Assembly (NCBI RefSeq): GCF_940670685.1
Contig: NZ_OW711693.1
Span: 1,488,001-1,552,000, forward strand
Length of the DNA: 64,000 bases
Direction: 5' to 3'
DNA from: Anaeropeptidivorans aminofermentans
Lineage (GTDB): Bacteria; Bacillota; Clostridia; Lachnospirales; UBA5962
Positions 1 to 64,000 of this stretch are shown piece after piece. A program made the translations under genes and the position numbers. The notes below the pieces were generated by a model. The model was not told the DNA's origin and searched no databases. It saw nothing but the letters and a program-made list of their open reading frames with translations. How positions within the stretch are numbered: position 1 is the stretch's first letter; every line of letters starts with the position of its first letter.

Positions 1-67
1 TTATAAACGTTTAGAATTTATAGTAAATACTATGCTGCTATAATGCAAATAAGGTAGGAATGAAAGT

Positions 68-1210
68 ATGTATATAGATGATTTTGCAATATTTATATTG
101 CATATTTGTATTGCTTTTTTAATAAACAGAAGTCTTTTTGATGACATTAGATATGTATTTTTTCCATATTTGTCATCAATTCTTCTTTTGTCCATTAATC
201 AGCTTATCATCTTTTATCTTATTGCCTGCTTATTCCCAGATAAGGCCCTTTATAAAGCTATCCTTTTATTGATTCATCTACTTTGTTTAACAGGGGTTTT
301 AAAATTTAAAATTAAAATTTTCTATTTTAAATGGTTTGAAACAGTAGAAGGAGGCTGCCAAAAGGAGACTATAATAAAAAAAGAAAAGGTATTTATTGCA
401 ATATTATTTTCAATAACTTTATTGCTTTTTGCTACATTGGGTTATTTAAGATACTTCGGCAGTAATCCTATAGAAAAATATATTTTGACAATATTAAATA
501 TATATATATATATTCTGGTATTATTTTATTTTGAAAAAAGCTTAAAGTTCAGCATGGTATCCATTGAAGCCATTACAGATAAAACCTACAGAAAAGAAAT
601 AGAAAGCTACATGAAAGTGATACGCGCTCAAAGACATGATTTTAATTTCCACCTTCATGCAATACAGGGAATGATAGAAAACGGAAAAGTCAGCGAGTGC
701 CACAAATATATACAGGAAATGGTTAAATCCTCTATAAGCCTTAATGATATTATAGGCGTATATGACCCTGCTATAGGGGCGATGCTTAATATTTTCAGAG
801 AGAATGCTCTTATAAAGGGAATAAAGATAGATTTTGATATTAAGTATAATATGGAGCATATAGGCTGCTCCTCTTATGAAGCCAATAAAATAATAGGAAA
901 CCTCCTTCAAAATGCCCTGGATGAAACTGAAAGACATAAAGATTTGTCTTATGGAATAAAGCTTTTAATATTTAAAAGAAGCGGAAATACGGTTATTGAC
1001 GTGTCTAATATTTTCAGCGGAAATGAGGGCGTATTGGCTGATATATTTCAATACGGCTATTCCACTAAACCGGACCATGACGGCATAGGCTTACCAAATG
1101 TATCAAATATATTAGAGCTTCGGGGAGGAATGATTTATACGGAGTTTGAGGAAAATATTATTCATTTTGTTGTTACTGTGCCAAACAGATATGCCAAAAG
1201 ACCAGCATAG
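68..1210 (+). CDS. AgrC-like sensor histidine kinase (GHKL ATPase)
   Basis: Membrane sensor kinase of the quorum-sensing/bacteriocin type, expected to autophosphorylate and signal to the LytTR regulator 29 bp downstream. The first ~160 residues are strongly hydrophobic with several probable membrane spans. The phosphoacceptor box has RHDF with His190, followed by the N..H...I.G spacing usual for AgrC relatives. The C-terminal ATPase has an N box (Asn282 in NALDE) and a G box (GIGLPN near residue 339). The 380-residue length is slightly short for the family. A TATAAT at 39-44 may be its -10 box, but no good -35 is visible. The ligand is unknown: no AgrB or AgrD homologue is in the window, although the sequence upstream of base 1 is not available. 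Confidence 0.88.
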   Translation: MYIDDFAIFILHICIAFLINRSLFDDIRYVFFPYLSSILLLSINQLIIFYLIACLFPDKALYKAILLLIHLLCLTGVLKFKIKIFYFKWFETVEGGCQKETIIKKEKVFIAILFSITLLLFATLGYLRYFGSNPIEKYILTILNIYIYILVLFYFEKSLKFSMVSIEAITDKTYRKEIESYMKVIRAQRHDFNFHLHAIQGMIENGKVSECHKYIQEMVKSSISLNDIIGVYDPAIGAMLNIFRENALIKGIKIDFDIKYNMEHIGCSSYEANKIIGNLLQNALDETERHKDLSYGIKLLIFKRSGNTVIDVSNIFSGNEGVLADIFQYGYSTKPDHDGIGLPNVSNILELRGGMIYTEFEENIIHFVVTVPNRYAKRPA

Positions 1211-1239
1211 ACTTATATTATAGCGGGGGAGGGTAGCTT

Positions 1240-1980
1240 GTGATATATGCTTTAATAGTTGATGACGATAATTTATCCAGAGAGTCTTTAAAGTCTGTTC
1301 TTAAAGGTTATGATAATATCGAGGTGAAAAATGAGGTTTCGTGCAGCATGGACGCTGTTAACTATTTAAAATCAGACCCTGATATAGACCTGATTTTTTT
1401 GGATATAGAAATGGAGGGCGGTTCAGGTTTTGAGCTTGCGGAATATTTAAGCAAGGAGTATTCCGATATATTATATATTTTTCTTACAGGCCATGCAGAA
1501 TTTGCCTTGGACGGGTATAAATATAAACCTATAGACTTTCTTTCAAAGCCTATAAATACCTTTAGATTTGAACAAGCGATAAAAAGGGTTTTTGAAGCGA
1601 GGGCGGAAGAAAAGAAGCAAAGAAAAGCTCCAAGCCGAATAGGAATCAGGATTGAGGGCGGTTACGAAATAATAAATATAGAAGATATATACTATATTGA
1701 AAAGAAGCTTAGAAAAATATATCTTAAAACGAAAAGCGGAGAAAAAGTGTTTTCAAAATATTCTATGGACCAGCTTGAGATTATGTTTGAACCTCACGGA
1801 TTTATCAGGGTTTATCCCTCTTTTCTTGTGCCTTTTAAACATATAAAATCTATTTTTGAGCAAGGAGACAGGATATATTACATTCTTCTTGATAATACAC
1901 CTGATAAAATACCTCTCAGCAGAGGAAAATATGCTGAGGTAAAAGAATATTTATCTAAAGAAGGTGTTCGGTTTTACTAA
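1240..1980 (+). CDS. LytTR-family response regulator
   Basis: Response regulator paired with the kinase just upstream (same strand, 29-bp gap). The receiver domain spans about residues 1-120, with the acidic pocket DDD near the N-terminus, phosphoacceptor Asp55 in FLDIEM, and the conserved Lys in FLSKP. The C-terminal half (about 137-240) has the LytTR DNA-binding pattern, including IYYIE and a GFIRVYPSFLV stretch corresponding to the family's F.R.H.S..VN region. The start is GTG at 1240 behind a GGGGGAGGG ribosome-binding site. AgrA/LytR-type regulators usually bind pairs of ~9-11 bp direct repeats; a candidate pair lies ahead of the ABC exporter. Likely target: the exporter operon at 2264. 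Confidence 0.9.
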   Translation: MIYALIVDDDNLSRESLKSVLKGYDNIEVKNEVSCSMDAVNYLKSDPDIDLIFLDIEMEGGSGFELAEYLSKEYSDILYIFLTGHAEFALDGYKYKPIDFLSKPINTFRFEQAIKRVFEARAEEKKQRKAPSRIGIRIEGGYEIINIEDIYYIEKKLRKIYLKTKSGEKVFSKYSMDQLEIMFEPHGFIRVYPSFLVPFKHIKSIFEQGDRIYYILLDNTPDKIPLSRGKYAEVKEYLSKEGVRFY

Positions 1981-2070
1981 TGCTTACGGAAAACATGACA
2001 TTAATACTGCCTAAATAGACAACGAAAAGGCTAAACGAGTCAAACTTTATTGTAGGGTATAAAATTATAT

Positions 2071-2141
2071 AATATGATGTTAAATAAAGGTTAAGTTATG
2101 GTTAATACTATAACACCATTTATTTAACATCATATTTTTTT
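2071..2141 (+). terminator. Rho-independent terminator after the two-component system
   Basis: An 18-bp perfect inverted repeat (2071-2088 with 2119-2136) with a ~30-nt loop, followed by a run of T. It lies about 90 bp after the regulator stop codon and separates the two-component genes from the exporter operon. The stem is AT-rich, so strength is uncertain. Confidence 0.65.
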
Positions 2142-2163
2142 GATGCAAAAGTACCTATGCATC

Positions 2164-2215
2164 ACGGTAAATTTATAGTTATTTCAGTACATGTGGTGGA
2201 AAATACTGTAAATTT
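2164..2215 (+). promoter_or_regulatory. Direct-repeat pair, candidate LytTR regulator site
   Basis: ACGGTAAATTT (2164-2174) is repeated as ACTGTAAATTT (2205-2215), 41 bp start to start, about four helical turns, on one DNA face and 50-100 bp ahead of the exporter start. LytTR regulators bind direct repeats, but usually with about half this spacing, so this is only a candidate operator. Confidence 0.3.
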
Positions 2216-2263
2216 CCAAAGTTTTATAATTTTTGCTTATATCATTTATTTTAGGGGGTAATT

Positions 2264-4009
2264 ATGACTAGGGCAAAGGAAACCAAGTCAAGGGAAAATC
2301 CGAACAAAGGAATCTGGAAATCTTTTTTCCGAATGTGCCTAAGGGCAAAGCTGCCGATAATGACCATTATTGTATACTGCATTATCCGCATTTTTAATTC
2401 ACAGATTTATTTACTTGTTCCAAGCAAAACAGGAGAGCTTTTTGCAGGAAATGTAAGCGTACAAATGGTTACCATCGTTATAGTATCACAGATTCTTACT
2501 TCTACCCTCGGTCAGATAAGCGGATTTGTAGAAGGTATCGTCGATGCCAGGATAGACCGTAACTTCAGAAACGTTATATGGAAAAAGACTTTAAATCTTC
2601 CCGTGAGCTTTTTTGATAAGGTCCCGGCTGCCGGAATGATAAGCCGTATTACGCTGGATACGGAAAGGCTCAGAACCTTCATTGTGGACATCGTGTTAGC
2701 AGAGCTTCTTCGATTTTATACCTTCTATATTACCTTAAAGAAGATATCGGAATACGACAGCTCTCTGGTATACCTTCTCTTAGCGCTGATACCGGTAATC
2801 ATTATACTTGGAATAGTTCTCGGCCGTATTACGCTAAAGATACAGATAAAAATCCGTGATGAAATATCGAACCTTACCCGCTTTTTAAGCGAGCTTATTA
2901 CTACGGTTCCTATTATAAAATCCTTTAATAAGGCAGGCTATGAAAGCCAGAGAGGCAATCACGCCATAGATAATTTATATAAGGCGGAGCGTTCTAATTT
3001 ATATTTAGGTCTTTTAAAAAGGCCCATAAATACTATTGTACAGCTTGGCAAAACAATTCCTTTAATACTTATAGGAATACGCTCCATTAATAATGGTATT
3101 CTTGATGCCGCAACATGGTATGCTTTTTACCAGTTTGCCAATACCCTTCTAAATAGCTTAAGCAGTTATGAAGGGGTATGGGAAAACATTAAAGCAACGC
3201 AAGGAGCCGTTTTCAGAATATCGAAGGTTCTTGAGGAGCCGGAGGAAGGCTTCCAGCCCTATAAAAATGAGGTTATAGAAAAAGGCGATATTGTTTTTGA
3301 TAATGTTACCTTTGGATATGAAGAAAACAAAATATTAAGGAATGTATCTTTTACAATACCTTTTAATAAAACGACGGCCATCGTTGGGCCAAGCGGCAGA
3401 GGAAAAACGACGGCGCTAAAGCTTATAGAGCGGTTTTATCCTCCCTGTGAAGGCAAAATAACATTAAGCGGCCTCGATATACAGGATTTTAAAATAAATG
3501 ACTGGAGAAGCAAAATAGCATACGTTTCTCAGGATATCCCCATGATGTCGGGCACGATAAAAGAAAATATTCTTTACGGTGTTAAAAGAGAGGTTTCGGA
3601 TATGGAGCTTAAGCAGGCAGCGGAAGCCGCCAACGCCCATGATTTTATCATAAAGCAGCCGGACGGATATGATACGCAGGTAGGCCAGTTCGGTTCTAAG
3701 CTTTCAGGCGGCCAAAGGCAGCGGATTACCATTGCAAGGGCATTGTTGTCAAAACCATCTATCCTTATTCTTGACGAGCCTACGTCTAATCTTGACGCTG
3801 TGGCTACCTCGGAGGTTATGAAGGGGTTAAACAATCTTATGATGAACCGCACCGCTATTGTTGTTGCCCATGACGAGCATGCAATTCTTGATGCCGACCA
3901 CATCATAGTATTTAATCAGGACGGAAGCATTTCAGAAGGGACCCATGAAGAACTGCTTTTCGAAAACAGCTTTTACAGACGTATGATGGGAGGGGAAATA
4001 TCAGCATGA
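2264..4009 (+). CDS. ABC exporter half-transporter, subunit A
   Basis: Fused membrane domain (about residues 30-320) plus ATPase domain (about 340-575) of an LmrCD/BmrCD-type exporter. The ATPase has Walker A GPSGRGKTT near residue 375, Q-loop, signature LSGGQ near 480, Walker B ILILDEP with the catalytic Glu near 505, and an H-loop (VAHD). It overlaps the next gene by ATGA, so the two are probably translated together as a heterodimer. The ribosome-binding site is AGGGGG, 7 bp before ATG. Both halves keep a catalytic Glu, unlike many heterodimeric exporters in which one site is degenerate. There is no N-terminal C39 peptidase domain, so any peptide cargo would be matured by another protease. 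Cargo is not readable from sequence. Confidence 0.88.
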   Translation: MTRAKETKSRENPNKGIWKSFFRMCLRAKLPIMTIIVYCIIRIFNSQIYLLVPSKTGELFAGNVSVQMVTIVIVSQILTSTLGQISGFVEGIVDARIDRNFRNVIWKKTLNLPVSFFDKVPAAGMISRITLDTERLRTFIVDIVLAELLRFYTFYITLKKISEYDSSLVYLLLALIPVIIILGIVLGRITLKIQIKIRDEISNLTRFLSELITTVPIIKSFNKAGYESQRGNHAIDNLYKAERSNLYLGLLKRPINTIVQLGKTIPLILIGIRSINNGILDAATWYAFYQFANTLLNSLSSYEGVWENIKATQGAVFRISKVLEEPEEGFQPYKNEVIEKGDIVFDNVTFGYEENKILRNVSFTIPFNKTTAIVGPSGRGKTTALKLIERFYPPCEGKITLSGLDIQDFKINDWRSKIAYVSQDIPMMSGTIKENILYGVKREVSDMELKQAAEAANAHDFIIKQPDGYDTQVGQFGSKLSGGQRQRITIARALLSKPSILILDEPTSNLDAVATSEVMKGLNNLMMNRTAIVVAHDEHAILDADHIIVFNQDGSISEGTHEELLFENSFYRRMMGGEISA

Positions 4010-5751
4010 AAAAAATAAAGAATTCTGCTAAGACCCATAAGGACGCTTTTTCATGGAAAGCCTTCCTTACATTCTATACAAAAATTAACATGCCCTGGCA
4101 TCTTCTTATAATTAGCTTATTTACAAGTTTTGCAATAACACAAGTAAATCTTCTTCTTGTCCCTTATACCTCCGCCATATATAAAGCAGAGATAGGAAAT
4201 GAGGGGTTTTTAAAGGGCTTTATTTTCTGGACGGTAATGGCGTCTCTGGTAGGGCTTATATATAACCTTTTCCAAGGCTTTTTACGCCTTATTACGGAAA
4301 GAAACATCAGAAGGAAGGTATGGGGCAAGCTTTTAAGTATTCCTATGGCGGAATTTGATAAGGAAGATTCCCAGAGCTTTATTTCCCGTATTACCTCCGA
4401 CGTTACGCTGGCGTTATCCGCCCCAAGCAGCGTCATGAGCTTTGTAGCGTCTATTTACGGCCTGGTAATTGCCTATTTGGAAATGAATAAAATATACCCT
4501 GAACTGGCAAAGTATATTTTATTTGTAGGCCCGGTATCCTTGATTCTCATTGTTATCATAGGAAAGTTCCAGTATAAAATGAACTTTGTGGTTCAAAATG
4601 CGCTTTCGGCTCTTACCAATTATTTTGGGGAAAGAGTATCCAATATTTACTATATCAAGTCAACTAATATGGAAAACGAGGAGTATGAAACGGGGATAAA
4701 GGCCAGCCAGGAAAAATACAAGGCGGATTTCTTAAAAGCAACCCTTTCCGCATTGCAGATTCCCATTGGCTATATTGCCCAGTATGCCATAATGATTGTT
4801 GTTTTTGTAGGGGGCGCGTCTTTTGTGAGAAGCGGCCAGATGGAAGTAGGGGGTCTTGTGGAATTTTATTCTTACTCTATGATACTGCTTCCTTCGTTTT
4901 TTGAAATAGTGACCCAATGGCAGAGTATCAAAGGTTCGCAAGGCGGTACGGCTAAAATCGTTGCCCTTATGGAGCTTGAAAATGAGGTTGACGACGGAAA
5001 GCTTTCCATGAATATACCCGATGCGGATATTCAATTTAAAGATACCGTATTCTCCTACGATAATGAAAACATTATTCTCCACGGCACCAACTTTACAATC
5101 CCTAAAAATAAGAAAACCGTTATCTTAGGCGCTAACGGAAGCGGAAAAACAACCGTATTCAAGCTTCTTGAAAGATTCTATAAGCCCCAGCAGGGTAAAA
5201 TAAGCTTCGGTGAAAACAATATTTCAGATATAAAGCTTGAAGACCGGAGAGCGGCCATAGGGTATGTTTCTCAGAACAGCCATTTGATACCGGGAACCAT
5301 AAGAGAAAACATAGCCTACGGAACAAATCGTGATTATTCGGAAGAAGAAGTCATAAGGGCGGCAAAGATGGCCAACGCCTATGATTTTATCATGGAGCTT
5401 GAGGACGGCTTTGATACCTATGTAAGCCCCTTTAACGCCAAAGTATCCGGCGGTGAAAAGCAGAGGTTAGCTATTGCCAGAATCATTATGAAGGACCCGG
5501 ACTACCTTCTTTTAGATGAAGCCACCAGCAGCCTTGACATCATATGCCGCCAGGACGTACTTGGTGCTTTGAAAAACCTTATGGATAACCGCACAACCAT
5601 TATGATAAGCCATGATATGGCGCTGGTTAAAGATGCCGACCATATTATAGTCATAAATGACGGCGCTATTGAAGCCGAGGGCAGCTACGAGGAGACCCTT
5701 GCGGCAAGTTCAAGCTTTCAAAAATTTATCGCTCTCCAGGAAATACGATAG
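4006..5751 (+). CDS. ABC exporter half-transporter, subunit B
   Basis: Second half of the exporter; its ATG overlaps the stop of subunit A (ATGA). Membrane domain about residues 20-310, ATPase about 335-575 with Walker A GANGSGKTT near 375, signature VSGGEKQR near 480, Walker B LLLDEATSSLD and H-loop ISHD. It is exactly the same length as subunit A (581 residues) but clearly diverged, as expected for heterodimer partners. It lies upstream of chaperone-like and thioredoxin-like genes, which suggests a cargo that needs folding or thiol handling. Drug or lipid export is an equally valid reading from sequence alone. Confidence 0.88.
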   Translation: MKKIKNSAKTHKDAFSWKAFLTFYTKINMPWHLLIISLFTSFAITQVNLLLVPYTSAIYKAEIGNEGFLKGFIFWTVMASLVGLIYNLFQGFLRLITERNIRRKVWGKLLSIPMAEFDKEDSQSFISRITSDVTLALSAPSSVMSFVASIYGLVIAYLEMNKIYPELAKYILFVGPVSLILIVIIGKFQYKMNFVVQNALSALTNYFGERVSNIYYIKSTNMENEEYETGIKASQEKYKADFLKATLSALQIPIGYIAQYAIMIVVFVGGASFVRSGQMEVGGLVEFYSYSMILLPSFFEIVTQWQSIKGSQGGTAKIVALMELENEVDDGKLSMNIPDADIQFKDTVFSYDNENIILHGTNFTIPKNKKTVILGANGSGKTTVFKLLERFYKPQQGKISFGENNISDIKLEDRRAAIGYVSQNSHLIPGTIRENIAYGTNRDYSEEEVIRAAKMANAYDFIMELEDGFDTYVSPFNAKVSGGEKQRLAIARIIMKDPDYLLLDEATSSLDIICRQDVLGALKNLMDNRTTIMISHDMALVKDADHIIVINDGAIEAEGSYEETLAASSSFQKFIALQEIR

Positions 5752-5765
5752 ATATCACACATGCT

Positions 5766-5808
5766 ATGCAGCCATGGGGCATGCCAATAGCTGCACTAAT
5801 GGCTGCAT
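5766..5808 (+). promoter_or_regulatory. Intra-operon hairpin between exporter and chaperone-like gene
   Basis: A 10-bp perfect inverted repeat (ATGCAGCCAT at 5766-5775, ATGGCTGCAT at 5799-5808) in the 125-bp gap between the exporter and the trigger-factor-like gene. No T-run follows, so it is more likely an mRNA processing or stability element than a terminator. Confidence 0.4.
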
Positions 5809-5876
5809 AAGCCTCCCTCTTGGGAAATTTAAAAGCGGTTTTAACATTATTATTATAAATCACAGGAGATGTTTAA

Positions 5877-6824
5877 ATGAAAGAGTTAAAGTCAAAGGTA
5901 TTAAAGGAATTTGATTTTCGTAAGGCTGATGTATCGGAGGTAGATTTTACATATGAAGCAGAGAAAGGCTTTATAGAAAAGGAATTGCTTCGTATAAAGA
6001 AAAAGAATGCGGTAACATACGAAGTTGATGCCGTCATTAAAGGCGATATAGTTCTATGCTCTTTAAGAAGCGACAACCCAAAATACAATAAAGAGATAAG
6101 CGTTAATTCAAGCCTTGGGATTTTTAAAAAGGAAGTTGCCGGCAAGCTTAACGGTATGAAAAAAGGAGAGATCTTGACGATTTCCGTCGACGGCGACGAT
6201 GTGAATATCGAGATACTGAAAATAGAAAGGCGAGAGCTTCCCGAGATACTTACAGACGAAATGGTTGAAAAAGAAGAAATTGAAAGTGTATCCACAGTAA
6301 AAGCTCTGGAAAAACATCTTCAAGAGCTTCATCAGAAGAATATAGACAGTGCCATAAATACAAAGGCTTATTATCTTGTAGAGCATGTTTTAAAGCAGGT
6401 AGTTCCACAAAGCCAATATGAAATATATGAAGAAGATATTCAATATTTATGTGATTTGGAAATTCAAAAAGCAAGTGCCCTGGCGAAAAATGAAGGCTTG
6501 ATTCTTGAAAAAATGACGGAAGAAGATTTTAACGGCAGAATCCCCGTTAAAAGCTATGAAGAGTTTTTGAATATGGTTCATAATATGGGAAAAAATCAGA
6601 TTTATGTACTTGTAATGGGTCTCAAAAAGGCTAAGGAAGATGGCTATGAGCCATCAAAAGAAGAGTATGAGGAGTTCCTTAAAGGATATTATACCATGTA
6701 TAAATTGGACCCTGAAGTAGCAAGAAAGGCCCAGTCATGGGAGCTTTATGAGGCAAATGAATATATAATTTACTATAGAAGGCAAATAATAAATTACTAT
6801 AGGGAAAGATATCAGGAGGTATAA
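5877..6824 (+). CDS. Trigger-factor-like protein without ribosome-binding domain
   Basis: Resembles the PPIase and C-terminal chaperone parts of trigger factor. Residues about 55-125 match the FKBP-like core (GDIVL..., LNGMKKGE, ending IERRELPEI...DEMV, the usual junction to the C-terminal domain); the rest is a helical, charged chaperone-like domain. The N-terminal ribosome-docking domain and its GFRxGKxP signature are absent, and the PPIase flap is short, so isomerase activity is doubtful. At 315 residues it is well below the ~430 of true trigger factor. It lies 2 bp upstream of a thioredoxin-like gene and downstream of an exporter, suggesting a dedicated folding or holding role for exported or client proteins. 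ATG follows AGGAG. Confidence 0.65.
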   Translation: MKELKSKVLKEFDFRKADVSEVDFTYEAEKGFIEKELLRIKKKNAVTYEVDAVIKGDIVLCSLRSDNPKYNKEISVNSSLGIFKKEVAGKLNGMKKGEILTISVDGDDVNIEILKIERRELPEILTDEMVEKEEIESVSTVKALEKHLQELHQKNIDSAINTKAYYLVEHVLKQVVPQSQYEIYEEDIQYLCDLEIQKASALAKNEGLILEKMTEEDFNGRIPVKSYEEFLNMVHNMGKNQIYVLVMGLKKAKEDGYEPSKEEYEEFLKGYYTMYKLDPEVARKAQSWELYEANEYIIYYRRQIINYYRERYQEV

Positions 6825-6826
6825 TT

Positions 6827-7141
6827 ATGGCAATTCAATTAGCAACAGCAGAAAACTACGAGGATATGATTAAGGAAGGCTTTGTTATCGTCGACTTTTT
6901 TTCGGAAACCTGCGTCCCCTGCAAGACCTTTTCCAAGGTTTTGGACGAAATAGAGTTTGAGCTTCCTTTCGTGAACATCGTTAAGGTAAACACGACAAAG
7001 TATCCTGAGCTTGGAAAGAAAAACAAAGTGTTCGGTGTTCCTACGGTTTTCTTCATGAACGACGGAGAAATGCTTGAAAGGCATGTAGGCGCCCTGTCCG
7101 AAGATGAAGTTAAGGAAAAAATAGGAGGATATATCTATTAA
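6827..7141 (+). CDS. Thioredoxin-like protein (CVPC active site)
   Basis: Single thioredoxin domain of 104 residues with no signal peptide, so cytoplasmic. The redox pair is Cys29-Val-Pro-Cys32 after VDFF, rather than the WCGPC of housekeeping thioredoxin, and the cis-Pro is Pro72 in GVPT. The helix after the active site and the final glycine-rich strand fit the fold. The start is fixed by AGGAGG 6 bp upstream, and the upstream gene ends 2 bp before it, so the two are co-translated. The preserved CxxC implies dithiol-disulfide exchange; the Trp-less active site suggests a specialised partner, possibly a client of the neighbouring chaperone-like protein or exporter. Confidence 0.85.
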   Translation: MAIQLATAENYEDMIKEGFVIVDFFSETCVPCKTFSKVLDEIEFELPFVNIVKVNTTKYPELGKKNKVFGVPTVFFMNDGEMLERHVGALSEDEVKEKIGGYIY

Positions 7142-7143
7142 TT

Positions 7144-7273
7144 TATAGCAAAATAGCTTCAAGGCAGCAACAAAAGCCTATTTTTTATAAACGCTTAAAT
7201 ATAATAAAAGCTTTTATATTAAGCCATTCAAAATATACGGCTTTTGTGACTGCAATTAAATTATTTTACTATA
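7144..7273. repeat. MITE-like hairpin repeat, family 1, copy a
   Basis: 130-bp imperfect palindrome ending TTTTACTATA, with the same inner order as the other family-1 copies: an AAAAGCC arm, a GCTTAAATATA arm, a loop, AAGCCATTCAAAATATACGG, then the closing arm. It fills much of the 372-bp gap between the thioredoxin gene and the peptidase gene. The rest of the gap shows nothing recognisable. Confidence 0.75.
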
Positions 7274-7513
7274 CAAGACTATAAACAGCCTTAATGTACT
7301 TAAAGAATCAATTATCAGCTTATTTATATAATAGATTCTTATTAAAAAACAAGAGTCTATTTGGAATAAGCATTAATGCTTAATTTAATAATATAGTTAA
7401 TAAGCTTAAAGGCAGTTTGCCGGCAAGAGACGCTTATATCATTTTCAGCTTTGCATAACAGGCTGAAAAGAAAATAAATTCGAAATTGTTAAACCATAAT
7501 AACGAGGTGTATC

Positions 7514-10435
7514 ATGAAAGATTTAAATAAATTAGCCGCGTACAGGGTTAAGTACCGCCAGACAATTAAGGAGCTCGGCGCGGAAGCCTATTTGATGGAG
7601 CATGTAAAGACAGGGGCAAGGGCAGCCGTAATATCCTGCGACGACGATAATAAGGTGTTTTGCGCCGGATTCAGAACACCCCCTGAAAACAGCAGGGGAA
7701 TACCCCATATTCTGGAGCATGCCGTGCTTTGCGGCTCTGGAAAATATCCCTCTAAGAATACCTTTGTTGAGTTAATCAAAGGCTCAATGAATACATTTCT
7801 TAATGCTATGACATTTTCTGATAAAACCATATATCCGGTTGCAAGCTGCAACGATACGGATTTTAAAAATTTAATGAGCGTATATTCAGATGCTGTATTT
7901 AATCCCAATATCCTTAAGAGGAAGGAAATATTTCTTCAGGAGGGTTGGCATTATGAGATGGATTCCAAAGATTCAGCGTTATCTATCAGCGGTGTAGTTT
8001 ATAACGAAATGAAAGGAGCATTCTCCTCTTCGGAAACCATCCTTAATAATGAAATAATTACTTCACTTTTTTCCTGCGCTCCTTATTCCGTTATTTCGGG
8101 AGGAGACCCGGAATATATTCCAGACTTAAGCTATGAGGAGCTTATTGATTTCTACAAAAAATATTACAGCCCTTCAAACAGTTATATATATTTGTACGGC
8201 AATATGGATGCGGCAGAAAGGCTTACGTGGCTTGACCAGCATTATTTAAGCAAATATGAAAAGATAGATGTAGATTCAGAAATCAAAAGCCAGCCGCCCT
8301 TTAATGAAATGAAAGACTCTCTTATTTATTATCCTATAGGAGATGATGAAAGAGAAGCGGATAACACATATCTTTCTTATAATACGGTGGTTGGAGATAC
8401 TGTGAGCGGTGAACTTTCCATTGCATTTAATATATTGAACTATGTTCTTTTGGGTGCACCAGGGGCAGAGCTTAAACAGGCGATTCTTGATGAAAAAATA
8501 TCGAAAACAGTAAGAGGGTCTTATAATTCATCTTTAAAACAACCTGTATTCAGCATTATATGCGGCAGCAGCAATCAAGAAAGCAAGGAAAGCTTTCTTG
8601 AGACTATCCGTACTGTATTAGCCCGGATAGTTCAAAACGGTCTTGATAAGGATAGCATTAATGCTGCCATAAATTTATATGAATTCAAATATAAAGAGGC
8701 TGATTTCGGCAAAATGCCCAAGGGCCTTGTTTATGGAATAAAAATGTATGAAAGCTGGCTTTACGGTGATGACGGCCTATTTGAAAGTCTTAATTTTGAT
8801 TCTATATTTGCCAGTTTAAGAAAAAAGGCGGAGAAAGGATATTTTGAAAATCTTATAGATAAATATATCCTTTCATCGCTCCACAGCTCATTTGTCATGG
8901 CGGTTCCTAAAAAAGGTCTTATGGAAGAAAAAGAAAAAGCGCTTGCTAAAAGGCTTGATTTATATAAAAGAAGCTTGTCTGATGAAGAAATAACAAGATT
9001 AATAGAAGAAACCCAACAACTTAAGGAATATCAGGCAAAGTCTTCTTCAAGAGAAGAACTGGATAAAATACCCAAGCTTTCTATAGAGGATATAGAAACT
9101 GAATCAAAACCTCTTTATAACGATATTTATAATTCGGATGAAACAACGATTATACATCACGATATTTTTACAAACGGAATTGCTTATTTAAAGCTTTCCT
9201 TTGATGTTAAAGATGTACCTTCAGAGCTTAGGCCTTATTTAGGAATATTAAGGCAGGTTCTGGGAGGAGTAGATACACAAGGCTATAGTTACCGGAAGCT
9301 TTCAAATACCATAAACATGAATACCGGCGGTATCTGGTCTTATATAAGCTTTTATGCTGATATAAGAGAAAATGATGGATTTAAGGCTGCTTTTGAAATA
9401 AATGCAAAGACTATGTATGAAAACATAGATTTTACATTTGAAATAATCAAAGAAATAATAAGCACATCAAAAATGGAAAATACCGAAAGACTTTATGAAA
9501 TAATTTCAGATATAAAATCCCAAATGTCTGCATGGATATATGGCTCCGGGCATATGGCAGCGGTATTGAGAAGCCTTTCTTATAATTCGGCATTGTCATA
9601 TTATGAAGAAAGTATAAGCGGAATTTCTTTTTATCAGTTCATTGAAGATTTAGAGAAAAATTTTGAAAAAAGAAAAGATCATATTTCCCAATGTTTAAGT
9701 GAACTTATGAAGCATATATTCAGGGCAGATAAGCTTACTGTGAGCTATACGTCTGATAAGGAAGGCTTTGAAGGAATCACAGAAAGAATTAAAAAGCTTA
9801 AATTAAAGCTTTATACGGATAATATAAAGCAGGAAGAATTTGAATTTATTCCATGCAAGAAAAATGAAGGCCTTAAAATATCCTCTTCTGTACAATATGT
9901 AGCCCAAAGCGGAAATTATAGAAATGAATTCTTATATACAGGTTCTCTTAAAGTTTTAAAAGTTCTTTTAAGCTACGATTATTTATGGCCTAATGTGAGA
10001 CAAAAGGGCGGGGCATATGGTTGTATGATTAATTTTGATAGAAATGGAAACACCTATATAGTTTCCTACAGAGACCCTAATCTTTTTCAAACCTACGATA
10101 TCTATAAAGATATTCCTAAATTTCTAACAAACATAGCTTTAGACGATAAGGAGCTTATTTCTTATATTATAGGTGCGATTAAGGAGCTTGATATGCCCAT
10201 GAACCCTTATGAAAAGGGAAATTATTCTTTCAAATGCTATATGTCTGGCATAAATGATGAAAGCATTCAAAGAGAAAGAGACGAGATATTAACGACGAAA
10301 AAAGAAACTCTTGAGGAACTTGCTTTTCTTATTAATGCAGTTTTGAACCAATTTAATATATGTACAATCGGAAATGAAGAAAAAATAGAATCTGATAAAT
10401 TTTTATTTAAGGAAGTAAGGAACGTTTTCTCATAA
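7514..10435 (+). CDS. M16C family zinc metallopeptidase (PreP-like)
   Basis: Large inverted-zincin peptidase. The catalytic motif HxxEH is His65-x-x-Glu68-His69, and the distal zinc-ligand region NEMKG is near residue 165. At 973 residues it has the full length of the four-domain M16C/presequence-protease family, which closes around short unstructured peptides and degrades them. The C-terminal half contains the usual R/Y-type substrate-binding region (a GGAYG stretch). No signal peptide is present, so it is probably cytoplasmic. It follows the exporter/chaperone/thioredoxin genes on the same strand but is separated by 372 bp including a repeat element, so it probably has its own promoter. A role in peptide turnover is family knowledge; a link to the exporter is inference. 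Confidence 0.88.
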   Translation: MKDLNKLAAYRVKYRQTIKELGAEAYLMEHVKTGARAAVISCDDDNKVFCAGFRTPPENSRGIPHILEHAVLCGSGKYPSKNTFVELIKGSMNTFLNAMTFSDKTIYPVASCNDTDFKNLMSVYSDAVFNPNILKRKEIFLQEGWHYEMDSKDSALSISGVVYNEMKGAFSSSETILNNEIITSLFSCAPYSVISGGDPEYIPDLSYEELIDFYKKYYSPSNSYIYLYGNMDAAERLTWLDQHYLSKYEKIDVDSEIKSQPPFNEMKDSLIYYPIGDDEREADNTYLSYNTVVGDTVSGELSIAFNILNYVLLGAPGAELKQAILDEKISKTVRGSYNSSLKQPVFSIICGSSNQESKESFLETIRTVLARIVQNGLDKDSINAAINLYEFKYKEADFGKMPKGLVYGIKMYESWLYGDDGLFESLNFDSIFASLRKKAEKGYFENLIDKYILSSLHSSFVMAVPKKGLMEEKEKALAKRLDLYKRSLSDEEITRLIEETQQLKEYQAKSSSREELDKIPKLSIEDIETESKPLYNDIYNSDETTIIHHDIFTNGIAYLKLSFDVKDVPSELRPYLGILRQVLGGVDTQGYSYRKLSNTINMNTGGIWSYISFYADIRENDGFKAAFEINAKTMYENIDFTFEIIKEIISTSKMENTERLYEIISDIKSQMSAWIYGSGHMAAVLRSLSYNSALSYYEESISGISFYQFIEDLEKNFEKRKDHISQCLSELMKHIFRADKLTVSYTSDKEGFEGITERIKKLKLKLYTDNIKQEEFEFIPCKKNEGLKISSSVQYVAQSGNYRNEFLYTGSLKVLKVLLSYDYLWPNVRQKGGAYGCMINFDRNGNTYIVSYRDPNLFQTYDIYKDIPKFLTNIALDDKELISYIIGAIKELDMPMNPYEKGNYSFKCYMSGINDESIQRERDEILTTKKETLEELAFLINAVLNQFNICTIGNEEKIESDKFLFKEVRNVFS

Positions 10436-11456
10436 AAGCATATCTTTAAAAAAGAGTACGGCATCAAGATATACTTGTAAAATTAAATATAAGGATACCA
10501 AAGAAATGGTCTTTTTCGTCGTACTCTTTTATCTGTTTTATCTAAAATTATAATAATGAATCAGTTTTGAAAAGCAATGCAATTTATTTTTATTATAAAT
10601 CTTTTATTTACAAGATATTATTGCGCAATAAAAGAAGAGAAGGATATAGCAAATAAATTTAAGCACAAGCAGATAATTGTATAGTATCAAGTATTTTATC
10701 ATATTTCCTTTTAGGGCATCTACTTTTCTTAAGTTTATCTGTGATGTTCAATAATCCAGGCTTCTTTTAAATTTTAGTTCTATACCTATAATAATAGTTA
10801 TATATAGCCGGTCAGAGGAGCCAAAGAAGATATACCGCTAAAGAAAGGAGGAATAATTGAATATTAAAAGCTTTTTATCGGCATATGCAGCTATGAATAA
10901 TATAAAAGGGGGTATGAAATTAAAAACAAGGCATTATTGTTTTTGCTGTTTTTTCTGTTGATTGACAAAAAGTATTTAAAGAGGAGGGCTTTACTTGTGC
11001 AAGTGCTTTAAAGATAATAAATGCTCAAAGCTGCCAAAAATTGTATAGAATAGTTTGACGACCAAATTTACACAAGAAGGCAACTATGAGCTAATAATAT
11101 TTTAACACATATAGAATAGAAAATATAGATATCTTTAAGCAAATGAGGCTACTTAAGATGCCAATCAGGCAATAGATGAACGTAGGCTATTCTATTTTTA
11201 GTAAAAAGACAGCTGATTACTAACTTTGTATCTTTCTATCACTTATTGCCGAAATTAATTAAATAGGTAACCTTGAATAAGGAAATATTTTATTAAGTAT
11301 AGATTTCCGTAAACGTTTATTTTTTTGAATTTCAGCTTATAAAATACTTAATAGCTTTTTTATTATATTAGACCGGAAAATGTCTTATCAAGCTTTCTTA
11401 TTATTAAGCTTTTTTCTTGTCACCCTTGATTTGACAATTTAGCTCACTAAGAAAGG
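10436..11456. other. Gene-poor 1-kb gap
   Basis: After the terminator at 10448-10530 nothing is confidently coding. Around 10845-10990 there are AAAGGAGGAATAATT and AAGAGGAGG, which look like ribosome-binding sites, and a short hydrophobic reading frame with stops in all frames, so this may be a decayed gene. The last ~100 bases hold the promoter region of the following secreted protein. Confidence 0.5.
10448..10530 (+). terminator. Probable terminator of the M16C peptidase gene
   Basis: Inverted repeat AAAAGAGTACG / CGTACTCTTTT with a long (~60-nt) loop that has further pairing potential, ending in a T-rich tract just after the peptidase stop codon. The long loop lowers confidence. Confidence 0.5.
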
Positions 11457-11465
11457 ATGATTATT

Positions 11466-12296
11466 ATGAAATTCAACCTTAAAAAGATTTTTACTGGCAT
11501 TTTAGTAACTTCTTTAGCGGGTACCAGCACTGTAGCATATGCTGAATCCAACCATGCTATTCAAGCTATCTTTAGCAGAGTACAGCTTATAGTAAATGAC
11601 CGGACCTTTGCTCAGGATATAATTTTATATAACGATACTACATATATTCCTTTAAGAGCAGTTGCTGAAGTGTTAACTAAAGAAGTTATATGGGAGGATT
11701 CTACCAGAACAATTTATATTAAAGATAGGTCTCTTGAAAGCTCTGAACCTGCAGCTGACGGCAATAATGAAAAGGCGGTTCAAGAAGATAATAAAGAAGA
11801 GGCGAAGCCTGAAGAAGCTAAAGAAGATAATAAAGAAGAGGTAAAGCCTGAAGAAGCTAAAGAAGAGAAAAAGGAACAAAAGCTTCCGTTTAGAATAGGA
11901 AGTGTTGAATATGAGTTATATGTTCTTTACAACTCTGACGATAGCGCTGTTCCAGGTTATGTTTATCCGCCGGAGAAGAATAAAGTAGCATTTGAGCATT
12001 ATTTTGCAAACAGGACAAAGTACACAATAATAAGCATTTCTCATAAAGTGTTTGATATGGCTAGTAGAAAGGCAAGAACCCTATCAATTTATCAGTATGT
12101 AAAGCCTAACTTTGTTTCTGATGTTTTTCGAGAAGAATTTAATGCTTTAAACCCGCCTTCCACCCAGACAGTTGGGCAGAAAGACGATTTGGAATGGTGG
12201 GAGACTACAGTAAAGTTTTTAAACGACAACGGCGAAGAGGTTACTTTAAAATATGATTACAGAAAAGATGAATATACTGTTACTGGAAATTGGTAG
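11466..12296 (+). CDS. Secreted protein with copper-amine-oxidase N-terminal-like domain
   Basis: Signal peptide (KK, hydrophobic core, cleavage after AYA) followed by a stalk-type domain of the copper amine oxidase N family at about residues 30-90 (VNDRTF, then YIPLRAVAE and WEDSTRTIYIKD). Next comes a charged Lys/Glu linker of near-identical units containing KPEEAKE(D/E), and a C-terminal domain of about 130 residues that I do not recognise. The second ATG (11466) is chosen because AGAAAGG directly abuts the first ATG at 11457 and is correctly spaced for the second. The stalk domain is usually structural in Clostridia and does not imply amine oxidase activity. Likely extracellular; function unknown. 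Confidence 0.75.
   Translation: MKFNLKKIFTGILVTSLAGTSTVAYAESNHAIQAIFSRVQLIVNDRTFAQDIILYNDTTYIPLRAVAEVLTKEVIWEDSTRTIYIKDRSLESSEPAADGNNEKAVQEDNKEEAKPEEAKEDNKEEVKPEEAKEEKKEQKLPFRIGSVEYELYVLYNSDDSAVPGYVYPPEKNKVAFEHYFANRTKYTIISISHKVFDMASRKARTLSIYQYVKPNFVSDVFREEFNALNPPSTQTVGQKDDLEWWETTVKFLNDNGEEVTLKYDYRKDEYTVTGNW
11770..11872 (+). repeat. In-frame tandem repeat encoding an acidic/Lys linker
   Basis: Units of roughly 40 bp built on GAAGATAATAAAGAAGAGG and AAGCCTGAAGAAGCTAAAG occur about twice in tandem, encoding the Glu/Lys linker of the secreted protein. Copy number is likely to vary by slippage. Confidence 0.7.
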
Positions 12297-12466
12297 AATG
12301 GATATTAATTATTAATATATTTAAACAACTAGCAACCACTGCAATGCTAGGCAGAAAGCAGTATAAATTATTAATTTAAAGGATAATGAAAATCAAATAA
12401 ATAAGCCATTTATTAATAATTTAATACTATCTAAGAAAATATTGATACAACTTATAACTAAAAGAC

Positions 12467-12491
12467 GGCAGGTTCAAATCCTGTTTCTGCA
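12467..12491 (+). pseudogene. tRNA 3'-end fragment (T arm plus acceptor strand)
   Basis: GCAGG-TTCAAAT-CCTGT forms a 5-bp T stem with a canonical 7-nt T loop (TTCRANY), followed by the 7-nt acceptor half TTCTGCA. The D arm, anticodon arm and 5' acceptor strand are missing upstream. A 3'-only fragment is the usual footprint of integration into, or excision from, a tRNA gene. No integrase is visible in the window. Confidence 0.6.
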
Positions 12492-12495
12492 ATTT

Positions 12496-12539
12496 AAAAG
12501 CTCAGAGCAACCTTGAATTAGGTTAATCTGAGCTTTTTT
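12496..12539 (+). terminator. Strong Rho-independent terminator
   Basis: AAAAGCTCAGA pairs with TCTGAGCTTTT (12496-12506 with 12527-12537) and is followed by T residues. It directly follows the tRNA 3' fragment, as expected for a former tRNA transcription unit. Confidence 0.85.
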
Positions 12540-13188
12540 GCAGCATATCTTAAAATTCTGAATATTAATTCATTTATTTAAAAAGGTGATTAATACTTAA
12601 TTATTCTAATTTTTCATAAGAGACGCAGTATAGAATATACATCATATGATGCTCATAACAAAGCACAATAAGCCTGTGAATCAGTTCTATAAAAAATGAC
12701 AATATGCATAAATTTAACTATTTAAAATTACTATTGGCGCTAAAACTTTTTATGGTATATGATTTACCTAGCAAAAAAAACAAGAAAATGGAACAATATG
12801 GGGAAATATAGGACAAACAGTCAATCTAATGTGATAGCACATAAGTATGGCTGTTTTTAAACGCTGTAAGACTTGCAGCTGCATAAAAATACATCTCTTC
12901 CAGATGCTTACTATCAGTTTAGACGTATACTGCTCTGTCATTTTCTCTGTTATACGGCAATTAGCTTTTCTAGGGAGCTGGTTTACCAGTCTGTTTTCTG
13001 CAAAAATAATACTTATGGCATTAACATCTAAGGAGGTGAGATATAATCAGGCTAATACAGAGATTATTCCTTCATCGAGACCATTGTGCAGCTAAAATAT
13101 CACTCGGAAGGGCAGATATTCCCTATTAGAGGCTCTGATGCAGAAATTCTGATATTTTTAAGTATTTGAAATACCATGTATAAAGGAG

Positions 13189-13983
13189 ATGAGGGCAATA
13201 CATGATTTGAAAATTAAAGACCTTTCTTTTGCCTATAAAAATGACAACAGATTGATATTGAAAGATATTAATATGAATGTGGCAGCAGGGGAATTTGTGG
13301 CTTTACTGGGTCAATCCGGCTGCGGAAAGAGTACGTTCTTACGCCTTTTGTCCGGTTTGGAGACTTCAACAACAGGGACAATTCTTTTGGGAGATAAGCC
13401 TGTAAGCGGTGCAAGCCTTGATAAAGGCATGGTTTTTCAGGACTATGGGTTGTTTCCTTGGATGACGGCAGGAGAAAATATTATGCTGGCTTTAAAACAG
13501 CGGTTTCCACAGCAGGACAAAAAGAAGCTGAAACAATTAGCTCTTGATACATTAAATGCAGTGGGCCTTGACGAGTCTGTATACCGTAAGCTGCCTAAGG
13601 CACTTTCCGGCGGCATGAAACAGCGATGTGCCATTGCTCAGGCTTTTAGCATTGACCCGCCGATTCTGTTGATGGATGAGCCCTTTGGGGCATTAGACGC
13701 AGTTACCCGTGCCAAGCTCCAGGATTTGGTATTGAAGCTGTGGTCTCAGGAGAATCCCAAAAAGACTGTGTTTTTTGTAACTCATGATGTAGATGAGGCC
13801 CTGTTATTAGCGAACCGAATAGTTGTTTTGGGGCAATCCCCAAGCAGCATAATCTACGAATGCTCTATTCCTGAGGACAAGCGCCCTACCCGGGAAAATC
13901 AGTTTGATAATCCGGAGATTCTGGCACTTCGCAACAACCTGATTTTACAAATCAATAAGGACGTGGCTGCCCGTATTTCTTAA
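13189..13983 (+). CDS. ABC importer ATPase, nitrate/sulfonate/taurine type (SsuB/TauB-like)
   Basis: Energises uptake with the binding protein at 14585 and permease at 15752. Walker A GQSGCGKST, Q-loop VFQDYGLFPW, signature LSGGMKQR, Walker B ILLMDEPFGALDA and H-loop VTHDVDEA are all present and typical of the SsuB/TauB/ThiZ group, as is the length. The ATG at 13189 abuts AAAGGAG with no spacing, so translation may really begin at TTG 13207 (giving LKIKDLSFAY, where relatives usually start). A repeat element sits between this gene and the binding protein gene. About as long as, and clearly related to, the ATPase at 43955. The substrate is unknown; it should be a small organic molecule rather than an inorganic ion. 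Confidence 0.88.
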   Translation: MRAIHDLKIKDLSFAYKNDNRLILKDINMNVAAGEFVALLGQSGCGKSTFLRLLSGLETSTTGTILLGDKPVSGASLDKGMVFQDYGLFPWMTAGENIMLALKQRFPQQDKKKLKQLALDTLNAVGLDESVYRKLPKALSGGMKQRCAIAQAFSIDPPILLMDEPFGALDAVTRAKLQDLVLKLWSQENPKKTVFFVTHDVDEALLLANRIVVLGQSPSSIIYECSIPEDKRPTRENQFDNPEILALRNNLILQINKDVAARIS

Positions 13984-14150
13984 AGGCATTATGGCTTTCG
14001 TGTTTTTTGAAACGTCTAAGTTATTCATTTATATATATAAAAATAAAGTTTTAAGCAGAAAAGGTCAAAAGGCAAATCTTTTCTGTTTTAAAATTTTATA
14101 TTTGTTCTATAAAAATGTTACTTTATCCGTTTTGAAATACATTGCAAGCT

Positions 14151-14447
14151 AGGGCATGTCTGAAAAGTCCGAGACCTAGTCTGTTTTGCCGTAAAAGCGT
14201 GACTTTTTCATGGAAAACATTCGAAATAGCGCTGCTATTTCTGTGTTTTTCTTCTCAGAATTTTTGCTTCGCAAAAATCACGCTGCGCGTGACCGGACTT
14301 CTTTCCGGTTCCATTCAAATTCACGTTTTCTTGCAAACAATACTTTTTCAGCTTTAAAGCTGAAAAATGTATTTCTGCTGTAAAATAATAAATAAACTTT
14401 AGTTTATTTATATTCTTAGCAGTTTGACTATTTTTAGATACTGCCTA
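14151..14447. repeat. Short inverted-repeat-ended element, family 2, copy A
   Basis: About 297 bp starting CTAGGGCATGTCTGAAAAGTCC and ending GACTATTTTTAGATACTGCCTAA; the ends are imperfect inverted repeats of each other. It aligns with 50026-50205 at both ends and through the CTGTTTTGCC(G/A)TA and GCTGTTTCTG-type stretches, but carries extra sequence inside. There is no transposase frame, so it looks like a non-autonomous element. It fills most of the gap between the importer ATPase and binding protein. Confidence 0.6.
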
Positions 14448-14584
14448 ATTTAAAAACAAGCCTGTAAATTATTTTTAAGTGAGGGTAACCTTAAATTTTT
14501 CTATATGAAATTTTATTGCCCAAGAATAAAAATAAGTTATAGGTTTAAAGACGTGCTCTAATATATATTAAAAGGAGAATACAA

Positions 14585-15730
14585 ATGAAAAAAAGAATTG
14601 TTTTATTGACTTTGGCATTAACCGCCATACTCAGCTTAACAAGCTGCGGCGGAAACAGCGGAAATGCTTCCCCGGCTGAAAAACCGGCAGCCTCTGCCGG
14701 CAGCGAGACTCCAAAGCCAGCGGATGAGGCACCAAAATCAGCCGAAGCAGAGAAAGAAGTACCTGAAACCAGCGTAATCAGATGGAACTATGGCACAAGC
14801 GGAAACGTACTGGTTACAATTGCAGAAGAGAAGGGCTATTTTGAAGAAGAAGGATTAACAATTGAATTTGTTAGCGCAACAGCCAATGCCGATGCTATGG
14901 CTCTTCTGGCTACAGGAAAGACAGATGTTGTTTCTAATTCCGGCACCAGCAATCCCTTGCAGCAGATTGCTTCCGGTGTCGATTTAACTGTATTCGGAGG
15001 CCACATGGTAGACGGCAGTATGCCTGTTGTTGCAAAAAAAGGGACTAAGTGGAACGGCGTTGAAGATTTAATAGGCAAGAAGTTTGCCTGCAATCCTTCC
15101 TATTTTGCCTTTACCGGTGCCGTTATGGATTTAGGATATGAGGACCCCCTTTCAGCCGTGGAATGGGTTGTCTATACCAATTACAATGATGCTTTGGCTG
15201 CTGTAGTTCGGGATGAGGTTGACTATGCTCTTCAAGGTACGGGCCAGAACTATGCCGTAAAAAACATGGATGAAGTAGATATTGTTGCTTATCAGGGCGA
15301 TGTAATGCCAAACTATTCCTGCTGCCGCCTTGTTACACAAACATCGTTTATAGAGGAAAATCCCATTACTGTTAAGCACTTAATGAAGGCCTTAATTCGC
15401 GCTCAGCAATACTATGAAGCGAACAAAGAGGAGGCTATTACCCTTCAGGCAGAAAACATTGGAACCTCTGAAGAGTATGTTGCCGCTTATATGCTTAATG
15501 ATAATTATGTAGTAAACCCAGACCCCCTTAAAAATCCCGTTATCCGTGCATGGGATATTCTGGATAAGACAGGGTTTCTTAGTGAAAAAGCCAAAAATAT
15601 AGATATTCGTGATCATATTAATACAGAGCTTTATAAGGCGGCTTTAGATGAAGTAATAGCAGAACATGGCGATGAAGATCCTGAATTTTACAAAGACCTG
15701 CTGGCATTCTACGAGGAGAATAACTCCTAA
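14585..15730 (+). CDS. ABC importer substrate-binding lipoprotein (SsuA/NMT1-like)
   Basis: Captures substrate outside the membrane for the 13-16.5 kb importer. Type II signal peptide with lipobox LTSC (Cys21), a low-complexity Ala/Pro/Glu spacer to about residue 60, then an NMT1/THI5/SsuA-type fold (WNYGTSGNVLVTIAEEKGYFEEEGL..., a conserved opening for this family). It has the same NxSCCR motif and DHxNxE(L/I)YK..L ending as the binding protein at 44899, so the two are paralogues. The permease gene begins 21 bp downstream. ATG is preceded by AAAAGGAG. Ligand unknown; relatives bind sulfonates, thiamine precursors or nitriles. Confidence 0.88.
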   Translation: MKKRIVLLTLALTAILSLTSCGGNSGNASPAEKPAASAGSETPKPADEAPKSAEAEKEVPETSVIRWNYGTSGNVLVTIAEEKGYFEEEGLTIEFVSATANADAMALLATGKTDVVSNSGTSNPLQQIASGVDLTVFGGHMVDGSMPVVAKKGTKWNGVEDLIGKKFACNPSYFAFTGAVMDLGYEDPLSAVEWVVYTNYNDALAAVVRDEVDYALQGTGQNYAVKNMDEVDIVAYQGDVMPNYSCCRLVTQTSFIEENPITVKHLMKALIRAQQYYEANKEEAITLQAENIGTSEEYVAAYMLNDNYVVNPDPLKNPVIRAWDILDKTGFLSEKAKNIDIRDHINTELYKAALDEVIAEHGDEDPEFYKDLLAFYEENNS

Positions 15731-15751
15731 TCGGTAATACAAGGAGATATT

Positions 15752-16513
15752 ATGCAAAACTTGAAAATATTTTTTAAGAAGTATTGGCTTACTCTTTGCA
15801 TATACGTAGCACTGGTGCTGCTGTATATATATTTGACAGAGAGCGGACAGGCAAACCCTTATTTATTCCCAAATGTAGAGGATATTATGAAGGCCTTTTC
15901 AGGAAACAAAGGGGTTATGCTGATTAATATGGTATCATCTTTTAAGCTGATGATTCCGTCTATTCTTATATCTTTAGCCATTGCTTTAACTCTTGGTACA
16001 ATTCTGGGATTGGTAGAATGGCTAAGAGATGCGCTTTACCCTATAATCTATTCCTTCAGTGTGGTGCCGTCTATACTGCTGTCCCCATTTGTGCTGCTTC
16101 TTGCGCCGAATTTTGTGATAGCATCGGTATTTCTAATTGTTTATGGAACTGTTTGGACGACGCTTTTTGCTACCATAACCGGTATAATGACGATTGATAA
16201 GCGTTATCTGGATAAAGCCGCAACTTTAGAGCTTAGCGGAATTAAAATGATGACGAAGGTTATTCTTCCAGCGGCAAGCCCCTCTATTTTATCAGGCTTT
16301 GTTAGTTCCCTTCGGGGTACATTTTTAATGCTGGTATATGTGGAGATGTACGGCACCCAGTACGGTATGGGCTTCTTCGTGAAAAAATATTCGGAATTTG
16401 GTCTGTACGACCATACATGGGTAGGCTTTATCTTCATGGTAATTATATTAGTTATTGTAATGCAGCTTTTTGAAAAGCTGAAAAAGTACATGCTTAAGTG
16501 GACTATTGGATAA
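15752..16513 (+). CDS. ABC importer permease (SsuC/TauC-like)
   Basis: Inner subunit of the importer, with about six membrane spans and a BPD_transp_1 core. The coupling-helix region reads LDKAATLELSG...KVILPAASPSILSG, equivalent to the EAA loop that contacts the ATPase. At 253 residues it is normal for SsuC/TauC. It is 21 bp after the binding protein gene, with AAGGAG ahead of ATG. It is followed 67 bp later by the AtuA pair, which probably belongs to the same transcript and so may act on the imported compound. Confidence 0.88.
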   Translation: MQNLKIFFKKYWLTLCIYVALVLLYIYLTESGQANPYLFPNVEDIMKAFSGNKGVMLINMVSSFKLMIPSILISLAIALTLGTILGLVEWLRDALYPIIYSFSVVPSILLSPFVLLLAPNFVIASVFLIVYGTVWTTLFATITGIMTIDKRYLDKAATLELSGIKMMTKVILPAASPSILSGFVSSLRGTFLMLVYVEMYGTQYGMGFFVKKYSEFGLYDHTWVGFIFMVIILVIVMQLFEKLKKYMLKWTIG

Positions 16514-16580
16514 AAAACCTTTCTATATATTAAAAGGTGAGATGTTTACATAGTTTATTGCAGTAAAGGAGTAGATTTTA

Positions 16581-17933
16581 TTGAAAAAAGTAAGAATCGG
16601 CTGTGGCGCCGGTTGCTGCAAAGATAGGATTGAACCTGTAGAGGAGCTTATTGAAAAGGGAGCGCTTGATTATTTGGTTTTTGAAACTTTAGCGGAACGT
16701 TCATTTGCAAATTTACAAGCACAGAAAAAAGGGGATAAAACTAAAGGGTTTAATGAAATGTTAGAGGTGCGTATGCGCCGGACATTAAAACAGGCAATGG
16801 AGAAAAATGTAAAGATCATCACCAATATGGGTGGTGCGAACATATCCGGTGCAGCTGAAGTAATAAAGAGTGTGGCAAAGGAGCTGGGGCTTTCCATTAA
16901 AATTGCGTTAGTTGAAGGGGATGACATTTTCCCAAATATAGAACGCTATATGGAAAATGAGCGCTGGCAATATCCCGGAGAAACCTTGGCTAAATTAAAC
17001 GGCGAGCTCTATTATGCTAATGTATATTTAGGCGGAGAGCCTATACGTGAGGCATTGGAAAACGGCGCAGATATAGTAGTTACAGGCCGAATTGCAGATG
17101 CAGCACTTTTTTCAGGGCCTTTAATGTATGAATTTGGCTGGGGGCGTAACCATCCCAATATGGGGCAGGCAACTTTAGTAGGGCATCTTCTGGAATGCTG
17201 CGGACAAATTACAGGCGGTTTTTTTGCCGATCCCGGCAAAAAAGAGGTTCCGGGGCTTGAACGTTTGGGCTTTCCTATTGCAGAGGTTTCTGAAGACGGC
17301 AGCTTTACTGTAACTAAAGTTGAAGGTTCAGGCGGTATCGTCTGTGTGGATACCTGTAAAGAACAGTTATTATACGAGATTACAGACCCCACCTGCTACA
17401 AGACCCCAGATGCAATTGTAGATTTTTCCGGTGTTTCTTTTAAAGAGATAGAAAAAGACGTTGTTTTAGTAACAGGGGCAACATCAAAAGGGGTTCCGGA
17501 GACCCTGAAAGTCAATGTAGGCTATACCGACGGTTTTACAGCTACAGGAATTGCTACATTCGCAGGCAGTAATTCATTAAAACTGGCGGAATTATGCGCA
17601 GATATTATCTGGAAACGCCTAGAAATTGTAGGAATAACCCCTATGGATAAGCGTACGGATTATGTTGGTTATAATGCCCTTTGCAAGACTGCCACATCGG
17701 ACTACTACGCCAGTGAAAAACATGGCGAAATTATGCTGCGTATGTCGGTACGTACAAAAACAGAGGAAGAAGCAAAGCTTTTTGCAGATGAATTTGGCTT
17801 TCTTTACACTAATGGGCCGGCAGGCTCTACCGGTATGGATACAAAAGTAAGCAGGTCTTATACGGTTACTTCAATCTTTATTCCTGCAAGTGACGTAATT
17901 GCTACGGTGAGATATGAGGAGGTAGGATTATGA
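16581..17933 (+). CDS. AtuA-family protein (DUF1446)
   Basis: Matches the acyclic terpene utilisation AtuA family: N-terminal IGCGAGCCKDRIEPVEELIEKG, a glycine-rich NMGGANISGA segment near residues 78-87, VTGRIADAAL near 170, and the family's GPAGS...Y ending. Start is TTG at 16581, 9 bp after AAAGGAG. Its stop overlaps the ATG of the next gene (TTATGAGA). In Pseudomonas, AtuA belongs to citronellol/geraniol breakdown, but its reaction is not established and Clostridia seldom degrade terpenes, so a different substrate is likely here. Location behind an importer suggests catabolism of the imported molecule. Confidence 0.82.
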   Translation: MKKVRIGCGAGCCKDRIEPVEELIEKGALDYLVFETLAERSFANLQAQKKGDKTKGFNEMLEVRMRRTLKQAMEKNVKIITNMGGANISGAAEVIKSVAKELGLSIKIALVEGDDIFPNIERYMENERWQYPGETLAKLNGELYYANVYLGGEPIREALENGADIVVTGRIADAALFSGPLMYEFGWGRNHPNMGQATLVGHLLECCGQITGGFFADPGKKEVPGLERLGFPIAEVSEDGSFTVTKVEGSGGIVCVDTCKEQLLYEITDPTCYKTPDAIVDFSGVSFKEIEKDVVLVTGATSKGVPETLKVNVGYTDGFTATGIATFAGSNSLKLAELCADIIWKRLEIVGITPMDKRTDYVGYNALCKTATSDYYASEKHGEIMLRMSVRTKTEEEAKLFADEFGFLYTNGPAGSTGMDTKVSRSYTVTSIFIPASDVIATVRYEEVGL

Positions 17934-18241
17934 GATTACGAGACATTGCACATACCCGCGCCGGTGATAAGGGCAACGGATTAAATATTAGTGTAATCCC
18001 ATATAGAGAGTCCGATTATGCATTCCTAAAGAAACAGCTTTCTGCAGAAAAAGTTCAATATTTCTTTAGGGATATGTGTAAAGGTACTGTAACACGTTAC
18101 GAACTTGACAAGCTTTCTGCACTGAATTTTGTTTTAGAGCATTCTCTTGACGGAGGCTCCTGTAGAACATTAGGCCTTGATGCCCTTGGCAGAAGCACTG
18201 CTCTTGCACTTTTGGAAATAGAACTCGAAGATACGAAGTAA
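17930..18241 (+). CDS. AtuA C-terminal-like partner protein
   Basis: A 103-residue protein matching the small domain fused to AtuA in some species and separate in others; it opens with RDIAHTRAGDKGN, characteristic of that domain, and ends with an RTLGLDALGR.-type stretch. Translationally coupled to the AtuA-family gene by an ATGA overlap, so the pair probably forms one complex in fixed ratio. It is the last gene before the strong terminator at 18366. Confidence 0.8.
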   Translation: MRLRDIAHTRAGDKGNGLNISVIPYRESDYAFLKKQLSAEKVQYFFRDMCKGTVTRYELDKLSALNFVLEHSLDGGSCRTLGLDALGRSTALALLEIELEDTK

Positions 18242-18365
18242 GTTATTAAATGTTTTATAGTTAATTAAACTAATAAAGGCATCTCCCCGAAAAGCAAACA
18301 CAGAAAATTAAATCATGGCTTTCCTATAATATTTAATTTTAATAAAGGAAAGCAGTCAAAACATT

Positions 18366-18402
18366 AAAAGGCCGGCATGGTATTAAACCATGCCGGCCTT
18401 TT
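18366..18402 (+). terminator. Strong terminator after the AtuA operon
   Basis: 15-bp perfect stem AAAAGGCCGGCATGG / CCATGCCGGCCTTTT with a 7-nt loop, GC-rich and flanked by A and T runs, so it can work in both directions. It marks the end of the importer/AtuA transcription unit. Confidence 0.93.
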
Positions 18403-18404
18403 AG

Positions 18405-18455
18405 GTAGCAACGAAAATCTATTTATCCATAAGGCTTAAATATATAAAAACGCTA
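18405..18455. repeat. Half copy of hairpin repeat family 1 (copy b)
   Basis: GCAACGAAAATCTATTTAT, then ATAAGGCTTAAATATATAAAAACGCT, matches the left arm of the full copies (compare 39747-39800). The right arm and terminal repeat are absent. It abuts the strong terminator. Confidence 0.5.
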
Positions 18456-19268
18456 TTACAGCAGAATAAAACTCTTTTAAATTCTTAAAAATACTTTCTT
18501 AAATATTTAATTAAGGAAGCGCTTAAAAAAAATTGAACTAACTTACTTAACGAAGATAATTTAAAAATCAGACACAGCTTTGACAAGCTAAAGGTTAAGA
18601 TGCTTGTTCTTTCCAATGAGGAAGCACGAGGAGGATTTGCGAATATCAATATGCCAGGAATTGGCAGAGTGGAAGGTGAAAGGCCCTGAGAAATCAGAGA
18701 AAAGACGGTATTGGCTTGCTGAATAATTAAAAAGTGGAAATTCATAGCGCCAGTTTAAACAGTAAAAAAATAGGGCTTGAAAAAGCGAATAGGGGGTATG
18801 AAGAATACGGTATCTGCGCAAATATTAAAGGACACTACAAATTAATGAGAGAAAAAGGATAAAATCCTTCTAAAGATACGGCGCAAATGCTTGTTATAGG
18901 AGCGGAGAAGGATTTTCTTCTGAAAAGCTTAAAAGAATGTATGGCAAAGGTATTTGGAAGCTTTTTAGAAAATGTTCTCAAAGATGCGGTAATTGTCGCC
19001 GAATTCAATACTTTAAAAAGTATGTTGTTCCGGGAGCATTTATATTTGCAGCAATATTATTTAATTCCGTATATAGTCATCAGCCTTTTGAAACAGGAAA
19101 GATTCAGGGTACGATTTTGTATAGGGATTTAAATAGTAAAGCATTAAAGAATTAGTCAAAAAATATAATCTTTAATTATATTTTACAAATATTGTATTTT
19201 GAAAAATGATATGCTTGACAAAACCTCATTTTTAAGCCAAAAACCGGAAAATATAAGGGTTTATAGCG

Positions 19269-19297
19269 TTGCGTTAATAAATTTTAAATGATACAAT
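19269..19297 (+). promoter_or_regulatory. Sigma-A-type promoter for the 19.3-24.2 kb operon
   Basis: TTGCGT (19269-19274), 17-bp spacer, TACAAT (19292-19297), about 45 bp ahead of the binding-protein start codon. Spacing is ideal and both boxes are close to consensus. Confidence 0.55.
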
Positions 19298-19343
19298 TCA
19301 TTTGGATTTTTAGCATAAAATAACAGAATATGGGGGTAATTTC

Positions 19344-20777
19344 ATGAAAAGAAAAAGATTATCGTCGTTTTTTGCTTTAGTTATGGCTATGGTTATAACT
19401 TTTGCAGCAATGCCTACAGCAGTATTTGCGGCTTCCGGCTTTGAAAAAATTGTATTAAAGATTAACAGCGAAGATGTTACAATTGACGGCAAAAGCCGTA
19501 AGCTTGACCCAGAGAACCCGGGAACGAAGCCGGCCATCGTTAACGACCGTACTTTGCTTCCTGTAGCTTGCATAGGAGATATTATCGGGGTAAAAACAAG
19601 CTGGAATGAAGCTCTTAAGAAAGTAACTATTACATCAGGAACAGATAAAATTGAGATGGTTATCGGCAGCAAAACGGCAACTGTTAACGGCAAAAAAGAG
19701 GTAATGGACGTTGCTCCTTCTATTATTAACAGCAGGACGATGCTTCCTATTAGTGAAGTTACAAAATTTCTCGGCCTTAACATCAGCTGGGATAGCAAAA
19801 CAAGACAGGTAACCATAACAAAGGGTACGGTTGCGTCTTCAAATGCTGAAAAGACTGTAACCATTACTGACCAGGTTGGAAGAACGGTTACTTTTAAAAG
19901 CAATCCTAAAGTTGCTTCCTGCTATTACATATCTACATTGATTTCTCTCGTTATAGGCGGCTCCGATAATCTTGTGGGCATTGAAAACCAAAGCGCTCAT
20001 CAGCCTATCTATTCAGCCTTTGGAAACATTGCGTCTCTTCCACAAATAGGTTCAGGAAAAGGCGTTAATTATGAAGAACTCGCTAAAACAGGTGCGGAAG
20101 TTATCATTATCCCTAAGCGTTTACAGGAAGCAATTCCCCAGCTTGAACAAATCGGCGTGCAGGCTGTTGTCGTTGTTCCTGAAACCCTTGAAGGCTTATT
20201 AGAATGCTTTGAAATCCTTGGAAAGGTTTACGGAGAAGAAGCAAAGGCGAAAGAAGTTGTTTCTTATTACGAATCTAAAATAGACGAAATTTCCAAGCTT
20301 ACAAAAGCAAAAGGCGCCAATGCACCTAAGGTTTATGTAGCCGGCAATTCTGATTTCTTAAATGCAGCCACAGGAAAAATGTATCAGAACACCATCGTTG
20401 AGCTTGCAGGCGGTGTGAATGTGGCTAAAGGCCTTACCTCAGGAAACTGGGATAAAATTTCCGTTGAACAGCTTCAAGTTTATGCACCGGAAATTATATT
20501 TATCTCAAACAGTGCCAATTACACGGCAGAGGATTTATATAATAATCCGCAGCTGAAAGGAATTCCTGCCATAACAAATAAACAGGTCTATGCCTTCCCA
20601 TCAGAAAAAGACGCATGGGACGTGCCTTCCGCTTCTTCTATCCTCGGCATTATGTGGGCGGCAAATAAGATAAATCCTGCTGTATACACAGAAAGCAAGA
20701 TTTCTACAGAGGTTGAAAGCTTCTATAAGAATTTTTACAAAACGACTGTTAAATATACGGATATAGTAGGCAGATAA
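19344..20777 (+). CDS. Type II importer binding protein fused to a copper-amine-oxidase-N-like domain
   Basis: Captures a metal complex or oxyanion for the FecCD/ATPase pair that follows. Order: signal peptide cleaved about AVFA (no lipobox cysteine), a stalk-type CuAO-N domain at ~36-157 (VNDRTLLPV, INSRTMLPISEV), then a class III periplasmic-binding fold (~170-475) opening ITDQVGRTVTF. Gram-positive binding proteins are normally lipoproteins, so the stalk domain may supply cell-wall or membrane retention. The permease gene starts 1 bp after its stop. Because the last gene of the operon is an aldehyde:ferredoxin oxidoreductase homologue, tungstate/molybdate is a plausible ligand, but iron-siderophore, heme or cobalamin cannot be excluded. 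Confidence 0.85.
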   Translation: MKRKRLSSFFALVMAMVITFAAMPTAVFAASGFEKIVLKINSEDVTIDGKSRKLDPENPGTKPAIVNDRTLLPVACIGDIIGVKTSWNEALKKVTITSGTDKIEMVIGSKTATVNGKKEVMDVAPSIINSRTMLPISEVTKFLGLNISWDSKTRQVTITKGTVASSNAEKTVTITDQVGRTVTFKSNPKVASCYYISTLISLVIGGSDNLVGIENQSAHQPIYSAFGNIASLPQIGSGKGVNYEELAKTGAEVIIIPKRLQEAIPQLEQIGVQAVVVVPETLEGLLECFEILGKVYGEEAKAKEVVSYYESKIDEISKLTKAKGANAPKVYVAGNSDFLNAATGKMYQNTIVELAGGVNVAKGLTSGNWDKISVEQLQVYAPEIIFISNSANYTAEDLYNNPQLKGIPAITNKQVYAFPSEKDAWDVPSASSILGIMWAANKINPAVYTESKISTEVESFYKNFYKTTVKYTDIVGR

Positions 20778-20778
20778 T

Positions 20779-21789
20779 ATGAACGGACAAAATAAAAAAA
20801 TTGCTAATATCTTTTGGCTTGGCGTTGTGTTTCCTATTGCCGCCCTGATATCTTCTATTTGTATCGGGCGCTATCCCATAGGAATCAATCAGCTGATAGC
20901 ATATCTTTTTAGCCCCGGGGTCTTTGAGGACCCCGGAGCTAATATTTTTTGGAACATACGTCTTCCAAGGGTACTGTTTTCTATGATGGCAGGCGGTGCC
21001 CTTTCTATTTCAGGCTCCGTATTGCAGGGGGTCTACAGAAATCCGCTGGTTTCGCCGGATATTATCGGCGTATCCTCGGGGGCTTCCTTAGGGGCGGCAA
21101 TTTCAATTGTATTATTTTCCTCTGTATCCTCAAGCGTGCAGCTCTTTGCCTTTGCAGGGGGCATTATTGCGGTGCTTTTTACCTTTAATCTTGCAAGGCT
21201 CGGCAATCAGTCTACGATTGTATCTTTGATTTTATCCGGGGTTATTATAAATGCTCTTGCTCAGTCCGGCGTATCCATTCTTAAATATATGGCGGACCCT
21301 CTTCAGCAGCTTCCGGCTTTGGAATTTTGGCTCATGGGGAGCCTCAATACCATTACATGGGAGAAGCTTATAAATTTTCTCCCGATGTTTTTTATCGGCT
21401 CTGTTATAATCATACTCCTTCGGTGGCAGCTGAACGCTCTTTCTATGGGTGATGAGGAAGCGGCAAGCCTTGGGGTATCCGTAGTTATTACAAGAGGCAT
21501 TATGATAGCCATGGCTACGGTGTTGGTTTCGGGAGTTGTTTCTATGACGGGCATGATTGCCTGGGTAGGGCTTATATGCCCGCATATTACCCGTATTTTA
21601 ACCGGGAGCGACCATAGGGTCTCTGTGCCTGTTTCTTTTTTTACGGGGGCAGGATTTATGGCGATTTCAGATACGGTTGCCCGTTCTTTGACGGCTGCCG
21701 AGCTTCCCATAAGTGTTATCACTGCTTTTACGGGGGCACCCTTTCTGGCATATTTGCTTATCAAAAGCGGCAAGTCCGCCTGGCAGTAG
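20779..21789 (+). CDS. FecCD/BtuC-type importer permease
   Basis: Permease of a type II importer, roughly ten membrane spans in 336 residues. Family marks include IRLPR (residues ~57-61), GAxLSISGxVLQGVYRNPL and PDIIGVSSGASLGA, and GxIxWVGLICPHITR...G.DHR near the C-terminus. It begins 1 bp after the binding-protein stop and ends 8 bp before the ATPase. FecCD/BtuC folds carry siderophores, heme, cobalamin and, in the MolBC branch, molybdate/tungstate; sequence alone does not separate these. Confidence 0.9.
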   Translation: MNGQNKKIANIFWLGVVFPIAALISSICIGRYPIGINQLIAYLFSPGVFEDPGANIFWNIRLPRVLFSMMAGGALSISGSVLQGVYRNPLVSPDIIGVSSGASLGAAISIVLFSSVSSSVQLFAFAGGIIAVLFTFNLARLGNQSTIVSLILSGVIINALAQSGVSILKYMADPLQQLPALEFWLMGSLNTITWEKLINFLPMFFIGSVIIILLRWQLNALSMGDEEAASLGVSVVITRGIMIAMATVLVSGVVSMTGMIAWVGLICPHITRILTGSDHRVSVPVSFFTGAGFMAISDTVARSLTAAELPISVITAFTGAPFLAYLLIKSGKSAWQ

Positions 21790-21800
21790 GAGGGTGTATG

Positions 21801-22583
21801 ATGAATATTTTATCTTGTGAAAACTTAACGGTTGAGCTATCCAATAAAGAAATCCTTACTGATATAGGTTTTGAAGCTGAATGCGGCAAAATATACATTC
21901 TCTTGGGAAGTAACGGCACAGGGAAAACCACGCTCCTGCGTACTTTATCGGGGCTTATAAAGCCTGTGAAAGGGACAGTGTCCATTAACGGCAGGGATAC
22001 GGCTTCCTTTAGCCGTAAAGAGTTTGCCAGAAATATCTGCTATTTGCCCCAAAGCCATGGCGCGGTATTTGAATATCAGGTAGTAGATTTCGTTATGATG
22101 GGCCGTACGGCCCATGGGAATATTTTCTACCGCCCTACGGAAAAAGACAAGAAGAGGGCTTTGGCAATACTTGAAGAAACAGGTATAGCCCATCTTGCTT
22201 ACAGGCCTTATACAAATTTAAGTTCCGGTGAATGCCAGCTTGTGATGCTTTCAAGGGCATTGATGCAGGATACGTCTTTTTTGCTTCTTGATGAGCCGAC
22301 AAGCAATTTAGATTTTAAAAATCAGCGGAAAGTTATGAAAAGAATTACAGAGCTTGCCCACAAGAATGAGAAAGCCATTTTAATATCCATACATGATCCG
22401 AATGCCGCCATTGAATACGGCGATTGTATTATAGCAATGGATAATAAGCAGATTATAAAAAAGATTGATAAAACAAATTCAGGCTTTTACAATGAAATTG
22501 AAAAAGCAATGCAGCAGATTTATGAGCCATCTGTAAAAATAGTACAGACGGAGGACTATGCTTTTGTAAAATACGGAAAATAG
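21801..22583 (+). CDS. FecE/BtuD-type importer ATPase
   Basis: ATPase for the type II importer. Walker A GSNGTGKTT, Q-loop LPQSH, signature LSSGECQLV (a variant of LSGGE), Walker B FLLLDEPTSNLD and H-loop ISIHD. Two ATGs occur in tandem (21798, 21801); the second has better spacing from AGGAGG at 21788 and is preferred. The LSSGE signature with Gln-Leu after it is common in this subgroup. 60 bp separate it from the oxidoreductase gene, with no terminator between, so they are probably co-transcribed. Confidence 0.88.
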   Translation: MNILSCENLTVELSNKEILTDIGFEAECGKIYILLGSNGTGKTTLLRTLSGLIKPVKGTVSINGRDTASFSRKEFARNICYLPQSHGAVFEYQVVDFVMMGRTAHGNIFYRPTEKDKKRALAILEETGIAHLAYRPYTNLSSGECQLVMLSRALMQDTSFLLLDEPTSNLDFKNQRKVMKRITELAHKNEKAILISIHDPNAAIEYGDCIIAMDNKQIIKKIDKTNSGFYNEIEKAMQQIYEPSVKIVQTEDYAFVKYGK

Positions 22584-22643
22584 TTTCAGCTTGAAGGTTG
22601 ATTTACTATAAAACTAAAAGTCTGCAAAGGGGGATGGATTTTA

Positions 22644-24224
22644 ATGATACAAAAAACAATTGTAGCAGATTTGAATAGCCTTTCCTTTACTATCTCAGAA
22701 AATAAATTTACGAAAGAGAGCGGATACGGCAGAGGCCTTGCAGTAGCGCTTTTGAAAGAATACGGAAATATGGCCGCAGGCCGTTTTGACGAAGACAATC
22801 CCTTAATATTTGTGCCTGGGCTTTTTGTAGGGAGCTCTGCGCCTTCCTCCTGCCGTATGCATGTCGTTACAAAAAGGGAGAAAGGGCAGGGGGCCCATAT
22901 TTCAAACATAACGGGCGATGCTCCTCATAGGCTGATTTCTTCAGGAGTTTCAGCTCTTGTAATAAAAGGGAAGGCTAAGAAGCCGGGAACCGTATTATTG
23001 ATAGACCATGGTGAGCCGCAGTTTATTCATATGCCGGAGCTTATGGGCCTAAAAATACCTGAAATCATCTCTTGCCTTAGGGAGCAATTCGGAGAAGACT
23101 GCTCTATCACAGGAACAGGTCCTGCGGCTGATGCGCTGCTTCCTCTTTCAACGGTATTTAATACATATCCAAGGGGATTGCCGGCTTACGGCTGCCCAAG
23201 AAACAGCTTTGGCGACATAGCGGGAAGCAAAAATCTAAAAGCTGTTGTAGTAAAAAGTTCGAAGCTTTTTGATGTTCCCTATGCGGATAAAGAAGCATTT
23301 AAAAGGCTTGCGCCAAAGCTTTCAGCAATTATACGAAGCAATAAAATATGCGGCGGAGCTTTACCGGGATATGGTTCCATTACTATAATGAAGCTTTTAA
23401 AGAATAAGCATGATATTCCAGAACCCAAAAAAATAGAAATGAAAGCCCGGTTTTCACCCAACGGAATAAAAATAAACAGAAATTGTTCTCCTGTATGTGT
23501 CATAGGCTGCCTTAATAAAAGTGAAAGAGAAGCGCTGGTAGACGGCTTTCAGGACGTTCCTGAGGTTTCGGAGGTAGACGGGGCACTTATGCATTCCTTT
23601 TCCATAAAGGATAATCTGCTTGTACAGAAAATTATGGCCAAGGCTTTTGAAATAGGAATAAATGCGACGGAATTTGTTTATACGGCTAAGGTTTATTATG
23701 AAGCGCTTTATGGAAAAACAGACCATATTAAGCCTGATGATATTTATGAACTGCTCCTTGAAATAGAGAAGCTTTCCGTTACCGGCCGTGTGATTGCAGG
23801 AGGCTCTCAAAGAGTATTTGAAATATTTAAAGATAAAACGCCTCTTGAGGAGCTTGTTACAAAGCCCTCTATTACTCAGGAAAAAAATTACAGTGTATCC
23901 CTTGAAAAGCCGGAAGGGCTCGAAAATACCAAGGATATAGACTTACTGTACAGGGAAATATTTGCCCTTGAAAATCTTGGTATATGTATCTTTACCTCAT
24001 TTGCTTTATTAAATAATAATGAAGCCCTGGCGCTGTTAAGCAAAATGTTTACTGCGAAAACAGGAATTGAAATGAGTGTTTATGAGCTTTTGGAGTATTC
24101 TAAAAGCTGTATAGAAAATGAGCTTTCTTTTCATAAGGACAGTGCATTATACGGCGTAAATATGACTGTACCGGAATTTACAAAGGTTCTTTACAGATAT
24201 TTTGGTGAAGAAAAGGAAAAGTAA
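22644..24224 (+). CDS. Aldehyde:ferredoxin oxidoreductase family protein (tungsten-type)
   Basis: Homologue of the tungstopterin AOR family, which oxidises aldehydes to acids with ferredoxin. Seen: the N-terminal GYGRGLA region, GxxVGSSAPSSCRMHVVTK...G and ISNITGDAPHRLISSG, a bis-pterin-type N-terminal domain (to ~210), three cluster cysteines in an unusual C-x3-C-x3-C spacing (Cys281, 285, 289) and a distal candidate fourth ligand Cys448. Classical AOR has CxxCxxxC. At 526 residues it is ~80 short of usual. It follows a FecBCD/MolBCA-type importer in one operon. The variant cysteine spacing and short length suggest a divergent subfamily with an unknown substrate. Confidence 0.83.
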   Translation: MIQKTIVADLNSLSFTISENKFTKESGYGRGLAVALLKEYGNMAAGRFDEDNPLIFVPGLFVGSSAPSSCRMHVVTKREKGQGAHISNITGDAPHRLISSGVSALVIKGKAKKPGTVLLIDHGEPQFIHMPELMGLKIPEIISCLREQFGEDCSITGTGPAADALLPLSTVFNTYPRGLPAYGCPRNSFGDIAGSKNLKAVVVKSSKLFDVPYADKEAFKRLAPKLSAIIRSNKICGGALPGYGSITIMKLLKNKHDIPEPKKIEMKARFSPNGIKINRNCSPVCVIGCLNKSEREALVDGFQDVPEVSEVDGALMHSFSIKDNLLVQKIMAKAFEIGINATEFVYTAKVYYEALYGKTDHIKPDDIYELLLEIEKLSVTGRVIAGGSQRVFEIFKDKTPLEELVTKPSITQEKNYSVSLEKPEGLENTKDIDLLYREIFALENLGICIFTSFALLNNNEALALLSKMFTAKTGIEMSVYELLEYSKSCIENELSFHKDSALYGVNMTVPEFTKVLYRYFGEEKEK

Positions 24225-24574
24225 ACTTTCATAGATGATTTTTTTTCATATGTTTTCCTTTGAGAAACGAATTAAGCGACAAATAGAAACCCCTTTGATT
24301 ATAATACGTATTGTAATCAACAGGAGTTTCTTATATTTAATATATTAAGAAGGTACTGAAGTATGTTTTAAAATCCTTATAGAGCAAATTAATTGATGAA
24401 ATAAATAAGTGCTATTATAAAGGCTATAAGCATGAAAGAAAGCTCCATAACGAGGAAACGGGTAGGCTTAAGGACTAAAGTGTACATTGTAACAGGCGGC
24501 TTGGGAAATCCTTCTTTCTATTTGGTTATTTCCCGGTAATGTGAATAGCATATGCTTTGGTCTGCTTTTCTTTG
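24225..24574. other. Convergent intergenic gap
   Basis: About 350 bp between the oxidoreductase and the converging kinase gene. Apart from the hairpin at 24285-24331 no gene, repeat or RNA is apparent. Confidence 0.5.
24285..24331 (+). terminator. Hairpin ending the oxidoreductase operon
   Basis: AGAAACCCCTTTGATTATAATAC pairs almost fully with GTATTGTAATCAACAGGAGTTTCT, a ~23-bp stem with a few mismatches, centred between convergent genes. A clear U-tract is missing (TTCTTATATTTA follows), so termination or processing are both possible. Confidence 0.55.
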
Positions 24575-25924
24575 TTACCCTTTATTTAAAGTAACTGTAA
24601 ATGTGGTTCCTTTTCCCAATTGACTTTCGCAGATAACCTCACCATTTAAAATATCTATTATTCTTTTTACAATTGAAAGGCCCAGGCCGCTTCCATCTCC
24701 TGAACGAGAGCTATCTGCCTGATAAAATCTGTCAAATATCTTTTCGGTTTGCTCATGAGTCATACCTGGGCCATAATCTTTTATAGAAACTTTAACAGTT
24801 TTTTCTTCTTCAATTATAGCGACGGATATAACTGAATTATAATATGAAAACTTAATGGCGTTTTGAATAATATTAAGCCATACATGATGTAAAAGTTCTT
24901 CATTTTCATATATAATGGTTTCTCTTATATCAAAATCAAACGTAATATTTTTTTTGCTCCACTGTGATTCCATAAGGAGAATGATGCCTCTAATCTGTTC
25001 ATCGAGGTAAAACTTTTCCCGTATAGGTACAACTGCTCTGCTATCAAGCTCACTGAGCTTTAAAAGATTAACAGATACATTTAAAAGCCTGGAAGATTCA
25101 TTTATAATAATATTTGTATATTCCTTTATCTCTTCAGGCGTAATATCTTCATTTTGCAAAAGCCTGGCAAAGCCTTCTATAGATGTAATAGGGGTTTTGA
25201 ACTCATGGGATACGCTTGAAACGAAATCCTTCCGAAGATATTCATTTTTCTTTAAAGACTTTGTCATTTTATTAAAGTTACTGATTAATAGGCCGATATC
25301 CCCTTTGTGGTTTTGGGGAATATAAATATCAAAATTACCTTTTGATACTTCATCTGTTGCTTTTATTACCTTTTTTAAAGGCCGAATAATGACGATAAGA
25401 GCAATAACAATGAGAAAAGCGGCTATAAATGTACCCAACTGCAATATTCCATGCATAGAATTCTTAAATATATCCATGCCGCCTTCAATGGGCTTGGGTA
25501 TAAAAAGAATGTACTGCTCTCCGGCTTTAAACAGGCACATAGGGATACTGCCTTTTGAATTAAAGGTTAGTATTTCACCTTCCGTGACTCGGTTTATCAT
25601 ACCGATTGAAATTTCATTTTCATAGGCTTCAAAATTTCTAAGGTTGCTCCCATTAGTAGTGACGAAGGCCATATTGATGGGAACAGCCTTTTCAATTAAT
25701 TCATCTGTTACTTCAAAATCTTTATCTGCCAAAAGCTGAATCATTTCAGCCTTTTTTTGCATTTCATCGGTAAATATGCCTTTGACTTTAGGAAGCGCTG
25801 AATTTGCAATATATAGTACGGATACAAAGTGAGAGAGCATCAGAAGCATCATAAAAAGAAATATCCACCGTACATAAAGAGAACCTATTTTTAAATTTTT
25901 GCATAGCCCTTTTATGTTTTTCAT
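24575..25924 (-). CDS. Two-component sensor histidine kinase (HAMP, OmpR-partner type)
   Basis: Membrane sensor with an N-terminal span (~18-38), an extracytoplasmic domain, a second span (~160-182), a HAMP segment (KKVIKATDEVSKGNFD), the H box FVSSVSHEFKTPITSIEG, an N box (NIIQNAIKFSY) and G boxes (DYGPGMT, GSGLGLSIVK). Its start overlaps the regulator's stop by 4 bp (ATGA), so they are translated together. Position next to a MacAB-like operon on the same strand suggests sensing of a toxic peptide, antibiotic or envelope stress, as in many Firmicutes BceS/VanS-like systems; the ligand is not deducible. Confidence 0.9.
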   Translation of the reverse strand: MKNIKGLCKNLKIGSLYVRWIFLFMMLLMLSHFVSVLYIANSALPKVKGIFTDEMQKKAEMIQLLADKDFEVTDELIEKAVPINMAFVTTNGSNLRNFEAYENEISIGMINRVTEGEILTFNSKGSIPMCLFKAGEQYILFIPKPIEGGMDIFKNSMHGILQLGTFIAAFLIVIALIVIIRPLKKVIKATDEVSKGNFDIYIPQNHKGDIGLLISNFNKMTKSLKKNEYLRKDFVSSVSHEFKTPITSIEGFARLLQNEDITPEEIKEYTNIIINESSRLLNVSVNLLKLSELDSRAVVPIREKFYLDEQIRGIILLMESQWSKKNITFDFDIRETIIYENEELLHHVWLNIIQNAIKFSYYNSVISVAIIEEEKTVKVSIKDYGPGMTHEQTEKIFDRFYQADSSRSGDGSGLGLSIVKRIIDILNGEVICESQLGKGTTFTVTLNKG

Positions 25925-26595
25925 TTTAAATACTCCGCCTTGTATCCAAGCCCTCTAACGGTGACTATTTCAAAGGAATCATTATCTGAAAATCTTTCTC
26001 TTAGCCTTCTGATATGGACATCTACAGTTCTTTCGTCGGCATCGGATTCCATTCCCCATATTTCATCCATAAGCTGCCTTCTTGTAAAGGTTTTGTTTGG
26101 ATAGCTTAGTAATTTATAAAGCAAATCAAACTCTTTGCGCGGAAGCTCAATATTTTCATTTTGCATAATTATACTTCTGGAATCGAAATCTATAAGTACA
26201 TTGCCGACTTCAAGCTTACGGTCGGCAGAAATTTTAGCCCTACGTAAAAGTGCTTCCACCCGAAGAATCATTTCTTCAAAATCTATAGGCTTTGTCATAT
26301 AGTCATCTATACCGGATGTAAACCCTCTTTTTTTGTCTGCAAAGGTATCTTTAGCCGTAATCATAAGTATAGGTATTTGTTTATCAACACTTCTGATGTC
26401 GGTTGTAAGCTCATATCCATCTATCATAGGCATCATGACATCTACAATGAGCATGTCAAAATAGTTTTTTTCCATCATACTCAGGGCTATAGACCCATTT
26501 CCTGCACACTCGGTTTCATAGCCGTGGTTATTGAGATGTTTTGAAATTAACTTTTGTATATTCTTATCGTCATCTACTACTAAAATCCGAATCAC
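25921..26595 (-). CDS. OmpR/PhoB-family response regulator
   Basis: Receiver domain with DDD pocket, phosphoacceptor Asp in LIVDVMMP (about residue 52) and conserved Lys in PIDFEE region (TKP), followed by a winged-helix trans_reg_C domain (RKEFDLLYKLLSYPNKTFTRRQL, then VDVHIRRLRERF and VRGLGYK). GTG start at 26595 with AGAGAGG 8 bp upstream. It is the first gene of a pair with the kinase. Its most likely targets are its own promoter and the MacAB-like efflux operon 390 bp upstream on the same strand. Confidence 0.92.
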   Translation of the reverse strand: MIRILVVDDDKNIQKLISKHLNNHGYETECAGNGSIALSMMEKNYFDMLIVDVMMPMIDGYELTTDIRSVDKQIPILMITAKDTFADKKRGFTSGIDDYMTKPIDFEEMILRVEALLRRAKISADRKLEVGNVLIDFDSRSIIMQNENIELPRKEFDLLYKLLSYPNKTFTRRQLMDEIWGMESDADERTVDVHIRRLRERFSDNDSFEIVTVRGLGYKAEYLK

Positions 26596-26984
26596 TATAT
26601 CAACCTCTCTTTAATAAACAGCAGGTGAATTTGTAAAACAGCAAAAACAAGCAGTGAAGAATAATATCCTAAATACTTGTATTTCAGGGCCCTGATATTT
26701 TATAAAATTAGCTACTATATATTGTTATACTTGATTCAATATGAAGTCGTAGCATCATCAAATGGAATAGGAAAAAATCCAGACTTGATTAAAATACTGT
26801 TTACAGTATTTTAACCTTACGGTATTTTGCGAAGCAAAAATTCTTATTGCTTTTCTCTTATTTTAAGCCGTCTCAATCCGAGTTTTCACTTCAGTATAAA
26901 AGCAATTGATAAGCGGAAGTTTTTCTCATATATTTCTCATGGAGAAATGTATGAGTATGTAAAATGCAGCTGAACTTTACAAAC
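26596..26984. other. Gap between regulator and efflux operon
   Basis: 390 bp holding copy A of repeat family 3 (26739-26898) and the promoter region of the two-component genes (minus strand). No gene is seen. The inner palindrome TTAAAATACTGTTTACAGTATTTTAA could also act as terminator for the efflux operon. Confidence 0.5.
26739..26898. repeat. 160-bp repeat family 3, copy A
   Basis: About 85% identical by eye to 30854-31012, in the same orientation. Contains a perfect 11-bp-arm palindrome (TTAAAATACTG/CAGTATTTTAA) and the shared stretch TTCTTATTGCTTTTCTCTTA. No coding potential. Confidence 0.7.
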
Positions 26985-28268
26985 TTATTCATATCGTAAT
27001 GCTTCAATGGGGTCAAGCTGTGCTGCCTTTGTTGCAGGATAATATCCAAAGAATACCCCTATCATCATAGAAAATACTACCGCAACCACTATTATAAAAA
27101 TAGAAGGTAAGCCTGGGAAGCCTAAAAGTAAAGAGCCTAAATATCCTAATGAGATACCTGCAATTATACCTATTATGCCTCCTATGCCGCAAATAATAAT
27201 GGCTTCAATAATAAATTGCATCTGTATAGAAGTATTACGAGCCCCTAAGGCTTTTCTTGTGCCAATCTCTCTTGTGCGTTCAGTTACTGAAACAAGCATA
27301 ATATTCATGACGCCAACACCGCCTACAATAAGGGATATTCCCGCAATTACGGCTATGGCAATCTGAAGGGTCGACATCATATCAGTCATGGTACTCATCA
27401 TGGACTCCATACTGGTTGCACTTATTTTATATCTTGTATTGTTCTTATAATAGTTATTGAAAAAGCTTGCCGTGCTGTCAGTTAAAATATCTGAGTCAAC
27501 CCCGGCTTTTCCCATTACAGTAACAGACTCGTATCCGCCGTTTGAGGACATCAATTTTTTACATGTTGAAAGAGGTATGTATACATTTGTCCTTATGTCT
27601 TTATCAGCTACAGATGAGCCCATCATTGTCATAACATCATTTTCATACTTATAAATACCAACAATAGTAAATGTTTGTATGCTGCTATCCGTAGTAATTT
27701 TTATCTCCTGGCCCAGAGGGCTTTCACCGGATGGAAACATATTACTGACAAGCTTATCTGATACCACAGCGGCATAACGGTTTGATTTGATATCTCCTTC
27801 ATTTATATATCGGCCTTCTAGCATATTTATATTGCTGGATATTTTATATCCCGGATTTGTTCCTGTAATGGATACGTTGGCATAAAGCCTCCCGTCCTTT
27901 GCTTTACCGCTGTTACCGGATTCATATATGCTGACGGCCTCTACCTTATCTCCGTAAAGCCTTAAATAATTTTCTATCATTTCATCTGTTATCAAGTCAA
28001 TTTCGTCAATAGTCCCCATATCTCCTTGCAGCATTGGAGGCGTCGGTATGCCGTTATCGGTTTCCTTTTTTTGCAGATTAACTATAATATTCGTAGCACC
28101 AAGAGCTTGCATTGAGTTTGAAACGGAGCTTGTCATGGAATCTCCGACGGTTACGATACCGATAACCGAGCCTATACCTATAATGATGCCAAGCATAGTA
28201 AGTAAAGAGCGCATTTTGTTTGCTTTTAGCCCTTCTATGGCAAGAAGTATATTTTCCTTTAAAAACAC
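26985..28268 (-). CDS. MacB-like ABC permease (FtsX/MacB family)
   Basis: Membrane subunit of a tripartite-style efflux or lipoprotein/peptide-expelling ABC system. The N-terminal membrane helix with cytoplasmic start NKMRSLLTMLGIIIGIGSVI is typical of MacB; a large extracytoplasmic MacB_PCD domain (~residues 45-270) follows, then three membrane helices of the FtsX domain (starting ~295) with the conserved VTERTREIGTRKALGA loop. 4 bp after the ATPase gene. In Gram-positives such proteins work with a MacA-like adaptor in the absence of an outer-membrane channel. Substrates may be antimicrobial peptides; this is inference. Confidence 0.88.
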   Translation of the reverse strand: MFLKENILLAIEGLKANKMRSLLTMLGIIIGIGSVIGIVTVGDSMTSSVSNSMQALGATNIIVNLQKKETDNGIPTPPMLQGDMGTIDEIDLITDEMIENYLRLYGDKVEAVSIYESGNSGKAKDGRLYANVSITGTNPGYKISSNINMLEGRYINEGDIKSNRYAAVVSDKLVSNMFPSGESPLGQEIKITTDSSIQTFTIVGIYKYENDVMTMMGSSVADKDIRTNVYIPLSTCKKLMSSNGGYESVTVMGKAGVDSDILTDSTASFFNNYYKNNTRYKISATSMESMMSTMTDMMSTLQIAIAVIAGISLIVGGVGVMNIMLVSVTERTREIGTRKALGARNTSIQMQFIIEAIIICGIGGIIGIIAGISLGYLGSLLLGFPGLPSIFIIVVAVVFSMMIGVFFGYYPATKAAQLDPIEALRYE

Positions 28269-28271
28269 AAT

Positions 28272-28976
28272 TTATGCACCTGCCTTTAAAAGAGCTTTTT
28301 CATTGGTTATCATGCCGTCTTTAAGCGTAATTATGCGCTCCGTTTCCTTAGCAAGTTCTTCATTATGGGTAATTAATATAATTGTTTTGCCCTGTTCCTT
28401 ATGCAGCTTATGAAAAATATCCATAACCAGCCTTCCGGTTTTTGAATCCAGCGCCCCTGTAGGCTCATCTGCAAGGATAATAGCCGGGTCATTTGCTATG
28501 GAACGGGCGATGGCCACTCTTTGCTTCTGACCGCCGGAAAGCTCGTTCGGTTTGTGGTTTGCTCTGTCTTCCATCTCAACCAGCTTTAAGAGCTCCTTTG
28601 CCTTATAGCTTCGCTCTGATGCGCTTATCCCTTTATAAAGCATGGGCAGTTCAACATTTTTCAATGCGCTGCTTCGTGGTATGAGATTGAAGGTTTGAAA
28701 TACAAAGCCTATTTTTTGGTTTCTTATATCTGAAAGTTCTATATCATTTAGTTCGTTTATATTAACGCCGTCTAATTCATATTCTCCTTTTGTCGGTTTA
28801 TCCAAAGCCCCGATAATATTCATAAGAGTAGACTTTCCCGAACCGGACTGACCTACTATGGATATAAATTCTCCCTTGCTGACCGTAAGGTCGATTCCGT
28901 GGAGGATTTCCAGCTCATTAGGCGTATTTGTATAAAAGGATTTCACAATTTTTTTCATATCTATAACAGTTTTCAT
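28272..28976 (-). CDS. MacB/LolD-type ABC ATPase
   Basis: Separate ATPase subunit for the permease downstream. Walker A GQSGSGKST, Q-loop FVFQTFNLIPR, signature LSGGQKQRVAIARS, Walker B IILADEPTGALDS and H-loop ITHNEE are canonical for the LolD/MacB/SalX group, in 234 residues. It lies 12 bp after the adaptor gene and 3 bp before the permease, so all three are one operon. In Proteobacterial MacB the ATPase and permease are fused; here they are split as usual in Firmicutes. Confidence 0.92.
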   Translation of the reverse strand: MKTVIDMKKIVKSFYTNTPNELEILHGIDLTVSKGEFISIVGQSGSGKSTLMNIIGALDKPTKGEYELDGVNINELNDIELSDIRNQKIGFVFQTFNLIPRSSALKNVELPMLYKGISASERSYKAKELLKLVEMEDRANHKPNELSGGQKQRVAIARSIANDPAIILADEPTGALDSKTGRLVMDIFHKLHKEQGKTIILITHNEELAKETERIITLKDGMITNEKALLKAGA

Positions 28977-28988
28977 GGTTCTGCCCTC

Positions 28989-30536
28989 CTATTTAAGCGA
29001 TGTTTTCATGCCGTCCACAAGTCCGGTTATGTTGCTTGCTATCCTAGCATTGTCATAAAGAGCATCGGATTCTATCTCAGTATAAAAATCTGTTTCAAGC
29101 CCTGTTTTTACGGCTATCTCATGTAAGATACCACTGTCATCTATAATAAACACGGTGCTTTGTCCGTTATTTCCCAATTTAATAGATTCAAAGGGTACGG
29201 AATATACGCTTTCTTTGCTGCTAATTATGATATTCATTCTGGTATTCATACCGATTCTCAAATTTGTTTCACTGGATACTACTGCAATTTCTGCTTTAAA
29301 CTCTACATCAGTGGTGCTGGAAGTGTCGCCGTTCGTATTTTTAACTGCGGCAGGCTCAATTTTACTTAAGATACCTTCATATTCGTCATTTCCGGTAGCG
29401 TCTGAACGTATTACAACCTTCATGCCTTCCTTGATTTTGCTTACGTCATATTCTTTGATATACGTTGTAATTTTTAGATTTTCGGTATCTTCCACAATAA
29501 ATAACAAGCCTTGGCCGGAAGACCCTTCTGTAGCATACACTGCAGTAACCGTTCCGCTTATAGGCGAGTATATTGCAGAATCATTAAGCTGCTTTTCCAG
29601 CTCTTCAATAGACAGCTGGTTAGATTTGTTATTTACAGCTATCTGGGCACTTTCGACCTTGCTTTTGTAATCCGATATATCTTGCTGCGCTTTTGCTTTA
29701 GCTGAATTTAATGCCTTGACTGCGTTATCATAATTAGTCTGGGCAGTTTTAAGGTTTTCCTCAGCCTGTTCTAAAGTACGGCTGTCAGCAGTTTTTGCGT
29801 TTTCCAGGCTTAATAAGGCATCGTCATACTGGATTTGTGCGTTTTTAAGGGTCTTCTCTGATTGCTCAAGCTCTTCCAAGGAGATCCCCCCTGCATTAAA
29901 CAATGCTTTTGCATTATCATAGTCCTTTTGCCTTTTATTAAAGTCCAATTCGGCCGTCTCCAGATTGCTTTGGGCTGATGCCAGCTTGGTATTGATACCC
30001 TGATTACTGTCATTTACGGCATCATTATATGCTTTTTTAGTATTTTCAAGGTTGATTTCAGCAGTCTTTAAAGAGGTCTCTGCGCTGACAATTTGAGAAT
30101 TTGTACCATTATTTAAATTTGATAACGCTTCTGAAAGTATTCTTTGGCTGTTATTTAACTGATTAATGTTGCTTTGATGCGATGCCGAAACCTCTTCTTT
30201 CCTTTTCTCAAGGCTTCTTTCTAAATCTTCAGTCTCCAGCTGGGCCAGAATGTCACCTTCTTTAACATAATCACCTGCTTCAACGAATACTTCTTTAACT
30301 TTGTAGCTGAGATTTGAATATACCTTTTGAGTGTTATCGCTTTCCACAATGCCTTTCATGCTTATACTGTCTGTTAAATCTGCTTTATGTAATAAAGTAT
30401 AATCTGCGGAAGCGGAAGCATTGTCTTTTTGAAATCCCAAAACTACAGATGCGCTTACCGCTATAATGACACACATAACAGGTATAATTACTTTAGCTGA
30501 ATTTTTGCTTTTAAATGCTGAAGAAAACTTTTTCAT
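28989..30536 (-). CDS. MacA/HlyD-like membrane fusion (adaptor) protein
   Basis: Adaptor for the MacB-like permease. One N-terminal membrane anchor (~17-37), a split lipoyl/barrel-sandwich domain (first half ~60-105), a long coiled-coil hairpin (~110-310) rich in Asn/Gln/Glu repeats such as LKTAQTNYDNA, then the second lipoyl half (ISGTVTAVYATEGSS) and beta-barrel domains to the C-terminus. At 515 residues it is longer than E. coli MacA because of the coiled coil. First gene of the minus-strand efflux operon. Its upstream gap contains repeat family 3 copy B. Confidence 0.9.
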   Translation of the reverse strand: MKKFSSAFKSKNSAKVIIPVMCVIIAVSASVVLGFQKDNASASADYTLLHKADLTDSISMKGIVESDNTQKVYSNLSYKVKEVFVEAGDYVKEGDILAQLETEDLERSLEKRKEEVSASHQSNINQLNNSQRILSEALSNLNNGTNSQIVSAETSLKTAEINLENTKKAYNDAVNDSNQGINTKLASAQSNLETAELDFNKRQKDYDNAKALFNAGGISLEELEQSEKTLKNAQIQYDDALLSLENAKTADSRTLEQAEENLKTAQTNYDNAVKALNSAKAKAQQDISDYKSKVESAQIAVNNKSNQLSIEELEKQLNDSAIYSPISGTVTAVYATEGSSGQGLLFIVEDTENLKITTYIKEYDVSKIKEGMKVVIRSDATGNDEYEGILSKIEPAAVKNTNGDTSSTTDVEFKAEIAVVSSETNLRIGMNTRMNIIISSKESVYSVPFESIKLGNNGQSTVFIIDDSGILHEIAVKTGLETDFYTEIESDALYDNARIASNITGLVDGMKTSLK

Positions 30537-31226
30537 AGAAAACTCATGCCTTTCTAATATTTATTTAAAATGAAGTATAGCGCTTTTTTATGAACAGAGC
30601 ATGAACAGACAGGCAAATCAAAACAAAAAAGCAAGGTATCTTAAGTTCCCAAGCAGGAAAGCATTCTGCGAATATTTATAAGACCTGCAATCGTGATTTT
30701 TATTCTAAAATAATAAAAATTGAAGTTGAAAAAATTAAGAAGCGAAACTAAAACAATTGATAAAAATATATAAAGTTTGCCGGATAGTTTCAATAATCCA
30801 AAGGAATATATTGGTTACTTGTGGTAACAATAAAATAATAGACAGGAGCTATTCAGTATGAAATCGTAGCATCGTCAAACGGAACAAGAAAAATTCAGAC
30901 TGAATTAAAATACCGTTTACAGTATTTTAATCACAGTATTTTGCGAAGCGAAAATTCTTATTGCTTTTCTCTTATTTTGAGCCGCCTCAATCTAAATTTT
31001 TACTTTGATATAAGAGTAAATTTACTATATATAATAAGTATCTTTGTTTTAACAGAAAGTGAAAATGAACAAAAAATAATTAAATATTTTCTAAGGCAGA
31101 ATAGAAATTCAATTATATAAAATACTAGAAACCTTGGTTTAATTCAACAGGTATTTAAAAGAATGAATTATAGCCTAAATAAATTATATATTTCTAAAAT
31201 AAGATCTCTTAAAAGGGTGAATATAG
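30537..31226. other. Divergent gap between efflux operon and CoA-activase cassette
   Basis: 690 bp, AT-rich, no coding potential. It holds copy B of repeat family 3 (30854-31012) and must contain divergent promoters for the adaptor gene (minus) and the activase cassette (plus); none is close enough to consensus for me to place. Confidence 0.5.
30854..31012. repeat. 160-bp repeat family 3, copy B
   Basis: Same orientation and about 85% identity by eye to 26739-26898, so the two copies flank the MacAB-like operon as direct repeats. The inner palindrome is preserved in slightly altered form (TTAAAATACCGTTTACAGTATTTTAA). Confidence 0.7.
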
Positions 31227-32141
31227 ATGAAAATTGGAATACCAAAGGCACTGTTGTATTATCAGTATGGGGCCTTGTGGAGTGATTTTTTTAAAGAGCT
31301 GAATTATGAAGTTGTGATAAGCGGTAATACAGATTCTGCTGTTTTGCAGGAAGGTGTGAGCTTATGTATAGATGAATGCTGTGTGCCCCTGAAGGTTTAT
31401 CTTGGGCATGTGGCAAAGCTTAAAAAATACTGTGATTGTATCTTTGTGCCAAGGTATTCCTGCGATGGGCCTCAGGAAGAGTACTGCCCCAGGTTTTGGG
31501 GCCTACCGGATATTGTACGTGTAACCTTCCCTGATATTACTGTGTTGACTTGTAATTTGAAGGGATATAAAACAAGACATGAATTAGAAGGCTTTATGCA
31601 ATTAGGCAGTCAACTGGGCAAAACGCCTTTTGAAACATTAAAGGCTTTTCGAAAAGCTAAAAGGGCTCAGATGGAAAAGACCAAAAAACTGCAGGAAAAT
31701 CAGCAAAAGGTCTTAAATCCTTCTGATATACAAATTTTATTGGTCGGTCAGCCCTATATCCTCCGGGATTCTTTTTTAGGAGGGCCTATGGTTCGCATGA
31801 TAAAGGAAATGGGTGCTAGTCCGGTATTTTCGGATGATTTTGATAAAGCTATTTGTCATAGCCTTTCTGGTAACCTTTCTAAAGATTTATATTGGACAAT
31901 GAATAAAGAGATTATTGGAGCAATACCGCTTTTAAAAAATAAGGTAAATGGGATTATTCTGGTTACGGCTTTTCCCTGCGGAACAGATTCTCTTGTTTAT
32001 GAACTGGTTTTACGGAGGATAAAGGATATTCCTATTATTCATATTGTGCTTGATGAGCAGCAGGGAGAGGCGGGTTTGCAGACACGCCTTGAATGTTTTA
32101 TAGATATTTTAAAGGAGACAAGGAATGCTTATGTCAAATAA
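31227..32141 (+). CDS. Acyl-CoA dehydratase activase-related protein (DUF2229), part 1
   Basis: N-terminal part of the family related to 2-hydroxyacyl-CoA dehydratase components: opens MKIGIPKALLYYQYG and carries the conserved cysteine pattern DECCVPLKVYLGH and FVPRYSCDGPQEEYCPRFWGLPDIV, cysteines that in this family are thought to hold an iron-sulfur cluster. It overlaps the next gene and is the first of a three-gene cassette that in many Clostridia is one ~1400-residue fused polypeptide. The cassette is widespread but its reaction is not settled; the catalytic HgdA/HgdB-type dehydratase subunits are not in this window. Confidence 0.82.
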   Translation: MKIGIPKALLYYQYGALWSDFFKELNYEVVISGNTDSAVLQEGVSLCIDECCVPLKVYLGHVAKLKKYCDCIFVPRYSCDGPQEEYCPRFWGLPDIVRVTFPDITVLTCNLKGYKTRHELEGFMQLGSQLGKTPFETLKAFRKAKRAQMEKTKKLQENQQKVLNPSDIQILLVGQPYILRDSFLGGPMVRMIKEMGASPVFSDDFDKAICHSLSGNLSKDLYWTMNKEIIGAIPLLKNKVNGIILVTAFPCGTDSLVYELVLRRIKDIPIIHIVLDEQQGEAGLQTRLECFIDILKETRNAYVK

Positions 32142-33201
32142 ATTAGTCATCAGCTATCCCCACATGGGCAGCTATGCTCATGTGTTTCATCAATTTCTCA
32201 GGCATCTGTTTCCAGAAGCCCAGATACTTACGCCGCCGCCGATTACCAATAAAACATTGGAGCTGGGCGCAAAATACAGCCCTGATTTTATTTGTGCGCC
32301 TTTTAAATACAATATAGGAAATTATATCGAAGCTTTGGAACAAGGAGCAAATGTGCTTTTCCAATCGGGTCTGGGCTGCCGTTATGGATATTACGGGGAA
32401 CTGCAGGAGCAGATTTTGCGGGATATGGGATATGATTTCCGGTTTATATGCTTGTCGAGGGAACGGGCAAAATTAAGTAATGCATTGAAAATATTAAGAG
32501 AATTAGGATGCGCTATTTCGCTTTACAGATGTATTGAAGCGGTGCTTCTGGCACTTGGCAGTATCCGTATAATTGATCGCTTTGAATACTGGATGCGGGA
32601 AAACATCGGTTTTGAAGTTGCGGAAGGGGAATGCGAATTGCATCACAAAAAGCTGCTGTCGGCTATTGAACATGCTGATTCTTTTAGCCATCTAAGAAAA
32701 ATCACATATCAGGCAAAAAAAACAATTCAAGAGATTCAGCTGAGGCGGCCTGAGCATCCCTTAAGAGTTGGCATCGTAGGGGAGCTTTATACTTTAATGG
32801 AGCCTTTCAGCAATTTTGAAATAGAAAAGCAGCTTGCCCGGGAAGGGATTGTAGTCAGCCGTATTATGGGACTGCGTTTTTTGCTTATAGGCAAGAAAGC
32901 CAAAGATTCGTTGGGAGGCTGCGGGGGATACTTGCATAACCATGTTGGCGCCAACGGTACAGACAGCGTTTCCCAGAGCCTTCGGTATGCTCGTATGGGA
33001 TATGACGGTGTTCTGCATTTAAAATCCTTCGGCTGCATTCCTGAGCTTAATGCCACGCCGGCACTCATGTCTATTTCACAGGAACATGGTATCCCCGTTC
33101 TCCACCTGAGCTTTGATTCTCATTCCAGCGAAACAGGGGTGCAGACACGTCTGGAGGCCTTTGTTGATATGCTCAGAATGAGAAAGGAGGCAGCTTTATG
33201 A
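32125..33201 (+). CDS. 2-Hydroxyacyl-CoA dehydratase-like / DUF2229 protein, part 2
   Basis: Second cassette member, 358 residues: ISYPHMGSYAHVF start, the DFICAPFKYNIGNYIEALEQGA motif and GLGCRYGYYGELQ with conserved Cys, later a second half with VGIVGELYTLMEPFSNFEIEKQL and LGGCGGYLHNHVGANGT. Its ATG (32125) lies 7 bp after AAGGAG and overlaps the previous gene by 17 bp; a second ATG at 32131 is possible. It overlaps the ATPase gene by 4 bp. The cysteines suggest a [4Fe-4S]-dependent electron-transfer role with the ATPase partner. Confidence 0.8.
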   Translation: MLMSNKLVISYPHMGSYAHVFHQFLRHLFPEAQILTPPPITNKTLELGAKYSPDFICAPFKYNIGNYIEALEQGANVLFQSGLGCRYGYYGELQEQILRDMGYDFRFICLSRERAKLSNALKILRELGCAISLYRCIEAVLLALGSIRIIDRFEYWMRENIGFEVAEGECELHHKKLLSAIEHADSFSHLRKITYQAKKTIQEIQLRRPEHPLRVGIVGELYTLMEPFSNFEIEKQLAREGIVVSRIMGLRFLLIGKKAKDSLGGCGGYLHNHVGANGTDSVSQSLRYARMGYDGVLHLKSFGCIPELNATPALMSISQEHGIPVLHLSFDSHSSETGVQTRLEAFVDMLRMRKEAAL

Positions 33202-34175
33202 TTCCTGCAAGCTTGGGTGTGGACATCGGTTCGGTGTCTACCAAGGCAGTGGTACTGGACCGAGAAAATCAAATTCTTGCCTCTGATTATATCTGGACAC
33301 AGGGTGACCCAATTTATGCGGTTAAATGCATACTAAAGTCTTTAAAAGATCAGCTTCCGGAAACTGTGTCTGTGCAGGCGGTAGGAACTACCGGCTCTGC
33401 CCGGCGGCTGATTGGTGCTATGCTGGAGGCAACGGCTATTAAAAATGAAATTACTGCCCATGCAGTAGGAACCCTCTCCAGATACCCCGAAGCCCGTACA
33501 ATACTGGAAATCGGAGGGCAGGATTCAAAAATCATTATACTGCGTAACGGTATTGTGACAGACTATGCCATGAATACTCTTTGTGCCGCGGGAACAGGGG
33601 CCTTTCTTTCTTCTCAGGCGGCAAGGCTGGGGCTAAAAGTAGAAGAACTTGGGGCAATTGCATTGAAATCCAAGCATCCGACAAAGATAGCTGCAAGATG
33701 TACTGTTTTTGCCGAATCTGATTTGATTCATAAAGCCCAGATTGGGCATAGCAAAGAAAATATTGTGGCCGGACTGTGCGCCGCTGTTGTCACAAATTAC
33801 CTGAACAATGTAGGCAAGGGAAAGCAAATAGAACCTCCTGTTATTTTTCAGGGCGGTGTCAGCAAAAATCAGGGCGTTGTGGAGGCGTTTAAGAAAGAAC
33901 TTGGCATAGAGGTACAAGTGGATGAAAATGCTCATTTAATGGGGGCGATAGGGGCCGCAATTTTGTCCCGAAAAGCCGGAGAAGCCGTTCCTTTTAACTT
34001 TAACTTTATGGAGCTAAATTATGAGACAAATTCTCAGGAATGCGAAGGTTGCGCCAACCATTGTGAGATTATCCGATTTTACCGAGAAGGCAAACTGCTG
34101 GACCAATGGGGAGGACGCTGCGATAGAGGATACACTATTTTAAATAATGAGAAATCATTACAGTCTGCTGATTAA
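33198..34175 (+). CDS. BadF/BcrA/HgdC-type activator ATPase
   Basis: ASKHA-fold ATPase that in relatives drives an electron at very low potential into a 2-hydroxyacyl-CoA dehydratase or benzoyl-CoA reductase. Seen: phosphate-1 loop GVDIGSVSTKAVVLD, IGGQDSKI, the cluster cysteine in NTLCAAGTGAFL and a second in ARCTVFAESD, and FQGGVSKNQGVV. Unlike compact HgdC (~260 residues) it has a C-terminal extension with CEGCANHCEI and GGRCDRGY, the Cys-rich tail typical of the split activase cassette. It starts within the end of the previous gene (ATGA-type overlap). Ends just before the hairpin at 34261. Confidence 0.88.
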   Translation: MIPASLGVDIGSVSTKAVVLDRENQILASDYIWTQGDPIYAVKCILKSLKDQLPETVSVQAVGTTGSARRLIGAMLEATAIKNEITAHAVGTLSRYPEARTILEIGGQDSKIIILRNGIVTDYAMNTLCAAGTGAFLSSQAARLGLKVEELGAIALKSKHPTKIAARCTVFAESDLIHKAQIGHSKENIVAGLCAAVVTNYLNNVGKGKQIEPPVIFQGGVSKNQGVVEAFKKELGIEVQVDENAHLMGAIGAAILSRKAGEAVPFNFNFMELNYETNSQECEGCANHCEIIRFYREGKLLDQWGGRCDRGYTILNNEKSLQSAD

Positions 34176-34260
34176 AGAATTTTTCAATTCCTAAAGCAGA
34201 ATTTTTAATAGAATAAATATGGAAATATTATTAGAAAACAGTTATATTTCTTAAGTTTTT

Positions 34261-34299
34261 CCATGTAAAATTTTATACCCTACAGGTAAAAATACATGG
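34261..34299 (+). terminator. Hairpin after the activase cassette
   Basis: CCATGTAAAATTTT pairs with AAAAATACATGG around a short loop (stem has one bulge), 85 bp after the ATPase stop codon. The following CTTTTGG is a poor U-tract, so termination is moderately supported. Confidence 0.45.
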
Positions 34300-34757
34300 C
34301 TTTTGGATTTTGAAATTGCTTTATAACCTTCTATGTTTTTTAATATTTATTTTTCGACAGGAAGGGTTTGTGCTGCTTGCAGTATAATTTAAAGATAATT
34401 TTATAAATAGTGAATGCAGAAGATATTATTTAAATAACATTCATGGGGCTATGCTATACTTAACAGATAGCGAATGGCAGGCAAATAAATCTTATCAATA
34501 GGATGATTTTGGATTGGAAGAAGAAAAGCCTTAGAAGACTGCAATTATTTTAGGTATTATGAAGAATATTTTGACAATAAAATCAAAAGTATTTACTTAA
34601 GGATCAGATGTTATAATTCTTTTATAGGAAGATTTATTACAGTAAAAATTTTACTATGCACCATAAAAGGATTACTTATATTAGAGTTACTATTTTTATA
34701 AGAGGAATAAGGATTTTCTTTATTTATAATAAATAAATTATTTTATATTTCAATGGG

Positions 34758-34796
34758 GACCTGTATATGCAGAAATTAAAACAGCATATAACAGGT
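34758..34796 (+). terminator. Orphan terminator-like hairpin 1
   Basis: GACCTGTATATGC pairs with GCATATAACAGGTC around a 10-nt loop, followed by TTATTATTT. No gene ends nearby; the upstream ~560 bp has no open frame. Confidence 0.5.
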
Positions 34797-35169
34797 CTTA
34801 TTATTTCATAGAACAATGGTTTGTTTTTATAATAAAGGTTGTTTTATTTGATGTGTGACAGCACCTATTTAGGCAAGACTCTAAAAAGGTGTTATTACAC
34901 ATTCTTTATCAGTATCTTCGTCTTCTGGCGTCCATACTACTTATTTATAAATTGTATGGATAAGCAGTAAATACGCCGCCCATAATACAATTTGTTATTT
35001 TAAAATAATAAATCGGATTGGTTTGTCTAAATGCTGCCTATAAACTTAATTACAGTTTAAAATACATTGAAGCCAAATCTTTCTTATCTTGTTGCGGTAT
35101 ATGTTGTATCCATGCTTGTAATATGGCCTTTAGCAAATATACTGATATAAAAATCAAATATTCGGTGTA

Positions 35170-35202
35170 AACCGGCATTGCTTAGACAATGCCGGTTTTT
35201 TG
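35170..35202 (+). terminator. Orphan strong terminator 2
   Basis: AACCGGCATTG (35170-35180) pairs perfectly with CAATGCCGGTT (35187-35197) around a 6-nt loop, followed by TTTTT. A canonical Rho-independent terminator with no coding gene for about 1 kb upstream. Confidence 0.9.
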
Positions 35203-35587
35203 TTTGCGGATAGGTTCTTTTATTTAAGTTACCCTTCTTTTTCCTTATGCAATTATTACAATAGTTAAATTATTTTATAATGATAAAATGTTAAGATTAA
35301 TAGATAAGAGCTAAAGCTACAGCAAGGTTAGATAAAATTAAAATAACCACAGAAGGTGATTCTCTATAGCTAAAAATACGCATTTTCATTGAAAAAGCTG
35401 CAAATTTGAACTATTCTGAATAGATGTCTTTTATGATTTTTATTTATTTGTTTAACTATTTCGATAGCTTTATTTAATTAAAGTGAATTTATTGATATAA
35501 TATTATTGAAATTACAGCAGGGGAACTTTATATAAAGGAATATCCACTCCTGTTAAGAAGCTTAATAATACAAAGGAGGAGGATTAT

Positions 35588-35746
35588 ATGCTGAGAAAAC
35601 CGATATACGGTGCCGGAAATATGCTAAAGAAAGCTAAGGTTTCTTTTTTTAGAAATATATACAGCATGAGAAAACGGTTTTTTGTTCCATGGAAACATAA
35701 TATGCAGTATGCTCAATACAAATTTGAAATGGGGTGCAGGGCATGA
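35588..35746 (+). CDS. Small basic protein, 52 residues, coupled to the AI-2E permease
   Basis: ATG at 35588 follows a very strong AAAGGAGGAGG site. The 52-codon frame ends GCATGA, so its stop overlaps the ATG of the permease gene (35743) in the usual translational-coupling arrangement. The product is rich in Lys/Arg and aromatic residues (MLRKPIYGAGNMLKKAKVSFF..., ending CRA) with no membrane span. I do not recognise it; it could be a leader peptide that loads ribosomes onto the permease message or a real small protein. The strength of its ribosome-binding site and the exact overlap argue that it is translated. Confidence 0.6.
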   Translation: MLRKPIYGAGNMLKKAKVSFFRNIYSMRKRFFVPWKHNMQYAQYKFEMGCRA

Positions 35747-36876
35747 AGCCAAAGTTAAAGTTTGACAGATTTAAATCATTGCTGCCTTATTTTCTGCTTG
35801 CAGTGGCAATTATAGCAGCATATAAAATCATTATGGACTTAAATATTTTTATAGATTTTCTAAAGCAGACATGGACTATTGTTACACCATTTTTCTATGG
35901 TTTTTTACTGGCATATGTCTTAAGCATACCCTGCGGCGGAATAGAAAGAATATTGGCACGAGCAAAAAACGGATTTGTTTCTAAAAGAAAAAAGGCACTC
36001 AGTATCTCCATTACATATGTGCTGTTTTTGCTGCTATTGGTTTTGACGGTGAGGCTTATTATTCCTTCCGTGTATAAAAGCATTTTGCTTTTTATTGCAA
36101 ATTTTCAGACCTATTATAACAGGGCCCAGCAATTTATTAATTATATCAATGATTTAGATATTTTATTTATTGATATAAGCGTGGATAAAATTAAAGCAAT
36201 GGCTGGAAGCCTCAGTATGGAAAATCTGTCCAGCTCTATTAATGCTTTATTCAGTGTTTCATCTGCCATATTTAAAAGTTTTCTTGCTTTTATTTCATCA
36301 ATCTATATTTTATATGAAAAAGAAAGGTTCAAGGCTTTTCTTTCCAGACTTATTCGGGCATTTTCGTCAGATCAGGTTTTTAACATCATTATGAAGTATT
36401 CAACCGGATTAAATGAGAATTTTAAGAAATATATTTATACACAGACCATCGATGGCTGTATAATTGGAATTATTGTTACGATTGAATTGCATTTGATTGG
36501 GTCTCAGTATGCGCTAATGCTTGGAATTATGCTTGGAATCGTAAATTACATACCTTATTTTGGTTCCATTATCGGCACGATTGTTGCGATAATTGTAGTA
36601 GCGCTTACCCAGGGGCTTCCATCTGCGGTTTTAACGGCAGCGATTCTCTTAATAACACAGCAGATTGATGCAAACATCATTCAGCCTAAATTAATGGGCG
36701 GCTCTTTTTCGCTAAGCCCATTATTGATTATTGTGAGCATTACTGTTGGCGGCGCTTTCTTCGGCGTTTTAGGTATGATTGCAGCTATCCCTATTATAGC
36801 TGTTTTAAAGAATTTACTTGAGGATATTATCGAATATTATGAAAAAGAGAAATTAAAGGAATCGGAACAAAGATAA
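35743..36876 (+). CDS. AI-2E family (PerM/YdiK-type) membrane transporter
   Basis: Polytopic membrane protein of the AI-2E/UPF0118 family: two N-terminal spans, a ~100-residue soluble loop with amphipathic helices, then a cluster of spans around the family signature IMLGIVNYIPYFGSIIGTIVA and a C-terminal PKLMGGSFSLSPLLII. ATG 35743 is preferred to GTG 35734 because of its spacing from GGGG and its overlap with the small upstream CDS. Roles proposed for the family include autoinducer-2 export and sodium/proton antiport, so the function here stays open. Confidence 0.85.
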   Translation: MKPKLKFDRFKSLLPYFLLAVAIIAAYKIIMDLNIFIDFLKQTWTIVTPFFYGFLLAYVLSIPCGGIERILARAKNGFVSKRKKALSISITYVLFLLLLVLTVRLIIPSVYKSILLFIANFQTYYNRAQQFINYINDLDILFIDISVDKIKAMAGSLSMENLSSSINALFSVSSAIFKSFLAFISSIYILYEKERFKAFLSRLIRAFSSDQVFNIIMKYSTGLNENFKKYIYTQTIDGCIIGIIVTIELHLIGSQYALMLGIMLGIVNYIPYFGSIIGTIVAIIVVALTQGLPSAVLTAAILLITQQIDANIIQPKLMGGSFSLSPLLIIVSITVGGAFFGVLGMIAAIPIIAVLKNLLEDIIEYYEKEKLKESEQR

Positions 36877-36925
36877 GCAATATAGGTAAAAAGCGATTAT
36901 AAATTATAATTATTTTTGGTATATG

Positions 36926-37630
36926 CTATATGTCGGAATTGATACACGGTGTATTTTCAGATTCGCCGGAGGATATTTTTAATTCTGAAAGCCGCCGTGT
37001 TACGATACTCAGGGCAATCATATCATCAATATAGCCAAAAGGGAAAATATAATCCGGTATTACGTCCATCGTCAGTATAAAATAAAGCAGGCCGCTGCCA
37101 ATTAATATCTGCCTGTCTACTGCTGTACTTTCTTGCATAAACTCCATATATAGTTGGTTTAAGCTGTCAATGACGTGGCCTGAGGCATTAATGCTTTCGA
37201 TTTTTGAAGGGAAATTTTTAGCTACCATCTGCTTTCCTTCTTCAATACGTACATAATCTTCATATTGAAGAAGTGATTTTTGGATTTCTTCACAAACAGT
37301 CGCTAAATTGATATGGTAACCGGACAGCATTTCCCGTATTGCATGAACAATACGGAGCTCATCCGACGGCGGGTTTATAAGGGAAATGCCGTGTAATTTC
37401 AGAAAATGCTCTATGGGAATTTCCAGGCATTCCGATAAAGCCTTTATATGGGCAAGGGTGACTTTTTGTTTGCCTGAAATAATACGGGAAATGGTTGATA
37501 CCGAGATACCGGAGCATAGGTTAAGCTGGCGCATAGAGATCTTTTTCTTTTCCATTACCGCTTTTATTAAATGGCTGGAGGATTGGAAATCGAGATCGTC
37601 ATAAGTGATATTGTCGGATATAAAACTCAT
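36926..37630 (-). CDS. XRE-family regulator fused to a DUF1232 domain
   Basis: N-terminal helix-turn-helix of the Cro/C1 type at about residues 20-75 (MRQLNLCSGISVSTISRIISGKQKVTLAHIKALSECLEI), followed by a linker and a C-terminal DUF1232/YkvA domain at about 170-215 (FILTMDVIPDYIFPFGYIDDMIAL). DUF1232 is a short helical-hairpin, membrane-associated domain of unknown role, so this may be a membrane-tethered regulator. It runs convergently with the AI-2E permease and divergently from ytaF, so it may control ytaF. ATG is preceded by GGAGG. Confidence 0.8.
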   Translation of the reverse strand: MSFISDNITYDDLDFQSSSHLIKAVMEKKKISMRQLNLCSGISVSTISRIISGKQKVTLAHIKALSECLEIPIEHFLKLHGISLINPPSDELRIVHAIREMLSGYHINLATVCEEIQKSLLQYEDYVRIEEGKQMVAKNFPSKIESINASGHVIDSLNQLYMEFMQESTAVDRQILIGSGLLYFILTMDVIPDYIFPFGYIDDMIALSIVTRRLSELKISSGESENTPCINSDI

Positions 37631-37790
37631 TTTTGATGACCTCCGCTATGCAATAATACCTTATTATATGCCTGGTGTTTCCTTTTTGTGTTGGAATTAA
37701 CCTAATATGAAACGATTCGTTGCATGTTTGTAACACCTGCGGGAAAATCGGCATAGGATAAGGTATCCTATAGAAAGCGGGTGCCACCAA

Positions 37791-38426
37791 ATGTACTTAG
37801 TTTTTCTTGAGGCGCTGATGCTTGCCTCAGCCTTATCTTTAGATGCATTTATCGCTAGTTTTGCTTACGGAAGCAATAAAATAAAGATTCCATTTTCTTC
37901 TGTACAGGTCATTAATATTATTTGCAGCGTTATTCTGGGGATTTCTTTGCTGGCGGGGAGCTTTGTCCGCGGCTATATCCCTGAATCAGTAACGGCGCTT
38001 ATCTGTTTTTTTATTTTGTGTGCTTTGGGAGTCGTGAAGCTTTTAGACAGCATGACCAAGACCTTTATTCGAAAGCACACCAATTTCAATAAAGAAATCC
38101 GTTTCTCAATGTTAAATTTTAAGTTTATTCTAAGCCTATATGCAGACCCGGAGAAAGCAGACGTTGATGATTCTAAGCTGATTTCTCATGAGGAAGCTGC
38201 ATCTCTTGCTGTGGCGCTGTCTCTGGATGGTTTGGCGGTGGGATTTGGCGCAGCGCTTGGAAATGTAGATGTTTGGGCCGTAATCTTCTGCTCTTTTATT
38301 GTCGGAACACTGGCGGTTATTTCGGGTCATTTTATAGGGGAGCGGGTAGCAAAAAATCTATCCGTTAATCTTTCATGGCTAAGCGGAATCATGCTGATTG
38401 TTCTGGCATTTTTAAAACTAATGTAA
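37791..38426 (+). CDS. ytaF: Sporulation membrane protein YtaF (MntP-like family)
   Basis: Six-span membrane protein of two repeated halves, each with the family signature: ASALSLDAFIASFAYGSNKIKIP at ~12-34 and VALSLDGLAVGFGAALGNVD near 135-154. This pattern and the 211-residue length fit YtaF of the MntP/manganese-efflux-like group, a conserved protein in spore-forming Firmicutes. The Asp residues in the LSLD motifs are the probable cation-handling sites. It is divergent from the XRE/DUF1232 gene across a 160-bp gap. Its presence supports a spore-forming lineage. Confidence 0.83.
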   Translation: MYLVFLEALMLASALSLDAFIASFAYGSNKIKIPFSSVQVINIICSVILGISLLAGSFVRGYIPESVTALICFFILCALGVVKLLDSMTKTFIRKHTNFNKEIRFSMLNFKFILSLYADPEKADVDDSKLISHEEAASLAVALSLDGLAVGFGAALGNVDVWAVIFCSFIVGTLAVISGHFIGERVAKNLSVNLSWLSGIMLIVLAFLKLM

Positions 38427-38860
38427 TGAAGAAAAACTCATTAAACTTAAAAATAAAAAGACTGTTTTGAAGTTTAATAAATATATATGCGAAAAGCAGC
38501 TATTTTGAAGTCAGGAACGTAGGGAGTACGGAGCCGGCGGGAGGATAGATTATGATAAAAAGCAGCCAGCAATTATCCTTTTAAAGGAAATGCCGGCTGT
38601 TTTATTTATAAGAAAATGAAGGTTACTCATGCTGCTGTTTATGTTAAGTAAACTTAAAAAGCAATATAAGCGTAAGTGAATAAAGGTTTTTTAATTTATT
38701 AACTATAATTTAGTATTACTTTAGTATAAACAGCTTTCTTACAGTTGGTTTTGACTCTAAAAGGGTATGAAGTTTTCGGCAGGGCAGGCACTTACAGATA
38801 TTGCCCCATAGTTTTAAGCGTTATTATTTTATTTGCAATTCAGTATAGTTCTAGTGCATA
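38427..38860. other. Gap downstream of ytaF
   Basis: About 430 bp between converging genes. A GC-richer hairpin-forming stretch lies at 38560-38605 (AAAGCAGCC ... GGCTGTTTTA with an inner TCCTTTTAAAGGA palindrome) and may be a bidirectional terminator. Nothing else is recognised. Confidence 0.45.
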
Positions 38861-39160
38861 TTACTTCTGTGAGATGGAAGGAAGGTTGCCGAGATTATTG
38901 TTTTCGTTGCCATCCGGCAGGGATTTCAGATATTCTGTGCCTTGGTTTGTTGCAATGCCTACACCTTGAATTCCGCCCTGCCGGGCAAGTGCAACACCTT
39001 CTTCTTTAGATAGGATACGTCCATCGGATAGCTTATATCCTGCTACTTTTCCCTTCTCCTTCACAAGTGCTACAATTTGCTGGGCATCAGCGTTTGGTGT
39101 GGGAATATCCTGCAGGGCAATTATAGGCAGACTGGCTAGGCTGTTTTGATTATGTTCCAT
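38861..39160 (-). CDS. DUF3892 family small protein
   Basis: 99 residues. The central part (KVAGYKLSDGRILSKEEGVALARQGGIQGVGIATNQG...YLKSLPDG) is the DUF3892 pattern, a ~60-residue domain common in Firmicutes with unknown function. No signal peptide or membrane span. It lies 22 bp downstream of the 63-residue gene on the same strand, so they are probably one transcript. ATG is preceded by AAAGGAAT. Confidence 0.7.
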   Translation of the reverse strand: MEHNQNSLASLPIIALQDIPTPNADAQQIVALVKEKGKVAGYKLSDGRILSKEEGVALARQGGIQGVGIATNQGTEYLKSLPDGNENNNLGNLPSISQK

Positions 39161-39182
39161 AATTTTATTCCTTTCTGACCTG

Positions 39183-39374
39183 TCAGAGTCCTTTTCTTAA
39201 GGAAGCAACGAACGATTGCATCTCCTCTTTTGACTGGATACTGTGAGTTTGTTCAATTATTTCATTTTGCTTATATCTTGGCAGGCCGGCAAAATAGCTC
39301 ATAGCTGTTAAATCTTGGGCCAGCGCCATACTTAGTCCTATGGGGATTTCCGAAGTATTTATTTTGTTTTCCAT
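39183..39374 (-). CDS. Small conserved hypothetical protein (63 residues)
   Basis: Short soluble protein with IPIGLSMALAQDLTAM.YF and HSIQSKEEMQSFVASL, a pattern I associate with small conserved proteins of Clostridia annotated only as hypothetical. ATG follows GAGGTGATG. First gene of a two-gene unit with the DUF3892 protein. No function is assigned. Confidence 0.65.
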   Translation of the reverse strand: MENKINTSEIPIGLSMALAQDLTAMSYFAGLPRYKQNEIIEQTHSIQSKEEMQSFVASLRKGL

Positions 39375-39517
39375 TTTACATCACCTCATGGTTAGTGTGA
39401 CCTGAAATAAACAAGCATATTCTTTAAATATTTATACTTATAGTAAAACTTAGCATTTTTAATATAATCAAGGAAGGCAGATTATTTTGGCATTGAAAGG
39501 CTTTTACTTTAAGGTAC

Positions 39518-39567
39518 AAAAAAGCGGCTTAATCGGAAATTACATAACCGATTAAGCCACTTTTTTT
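39518..39567. terminator. Bidirectional-looking terminator in the 39.4-39.9 kb gap
   Basis: AAAAAAGCGGCTTAATCGG pairs with CCGATTAAGCCACTTTTTTT (one mismatch) around a ~11-nt loop, with A- and T-runs on the two sides. Serves the minus-strand sortase gene that ends at 39925 or insulates the small-protein unit. Confidence 0.88.
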
Positions 39568-39726
39568 AAGATTTAAATATATGACTTCAGCTCCTAAAAA
39601 TTCTTCAATTTCTTCTATTCTATTTTTGTATCCAAGTCCAGATTGTTTGTAACCCTAAAAGGCATTAATGTATTGATTTAAATCAATTATATGGTAGTAT
39701 TATTAGCTTTGCCTATAAATTCTAAA

Positions 39727-39856
39727 TATAGTAAATTTCACAGAAGGATGCAATAAAAATCTATTTTTTATAAGCGGCTTAAACATATAAAAGCGCTATG
39801 TTTAAGCCATTCAAAATATACGATTTTTATTACTGTTTCATTTGAAATTTACTATA
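39727..39856. repeat. MITE-like hairpin repeat, family 1, copy c (best ends)
   Basis: 130 bp with perfect 14-bp terminal inverted repeats TATAGTAAATTTCA / TGAAATTTACTATA. The outermost TA on each side could be a target duplication, as made by IS630/Tc1-mariner type transposition. The inner arms GGCTTAAACATA / TATGTTTAAGCC pair fully. No open frame. Confidence 0.85.
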
Positions 39857-39924
39857 ACCAGCTGCTAAAAAAACATTAGTTGATTTAGCTGTTTGATATG
39901 AAAAGATGCTTTCATAGGATAAGC

Positions 39925-40728
39925 CTAATTGTTATCAATTTTACGGGCAACAACTGCTAAACGTCCGTTTTCATAAGAATATTCGCAGGTTGACAAAACA
40001 ATGAGCTTATCGCCGTAAAGAGGCGTTATCCCTGTTTCATAGAGGGACAGGGCTTTAATGTTTTGAATATATGAATTAAAATCGTTTTCAGTATGCACCT
40101 TATCAGTTTCATAGTATCTGAAAGCTTTTTCATGACTATAGTATACTCGGGAAATAATAACGGCAACAATTTCATATTCTGCTTCTTCGTAAAGAGTATC
40201 AAATTGTATAACAGAATGATTTTGGTAATAGGCTTCCTCTTTATATCTTATTAATTCCCCGAATATCAGGCCGCTTTTCATATTATGGCCGTGCATAAGC
40301 AAAATGTCGGAGGCCTCGGCATCAGAGCGGGCGTCAAGAAAAGGAAGACCGTTGATATTCTTGTTTTTATTGAAATCATGATTGAGATAGTATTCCTTAT
40401 CCTCAGGATTTTGCATAACAGGATAGTTTACTTTCGTTCCTTCGATTTTTATCCAGCCGATGATATGAGGATTTTGTTCGTACAGCTCCTGATACTTTTG
40501 AAGCATAACCGGTTCAGATACAGTTTCATCGGGAATTTCCATATTAGGAGAGGAGGGGAACTCTGCTTCTTCGTTAAGAAGACTTTCCTTATCTTCTATT
40601 TCCTCAATTAACTCTTTTGTTTGTGCCTTTGAACTATAATCTTCCAGAAAATAATTTCCAAGGACCATGAAAGAATAGAATAAAACAAAAATAGAAAGGG
40701 CAGCCATAATCCTTTTTTTCTTGCTCAT
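39925..40728 (-). CDS. srtB: Class B sortase
   Basis: Membrane-anchored transpeptidase that cleaves a sorting signal and links the protein to the cell wall. N-terminal membrane anchor at about 7-27, then the class B fold: IIGWIKIEGTKVNYPVMQ, catalytic His in LLMHGHNM, the extra helix region typical of class B, the catalytic Cys in LIVLSTCEYS and the Arg in NGRLAVVARK. At 267 residues it is a normal SrtB length. It lies 67 bp downstream of a same-strand gene with a VPKTG sorting signal, its obvious substrate. Confidence 0.92.
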   Translation of the reverse strand: MSKKKRIMAALSIFVLFYSFMVLGNYFLEDYSSKAQTKELIEEIEDKESLLNEEAEFPSSPNMEIPDETVSEPVMLQKYQELYEQNPHIIGWIKIEGTKVNYPVMQNPEDKEYYLNHDFNKNKNINGLPFLDARSDAEASDILLMHGHNMKSGLIFGELIRYKEEAYYQNHSVIQFDTLYEEAEYEIVAVIISRVYYSHEKAFRYYETDKVHTENDFNSYIQNIKALSLYETGITPLYGDKLIVLSTCEYSYENGRLAVVARKIDNN

Positions 40729-40795
40729 TTTATGACCGCCTTTCTATTTTGAATTTAATTATATTAAATTATATACAATAAATTTAAACAACTTT

Positions 40796-42433
40796 TTACA
40801 ATGCCTTCTTTTTTTCAAATGCATATAATCCGATTAATACAAGAGCTGATGCAAGGATAGAAGTAGCATATACACTTATTTTAAGCTTTGTATCACCTGT
40901 TTTAGGCACATCATCTAAGATGCCAGTTCCTAAAGGTATTTTTGTTTCTTCGATTTTTATCTCTGCTTCCGGTGTATTGATACCAATTGGTATTTCCTGA
41001 TCTTCAATATTAACAAATTCCTCTGGTAAGTTGCTTTCCTCTGGTGCTGTTGTGTTACCATTATTTATGTTTTTCTCAGGAACCTTATTCTCATTGGGTT
41101 CTTTCGTCTTATCTGGATTCGTGGTATCTCCTGGATCAGTAGAACCACCTGGATTGGTAGTGCTGCCTGTATCTTTTTTCCATGCGGCCCAAAGAGTGAT
41201 ATTTTCTTCTACCGTATCAGAATCAAAATTCCATAAAACAGGGCTATCATTTTCATCTAAATGACTGTACCAGCCTTTAAAAGTATATCCTGAACGGGTA
41301 GGGTTTGCAGGGCGGTCTGTAACTTTACCGCCTACAGGAACAGTAACCTTATAAAAATCAGGATACTGAGCTACACCATCGTCCGGGTCGAAGGCTACGA
41401 TAGCACCTTTTTCCCATGCGGCCCAAAGAGTGATATTTTCTTCTACCGTATCAGAATCAAAATTCCATAAAACAGGGCTATCATTTTCATCTAAATGACT
41501 GTACCAGCCTTTAAAAATATATCCTAAACGCACAGGGTCCTGGGGCTTATCAGTAACTTTACTGCCTATGGAAACTGTAATTTTATAAAAATCAGGATAC
41601 TGAGCTACACCGTCATCCGGGTCGAAGGCTACGATAGCACCTTTTTCCCATGCGGCCCAAAGGGTGGTATTCTCTTCTACTGTATCGGTATCAAAATTCC
41701 ATAAGACAGGTTCATCATTTTCATCAAGATGGCTGTACCAGCCTTTAAAAAAGTATCCGTCTCTTAAGGGGTCTTCGGGCTTTTCAACGGTGCTTCCTAT
41801 GGGAACCGTAATCCTGTAGAAGTTCTGATATTGGGTTTTGCCGTCATCCGGGTCGAAGGCTACGATGCATTGCTTTTCCCATGCGGCCCAAAGGGTGGTA
41901 TTCTCTTCTACAGTGTCGGTATCAAAATTCCATAAAACAGGTTCATCATTTTCATCGAGATGGCTGTACCAGCCTCCGAAAAAATATCCCTCTCTTTCAG
42001 GGTCGGCAGGAATATCTGTAATTGTTTCTCCGGCAAGAACATTAACTTTATGAAAATTTCCATAATTCGTTCCGTCGTCAGGATCGAATGCAACAACATA
42101 TGTGTTGTTATCACTGTAAAGCTGCTGTGATTGTAAAGTATCCGGTGTATCTGTTAAGGGAGCTTCCGTTAAGTCTGAATTATCTTGAGAAGATTCAAGG
42201 GATTCTTCTTGTTCAGTAAATTCTGCATTATCCTGAGAAGATTCGCTCAGTTCCTCCTGTTCAATTAATTCTGCATTATCCTGTAATTCAGAGGATGATT
42301 GTTCTTCATTTTCTGAATTTAAGTATGAGAGACTATTTTCCAGAGCCAGAGTTGAAGCAGGTGTAAGCCCCAGGATTAATGTTAAAGATAATATCAATGT
42401 CAGCACGCGCTTAAATGAGCGGCGTTCTTTCAT
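40796..42433 (-). CDS. Cell-wall-anchored surface protein with four InlB B-type repeats
   Basis: Signal peptide (MKERRSFKRVLTLILSLTLILG...), an acidic Gln/Glu/Ser-rich N-terminal spacer with short repeats (SSQDNAEFTEQEE type), four ~77-residue Listeria/Bacteroides-type repeats each ending LWAAW(E/K)K, a Pro/Thr/Asn-rich wall-spanning linker and a C-terminal sorting signal VPKTG + hydrophobic span + KKK. The ATG at 42433 is chosen because AAAGGAGGAAACAAA precedes it; upstream in-frame codons lack a site. The protein probably binds host or neighbouring-cell ligands or forms a stalk. The sortase gene is directly downstream. Repeats 3 and 4 are near identical, a sign of recent duplication. Confidence 0.9.
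   Translation of the reverse strand: MKERRSFKRVLTLILSLTLILGLTPASTLALENSLSYLNSENEEQSSSELQDNAELIEQEELSESSQDNAEFTEQEESLESSQDNSDLTEAPLTDTPDTLQSQQLYSDNNTYVVAFDPDDGTNYGNFHKVNVLAGETITDIPADPEREGYFFGGWYSHLDENDEPVLWNFDTDTVEENTTLWAAWEKQCIVAFDPDDGKTQYQNFYRITVPIGSTVEKPEDPLRDGYFFKGWYSHLDENDEPVLWNFDTDTVEENTTLWAAWEKGAIVAFDPDDGVAQYPDFYKITVSIGSKVTDKPQDPVRLGYIFKGWYSHLDENDSPVLWNFDSDTVEENITLWAAWEKGAIVAFDPDDGVAQYPDFYKVTVPVGGKVTDRPANPTRSGYTFKGWYSHLDENDSPVLWNFDSDTVEENITLWAAWKKDTGSTTNPGGSTDPGDTTNPDKTKEPNENKVPEKNINNGNTTAPEESNLPEEFVNIEDQEIPIGINTPEAEIKIEETKIPLGTGILDDVPKTGDTKLKISVYATSILASALVLIGLYAFEKKKAL
41174..42103 (-). repeat. Four tandem ~231-bp coding repeats in the surface protein
   Basis: Four units of 77-78 codons, each with VAFDPDDG, GW YSHLDEND, VLWNF and LWAAW. 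The two units nearest the C-terminus are almost identical at DNA level over >100 bp, so copy number can vary by recombination. Confidence 0.9.
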
Positions 42434-42752
42434 TTTGTTTCCTCCTTTATTCCTCTTATTATTATGATAGGTAAATAGATAGAGCAGCATTTGTTTATAG
42501 TAAAACGATTTTAAAATTGTTTAAGCTTCATCTTAAAACTTTTAAAAGCCAGAAATTTTGAGCCTCTGTCTCTACTGTTTTAAAACAGAGTGTTTAACTT
42601 TAAACATCTTTTGTATCTTAAAAATAAATAAATTTGCTTAAGTTTTTCCAGTTAATTTAATAAAATATTACTTTTAAATGCATATTCTGGTTTAGTATAC
42701 CCTGCTTTTTTCTCCATATGCCCTGTAGAAAAATGGATATTTATATACGAAC
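42434..42752. other. Upstream region of the surface protein gene
   Basis: 319 bp between the Rrf2 gene and the surface protein gene, both minus strand. It must hold the surface-protein promoter. A TATAGTAAAAC fragment (42498-42508) resembles one end of repeat family 1; nothing else is identified. Confidence 0.4.
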
Positions 42753-43166
42753 CTAAGACATTTTGCAGATACTCTCAATAGTTTGGCTTTTTAAAATGTT
42801 TATAATATTTTCTTGAAGCATTCCAAAAACCTTATGTACAGGACATAAATTACTGTTTGTACCGAAACGGGTACAGAACCCATCATCTTCCAAACAGCTG
42901 TTAATATAAATTTCTCCCTGTATAGTACATACAATATCGTATAGCGTAATATCCGAGGCACTCTTTGCCAGTTTATAGCCGCCACCCGGGCCTTGAACGG
43001 ATACGATAAATCCTGCCTTTCTTAAAGAAACAGCAATTTTATTAAAATAGGCATGGGTCATGCCAAGCTCTCTTGCGGCTTCCGATGCAGAAAAAAGTTT
43101 TGGTGAATGAAGCGTAAGATAAACAACTATTCTAATGGCATAGTCAGTTGTAGTTTGAAATTTCAT
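42753..43166 (-). CDS. Rrf2-family iron-sulfur-type transcription regulator
   Basis: Winged-helix regulator of 137 residues opening MKFQTTTDYAIRIVVYL, with the recognition region ASEAARELGMTHAYFNKIAVSLRKAGFI and the wing GGYKLAKSASDITLYDIV. Three cysteines in the C-terminal loop (SCLEDDGFC...LCPVH, spacing C-x6-C-x9-C) fit a redox- or iron-sensing [2Fe-2S] site like that of NsrR/IscR. The internal ATG at 43166 is chosen because GGAGGATATA directly precedes it. No suf or isc genes are adjacent, so the target is unclear; a self-regulated direct-repeat site lies at 43296-43329. Confidence 0.85.
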   Translation of the reverse strand: MKFQTTTDYAIRIVVYLTLHSPKLFSASEAARELGMTHAYFNKIAVSLRKAGFIVSVQGPGGGYKLAKSASDITLYDIVCTIQGEIYINSCLEDDGFCTRFGTNSNLCPVHKVFGMLQENIINILKSQTIESICKMS

Positions 43167-43954
43167 TATATCCTCCAGTTCCCGCCCTGAGTAATACAGG
43201 CATTTATTCAGCTCCTTCCTTATCATGCATGTTTGCGGTCGAATAATAAACCTTACGAGTAAAGATTATCTTATAAAACTCATTAATAATAATTATCATG
43301 TACTGAATTGCTGTTTTCATGTACTGAATCATAACACTGAAAATTTTTGTTATTCAATTATGCTTAAAAGAGCTTTTCATAAAATTAAATAAAAAATAAA
43401 TAAAGCCATTTTTTATCAGATAGTTTCTGAAAATAGCGAAGCAGGGGGAGTTTCTAAGAAAAGAAGAATTTTAAGGAAAATACATAGAAATAACAGTGTT
43501 ATTTCAAATATTTTTGACAATGCAATTACCTTTTATTGGGAATGAGCCAAGATTACTTATTAAGTAAGACATAGGGGTTATCCCAAAACGGCGGCATAAA
43601 AGTGAATTTAAGCTCGCTTTGCACTATATATAACCTGCCTTATGCCAAGATACTTTATTTTTACTGGACTTGTATTTTAATATAAATTTTTTTAATAATT
43701 ATTCAATAAAGCTATTTGATAATGCAAATTAACTCTAATGGTATTTGTGTTAGAATAATCACGTCATGTAATAATGGAATATAGTCTGACGAATAATCTG
43801 TTTAAATCTGTTTTAAAGGCAGAACGAAGAAACCGTTTATTATACATATTTTCAGCCTGTGTTAAGAGTATTTTATGTCAGCTTATTTAAACATTTCCAC
43901 AGAAGAAGCATATATGGTGTTTTTTAATACTTACAGCGGAGAGGACAATTTTTA
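43167..43954. other. Divergent intergenic region, Rrf2 / methyl-transfer operon
   Basis: About 790 bp of AT-rich sequence separating the minus-strand Rrf2 gene from the plus-strand importer ATPase. Apart from the direct repeats at 43296-43329 no gene or known element is recognised. It must contain promoters for the Rrf2 gene and for the operon starting at 43955. Confidence 0.5.
43296..43329. promoter_or_regulatory. 13-bp direct repeats with 21-bp period
   Basis: TCATGTACTGAAT occurs exactly twice, at 43296-43308 and 43317-43329, 21 bp apart (two helical turns). This is the geometry of a tandem regulator site. It lies ~130-165 bp upstream of the Rrf2 start and ~630 bp upstream of the importer operon. 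Confidence 0.4.
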
Positions 43955-44746
43955 ATGCTTAATGTTTCAATGCAAAATGTTAGTTTTTATTATAATTCCG
44001 ATGAAGGTGCAGTGCTTGGGGATATCAATATGGAGGTAAAGGCCGGTGATTTCGTCTGTCTTTTAGGGCAGTCCGGCTGCGGCAAAAGTACATTGCTGCG
44101 TCTTCTTGCAGGTCTTGAAAAGCCTACGGGAGGGCAGATGCTTGTAGACGGTAAAGCAATAAATGGGGCCAGCCTTCAAAGAGGCGTAGTTTTTCAGGAT
44201 TACGGTCTTTTTCCCTGGATGACAGCGGGGGAAAATATAACGATTGCTCTTGAATATCGTTTTCCTGAAATGAAAAAATCAGAGAGAAAAGAGAGGGCAC
44301 TCCATTGGATGCGTAATGTAGATATGGATGAGTCTTTATTTGATAAATTGCCGGGAGAGCTTTCAGGAGGCCAAAAGCAGCGCTGCGGCATAGCAAGAGC
44401 CTTTGCTATTGACCCGCCTATATTGTTAATGGACGAGCCTTTTGGCTCTTTAGATGCAGTTACCAAATCAAAATTACAGGATTTGGTTTTACGGCTATGG
44501 CAGCAGGAAGGGGATAAAAGAAAAACCATATTCTTTGTAACCCATGAAGTTGATGAAGCATTGCTTTTGGCTACCCATATATCGGTTTTCAGCCAGTCTC
44601 CGGCGAGTATTATGTATTCTCATTCCTTTGATGAGGGCATTAAGCCTACCAGAAAAAATATGCATACTGAACCGGAAATCGTGGATTTGCGTAATTATCT
44701 TATAAAGCTCATACATAAAGATGCAGAAGAGAGAGCATACAAATAG
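43955..44746 (+). CDS. ABC importer ATPase, second SsuB/TauB-like system
   Basis: First gene of the methyl-transfer locus. Walker A GQSGCGKST, Q-loop VFQDYGLFPW, signature LSGGQKQRCGIARA, Walker B ILLMDEPFGSLDA and H-loop VTHEVDEA. It is a clear paralogue of the ATPase at 13189 (shared GASLxxGxVFQDYGLFPWMTAGENI). 150 bp before its binding protein. In the SsuB/TauB/ThiZ group the substrates are small organics; here the downstream corrinoid methyltransferase genes suggest a methylated compound (for example a methylamine-, betaine- or methoxy-type molecule), which is inference. Confidence 0.88.
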   Translation: MLNVSMQNVSFYYNSDEGAVLGDINMEVKAGDFVCLLGQSGCGKSTLLRLLAGLEKPTGGQMLVDGKAINGASLQRGVVFQDYGLFPWMTAGENITIALEYRFPEMKKSERKERALHWMRNVDMDESLFDKLPGELSGGQKQRCGIARAFAIDPPILLMDEPFGSLDAVTKSKLQDLVLRLWQQEGDKRKTIFFVTHEVDEALLLATHISVFSQSPASIMYSHSFDEGIKPTRKNMHTEPEIVDLRNYLIKLIHKDAEERAYK

Positions 44747-44898
44747 GCTCTATAAAAGACCGCATTATTATTTTTAGGTAATAAAATTTAAAGAGAAAAG
44801 GTAAGTGAAACATTTACTTTTATCTAAATTTTTATATACAGATACTGAAAATTTTTTAGGACAGAAAATCTCATTAAAGACTACGGAGGATATTATTT

Positions 44899-46074
44899 AT
44901 GAATTTTTTCAAAACAACACGTATATTTATGCTTATCTGCGCATCAGCTTTATTCTTAACGAGCTGCGGCAGTAAAGCTGAAAATGCGGCTCCTGCTGAA
45001 AAGCCGGCTGAATCTGCGGCTCCTGCTGCAAATGCTGAGACTGAGGCAAAAGATTCTGAGAAAAAGGCCGCACCAGAAGACGTATTAAAGGTTCGCGTCG
45101 GTGCCCAGCCTACATCGGGACAGGTATTTCAGTTTATTGCAGAAAAGCACGGCTTTAATAAAGAAGAGGGCGTTGAAGTTGAAATGGTTTGGCTCAGTAA
45201 TCTCTCAGATGCCGCTTCTGCTCTTACGGCAAATCAGGTGGATGTTTTATCTACATATGGAACAGGCGGGCCGCTTACTCAAATTGCAAACGGCCAGGAT
45301 TTTAACATGTTTGCAGGATATATGATCATCGGTGAAACCCCTGTATATGGCAAACCTGAAACAGAATATAAGGATTTATCCAGCCTTAAAGGCAAAAAAA
45401 TCGGCATAACCAGAGGCGGTACTCCAGATATAGTGCTGAAAGGTATTTTATACGATGAGGGCTATTCATTTACTTACGGAGGCACAACCACTATCGGTAC
45501 AGAAAATGACCCTGATATGATTGAATTCATAGAGTACAAGAAAAACACCGACGTATTGCAGGCCATAGCCAAAGGAGAAGTTGATTTCGGCGCAACAGCT
45601 ACAGGATATCAAATTCAGGCCAGAGATTTGGGGCTTGAAGTGAAAATGTGGCCGGATGAATTATGGAACAATCATTCTTGCTGCCGTATGCTTGCCACAA
45701 ATACATATGTTGACAATAATGAAGAGGCCCTTTACCGCTTATTGCGTTCTTATTTACGGGCAGAAGAATATATGCAGGACAATATGCAGGAAGTTTCCGA
45801 CTTGGTTGTAGAAAACCTTGATTTGCAAAAAGAAACTGCAGATAGTTTTGTATTAAGCCCTCACATGAAATATGATACGGACCCGTACACAAAAAGTGTT
45901 GAAGTAATGTGGAATAAAATGGCTAATTTTGGTTATTTGCAGACTGGTGAGATTGATTTAAAGGACCATATGAACTCTGAGATTTATAAACGTGCCCTTG
46001 AATCTCTTATTGAAGATTATCCAGACAGCCAGTTTTTTAAAGATAAAATGGAGCAGTTTAATTCTAATAATTAG
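44899..46074 (+). CDS. ABC importer substrate-binding lipoprotein, second system
   Basis: Type II signal peptide with lipobox LTSC (Cys23), an Ala/Glu/Pro-rich spacer to ~60, then an NMT1/SsuA-like fold opening VRVGAQPTSGQVFQFIAEKHGFNKEEGVEVEMV. It shares the NHSCCRM motif and a DHMNSEIYKRALESLIE ending with the binding protein at 14585, so the two diverged from one ancestor. 153 bp after the ATPase gene. The ligand is unknown; gene order implies it delivers the substrate for the methyltransferases downstream. Confidence 0.87.
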   Translation: MNFFKTTRIFMLICASALFLTSCGSKAENAAPAEKPAESAAPAANAETEAKDSEKKAAPEDVLKVRVGAQPTSGQVFQFIAEKHGFNKEEGVEVEMVWLSNLSDAASALTANQVDVLSTYGTGGPLTQIANGQDFNMFAGYMIIGETPVYGKPETEYKDLSSLKGKKIGITRGGTPDIVLKGILYDEGYSFTYGGTTTIGTENDPDMIEFIEYKKNTDVLQAIAKGEVDFGATATGYQIQARDLGLEVKMWPDELWNNHSCCRMLATNTYVDNNEEALYRLLRSYLRAEEYMQDNMQEVSDLVVENLDLQKETADSFVLSPHMKYDTDPYTKSVEVMWNKMANFGYLQTGEIDLKDHMNSEIYKRALESLIEDYPDSQFFKDKMEQFNSNN

Positions 46075-46416
46075 AGGCTGTTCATACTAATTCAGCAGGT
46101 TCTAAAAGGCCGATATTCGCTGCTTGCAGATGTTTCATAAGGAAGGTTTTTTCAGAAAACATCAATAATTTTTTCCTTCGGGCTGGATGTGACCTCTTTT
46201 ATCTGCCTCTTATTTAGCATGAATATGCCGCGAACATAATTAAAGCTATAAAATAAAGTCAATATAAGAAAAATCATATAGCAGGGGTGTGTATATGCAA
46301 TTATACGCATCCTATTGCTGTTGTACTGCGTCAAACCTTATAATGTTTTAGGTATTTTAAAAGAAAAAGATCTATTTTATATTTAAAAATGCATTAAGAT
46401 AAGGAGCTTAGCATCA
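46075..46416. other. Gap inside the second importer operon
   Basis: About 340 bp between binding-protein and permease genes, AT-rich. No terminator, repeat family member or open frame of note was found. AAGGAG at 46401-46406 serves the permease. Confidence 0.45.
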
Positions 46417-47181
46417 ATGAAAATCCGCAATTATATTAAAAACAGGCTAGGAATCATTCTTATATTTATAGGAATTTTGCTTACATATATTTTGCTTACA
46501 GATGTTTTTAATCTTTTGAACCCTTTCCTTTTTTATAGCATAAGCGCTATTCCCCCGCTTTTTAAAGACTATCTTCCTCAGTTAATGGAAGGCTTGAAAA
46601 GCTCAATGTCTTTATTAATTATTGCCTATTTTATGGCTCTTTTTTGCGGAATATCCATTGGTGCCTTTATAGGCTCCAAAAATTTAGTACGCAAAAATCT
46701 GACCCCCTATATTAATGCGTTCAGTGCAATTCCTGTTACGCTTCTTACGCCTTATGCTATAAATATTCTTCCGTCATTTCGTATCGCGTCTATTTTTATA
46801 ATATTTTTAGGCTGCTTTTGGATTATTTTAGGAACTACCATAACAGCGGTGATGACAATTGACAGAAGATATTTGGAAAATGCCTCTACTCTTGAAGTTC
46901 CTAAGGTTCACAGATTATTCCGTATTATTTTACCGGCGGCTTCTCCGGCCATTCTTACAGGGTGTACCATAGCCCTTAAGCTGGCATTTATGCTGCTTGC
47001 TGTTGCTGAAATGTTTGGCGCTACCTCCGGTATGGGCTATTTTATACAGTATTATTCAGATTTCGGACGTTTTGACCTGGTAGCCGTAGGCTTTTTGTTT
47101 ATGTCCATGGTTCTGGTAATTATTTTGTATTTATTTGATTTTATAAAAGCGAAAATATTATATTGGACAACCAATAATTAA
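46417..47181 (+). CDS. ABC importer permease, second SsuC/TauC-like system
   Basis: About six membrane spans with a BPD_transp_1 core; coupling-helix region LENASTLEVPKVHRLFRIILPAASPAILTG equivalent to the EAA loop. Paralogue of the permease at 15752 (shared T(I/M)TAVMTIDRRYLENA / TGIMTIDKRYLDKA). 23 bp before the first methyltransferase gene with no terminator between, so importer and enzymes form one transcript. Confidence 0.87.
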   Translation: MKIRNYIKNRLGIILIFIGILLTYILLTDVFNLLNPFLFYSISAIPPLFKDYLPQLMEGLKSSMSLLIIAYFMALFCGISIGAFIGSKNLVRKNLTPYINAFSAIPVTLLTPYAINILPSFRIASIFIIFLGCFWIILGTTITAVMTIDRRYLENASTLEVPKVHRLFRIILPAASPAILTGCTIALKLAFMLLAVAEMFGATSGMGYFIQYYSDFGRFDLVAVGFLFMSMVLVIILYLFDFIKAKILYWTTNN

Positions 47182-47204
47182 TTGAATTTGTTAGGAGAGA
47201 TACT

Positions 47205-48293
47205 ATGATAGACCGTATGACGCCTTCACAACGTGCTGCCGCTATTGCGAAAGGAGAATCCGCAGACCGCCTGCCATGCAATCCAAATGTCGCCAACGGG
47301 GTTGCCCGGGTATATGGCTGCAAAATATCAGAATTTAATACGGACGCCAAAACGCTGGCAAAAGCACAAATTGCTTCTTACCGTAAATTCGGCTATGACA
47401 GTATCCGTATTTTTACCGATCTTTTCCCTTGGGCTGAAGCTATGGGCGCAACCGTTGTAAAGCCGGATGATAATACGGTTGATTTAGATAAGCCTGCAAT
47501 AAGCGATGAAAAGGAAATTTCAAGGCTTATGCCGGCAAATCCTTATAAAGACGGCAGGCTTCCCATTCAATTGGATGCAATGAAATACCTTGTTGATGAA
47601 GTCGGCAGTGAAATAGGCTGCTCCTTTGGCGTCGTAGGACCCTTTACAAATGCTTTCTTTTTGCTGGGGGTTGAAAAAACTTTGACATGCATCCGCAAAA
47701 ATCCTGAGGCGATACATGAGCTTTGTAAAATTTCTTTGGAAACGGTTAAAGCCTATACGGAAGCAGGTATAAAAATAGGGCTTACGCCTTCAATTTCAGA
47801 GCCCATGTCTTCCTGTACGGTAGTAAGCCCTAAGGTATTCAAGGAATTTTCATTGCCTTATTTGAAAGAGCTGGTAGAGTTCATAAAGGAAAAGGGCAAG
47901 GGCGTTATCATTCATATATGCGGCCAGACAAATAAAATATGGCCCGACCTTGCAGAAATGGGCATTGCGGGAATGAGCATAGATAACGTGGCAAGCCTTA
48001 CCGAGTGCAAAAACATCATAGGAGACAAAACAAAAATACTTGGCAATGTTGACCCGGGAGGAATCATGTATTCAGGAACGCCGTTTGATGTAAGGCTAAA
48101 AACACTGGAATGCATTCAAGAAGGTTATGACAATCCGAAAGGTTATGTAGTTATGTCCGGCTGCAGCCTTCCTGTTGACTCACCTTTTGATAATATTAAG
48201 GAAATGATGGATACTGTACGCGATGTGGGATATCCCGTCAATATAAACAAAGTAGAAGCTATGATTGCCGACTGCAAGAAAAAAATCATATAG
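47205..48293 (+). CDS. MtaA/UroD-fold cobamide methyltransferase 1
   Basis: Uroporphyrinogen-decarboxylase-fold methyltransferase of the kind that moves methyl groups to or from a corrinoid protein (MtaA, MtbA, CmuA relatives). The zinc/thiol site is complete: His237-x-Cys239 (IHICGQ) and Cys320 (MSGCSLP). At 362 residues it is full length. It is 23 bp after the importer permease and directly before the corrinoid protein, its obvious partner. It may be the substrate-specific methyltransferase or the one that hands methyl to a thiol acceptor; the sequence does not tell which. True heme-pathway UroD lacks the H-x-C...C zinc triad, so that role is rejected. Confidence 0.87.
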   Translation: MIDRMTPSQRAAAIAKGESADRLPCNPNVANGVARVYGCKISEFNTDAKTLAKAQIASYRKFGYDSIRIFTDLFPWAEAMGATVVKPDDNTVDLDKPAISDEKEISRLMPANPYKDGRLPIQLDAMKYLVDEVGSEIGCSFGVVGPFTNAFFLLGVEKTLTCIRKNPEAIHELCKISLETVKAYTEAGIKIGLTPSISEPMSSCTVVSPKVFKEFSLPYLKELVEFIKEKGKGVIIHICGQTNKIWPDLAEMGIAGMSIDNVASLTECKNIIGDKTKILGNVDPGGIMYSGTPFDVRLKTLECIQEGYDNPKGYVVMSGCSLPVDSPFDNIKEMMDTVRDVGYPVNINKVEAMIADCKKKII

Positions 48294-48306
48294 GGGGAAT
48301 TCTATT

Positions 48307-48960
48307 ATGGCAAGCAAGGAAGAGTTGTTAGAAGAGCTTTCTCGTTGTGTATTGGAAATGGAAGATGATGAAATATCGGAGGTGGCTAAGGCGTATGCAG
48401 ATGCAGGGTATGATCCTTTAGACGGCATATTAAAAGGCCTTGTAGACGGCATGAATAAAGCTGCCCAGCTTTATGAGGAGGAAGAGTATTTTTTGCCGGA
48501 GCTTTTAATTTGCTCTGCTGCTATGTATAACGGTTTAGATGTTCTTCGCCCTCTGCTTTCCCAGGAAAAATTTGGCAACGGTCACAAAATTGTGATGGGG
48601 GTAGTTCAAGGCGATACCCATGATATAGGAAAAAATCTGGTGAAAATTATGCTGGAATCAGCCGGCTATGAGCTTATTGACCTTGGCAGGGATGTGCCGG
48701 TAGAGGAATTTGTAAAGGCTGTTAAGGAATATAATGCAAGCGTTTTAGGCATGTCTACTCTTATGTCCACATCCATGAATAATATGAAAAAAGTAATTGA
48801 GCTTTTAGAAGCGGAAGGCATCAGAAGCAATGTAAAGGTAGTTGTAGGCGGCGGCCCGATTTCCAGAAGCTTTGCCGATAAAATTGGCGCCGACGGGTAT
48901 TCCGTCAATGCAATCGAGGCAGTGCATCTGGTTGATAAATTAGTCGGAATATCCCGGTAA
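48307..48960 (+). CDS. Corrinoid protein (MtbC/MtaC-type, B12-binding)
   Basis: Methyl carrier of the system. N-terminal helical cap (~1-85), then the Rossmann B12-binding domain with the base-off signature D-x-H-x-x-G: Asp103, His105 (lower cobalt ligand), Gly108 in GDTHDIGKNLV, followed by the Ser/Thr segment GMSTLMST and the VVVGGGPIS loop. ATG at 48307 follows AGGGGGAATT; an upstream in-frame ATG (48265) would overlap the previous gene and lacks a site. 217 residues, typical for MtaC/MtbC. Sits between methyltransferase genes, ready to shuttle methyl between them. Confidence 0.92.
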   Translation: MASKEELLEELSRCVLEMEDDEISEVAKAYADAGYDPLDGILKGLVDGMNKAAQLYEEEEYFLPELLICSAAMYNGLDVLRPLLSQEKFGNGHKIVMGVVQGDTHDIGKNLVKIMLESAGYELIDLGRDVPVEEFVKAVKEYNASVLGMSTLMSTSMNNMKKVIELLEAEGIRSNVKVVVGGGPISRSFADKIGADGYSVNAIEAVHLVDKLVGISR

Positions 48961-48966
48961 TTTGAT

Positions 48967-49097
48967 GATAAAGTAAAACAACTTTAAAGTAGTAACAAAA
49001 CCTATTTTTCATAAGCGGCTTAATATAATAGAAACGCTTCTATTAAGCCATTCAAAATATACGGTTTTTGTTACTGTAATCTAATTGTTTTACTATA
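48967..49097. repeat. MITE-like hairpin repeat, family 1, copy d
   Basis: Same inner order as copies a and c: ACAAAACCTATTTTTCATAAGCGGCTTAAT ... ATTAAGCCATTCAAAATATACGGTTTTTGTTACTG, ending TTGTTTTACTATA. Inserted between the corrinoid protein gene and the next UroD-fold gene, i.e. inside the methyl-transfer operon; it may act as a processing or attenuation hairpin there. Confidence 0.75.
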
Positions 49098-49166
49098 AGG
49101 GGTATAAAGGCGATAAAATTCGTTTTTATCTATATGCTTTTTATATATAAGTAGTGGGGTTTTGTG

Positions 49167-50027
49167 ATGGATAAAATATCCGATTTTAAATGTGTTCACA
49201 GCAATGCAGACGATATTTCACTTGTTAGTGACGATAATAGTATAAAATTTCCGCAAGCTTATCAAAAAGCCGAAGATATGGCAGAGCTTGCTCTTAAAAT
49301 AAAAACAGCCGGTAACAGTCCCTTATGCATACTGCCGTTTTGCCATACAATAGAAGCGGAATGCTTCGGTGCGTTTATCAATTTCGGAGACGCCCTGTTT
49401 GGCCCCAGAGTAAAAGAGTATAAGGTAAGGAATATAAAGGATTTAGAGATGCTTTTGCCTATAGATTTTACAATGGGAAGAATTGCAGAAGTTATTTCTG
49501 CCTGTAAAATGTTAAAGCAGGCAGGGGAAACCGTATGTTTGGAAATAAGCGGCCCCATGACCATACTTAATAATTTAATAGAGCTTAAAGAGGTATTCAA
49601 GGCATGGAGAAAAGATAAAGAATACATGTTGAGAATACTTGATTTTTTAAATGGGCAAATGCTTATTTATGCTGATATTGCTAAAAATTATGCAGATATT
49701 ATATGCTATGCCGATCCCATAGCATCTATTGATATACTAGGCCCCAATATGGCGAAGGAATGGACAGAGTTTTCTACGGTGCCTTTTTTAAAAAAGCTTT
49801 TAGACTGTATAAATAATTATTCAGTCATTCAGATTTGCCCGAAAATAACCGTTATGCTGATAGGCTTCGGCTTTGCAAGATATGAGGATTTCTATATACC
49901 TGAGCCTATGAAATTTTCAGAAGCCTGTATTAAATATAAGGATATTATAAAAATAACAGGCCAAAACTGCGTGAAAAATAAAGATTATATAGTAGGGGAT
50001 AAATTTAAAGAAATTATTTTAAACTAG
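49167..50027 (+). CDS. UroD-fold protein with altered zinc-site histidines
   Basis: Short (286-residue) member of the UroD/MtaA superfamily. The site that normally reads H-x-C is Gln222-Ile-Cys224 (VIQICPK), and the final ligand region reads TGQNC (Gln266, Cys268), so cysteines stay but both expected histidines are Gln. It therefore may bind zinc weakly or use a different chemistry, or be a regulatory/structural subunit. ATG at 49167 preferred to GTG 49164. Its TAG stop (50025-50027) coincides with the first bases of a family-2 repeat element. It is not redundant with its neighbours and sits between corrinoid protein and the third UroD-fold gene. Confidence 0.72.
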   Translation: MDKISDFKCVHSNADDISLVSDDNSIKFPQAYQKAEDMAELALKIKTAGNSPLCILPFCHTIEAECFGAFINFGDALFGPRVKEYKVRNIKDLEMLLPIDFTMGRIAEVISACKMLKQAGETVCLEISGPMTILNNLIELKEVFKAWRKDKEYMLRILDFLNGQMLIYADIAKNYADIICYADPIASIDILGPNMAKEWTEFSTVPFLKKLLDCINNYSVIQICPKITVMLIGFGFARYEDFYIPEPMKFSEACIKYKDIIKITGQNCVKNKDYIVGDKFKEIILN

Positions 50028-50205
50028 GGCGTGTCTGAAAAGTCCAAAACATAGTCTGTTTTGCCATAGAAATGTGACTTCATCTTCAAAAATATTTGAA
50101 ACAGTTCTGCTGTTTCTGCATTTTTTCTCAGGATTTTGCTATGCAAAGCTATATTTCCCGTGGCCGGAATTCTTTTTGATTTGACTATTTTAGACACTGC
50201 CTAAG
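50026..50205. repeat. Short inverted-repeat-ended element, family 2, copy B
   Basis: About 180 bp, starting AGGGCGTGTCTGAAAAGTCC and ending GACTATTTTAGACACTGCCTAA, imperfect inverted ends. Corresponds to copy A at 14151-14447 with an internal deletion. Its first bases supply part of the stop codon of the preceding gene. Confidence 0.65.
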
Positions 50206-50273
50206 GGATTTAATGCTTAAAGAGTCTCTTAGGATAATACTGTATAGATACTTTAATCTTTTGCTTTTTAGAA

Positions 50274-50412
50274 TATAGTAAAATTTCTATAAAGAAGGAA
50301 CAAAAACCTATTCATTAAAGGCTCAAAAACACGGATTTCCTTCGGAAAGGGTACATTTTTAAGCCTACAGGAATATACGGTCTTGTTACTGTTTAACTTG
50401 AAATTTACTATA
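50274..50412. repeat. MITE-like hairpin repeat, family 1, copy e (divergent centre)
   Basis: 139 bp, ends TATAGTAAAATTTC / GAAATTTACTATA. The centre differs from the other copies but keeps pairing: GGCTCAAAAA / TTTTTAAGCC, closed by an inner CCTTCGG tetraloop-type turn. The second repeat element in the same intergenic gap as family 2 copy B. Confidence 0.75.
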
Positions 50413-50445
50413 AAGCAAAACATCGATTTTAATAAGGAGATTTAG

Positions 50446-51477
50446 ATGATAACAGAAAAATCAAGGCTGATATCTGCCATGAATCTTAAAAAAGTGGACA
50501 GGCCGCCCTGTATATGTCCCGGCGGAATGATGAATATGGTGACTAAAGGGGTTATGGAAAATTCAAAGATATTTTGGCCTGATGCTCATTTAGACCCAAC
50601 GCTTATGGCAGAGCTTACAAAAGCAGTTCATGATAATAATTGCTTCGAAAATTACGGAGTACCCTTTTGCATGACGGTTGAAGTAGAAGCAATGGGTGCA
50701 GTGGTAGATATGGGTTCTATCAATTATGAGCCTCATGTCATAGGCTATGCCATAGATTCCGTAAGCCATTGGCAGCAGCTTAAAAAACCGGATTGCAATA
50801 AAGGGCGCATGAAAGTTGTTCTTGATGCAATAAAAGTTTTAAAAGGATATGGCGGCGATGTGCCGATTATTGCAAATTTAACAGGGCCGGTAAGCATAGC
50901 TTCTTCTCTTATGGAGCCTTCCGTATATTATAAGGAGCTTAGAAAAAATAAAGAGCAGGCTCACGAGCTTATGGAGTTTATTTGTGAGCATCTGATAGAG
51001 TTTGGCGTTAAGCAAATTGAGGCAGGGGCTGATATTATTGCTATCTCCGACCCCAGCGGCACAGGAGAAATATTAGGCCCTAAGTTTTTTGACGAATTTG
51101 TTGTCAGATATATCAATAAAGTTATAAACGGCATTAAAGAAAAAACAGAACGGGCTGAATTTATAGTGCATATCTGCGGACAAATGAAAAAGGTATATAC
51201 CAATCTTTCTTCCATTGATTGCAATACCATAAGCCTGGATGCCATTGTCAACTTAAAAGAAGCCAAGAAAAATCTTCCGGAAAAAGCCATTATGGGTAAT
51301 GTAAGCACCTACGCTATAGAATTTAGCACTGCGCCTAAGGTTGCCGATATAACAAGATATTGTATGAGGTCCAGTTCAAGTATCATATCGCCTGCTTGCG
51401 GATTGGGAAACAATTCTCCTCTTGCAAATCTTCAGGCTATGCTAAAGACGGTAAAAGAGGAAGGTATTGATGAGTAA
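50446..51477 (+). CDS. MtaA/UroD-fold cobamide methyltransferase 2
   Basis: Third UroD-fold gene of the locus, 343 residues, with a full zinc/thiol site: His242-x-Cys244 (IVHICGQ) and Cys318 (SPACGLG). Opening RLISAMNLKKVDRPPCICPGGMMN is the usual MtaA/MtbA N-terminus. Distinct from methyltransferase 1, so one may load the corrinoid protein from the substrate and the other unload it to a thiol such as coenzyme M analogue, homocysteine or tetrahydrofolate; acceptor identity cannot be read. Its stop overlaps the start of the activator gene by 8 bp. Confidence 0.85.
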   Translation: MITEKSRLISAMNLKKVDRPPCICPGGMMNMVTKGVMENSKIFWPDAHLDPTLMAELTKAVHDNNCFENYGVPFCMTVEVEAMGAVVDMGSINYEPHVIGYAIDSVSHWQQLKKPDCNKGRMKVVLDAIKVLKGYGGDVPIIANLTGPVSIASSLMEPSVYYKELRKNKEQAHELMEFICEHLIEFGVKQIEAGADIIAISDPSGTGEILGPKFFDEFVVRYINKVINGIKEKTERAEFIVHICGQMKKVYTNLSSIDCNTISLDAIVNLKEAKKNLPEKAIMGNVSTYAIEFSTAPKVADITRYCMRSSSSIISPACGLGNNSPLANLQAMLKTVKEEGIDE

Positions 51478-53269
51478 GATAACTGTTTTGCCAAGCAATG
51501 AAACAATTGAATACCAGCATGGGAAGAGCCTTTTGGATATATTATGCGACAAGGGATTGTTATCGGAAAGCCCTTGCGGCGGCAAAGGCATATGCGGAAA
51601 ATGCAAAATTGTAGTTGAAGGAGATTTACCGGAAGTTACGCAAACGGAGACTTCAGTGTTAAGCTCACGAGAACAAAAAGAAGGCTATCGTCTAGCCTGC
51701 ATCGTTTACCCAGAAGGAGATATAAAAGTAAAGCTTGAAAATAAGCATACGACCCATAGGATTCTTACCGGCGGATATATGCCTGATTTTGAACTGAACC
51801 CTTTTATAAGGAAGGTTCCTTTTACTCTGGAAAGCCCCAAGATAGGCGAACATATTTCCTATGAGGAAATTTTTCTTAAAAACACCGGCGCTTTAGAAAT
51901 AGAATACAACGCCCTTAAAGTTCTTCCTACAGAGCAAGGTGAATATACTTTGGTACTTGCAGGAAATAAAATAATTCACATTGAAGCAGGGGATACCTCT
52001 AATAAGCGCTATGGCATCGCGATTGATATAGGCACAACTACAGTTGTCGCCTCTTTAATAGATATGAATACAGGTGAGGAACTGGCCAGCGAATCAAGTA
52101 TAAACACCCAAAAGCAATATGGCTTAGATGTGATAACAAGAATTACATATGTCCTTGAAAATCCTCTTGAGGGATTGAAAAATCTGCAAAATAATATTGT
52201 TCATTGCCTCAATAAGATGGTTGAGCTTCTCTGCGTCAAAACCCATATAGATAAGAAGAATATATATGAGGCAGCCGTTGCCGCAAATAATACCATGCTT
52301 CATCTGCTCCTTGGGGTTCAGCCGGATTCCATAGGCTGCTCTCCCTTTGCGCCTGTATTTAACGGTGCAAAATACATAAAGGCATCTTTGGCAGGATTAG
52401 AACTGCCTGAATACGCAATGCTCTACTGCCTTCCGTCCGTATCATCTTATATAGGTTCGGATATCGTTGCCGGGGCTTATGTAAGTCAAATTTATAAAAA
52501 GCAGGGAAATGTACTTTTTATTGATATAGGGACAAACGGAGAAATACTGTTTTCTTCAAATGGAAAAATAGTATCCTGCTCATGTGCGGCAGGCCCGGCG
52601 TTAGAAGGCATGAATATAAGCAGCGGCATGAGAGCGGCCGACGGAGCCATAGAGGAAATATCCTTGAAACAAGGAAAGTCAGATATAAAGGTTATAGGAA
52701 ATAAAGAGCCTGAGGGGATTTGCGGAAGCGGTATAATGGCCGCTTTGCGGGAATTGATACAGGAAGGCTTTATCAGAAAAGACGGTGCAATTTATAAGGA
52801 AAAGGATTTAAACGAGAAACAGCTTCCTATGCTGTGGCAGGAAGGAAAGAACAAAGGCATTATTTTATATGAGAAAAATGAAAATAAAATTATTATTACC
52901 CAGAAGGATATAAGACAGGTTCAACTGGCAAAAGGCGCAATACTTTCAGGGTTTTATGCGCTTCTTGATAATATGGGCGTTTCTATGGAGGGGCTTGATG
53001 AAATATTGATTGCCGGGCAATTCGGTTCTCATCTTACAGCCGATAGCCTTATAGGAAGCGGTATTTTGCCTCTGGGAACGGAAAATAAAATTTCATACAT
53101 CGGAAATACGTCAAAAGCCGGTGCCCAAGTTGCTCTCCTTAGCGCTGAAGCAAGATTGGAAATGGAAAAGCTTGCTTCCTACATAGATTATATTGAACTA
53201 AGCGCCATGGAGGATTATGAGAAGCTGTTTATAAAATGTCTTGAGTTTCCAGAAAAAAAGGGGGAATGA
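51470..53269 (+). CDS. Corrinoid-activating protein ([2Fe-2S] + ASKHA, RACo/RamA-like)
   Basis: Reductively reactivates oxidised corrinoid (Co(II) to Co(I)) using ATP. N-terminal plant-type [2Fe-2S] domain with Cys36, Cys42, Cys45 and Cys77 (C-x5-C-x2-C...C), a linker domain, then the ASKHA/DUF4445 ATPase (~185-600) opening YGIAIDIGTTTVVASLID with a later VLFIDIGTNGEI and GSG loop. At 600 residues it is standard RACo length. ATG 51470 (in-frame TTG 51467 is also possible) overlaps the methyltransferase stop. Its presence is strong evidence that the preceding genes perform true corrinoid methyl transfer rather than heme synthesis. Confidence 0.9.
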   Translation: MSKITVLPSNETIEYQHGKSLLDILCDKGLLSESPCGGKGICGKCKIVVEGDLPEVTQTETSVLSSREQKEGYRLACIVYPEGDIKVKLENKHTTHRILTGGYMPDFELNPFIRKVPFTLESPKIGEHISYEEIFLKNTGALEIEYNALKVLPTEQGEYTLVLAGNKIIHIEAGDTSNKRYGIAIDIGTTTVVASLIDMNTGEELASESSINTQKQYGLDVITRITYVLENPLEGLKNLQNNIVHCLNKMVELLCVKTHIDKKNIYEAAVAANNTMLHLLLGVQPDSIGCSPFAPVFNGAKYIKASLAGLELPEYAMLYCLPSVSSYIGSDIVAGAYVSQIYKKQGNVLFIDIGTNGEILFSSNGKIVSCSCAAGPALEGMNISSGMRAADGAIEEISLKQGKSDIKVIGNKEPEGICGSGIMAALRELIQEGFIRKDGAIYKEKDLNEKQLPMLWQEGKNKGIILYEKNENKIIITQKDIRQVQLAKGAILSGFYALLDNMGVSMEGLDEILIAGQFGSHLTADSLIGSGILPLGTENKISYIGNTSKAGAQVALLSAEARLEMEKLASYIDYIELSAMEDYEKLFIKCLEFPEKKGE

Positions 53270-53270
53270 A

Positions 53271-54203
53271 ATGGTTGAATTTATATTAATAACAGGCTTT
53301 CTCGGTTCAGGTAAAACCACACTCTTAAATAAAATACTTCCTTGTTTTCTAAAAAACAAGAAGACAGCTATTATAGAAAATGATTTCGGAGACACTTCCA
53401 TAGACAGCATTATTTTAAATTCCTATGGGCTGCCGATAAAAGAGCTTTCATCGGGCTGTATATGCTGTTCTCTTTCCAGTGACCTTGTAAAATTATGCGA
53501 GGATTTAATAAATTCAGAATCTCCTCAGTTGGTTTTAATTGAGCCATCGGGATTAGGAAAGACAAGCGATATAATAAATTCACTGTTTCCCCTGATAGAA
53601 AAAGGTAAAATACAAATTTCTAATATTATAAATTTGGTGGACTGCGCGAATTTCTGGGATTACATAGAAGATTTTGGTGACTTTTTCGGAAACCAAATAG
53701 AATCTGCGTCAAAATTGGTGCTATCCCATACAGAAGGCCTAAATGATAAAAGTATAAAAAAGATAAAAGAATATCTCCGGCAAATAAATGATGCTCCTTG
53801 TTTTTCAGAAAACTGGATTTATTTAAGCTCTGAAAAAGTATATGGGTATTTTAATGATTCTTTAAGCACAATAAAAGAAGAATTATGCGTTTCTTCAGAG
53901 CATGCTCACCATCATCATGACCATTCTGCCAATCAATTTATGACTGTAAGCTTAAAAGCCGACGGACTATTTGAAGAGGCAGAAATAAAAAGCATTTTTG
54001 AAGAAATAAGCCTTAATGAAAATATGACGCTTTTAAGAGCCAAGGGATTTCTCAAGTCGGCTTCAGATACTGGAAGCTTGCATTTTGATTATCTTCCCGG
54101 GCATATTAAAATATCTCCCTCAAAACATGAGGAGAGTATTATTACTTTTATAGGCAGAAATCTTAATAAAGCTCTTTTAGAGGATAAATTTAAAATATGC
54201 TGA
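53271..54203 (+). CDS. CobW/COG0523-family GTPase with His-rich loop
   Basis: G3E P-loop metallochaperone: Walker A GFLGSGKTT (Gly9-Thr17), the family CxCC metal motif Cys63-x-Cys65-Cys66 (GCICCSL), and IEPSGLG switch II. A histidine-rich loop (His211, His213-216, His218) is typical of zinc or cobalt/nickel handling. It follows the corrinoid activator with the ATG at 53271 just after GGGGG, and an earlier ATG at 53241 would overlap the previous gene. In this setting it most plausibly supplies zinc to the MtaA-type enzymes or cobalt/corrinoid to the carrier; COG0523 proteins have varied roles, so the assignment is inference. Confidence 0.83.
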   Translation: MVEFILITGFLGSGKTTLLNKILPCFLKNKKTAIIENDFGDTSIDSIILNSYGLPIKELSSGCICCSLSSDLVKLCEDLINSESPQLVLIEPSGLGKTSDIINSLFPLIEKGKIQISNIINLVDCANFWDYIEDFGDFFGNQIESASKLVLSHTEGLNDKSIKKIKEYLRQINDAPCFSENWIYLSSEKVYGYFNDSLSTIKEELCVSSEHAHHHHDHSANQFMTVSLKADGLFEEAEIKSIFEEISLNENMTLLRAKGFLKSASDTGSLHFDYLPGHIKISPSKHEESIITFIGRNLNKALLEDKFKIC

Positions 54204-54246
54204 TTTTAGAAAACAGTATACGAAATAACATGAAATCTTTATCGGT

Positions 54247-54376
54247 TATAGTAAATTTCAGATTAAACAGTAATAAAAATCGTATATTTTGAATGGCTTA
54301 AACATAGGGCTTTTATATGTTTAAGCCGTTTATGAAAAATAGATTTTTATTACATCCTTCTGTGAAATTTACTATA
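54247..54376. repeat. MITE-like hairpin repeat, family 1, copy f (inverted)
   Basis: 130 bp with ends TATAGTAAATTTCA / TGAAATTTACTATA, in the opposite orientation to copies a, c and d (the CATTCTGTGAAATTT side is at the right). Inserted between the CobW-type gene and the terminator. Confidence 0.83.
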
Positions 54377-54428
54377 AAACTAATAATTTCTGCCATATCA
54401 GGCGGGAATTAAGGAAAAATATAAAGCT

Positions 54429-54467
54429 AAAAAGGCTGATAATCTCATTGAGATTATCAGCCTTTTT
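54429..54467. terminator. Bidirectional terminator after the methyl-transfer operon
   Basis: Perfect 17-bp stem AAAAAGGCTGATAATCT / AGATTATCAGCCTTTTT with a 5-nt loop, A- and T-rich flanks. Ends the 43.9-54.2 kb transcript and may also end the minus-strand IclR gene transcript. Confidence 0.93.
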
Positions 54468-54886
54468 AGACAGATTTAGGCTTTTTATATTCTCTGAATC
54501 ACCCTTTGCGATTTTAGCAAGCTTTAAATAAAACGGTAACAAGAGCCGTATATGGACTATGTTCCAAAATGCAACAGAAACAGAAAAGAACCTTTATTAA
54601 TTTAGTCTTACTTAGTTCTATATAAGCTTAATAATTTGTATTAAGCTTATCAGCGAAGAAAGACAAGCCCATAGAGGAGCCTGTAATTAATTGAGGAGCA
54701 GCCTGTTTGACAAGGAAATAGAAGAGAGAAACAGGCCTGCATGGACTTTGAGAACTCTGGTTGTAAAAGCAGAGGAGGATTTAAAAACATTCCTTGCTAG
54801 AATTGTTTCTGCCCCAGTTACGGACGTAGGGAAAGTAATTAATTCTAAGGTTAAGAAACTCTATATATTATAAAGTGAAATTAATA

Positions 54887-55651
54887 CTAAAGAAATTTTG
54901 AAATTTCCCCCGATATTTCCATAAGAGAAGCGCTGATGGTTTCTACATAATCATAAGTCATTCTGTTTACAGGGCCGGATATGCTGATTGCCGCTACGAT
55001 TTTACCTGAACTGTCACTGATTCCGCACGCAACACAGCGGGCGCCTAATTCGCATTCTTCATCATCAATGGCATATCCTTTTTCTCTTACAGATTGTAAA
55101 TCGGCAATCAAGGCTTCTTTTGTAGTAATTGTATTGGGCGTAAAAACAGCGAGCCCCTTTTCAGCAATTAAACTGTCTATCATTTGTTCATCATAGTTTA
55201 GAAGCAAGCATTTGCCAACGCCTGAGCAGTGCAGTGCGGAACGCTTGCCGATATGCTGCATAATTTTAAGCATTCCGTCAGGCCCGTCAACAACATCTAT
55301 ATATAACGCCCCCATGTCATCATCAATTGCCATACATGAAGCTTCTTTGTAATTGTTGGATAATTTTAAAAGGTATGGATGCACAATGTCTCGTATATTA
55401 AACCGGGAGGCCACCATAGAGCCAATACGGGCAAATTTTAAAGTTAAGAAGTATTTTTGCGTATGATTTTCCTGAGATACATATCCATATTGCATTAGTG
55501 CAGTAATCATTCTCAAAGTTGTGCTTGTGGGCATCTCTACCATTGCGGCAATATCCATCAAACGCATGGGTTCAATAGATTGCGCGAGCACCTCAATAAT
55601 CTTCAAAGCCTTTCCTACTGACTGGTTATATTTTGTTTCACTGCTGGCCAT
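54887..55651 (-). CDS. IclR-family transcription regulator
   Basis: 254 residues: N-terminal winged helix (KALKIIEVLAQSIEPMRLMDIAAMVEMPTSTTLRMITALMQYGYV, ~12-75) and C-terminal IclR effector domain with ACGISDSSGKIVAAISISGP near the end. Start ATG 55651 with AGAGGTG upstream is preferred to the longer frame from 55714. Divergent from the aminotransferase gene; two matching palindromes (ATTTCA-N5-TGAAAT) lie between and are candidate operators. IclR regulators respond to small carbon/nitrogen metabolites such as glyoxylate, allantoin or 2-keto acids, consistent with the aminotransferase/ureide genes it faces. Confidence 0.9.
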   Translation of the reverse strand: MASSETKYNQSVGKALKIIEVLAQSIEPMRLMDIAAMVEMPTSTTLRMITALMQYGYVSQENHTQKYFLTLKFARIGSMVASRFNIRDIVHPYLLKLSNNYKEASCMAIDDDMGALYIDVVDGPDGMLKIMQHIGKRSALHCSGVGKCLLLNYDEQMIDSLIAEKGLAVFTPNTITTKEALIADLQSVREKGYAIDDEECELGARCVACGISDSSGKIVAAISISGPVNRMTYDYVETISASLMEISGEISKFL

Positions 55652-55667
55652 ATAAACACCTCTGATG

Positions 55668-55684
55668 ATTTCATTTATTGAAAT
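55668..55684. promoter_or_regulatory. Palindromic operator candidate 1 for the IclR regulator
   Basis: ATTTCATTTATTGAAAT, half-sites ATTTCA and TGAAAT five bases apart, 17 bp upstream of the IclR start codon. Same half-sites as operator candidate 2. Confidence 0.6.
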
Positions 55685-55720
55685 TATAATACAATTATTA
55701 AAATTTATTGTCAAGAGTTA

Positions 55721-55749
55721 TTGACTTTAAAAAATCAGAATGCTACAAT
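55721..55749 (+). promoter_or_regulatory. Sigma-A promoter of the aminotransferase operon
   Basis: TTGACT (55721-55726), 17-bp spacer, TACAAT (55744-55749). Near-consensus, ~50 bp ahead of the aminotransferase ATG. It lies between the two palindromes. Confidence 0.75.
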
Positions 55750-55770
55750 TATTTCATAAAATAAAACTAA

Positions 55771-55787
55771 ATTTCATTAAATGAAAT
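55771..55787. promoter_or_regulatory. Palindromic operator candidate 2 for the IclR regulator
   Basis: ATTTCATTAAATGAAAT (perfect palindrome extends one base further on each side), just downstream of the -10 box, where bound protein would block transcription of the aminotransferase gene. Confidence 0.6.
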
Positions 55788-55801
55788 TAGGAGGCGTAAT
55801 A

Positions 55802-56917
55802 ATGAAAAATTTATTGGACGGCATTCAAAACACATTGTTAATGGGGGCAGGCCCAAGCAGCGTAGCACCTAGTACTTATTATGCTTTGTCCCGCAGTACC
55901 CTTGGGCATCTGGATCCATATTTTATTAAAATTATGGACTAAGTAAAAGAAGGTCTTCGTACAATTATGGGTACAAAGAATATGCTTACAGTTCCCATGA
56001 GCGGCACGGGTTCAATTGGCATGGAAGCAGCTTTTGTAAACATGGTTGAACATGGGGATAAAGTTCTTGTACTTCAAAATGGGGTATTTGGTCAGAGGAT
56101 GGTTGATGTAGCTTCCCGTTTGGGCGCTGAGGTTACAGAGCTTGCCTTTGAGTGGGGAACACCTGTAGATATAAATAGGGTAGCTGATAAGCTTAGTAAA
56201 GAGGATTATAAAATTGTAGCAGTAGTATACGCAGAAACCTCAACAGGCGTTCGTAACCCTGTGGAAGAAATCGGCAAATTATTAAAGGATAAAGATACAT
56301 TTTTCCTTGTTGATGCGGTTACAGCCTTGGGCGGTATGCCTGTGGAAGTTGATAAATGGGGTATTGATATTTGTTATTCCGGTTCACAAAAATGCCTTTC
56401 CTGTCCTCCGGGAGCTTCACCGATTACATTTTCAGACAGAGCTGTAGAGTTTATTAATAATCGTAAATCCCATGTTCCAAACTGGTATTTGGATATGTCC
56501 TTATTGACAAAATATTGGGAAGGAAACACAAGGGTATATCATCATACGCCGCCAATCAATATGTTTTACGGTATTTACCAGGCTATACATAATATATTGG
56601 AAGAGGGCATGGAAACAGTTTATAATCGTCACCAGAATGTTCATGAACAGTTAGTAAAAGGCATAGAAGAAATGGGTTGGGAAATGCTTGTTGATAAAGA
56701 ATACAGACTTCCTATGCTAAATGCCATCGTTGTGCCTGAAGGTATTGATGAGGCCGCTTTAAGAGATAAGCTCCTTAAGGAATACAATACAGAAATCAGC
56801 GCCGGCCTCGGCACTTTAAGCGGCAAAATAGTAAGAATCGGTCTTATGGGCTATAATGCTCAGCCTTATAATGTTGAATTTGTCTTGAAAGCCATTAAAG
56901 AAATCACTTCTAAATAG
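55802..56917 (+). pseudogene. PucG-like aminotransferase with an in-frame TAA stop
   Basis: PLP-dependent class V aminotransferase of the alanine-glyoxylate / ureidoglycine-glyoxylate (PucG) type. The reading frame starts at ATG 55802 after GGAGG, then reaches TAA at 55940-55942, codon 47, in ...KIMD-stop-VKEGLRTIMGTKN..., and continues in the same frame to 56917 with intact domain features (VYAETSTGV, the PLP Lys in CYSGSQKCLS). Relatives have Glu at that position (GAA; one-base change to TAA). A downstream ATG at 55967 would make a protein lacking 55 residues. So either a recent nonsense mutation, a sequencing error or readthrough. Function if intact: transamination of glyoxylate, in purine/ureide degradation or serine metabolism. 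Confidence 0.82.
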
Positions 56918-57500
56918 TAAATCCTTAAGTATAGAAGAATCTATATTTTACTGGACTGTTGACGAGTAAATCGGGCAGTCCAGTATTTTTATCTCTTTTT
57001 TTATTTTCCAGCGAAAAACTTCTTATGAGAGACTGGCCTATTATTTATTATATTGTACCGGCGTTCAAAATAAAAAGGGCAGAGTAAATGTAAATATGTT
57101 TTACTTTTATACAGGGGCGAGATGAACAAAAATAATATCCTGTGTAATATATTCCACAGGATGGCTAAATACTGTGCATATAAAGACATAAGGGAGCCTC
57201 CGGGGTCAGTATTAATACAAACTGTCAGATTTGATAAAAATTCTTTTCATTCAGCTAAAAATACGATAGGTATTTATCCTTATTTACTAAAAAAGGACTA
57301 TAGAAGCCCAATATTTGATTCTCCAAAGCATAAATTATCAAATATAGATAATTTGAAAGCAATATAATTATCCTTAATGCGGTATACAACGCTTTATATT
57401 TTATTCATAATTAACTTATATCCAAGCGGTTAAAGGCAGCGCATGTTATATTATAAAATGTTTATTAACGCATATCCAATAATAGGAATGGAGGATTCTC
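56918..57500. other. Gap with terminator between aminotransferase and cupin
   Basis: The terminator at 56950-56990 is followed by ~500 bp with no convincing gene. An 81-codon frame at 57122-57367 has a poor, overlapping ribosome-binding site and no recognised relatives and is not called. The cupin promoter should be in the last ~150 bases. Confidence 0.45.
56950..56990 (+). terminator. Terminator of the aminotransferase gene
   Basis: ACTGGACTG / CAGTCCAGT (9-bp stem, 17-nt loop) followed by ATTTTTATC, 30-70 bp after the aminotransferase stop. Confidence 0.8.
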
Positions 57501-57857
57501 ATGGTAAAAAGACAGGGAGAGTATCGTAAAGTATATGAGCCTAATCTGAAAGGCGGAGACGGTATCATTGAAATTGAAAATCTCTTTGAACCGGAAGATT
57601 TTCACGGTATTGGCAGGCTCTACGGAATCAGTATCATTCACCCAGGCGATTCAATTGGCTGGCACCAGCATATTGGCGAGCAGGAGGCCTATTTTATACT
57701 TGAAGGTGAAGCGCTTTACAATGATAACGGTGAAGAAACCATTTTGCGGCCCGGAGATTATGCTATTTGCAGAGACGGTGAGTTTCACGCCATTAAATGT
57801 CATGGTGAGAAAACCCTTAAATACATAGCCTTTATTATGTTTACGAATAAAAAATAG
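57501..57857 (+). CDS. Small single-domain cupin protein
   Basis: 118 residues with a single cupin barrel: metal-binding motif 1 H-x-H with downstream Glu (GWHQHIGEQEAYFILEGEA), and motif 2 PGDYAICRDGEFHAIK with the second His. ATG follows GGAGGA. 10 bp ahead of the allantoinase-like gene, so probably coupled. Small cupins of this kind may act as isomerase, dioxygenase, hydrolase or regulators; here the context suggests ureidoglycine/ureide chemistry, but the (S)-ureidoglycine aminohydrolases are double cupins, so this is not one by length. Confidence 0.72.
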   Translation: MVKRQGEYRKVYEPNLKGGDGIIEIENLFEPEDFHGIGRLYGISIIHPGDSIGWHQHIGEQEAYFILEGEALYNDNGEETILRPGDYAICRDGEFHAIKCHGEKTLKYIAFIMFTNKK

Positions 57858-57867
57858 GGGGGTCAAG

Positions 57868-59220
57868 ATGGATGTAAGAGTGAAAAACGGAAGAATCGTT
57901 GATGCCGACAGGGTCTACCAAGGGGATGTATATATTAAAGATGGTAAAATAGCGGCAATTATGACAGGAGATGAGGTCATTGCCGCGGCAGAAGAAATTG
58001 ATGCAAAAGGCAATTTTATTTTTCCGGGAGGGATTGATCCTCATGTGCATTTCAATGATCCGGGATATAACTGGCGGGAAACATTTTCAACGGGCTCCAA
58101 AGCGGCAGCGGCAGGCGGCATTACTACTATAATTGACATGCCTTTGCAGAATACCCCGAATCTCCTTAACATAAACGCATATAAAAATAAGGCGGAAGCA
58201 GTTAAAAATGCTTCTTATATTGATTATTGCTTTTGGGGCGGCTTTGTAAATGATAATATTGCTGATTTTGATGGAATGGCGGATATTGGCGCAAAGCATT
58301 TTAAAGCATTTATGAGCAGTGCAGGCTCTGATTATCCGTTTGTAAATAACGGTATCATTAAAAAGGCCATGGAAAAGCTTGCTGGCACTAAACTAATGCT
58401 TGGTTTCCACTGTGAGGATTATCATATTATTGCGGAAGAAGAAAAGAAAATTACCCAGGCAGGCAAAAATACCCGAAGAGACTTTTTAGATTCTCGCCCT
58501 CTGATAGCAGAGTTCATTGCAACTAAAAATATAATCGATATGGCAGGGTATACAGGTGCGAAGGTGCATATATGCCATGTCAGCCATCCGGAGGTTGCGG
58601 AAGAAATACGAAAAGCAAAGCATCAAGGTGTAAAAATAACAGCTGAAACATGCCCCCATTATTTGGTATTTACTGAGGAAGATATGCTTGAAAAAGGAAC
58701 CCTCTTAAAATGCGCGCCTCCTTTGAGAAATGGGCAGGCAAGAGAGGGCCTCTGGCAATATGTGCTTGACGGCACGTTGGATTGTGTTGTAAGTGACCAT
58801 TCTCCGGCGTCCTCTGAGGAAAAATTAGACGATGGCGGCAAAAAAAGCATATGGGATGTTTGGAGCGGTATAAGCGGCGTTCAAACCGGTTTTCAGGTAA
58901 TATTTAACGAGGTGTACCATAAACGGAAGCTGAGTCCCTGTTATGTGGCTAAAATGATGAGCCTTGGAGCGGCAAAGGCATTTGATCTTTATCCTGCAAA
59001 AGGGGCAGTGATTCCCGGGGCTGACGGGGATTTAGCTATTGTAGACCCTGAAAAGGAGTGGGAGATTAAAGGTGATAAGCTCCTTTATACCAATAAGATT
59101 TCAGGGTTTGAGGGATTAAAGGGAAAAGGCTGCGTCGTAACCTCTATTCTGCGAGGGCAAGTAATTTATCAGAATGAAATAATTGTTGGAAAGCCGGGAT
59201 ACGGCAGGTTAATTCAATAG
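57868..59220 (+). CDS. Allantoinase-like cyclic amidohydrolase (AllB family)
   Basis: 450 residues of the dihydroorotase/allantoinase/hydantoinase group. Binuclear metal site: GGIDPHVHFNDPG (His-x-His), the carboxylated-Lys region HFKAFMSS, later metal histidines in GFHCEDYH and VHICHVSHPE, and catalytic Asp in SDHSPASSE. AGGGGGGT precedes ATG. Relatives hydrolyse allantoin to allantoate or hydantoins; dihydroorotase is less likely because the pyrimidine genes are absent. The likely pathway is purine/ureide breakdown given the PucR regulator and neighbouring amidohydrolases. Confidence 0.85.
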   Translation: MDVRVKNGRIVDADRVYQGDVYIKDGKIAAIMTGDEVIAAAEEIDAKGNFIFPGGIDPHVHFNDPGYNWRETFSTGSKAAAAGGITTIIDMPLQNTPNLLNINAYKNKAEAVKNASYIDYCFWGGFVNDNIADFDGMADIGAKHFKAFMSSAGSDYPFVNNGIIKKAMEKLAGTKLMLGFHCEDYHIIAEEEKKITQAGKNTRRDFLDSRPLIAEFIATKNIIDMAGYTGAKVHICHVSHPEVAEEIRKAKHQGVKITAETCPHYLVFTEEDMLEKGTLLKCAPPLRNGQAREGLWQYVLDGTLDCVVSDHSPASSEEKLDDGGKKSIWDVWSGISGVQTGFQVIFNEVYHKRKLSPCYVAKMMSLGAAKAFDLYPAKGAVIPGADGDLAIVDPEKEWEIKGDKLLYTNKISGFEGLKGKGCVVTSILRGQVIYQNEIIVGKPGYGRLIQ

Positions 59221-59321
59221 TAAATAAGAAGCTACTTCACAACAGTATTATAATTGGGTAAAATTAAACCAATGAAAAATTATTTAGTCTTTATAAATAG
59301 TTCTCATATTGCTGTAAGGCA

Positions 59322-59358
59322 AAAAGCAGGCTGCCGATTTGCCGGCGGCCTGCTTTTA
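59322..59358 (+). terminator. Terminator after the allantoinase-like gene
   Basis: AAAAGCAGGCTGCCG / CGGCGGCCTGCTTTT (one mismatch) around a short loop, flanked by T residues, ~100 bp after the stop. It may attenuate transcription into the next genes. Confidence 0.85.
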
Positions 59359-59387
59359 ACAATATTAAATCAGAAAGGGGATACACT

Positions 59388-60872
59388 ATGATTGATATAC
59401 TTCTGATAAACGGCACGGTTATAACAATGGATAATTCCCGGCGGATTATCGAAAATGGTGCAGTAGCCGTAAAGGGAGACCGCATCCATGAAGTAGGAAG
59501 CGCCAAAGAACTGAAAGAAAAATACGAAAAAGGTGCAAAGAAAGTAATCGATTGTTATAAAAAGCTGATACTGCCCGGATTTATCGATACCCATTCTCAT
59601 GCAGGCCATTGTATGTTCAAATCTTTGGCTTATGATACCTCAAGCTATTGGATGCCTATTATGATGGAACTCTATCATCATAATACAACCGATGAATTTT
59701 GGTATAAAGATGGCAAGCTTGCGGCCCTTGAGCGCCTTAAGTTTGGCGTAACCTGCGGCGTAAGCATGATAAGTAATGCTCAAAGAAGTGACAATGCGGT
59801 GTTTCCCGTAAACCATGGCAAAGGCTACGCAGAAGTAGGCGTACGAGAGGTTTTAGCTGTAGGGCCGTCAAATCCGCCTTTTCCAAGGCCTTTTTCAAGG
59901 CTTCTAAACGGCAAGTGGATTAAAACGGAATATACTTTTGACGAGCTTATGGACGGAACAGAAGAAACCATAAAACAGGCTAACCATATGGCTGATGATT
60001 TAATACGGGTTTTTGTAGCGCCCTTCGTTATGGTTACTTCCGTGAATCAATCAAATCAGACGGCGCCTGATGTTGCCGCAAATCTCTCTAAACACGACAG
60101 GTATATGACAGCAAAAGTTCGGGAGATGGCAAAAAAATACAATACACGGATTCATACAGAAGCTTTCGGCGGCATGATTCGCCTTGCGGCGACAGATGAA
60201 AATGCCCTTTTAGGCCCAGATGTACACGTTCAGCACTGCAGGGGCATCTCAACGGACGAAATAAGGATACTTGCCGAAACAAAAACCCATGTTTCAAGCT
60301 CTCCGTCTGCTGCTCAGATATTTAACCGCTGTCCTGTGCCGGAGCTCATGGAGTTTGGCGCCAATGTTGCTATTTCCACAGACGGTACTTCGCCCGGTGT
60401 TTCCTTCGATATGCTCATAGCCGCAAAGAATACCCGCATGCTTCATCAGGGCTTTTTACATAATACCTATTATCTGCCGCAGGGAAAGCTTTTGGAAATG
60501 ATAACCATAGACGCAGCCAAGGCCATCGGCTGGGACGATGAGCTGGGCTCTATTGAGGTAGGTAAAAAAGCGGACATCATAACAGTCAATATGAATCAGC
60601 CCCATTTGACACCGGATTTTATGCCGGTGCATAAGCTTTTGATTTTTGGTACGGGGCAGGATGTTGATAATACGATTATTAATGGAAAGCTTTTAATGGA
60701 AAACCGCAAAGTATTATCCGTTGATGAATTTGATGTGATAAAAGAGGCTGAAGAAGAATCCCTTGCGACAATTGACAGAGCAGGAGCAAGAAAATATATG
60801 GAGCCCTGCGATACTTTTTGGGGGAATACCAGAGCGTATGTGAACGAGAACCGTTATGAGCCGGTTGAATAG
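59388..60872 (+). CDS. Amidohydrolase, SsnA/TrzN-like subtype III
   Basis: 494 residues of the amidohydrolase superfamily acting on C-N or C-Cl bonds of ring or amidine substrates. The metal site is complete: GFIDTHSHAGH (His-x-His), His in RIHTEAFGG, His in VQHCRGIS and catalytic Asp in ISTDGTSPG. Preceded by AAAGGGG before ATG. 12 bp before the next amidohydrolase gene. Possible substrates include hydroxyatrazine-like triazines, guanine/cytosine or aminohydrolase intermediates of purine breakdown; a guanine deaminase role is plausible in this cluster. Confidence 0.82.
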   Translation: MIDILLINGTVITMDNSRRIIENGAVAVKGDRIHEVGSAKELKEKYEKGAKKVIDCYKKLILPGFIDTHSHAGHCMFKSLAYDTSSYWMPIMMELYHHNTTDEFWYKDGKLAALERLKFGVTCGVSMISNAQRSDNAVFPVNHGKGYAEVGVREVLAVGPSNPPFPRPFSRLLNGKWIKTEYTFDELMDGTEETIKQANHMADDLIRVFVAPFVMVTSVNQSNQTAPDVAANLSKHDRYMTAKVREMAKKYNTRIHTEAFGGMIRLAATDENALLGPDVHVQHCRGISTDEIRILAETKTHVSSSPSAAQIFNRCPVPELMEFGANVAISTDGTSPGVSFDMLIAAKNTRMLHQGFLHNTYYLPQGKLLEMITIDAAKAIGWDDELGSIEVGKKADIITVNMNQPHLTPDFMPVHKLLIFGTGQDVDNTIINGKLLMENRKVLSVDEFDVIKEAEEESLATIDRAGARKYMEPCDTFWGNTRAYVNENRYEPVE

Positions 60873-60884
60873 GGAGGAAAGGCA

Positions 60885-62342
60885 ATGAAAACAAAAGTTA
60901 CGGGAAAATATGTCATAGGTTACGATGGAAATGATCATGCAGTATATGAAAATGGATGTGTTGTATATGAAGGCGATACAATTATTTTCGCCGGTAAAAA
61001 TTATGACGGTGACTTTGACGAGCTGATAGAAGGCGGAAACGCAATCATAAGCCCGGGATTTATTGATTTGGACGCGCTGGGAGACATTGACCATGCTTTA
61101 ATATTTTCTGAAATAAATCCTGATAATAAAAAGCATTTGTACTGGTGTGAAGAGTATTTTAATAACCGCAGAGAAAATATGACCGTTGAAGAAGAAGCTT
61201 TTAAATCCCTTTATGCTTATAGCCAGCTGATTATGCACGGTGTGACTACGGCAATGCCTATTACAAGCGTATACTATAAAAAGTGCGGCGAGACCTATGA
61301 GGAGGCTGTAGCTGCCGCCCATCATGCAGGAAATCTGGGCCTGAGGGTTTATTTAGGCCCCAGCTATATTTCAAACATGACGGTTACAAACCCCGATGGT
61401 TCTTTAAGAATCGAACAGATGGATAATGACGGCATGGCAGGGCTTGAGAGGGCAAAGGAGTTTGCCTTTAAGTTTGCAGGCGCTTATGAGGGGCTTATCA
61501 ATGCCGTCATGGTTCCCGAAAGAATAGAGCTGCAAACGGAAGAAGTTATATTAAAAACCAAAGAATTTGCCAGAGAAATGGACTGCCCCGTACGCCTTCA
61601 CGCTGCCCAGGGTGAATTTGAATATAATACGATTCAGAAGAAGTACGGCAAAAGCACCATCGAATATCTGCAAAGCCTTAATTTCCTTGATGACAGAACG
61701 CTCATTCCCCATGCCATATGGGCATCGGGATATTCAAAAATGGAAGACAAAAGCGACAGGGATTTGGATATTCTCGTAGAAACAGGCGCATCGGTTATCC
61801 ATTGCCCTCTTGTGTATTCAAGAGGAGGCACGGTGCTTGAGTCTTTCGGCCGATACATACGAAAAGGGGTTAAAATGTCCATGGGTACGGATACTTTTCC
61901 ACCGGACATCATTCAGAATATCCGTATGGGAAGCGCCTATGCCCAGCATAAAGATAATAACAGGAAAGAAAACAGCTACGGCGAATTTTACAGGGCGGCA
62001 ACTCTTGGCGGTGCCAAAGCCCTTAAGCGAGACGACCTTGGACGCTTATGTGAAGGAGCGAAAGCCGATATTATTATCATTGATTTATCAGGCTATCATA
62101 TAGGCGCTGTTGATGACCCCATACGTACTATGGGCATGTGCGCTGCAGGAAGGGACGTTGTAACAAGCATAATTAACGGCAGAGTCGTTATGAAAAACAG
62201 AGTGATTCCCGGGTTCGATTATGAAACTGCACAGGTGAAAGCGCAGCAATATTATGATAAAATGAAAAAGGATTATTTAATGCGAAGCGGCAATAAAATT
62301 AAGCCGGATGAAATGTTTCCGCCTACATTTAAAACCTGTTAA
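60885..62342 (+). CDS. Amidohydrolase homologue lacking the HxH metal motif
   Basis: 485 residues, second amidohydrolase of the cluster. The usual HxH after GFID is absent: the position reads GFIDLDALGDIDH. Other site residues remain (His in RLHAAQGEFEY, His in IPHAIWASGY, Asp in GTDTFPPD). I have seen this D-x-D-ALGDIDH form as a recurrent subfamily, so it is probably functional with a different or single-metal arrangement. Start ATG 60885 follows GGAGG, 12 bp after the first amidohydrolase. Substrate unknown. Confidence 0.78.
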   Translation: MKTKVTGKYVIGYDGNDHAVYENGCVVYEGDTIIFAGKNYDGDFDELIEGGNAIISPGFIDLDALGDIDHALIFSEINPDNKKHLYWCEEYFNNRRENMTVEEEAFKSLYAYSQLIMHGVTTAMPITSVYYKKCGETYEEAVAAAHHAGNLGLRVYLGPSYISNMTVTNPDGSLRIEQMDNDGMAGLERAKEFAFKFAGAYEGLINAVMVPERIELQTEEVILKTKEFAREMDCPVRLHAAQGEFEYNTIQKKYGKSTIEYLQSLNFLDDRTLIPHAIWASGYSKMEDKSDRDLDILVETGASVIHCPLVYSRGGTVLESFGRYIRKGVKMSMGTDTFPPDIIQNIRMGSAYAQHKDNNRKENSYGEFYRAATLGGAKALKRDDLGRLCEGAKADIIIIDLSGYHIGAVDDPIRTMGMCAAGRDVVTSIINGRVVMKNRVIPGFDYETAQVKAQQYYDKMKKDYLMRSGNKIKPDEMFPPTFKTC

Positions 62343-62412
62343 ATGCAGGTCTTGAATATTTTCCATAAAATAATGGGGCGGCGGTTTGGCAGATAAAAAC
62401 AAGAGGTGTGCT

Positions 62413-64000
62413 ATGGAAATAACTATTAGGGATATCATGAAAATGCGATGTATGAAAGATGCAAAGCTAATTTCAGGTGCCAAAGGCTTTAACCGGATAG
62501 TAAGCGGGGTTACTATTATAGAAGCTCCGGATATTCTGGATTTTGTTAAGGGCGGCGAGTTACTTTTGACGAGCTTTTATTCTTTTACGGAAATGAGCGA
62601 TGAAAAACTTGAAAAACTGATAGAAGGTCTTTCAAAGAAATCTGCAGGATTGATTATAAAACTAAACCGTATATCGGAAGTTCCCAGTGTTATTATGGAT
62701 GCAGCTGACAAACATGATTTTCCTGTTATACAGGTGCCGAAATCCGTTGCCCATGTGGATATAATGTATCCGATACTTCTTGAAATATTCGATAATCAGG
62801 CGTATAAGCTGAATTTCTATAAAGAAGTACATAAGAAGTTGAACGCATTGGCCCTTACGGAACCGTCCATGGATACTATCATAAAAAATCTTGGCGATAT
62901 TTTAAAGCATCCGGTTACACTATATGATAAGTACATGCGTAAAACCGTCGTTTCCCATCAGGACTATGGTGACTTTATTGTAATTGAGCCTCTTGAGAAA
63001 AATCATGAAAAGGCCGCTTTTCGATACTTTCGCCAGTATGTAAGTTATTATGATGGCGGCAAAGCTGAAAATCAAACCCTTGTACCAATTGAAAGCGTTA
63101 ACAACCTTATGGTATATCTTGGCATAGCGGAAGGCGATGAAGGCCTTACAGAGCTTGATTTTATTTCAATTGAAAATGCAATTACAATAATAAGCCTTGA
63201 GCTTATCCGCCAGCACACCGTATTGGAAGTAGAAAGAAAGTTCAAGATTGATTTGATTTCGGAACTTTTAAACGGAACAAATTTACCGAGGGAAGCTATT
63301 TATGAAAGGGCAAACCTTATAGGCTGGAAAATCTTGAAGCATTATGCCGTAGTAAAAATTGAAGCCGTTATGGATCCGTCAAAAAAAAGCTTTTACAGTA
63401 ATGATGAATATATGGCCGATATTGAAAATCTTCAGCCGACTGTGCTTGAAAATTTAAGTAATATGCTGCCAAAAAGCATTACTAAGTCTGATAATAATAT
63501 ATTTACCATATTGTGGCCCATTGAGGATTGTGCCGGAGAGAACTACCTGCCTCAGATAAAAGACACTCTTGAAAAGCTGGAGCAGAATATACGCATAAAG
63601 ACGCAATGTTCATACATAAACGCTGGGATAGGTAAAATTACTAATGATGTTAAGGAACTTGCCAAAAGTCAGTTTGAAGCAGAGGATGCGCTGAAATTCG
63701 GAAAAATTGCATTTGGGGAAAATAAATACGTAAGCTTTACGGAGCTTGGGGCCTACAGATTTTTATGCAGTTTTCCAGACCTTGACAGGCTCGGTGATTT
63801 TATGTCGGATAAGCTTAAGATATTGCTGGAATATGAGAAAAGTCATAACGGCCAACTGCTGGAAACACTGGAAATGTTTTTAAGGTGCAATCTAAATGCA
63901 AGCCGTACTGCGAAGGAAATGTATATCCATCACAAGTCCGTAGTGTACAGGCTGGAGAGAATAAAAACAATAGCAGGAATTGATTTTAACAGCAGCGAGG
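62413..64000 (+). CDS. PucR-family purine catabolism regulator (truncated by window end)
   Basis: Starts ATG 62413, 4 bp after GAGGTG, and runs off the end of the window with no stop (529 codons visible). N-terminal PucR domain at 1-~125 (MEITIRDIMKMRCMKDAKL..., including LTSFYSF), a middle GGDEF-like/coiled region (~160-450), and a C-terminal HTH_30 helix-turn-helix (CNLNASRTAKEMYIHHKSVVYRLERIKTIAG) just before the edge. PucR regulators activate purine-degradation genes in response to allantoin and related compounds, supporting the function of the upstream amidohydrolases. Confidence 0.88.
   Translation, partial: MEITIRDIMKMRCMKDAKLISGAKGFNRIVSGVTIIEAPDILDFVKGGELLLTSFYSFTEMSDEKLEKLIEGLSKKSAGLIIKLNRISEVPSVIMDAADKHDFPVIQVPKSVAHVDIMYPILLEIFDNQAYKLNFYKEVHKKLNALALTEPSMDTIIKNLGDILKHPVTLYDKYMRKTVVSHQDYGDFIVIEPLEKNHEKAAFRYFRQYVSYYDGGKAENQTLVPIESVNNLMVYLGIAEGDEGLTELDFISIENAITIISLELIRQHTVLEVERKFKIDLISELLNGTNLPREAIYERANLIGWKILKHYAVVKIEAVMDPSKKSFYSNDEYMADIENLQPTVLENLSNMLPKSITKSDNNIFTILWPIEDCAGENYLPQIKDTLEKLEQNIRIKTQCSYINAGIGKITNDVKELAKSQFEAEDALKFGKIAFGENKYVSFTELGAYRFLCSFPDLDRLGDFMSDKLKILLEYEKSHNGQLLETLEMFLRCNLNASRTAKEMYIHHKSVVYRLERIKTIAGIDFNSSE

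Follow-up and report, generated by a model that had tools for sequence, protein, structure and literature searches.

Nine open genes lie together on the + strand at positions 43955-54203 of the window, the 64,000-nucleotide stretch of the Anaeropeptidivorans aminofermentans genome analysed here (contig NZ_OW711693.1), and they raise the question of which methyl compound their products act on and what becomes of the methyl group. An earlier note, made from the sequence alone, had read this block as a complete corrinoid methyl-transfer system with its own importer, and the gene content and families it gave agree with the open reading frame list and with our Pfam and NCBIfam profile searches; the families present are indeed those of a corrinoid methyl-transfer system.

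43955..44746, +, ABC importer ATPase, NtrCD/TauB/SsuB type (PF00005, 121 bits; TIGR01184, 214 bits, below cut-off)
44899..46074, +, ABC importer substrate-binding lipoprotein, NMT1/SsuA/ThiY fold (PF09084, alignment, model)
46417..47181, +, ABC importer permease (PF00528)
47205..48293, +, UroD1, MtaA/CmuA-family methyltransferase, H237/C239/C320 (PF01208, 265 bits; mtaA_cmuA, 209 bits)
48307..48960, +, corrinoid carrier protein, DxHxxG (PF02607, PF02310, motif)
49164..50027, +, UroD2, short UroD-fold protein, Q223 for zinc His (PF01208, 64 bits, partial)
50446..51477, +, UroD3, MtaA-like methyltransferase, H242/C244/C318 (PF01208, 272 bits; PRK06252, 406 bits)
51470..53269, +, RACo-type corrinoid reductive activase with N-terminal 2Fe-2S domain (PF14574, PF17651, Fer2)
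53271..54203, +, CobW (COG0523) GTPase, CICC motif, His tract (PF02492, PF07683, motifs)

To call the system complete goes too far, since importer, methyltransferases, carrier, activase and CobW are present but the block holds no H4folate methyltransferase. The spacing from gene to gene is, in order, 152, 342 and 23 bp, an overlap, 203 and 418 bp, and two overlaps (the carrier frame is open from 48265, with its ATG start at 48307), and weak terminator-like matches fall at 46284 and 50098; co-transcription of the nine genes is plausible from this layout. Related intergenic repeat copies occur within the block (48997-49077 and 50274-50413) and directly after it (54246-54377), some of them inverted, e.g., 81 nt at 81% complementarity. 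Rfam gives no match in window 38000-64000, so that no riboswitch is recognized 5' of the block, and none of the block genes has an in-frame TGA; a scan of their orthologues for selenocysteine returned leader or frameshift artefacts, none convincing. The carrier DxHxxG motif, also claimed earlier, is found at residue 117, and the N-terminal 2Fe-2S motif of the activase reads CGGKGICGKC. A survey of gene order finds the same gene set in Bacillota, Synergistota, Acidobacteriota and Thermodesulfobacteriota, and this recurrence in four phyla places the block far beyond chance.

We find that this gene set is that of the type 1 mlp gene clusters (MGCs) described in a preprint by Kountz and Balskus (2023; PMC10418091), which comprise the C. 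ljungdahlii MGC and about 367 others, and the gene families suggest that the block is probably one of these clusters, equipped with its own importer. Both have a Mlp-type UroD core, a corrinoid protein and a Ram/RACE activase in one direction, both lack a folate methylase, and both belong to selenium-using hosts. By the definition of an MGC, the core genes run in one direction with no divergent gene and with gaps of at most 2 kb, the largest here being 418 bp, and no tetrahydrofolate methylase lies within 20 kb, MetH being about 370 kb away. The block differs from type 1 MGCs in adding a dedicated SsuABC/NMT1-type importer, its unusual feature, and a CobW GTPase, and in a UroD2 without the zinc His. 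A full-text search for later literature on type 1 mlp clusters found none.

This identification bears directly on the substrate, which the earlier note had left without a name, its reading to stand as long as no substrate was assigned to an orthologous cluster. The literature goes half of that way, in that a class is proposed for orthologues (methyl-selenides, partly methyl-sulfides; PMC10418091) and the exact compound is not named. Most type 1 MGCs are assigned to methyl-selenium compounds, and methyl-sulfur compounds are proposed for a minority that lacks selenium traits and has a link to MarHDK (PMC10418091). C. ljungdahlii Mlp2 transfers the methyl group of methylcobalamin to selenide in vitro with an apparent KM of about 80 µM, sulfide being a slower, weak acceptor, and the same preprint cites genetic support for dimethylselenide use by Methanococcus voltae (PMC10418091). 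SdmABC of M. voltae and M. maripaludis resembles the block in its corrinoid protein, its UroD-type methyltransferases and its tie to selenium supply, the M. maripaludis Sdm-like operon rising 5.6-7.8 log2-fold on selenium depletion (PMC11097638), but it is archaeal, has no such importer described, and is compared with the block here by description rather than by sequence.

The earlier argument that the substrate-specific enzyme must be a UroD-fold protein stands, as no MttB, MtaB or MtvB is found in the block. The zinc ligands it gave for UroD1, H237, C239 and C320, are exact in our alignment, with the ligand Cys invariant across full-length UroD1 rows, and those of UroD3 are H242, C244 and C318; a His-Cys-Cys zinc site is of the type that binds thiols and selenols. 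UroD2 reads Q223-x-C225 in place of H-x-C and retains C225 and C269, both invariant in the alignment; its counterparts in L044 (Ala), L049 (Leu) and L054 (Ile) also lack the zinc His, and several related clusters have no UroD2 at all. The predicted structure of UroD2 has a pLDDT of 92, with MtaA (4ay7) as the nearest solved structure, which UroD3 matches at E 7.7e-44. A truncated or selenocysteine-interrupted UroD2 gene is rejected, as its orthologues are equal in length and keep the third Cys, and UroD2 shows no phage kinship by PHROG match. In a tree of 84 rows, a branch with support of 100/100 has the UroD1 rows on one side, and the 25 rows of the main UroD3 group stand apart (98/82).

We infer that UroD1, with its full zinc site and adjoining carrier, would be Mlp2, that UroD3, closest to coenzyme M methyltransferases and adjoining the activase, would be Mlp3, and that UroD2, short, missing from several related clusters and with the zinc His lost, would be Mlp1, labels that rest on gene order, zinc site and MtaA/MtbA model scores. 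The zinc site that marks Mlp2 and Mlp3 is HCC in UroD1 and UroD3 and QCC in UroD2, and exceptions to it have been noted among Mlp1 proteins (PMC10418091). The MtaA/MtbA/MtsA coenzyme M methyltransferases of methanogens share the UroD fold and the His-Cys-Cys zinc site, and UroD3 clears the PRK06252 cut-off (406 against 244 bits), but the block proteins fall below the MtaA/MtbA equivalog cut-offs and sit in a Clostridia host with no methanogenesis context. Two further UroD1-type paralogues are present in the same genome, at L038 9287-10357 (38% identity) and L039 9425-10516 (35%), neither with an adjoining corrinoid protein; next to the former is a gene for a membrane protein similar to one encoded after the L037 cluster.

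The host genome, one contig of 3.76 Mb, has complete selenium machinery: SelD (one in-frame TGA), SelA and tRNA-Sec, with SelB and a glycine/sarcosine-reductase-type selenoprotein cluster adjoining SelA and with YedF adjoining SelD; inside the block there is no selenium gene. SelD passes the cut-off in 30 of the 35 genomes that carry related clusters; the remaining five are G112, G113 and G222, which belong to one UroD3 clade (SelD is present in its fourth member, G081), together with two small MAGs of uncertain completeness. The window UroD3 falls outside that clade, so that the host combines selenium machinery with an Mlp3 outside the non-selenium clade, the combination that marks selenium-type MGCs. 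In an even draw of 245 Clostridia, 55 have SelD; with the host genome left out, SelD occurs in 7 of the 10 genomes with an Mlp3 homologue (E≤1e-70) and in 47 of the 234 without one (one-sided Fisher p=0.0013, uncorrected for phylogeny), so that the association already published is seen again in another set of genomes. Genes beside related clusters encode YedF (over cut-off), a protein like cysteine desulfurase, and the double-cubane reductase and its activator (L049 and others). We conclude that the block most likely recovers selenium from methylated selenium compounds, with a probability of roughly 0.6.

The same machinery might instead take methanethiol, dimethylsulfide or methylthio-ethers for sulfur or methionine salvage, since the zinc site suits sulfur as well as selenium, the importer is distantly akin to sulfonate importers, and ClMlp2 is weakly active with sulfide (PMC10418091). 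Related clusters also lend this substrate some weight: one accompanies methionine genes (L029), and clusters of the SelD-lacking clade adjoin cysteine synthase and nitrogenase-like, MarHDK-type genes, as at L034 1218-10633 (G112), where NifH-, NifD-, NifK- and NifB-like genes and cysteine synthase stand beside the cluster in a genome without SelD, which fits the methyl-sulfur type as the literature describes it. However, the window UroD3 is not in the clade with the SelD-lacking genomes, the host has complete selenium machinery, and the block contains no methionine-salvage or nitrogenase-like gene, and we regard a methyl-sulfur substrate as possible but rather unlikely for this host.

The fate of the methyl group speaks to a different proposal, methylotrophy, in which UroD1 would take the methyl group off an imported compound (O-, N- or halomethyl) and pass it to C1 metabolism. 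UroD-fold enzymes act in this way in the CmuA and CdmB chloromethane systems and in aryl O-demethylases, which share with the block a UroD-fold demethylase, a corrinoid carrier and an activase (CdmB is a distant match of UroD1, E 8.7e-8), and both the importer in the block and the loci that pair UroD1 with importer and carrier only would suit such a role. Those systems, however, hand the methyl group to H4folate by a dedicated methyltransferase, and a genome-wide family search finds a short MetH at 1163212 (L093) as the only Pterin_bind protein in the host, with no MtrH/AcsE/CmuB/MtvA-type H4folate:corrinoid methyltransferase besides it, which argues against acetogen-, CmuA- or O-demethylase-like growth on methyl groups. 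The analogy that the earlier note drew with CmuA and O-demethylases is thus not supported where it would feed folate, for want of an MtrH/AcsE-type enzyme. In addition, O-demethylases swap the Cys zinc ligands for carboxylates (PMC10418091), but those of UroD1 are invariant in the full-length rows, and methylotrophy appears very improbable. A thiol acceptor for the methyl group is more likely, by analogy with what is proposed for mlp clusters. No separate dihydropteroate synthase was found in the host genome, which suggests folate auxotrophy.

The importer was earlier held to be part of the system, and we find its genes kept immediately 5' of UroD1 in many genomes: of 25 named loci, 15 have them upstream on the same strand within 4 kb of core genes, and these loci span Bacillota, Synergistota, Acidobacteriota and Thermodesulfobacteriota. 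UroD1 is the constant partner of importer and carrier across related loci, and L055, L061 and L063 have importer, UroD1 and carrier without UroD3 or activase nearby, minimal sets that point to UroD1 as the enzyme meeting the imported compound. We take UroD1 as the candidate substrate demethylase. The binding protein is 84% identical to a Synergistaceae MAG homologue (local match), and UroD1 is absent at E≤1e-60 from all 56 other genomes sampled in the host's family and order; since identity is this high across phyla and kin genomes have no UroD1 at that threshold, the importer-bearing cluster has likely moved between lineages.

The model of the binding protein (pLDDT 86) has the fold of ThiY, SsuA, TauA and Thi5, and because that fold is common to all four, no single ligand follows from it. 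The residues C261-C262-R263 are invariant in 14 of 14 aligned binding proteins, and it is conceivable, though doubtful, that the cross-phylum lineage has a dedicated importer whose thiophilic Cys-Cys-Arg binding protein serves a methylated compound of selenium or sulfur. The value of the motif as a sign of selenium is lowered by its occurrence in host importers outside mlp-type clusters: three of the eight NMT1-type binding proteins of the host genome have Cys-Cys-Arg, and a fourth has Cys-Cys. The two other Cys-Cys-Arg importers lie at window 13189-17933 and at L092 3012-7506 (about 1352-1356.5 kb), each adjoining a gene of about 450 aa that is presumably DUF1446/AtuA-like, and an adenosine-deaminase gene (TIGR01430 over cut-off) comes after the one at L092.

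The block also has some likeness to the selenocysteine-assisted organometallic (SAO) ABC transporters, in low-scoring similarity of the transporter subunits (SaoA 182 of 360 for the importer ATPase, SaoP 64 of 295 and SaoX 16.5 of 300 bits). A CU motif is listed for SaoB (PMC13188914), and the vicinal Cys motif of the block binding protein is reminiscent of it. SaoB itself has no match in the block or in any of 245 genomes, a weak null given that the profile matched nowhere. That the block is an SAO-related system for methylated metals or metalloids (methyl-arsenic, organomercury) is very improbable, since every SAO similarity is far below cut-off and the window block has neither a metal exporter nor an organomercury lyase beside it, even with the resemblance of the importer subunits to SaoA, SaoP and SaoX, the resemblance of CobW to a CobW-related selenoprotein (below cut-off), the invariant vicinal Cys pair, and the ArsP_2, ArsP_1 or YibE/F permeases that adjoin some related clusters.

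CobW carries a P-loop, CICC and a His tract. A CobW gene also adjoins related clusters in Hathewaya (L026/L053), L029 and L052, the products sharing 26-35% identity with the window protein; CobW is a sporadic partner, outside the core. COG0523 proteins are zinc GTPases and Mlps need zinc, which makes zinc supply a reasonable guess, and CobW may supply zinc to the methyltransferases; the putative role of a chaperone for the methyl-transfer system, given to it earlier, is possible. The nearest relative (L041) has, beside the activase gene and on the opposite strand, a gene for a ZupT-like zinc transporter (below family cut-off).

Taken with the preferred reading, selenium recovery, these assignments suggest the following mechanism. 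A methylated selenium (or sulfur) compound, imported or made in the cell, would bind the zinc of UroD1 (Mlp2), and its methyl group would pass to Co(I) of the carrier, freeing selenide (or sulfide) for SelD. UroD3 (Mlp3) would then move the methyl group from the carrier to a thiol acceptor, or demethylate a second substrate, and the activase would bring the carrier back to Co(I) after accidental oxidation. UroD2, its zinc site incomplete, would be a partner or a regulatory subunit more probably than an enzyme in its own right, and CobW might provide the zinc. On balance, the block would serve to regain selenium (or sulfur) rather than to support growth on methyl groups.

Elsewhere in the window, positions 54887-62342 encode an IclR-family regulator, a class V aminotransferase, an AllB-type allantoinase (over cut-off), two amidohydrolases and a PucR-like regulator, a purine-type catabolic neighbourhood that is probably unrelated to the block. 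At 31227-34175, two acyl-CoA dehydratase activase-related-like proteins adjoin a BadF-type activase (TIGR00241 over cut-off).

For this host genome, the finding mainly amounts to recognizing correctly a system that had been described before. Organisms commonly release selenium in methylated form, and to our knowledge its recovery by anaerobes has been little described. Genes for an importer, a candidate demethylase and a carrier are here linked across phyla in a widespread gene family; if the link to an imported selenium compound is true, importer, UroD1 and carrier would be a minimal uptake-and-demethylation module for organic selenium in bacteria.
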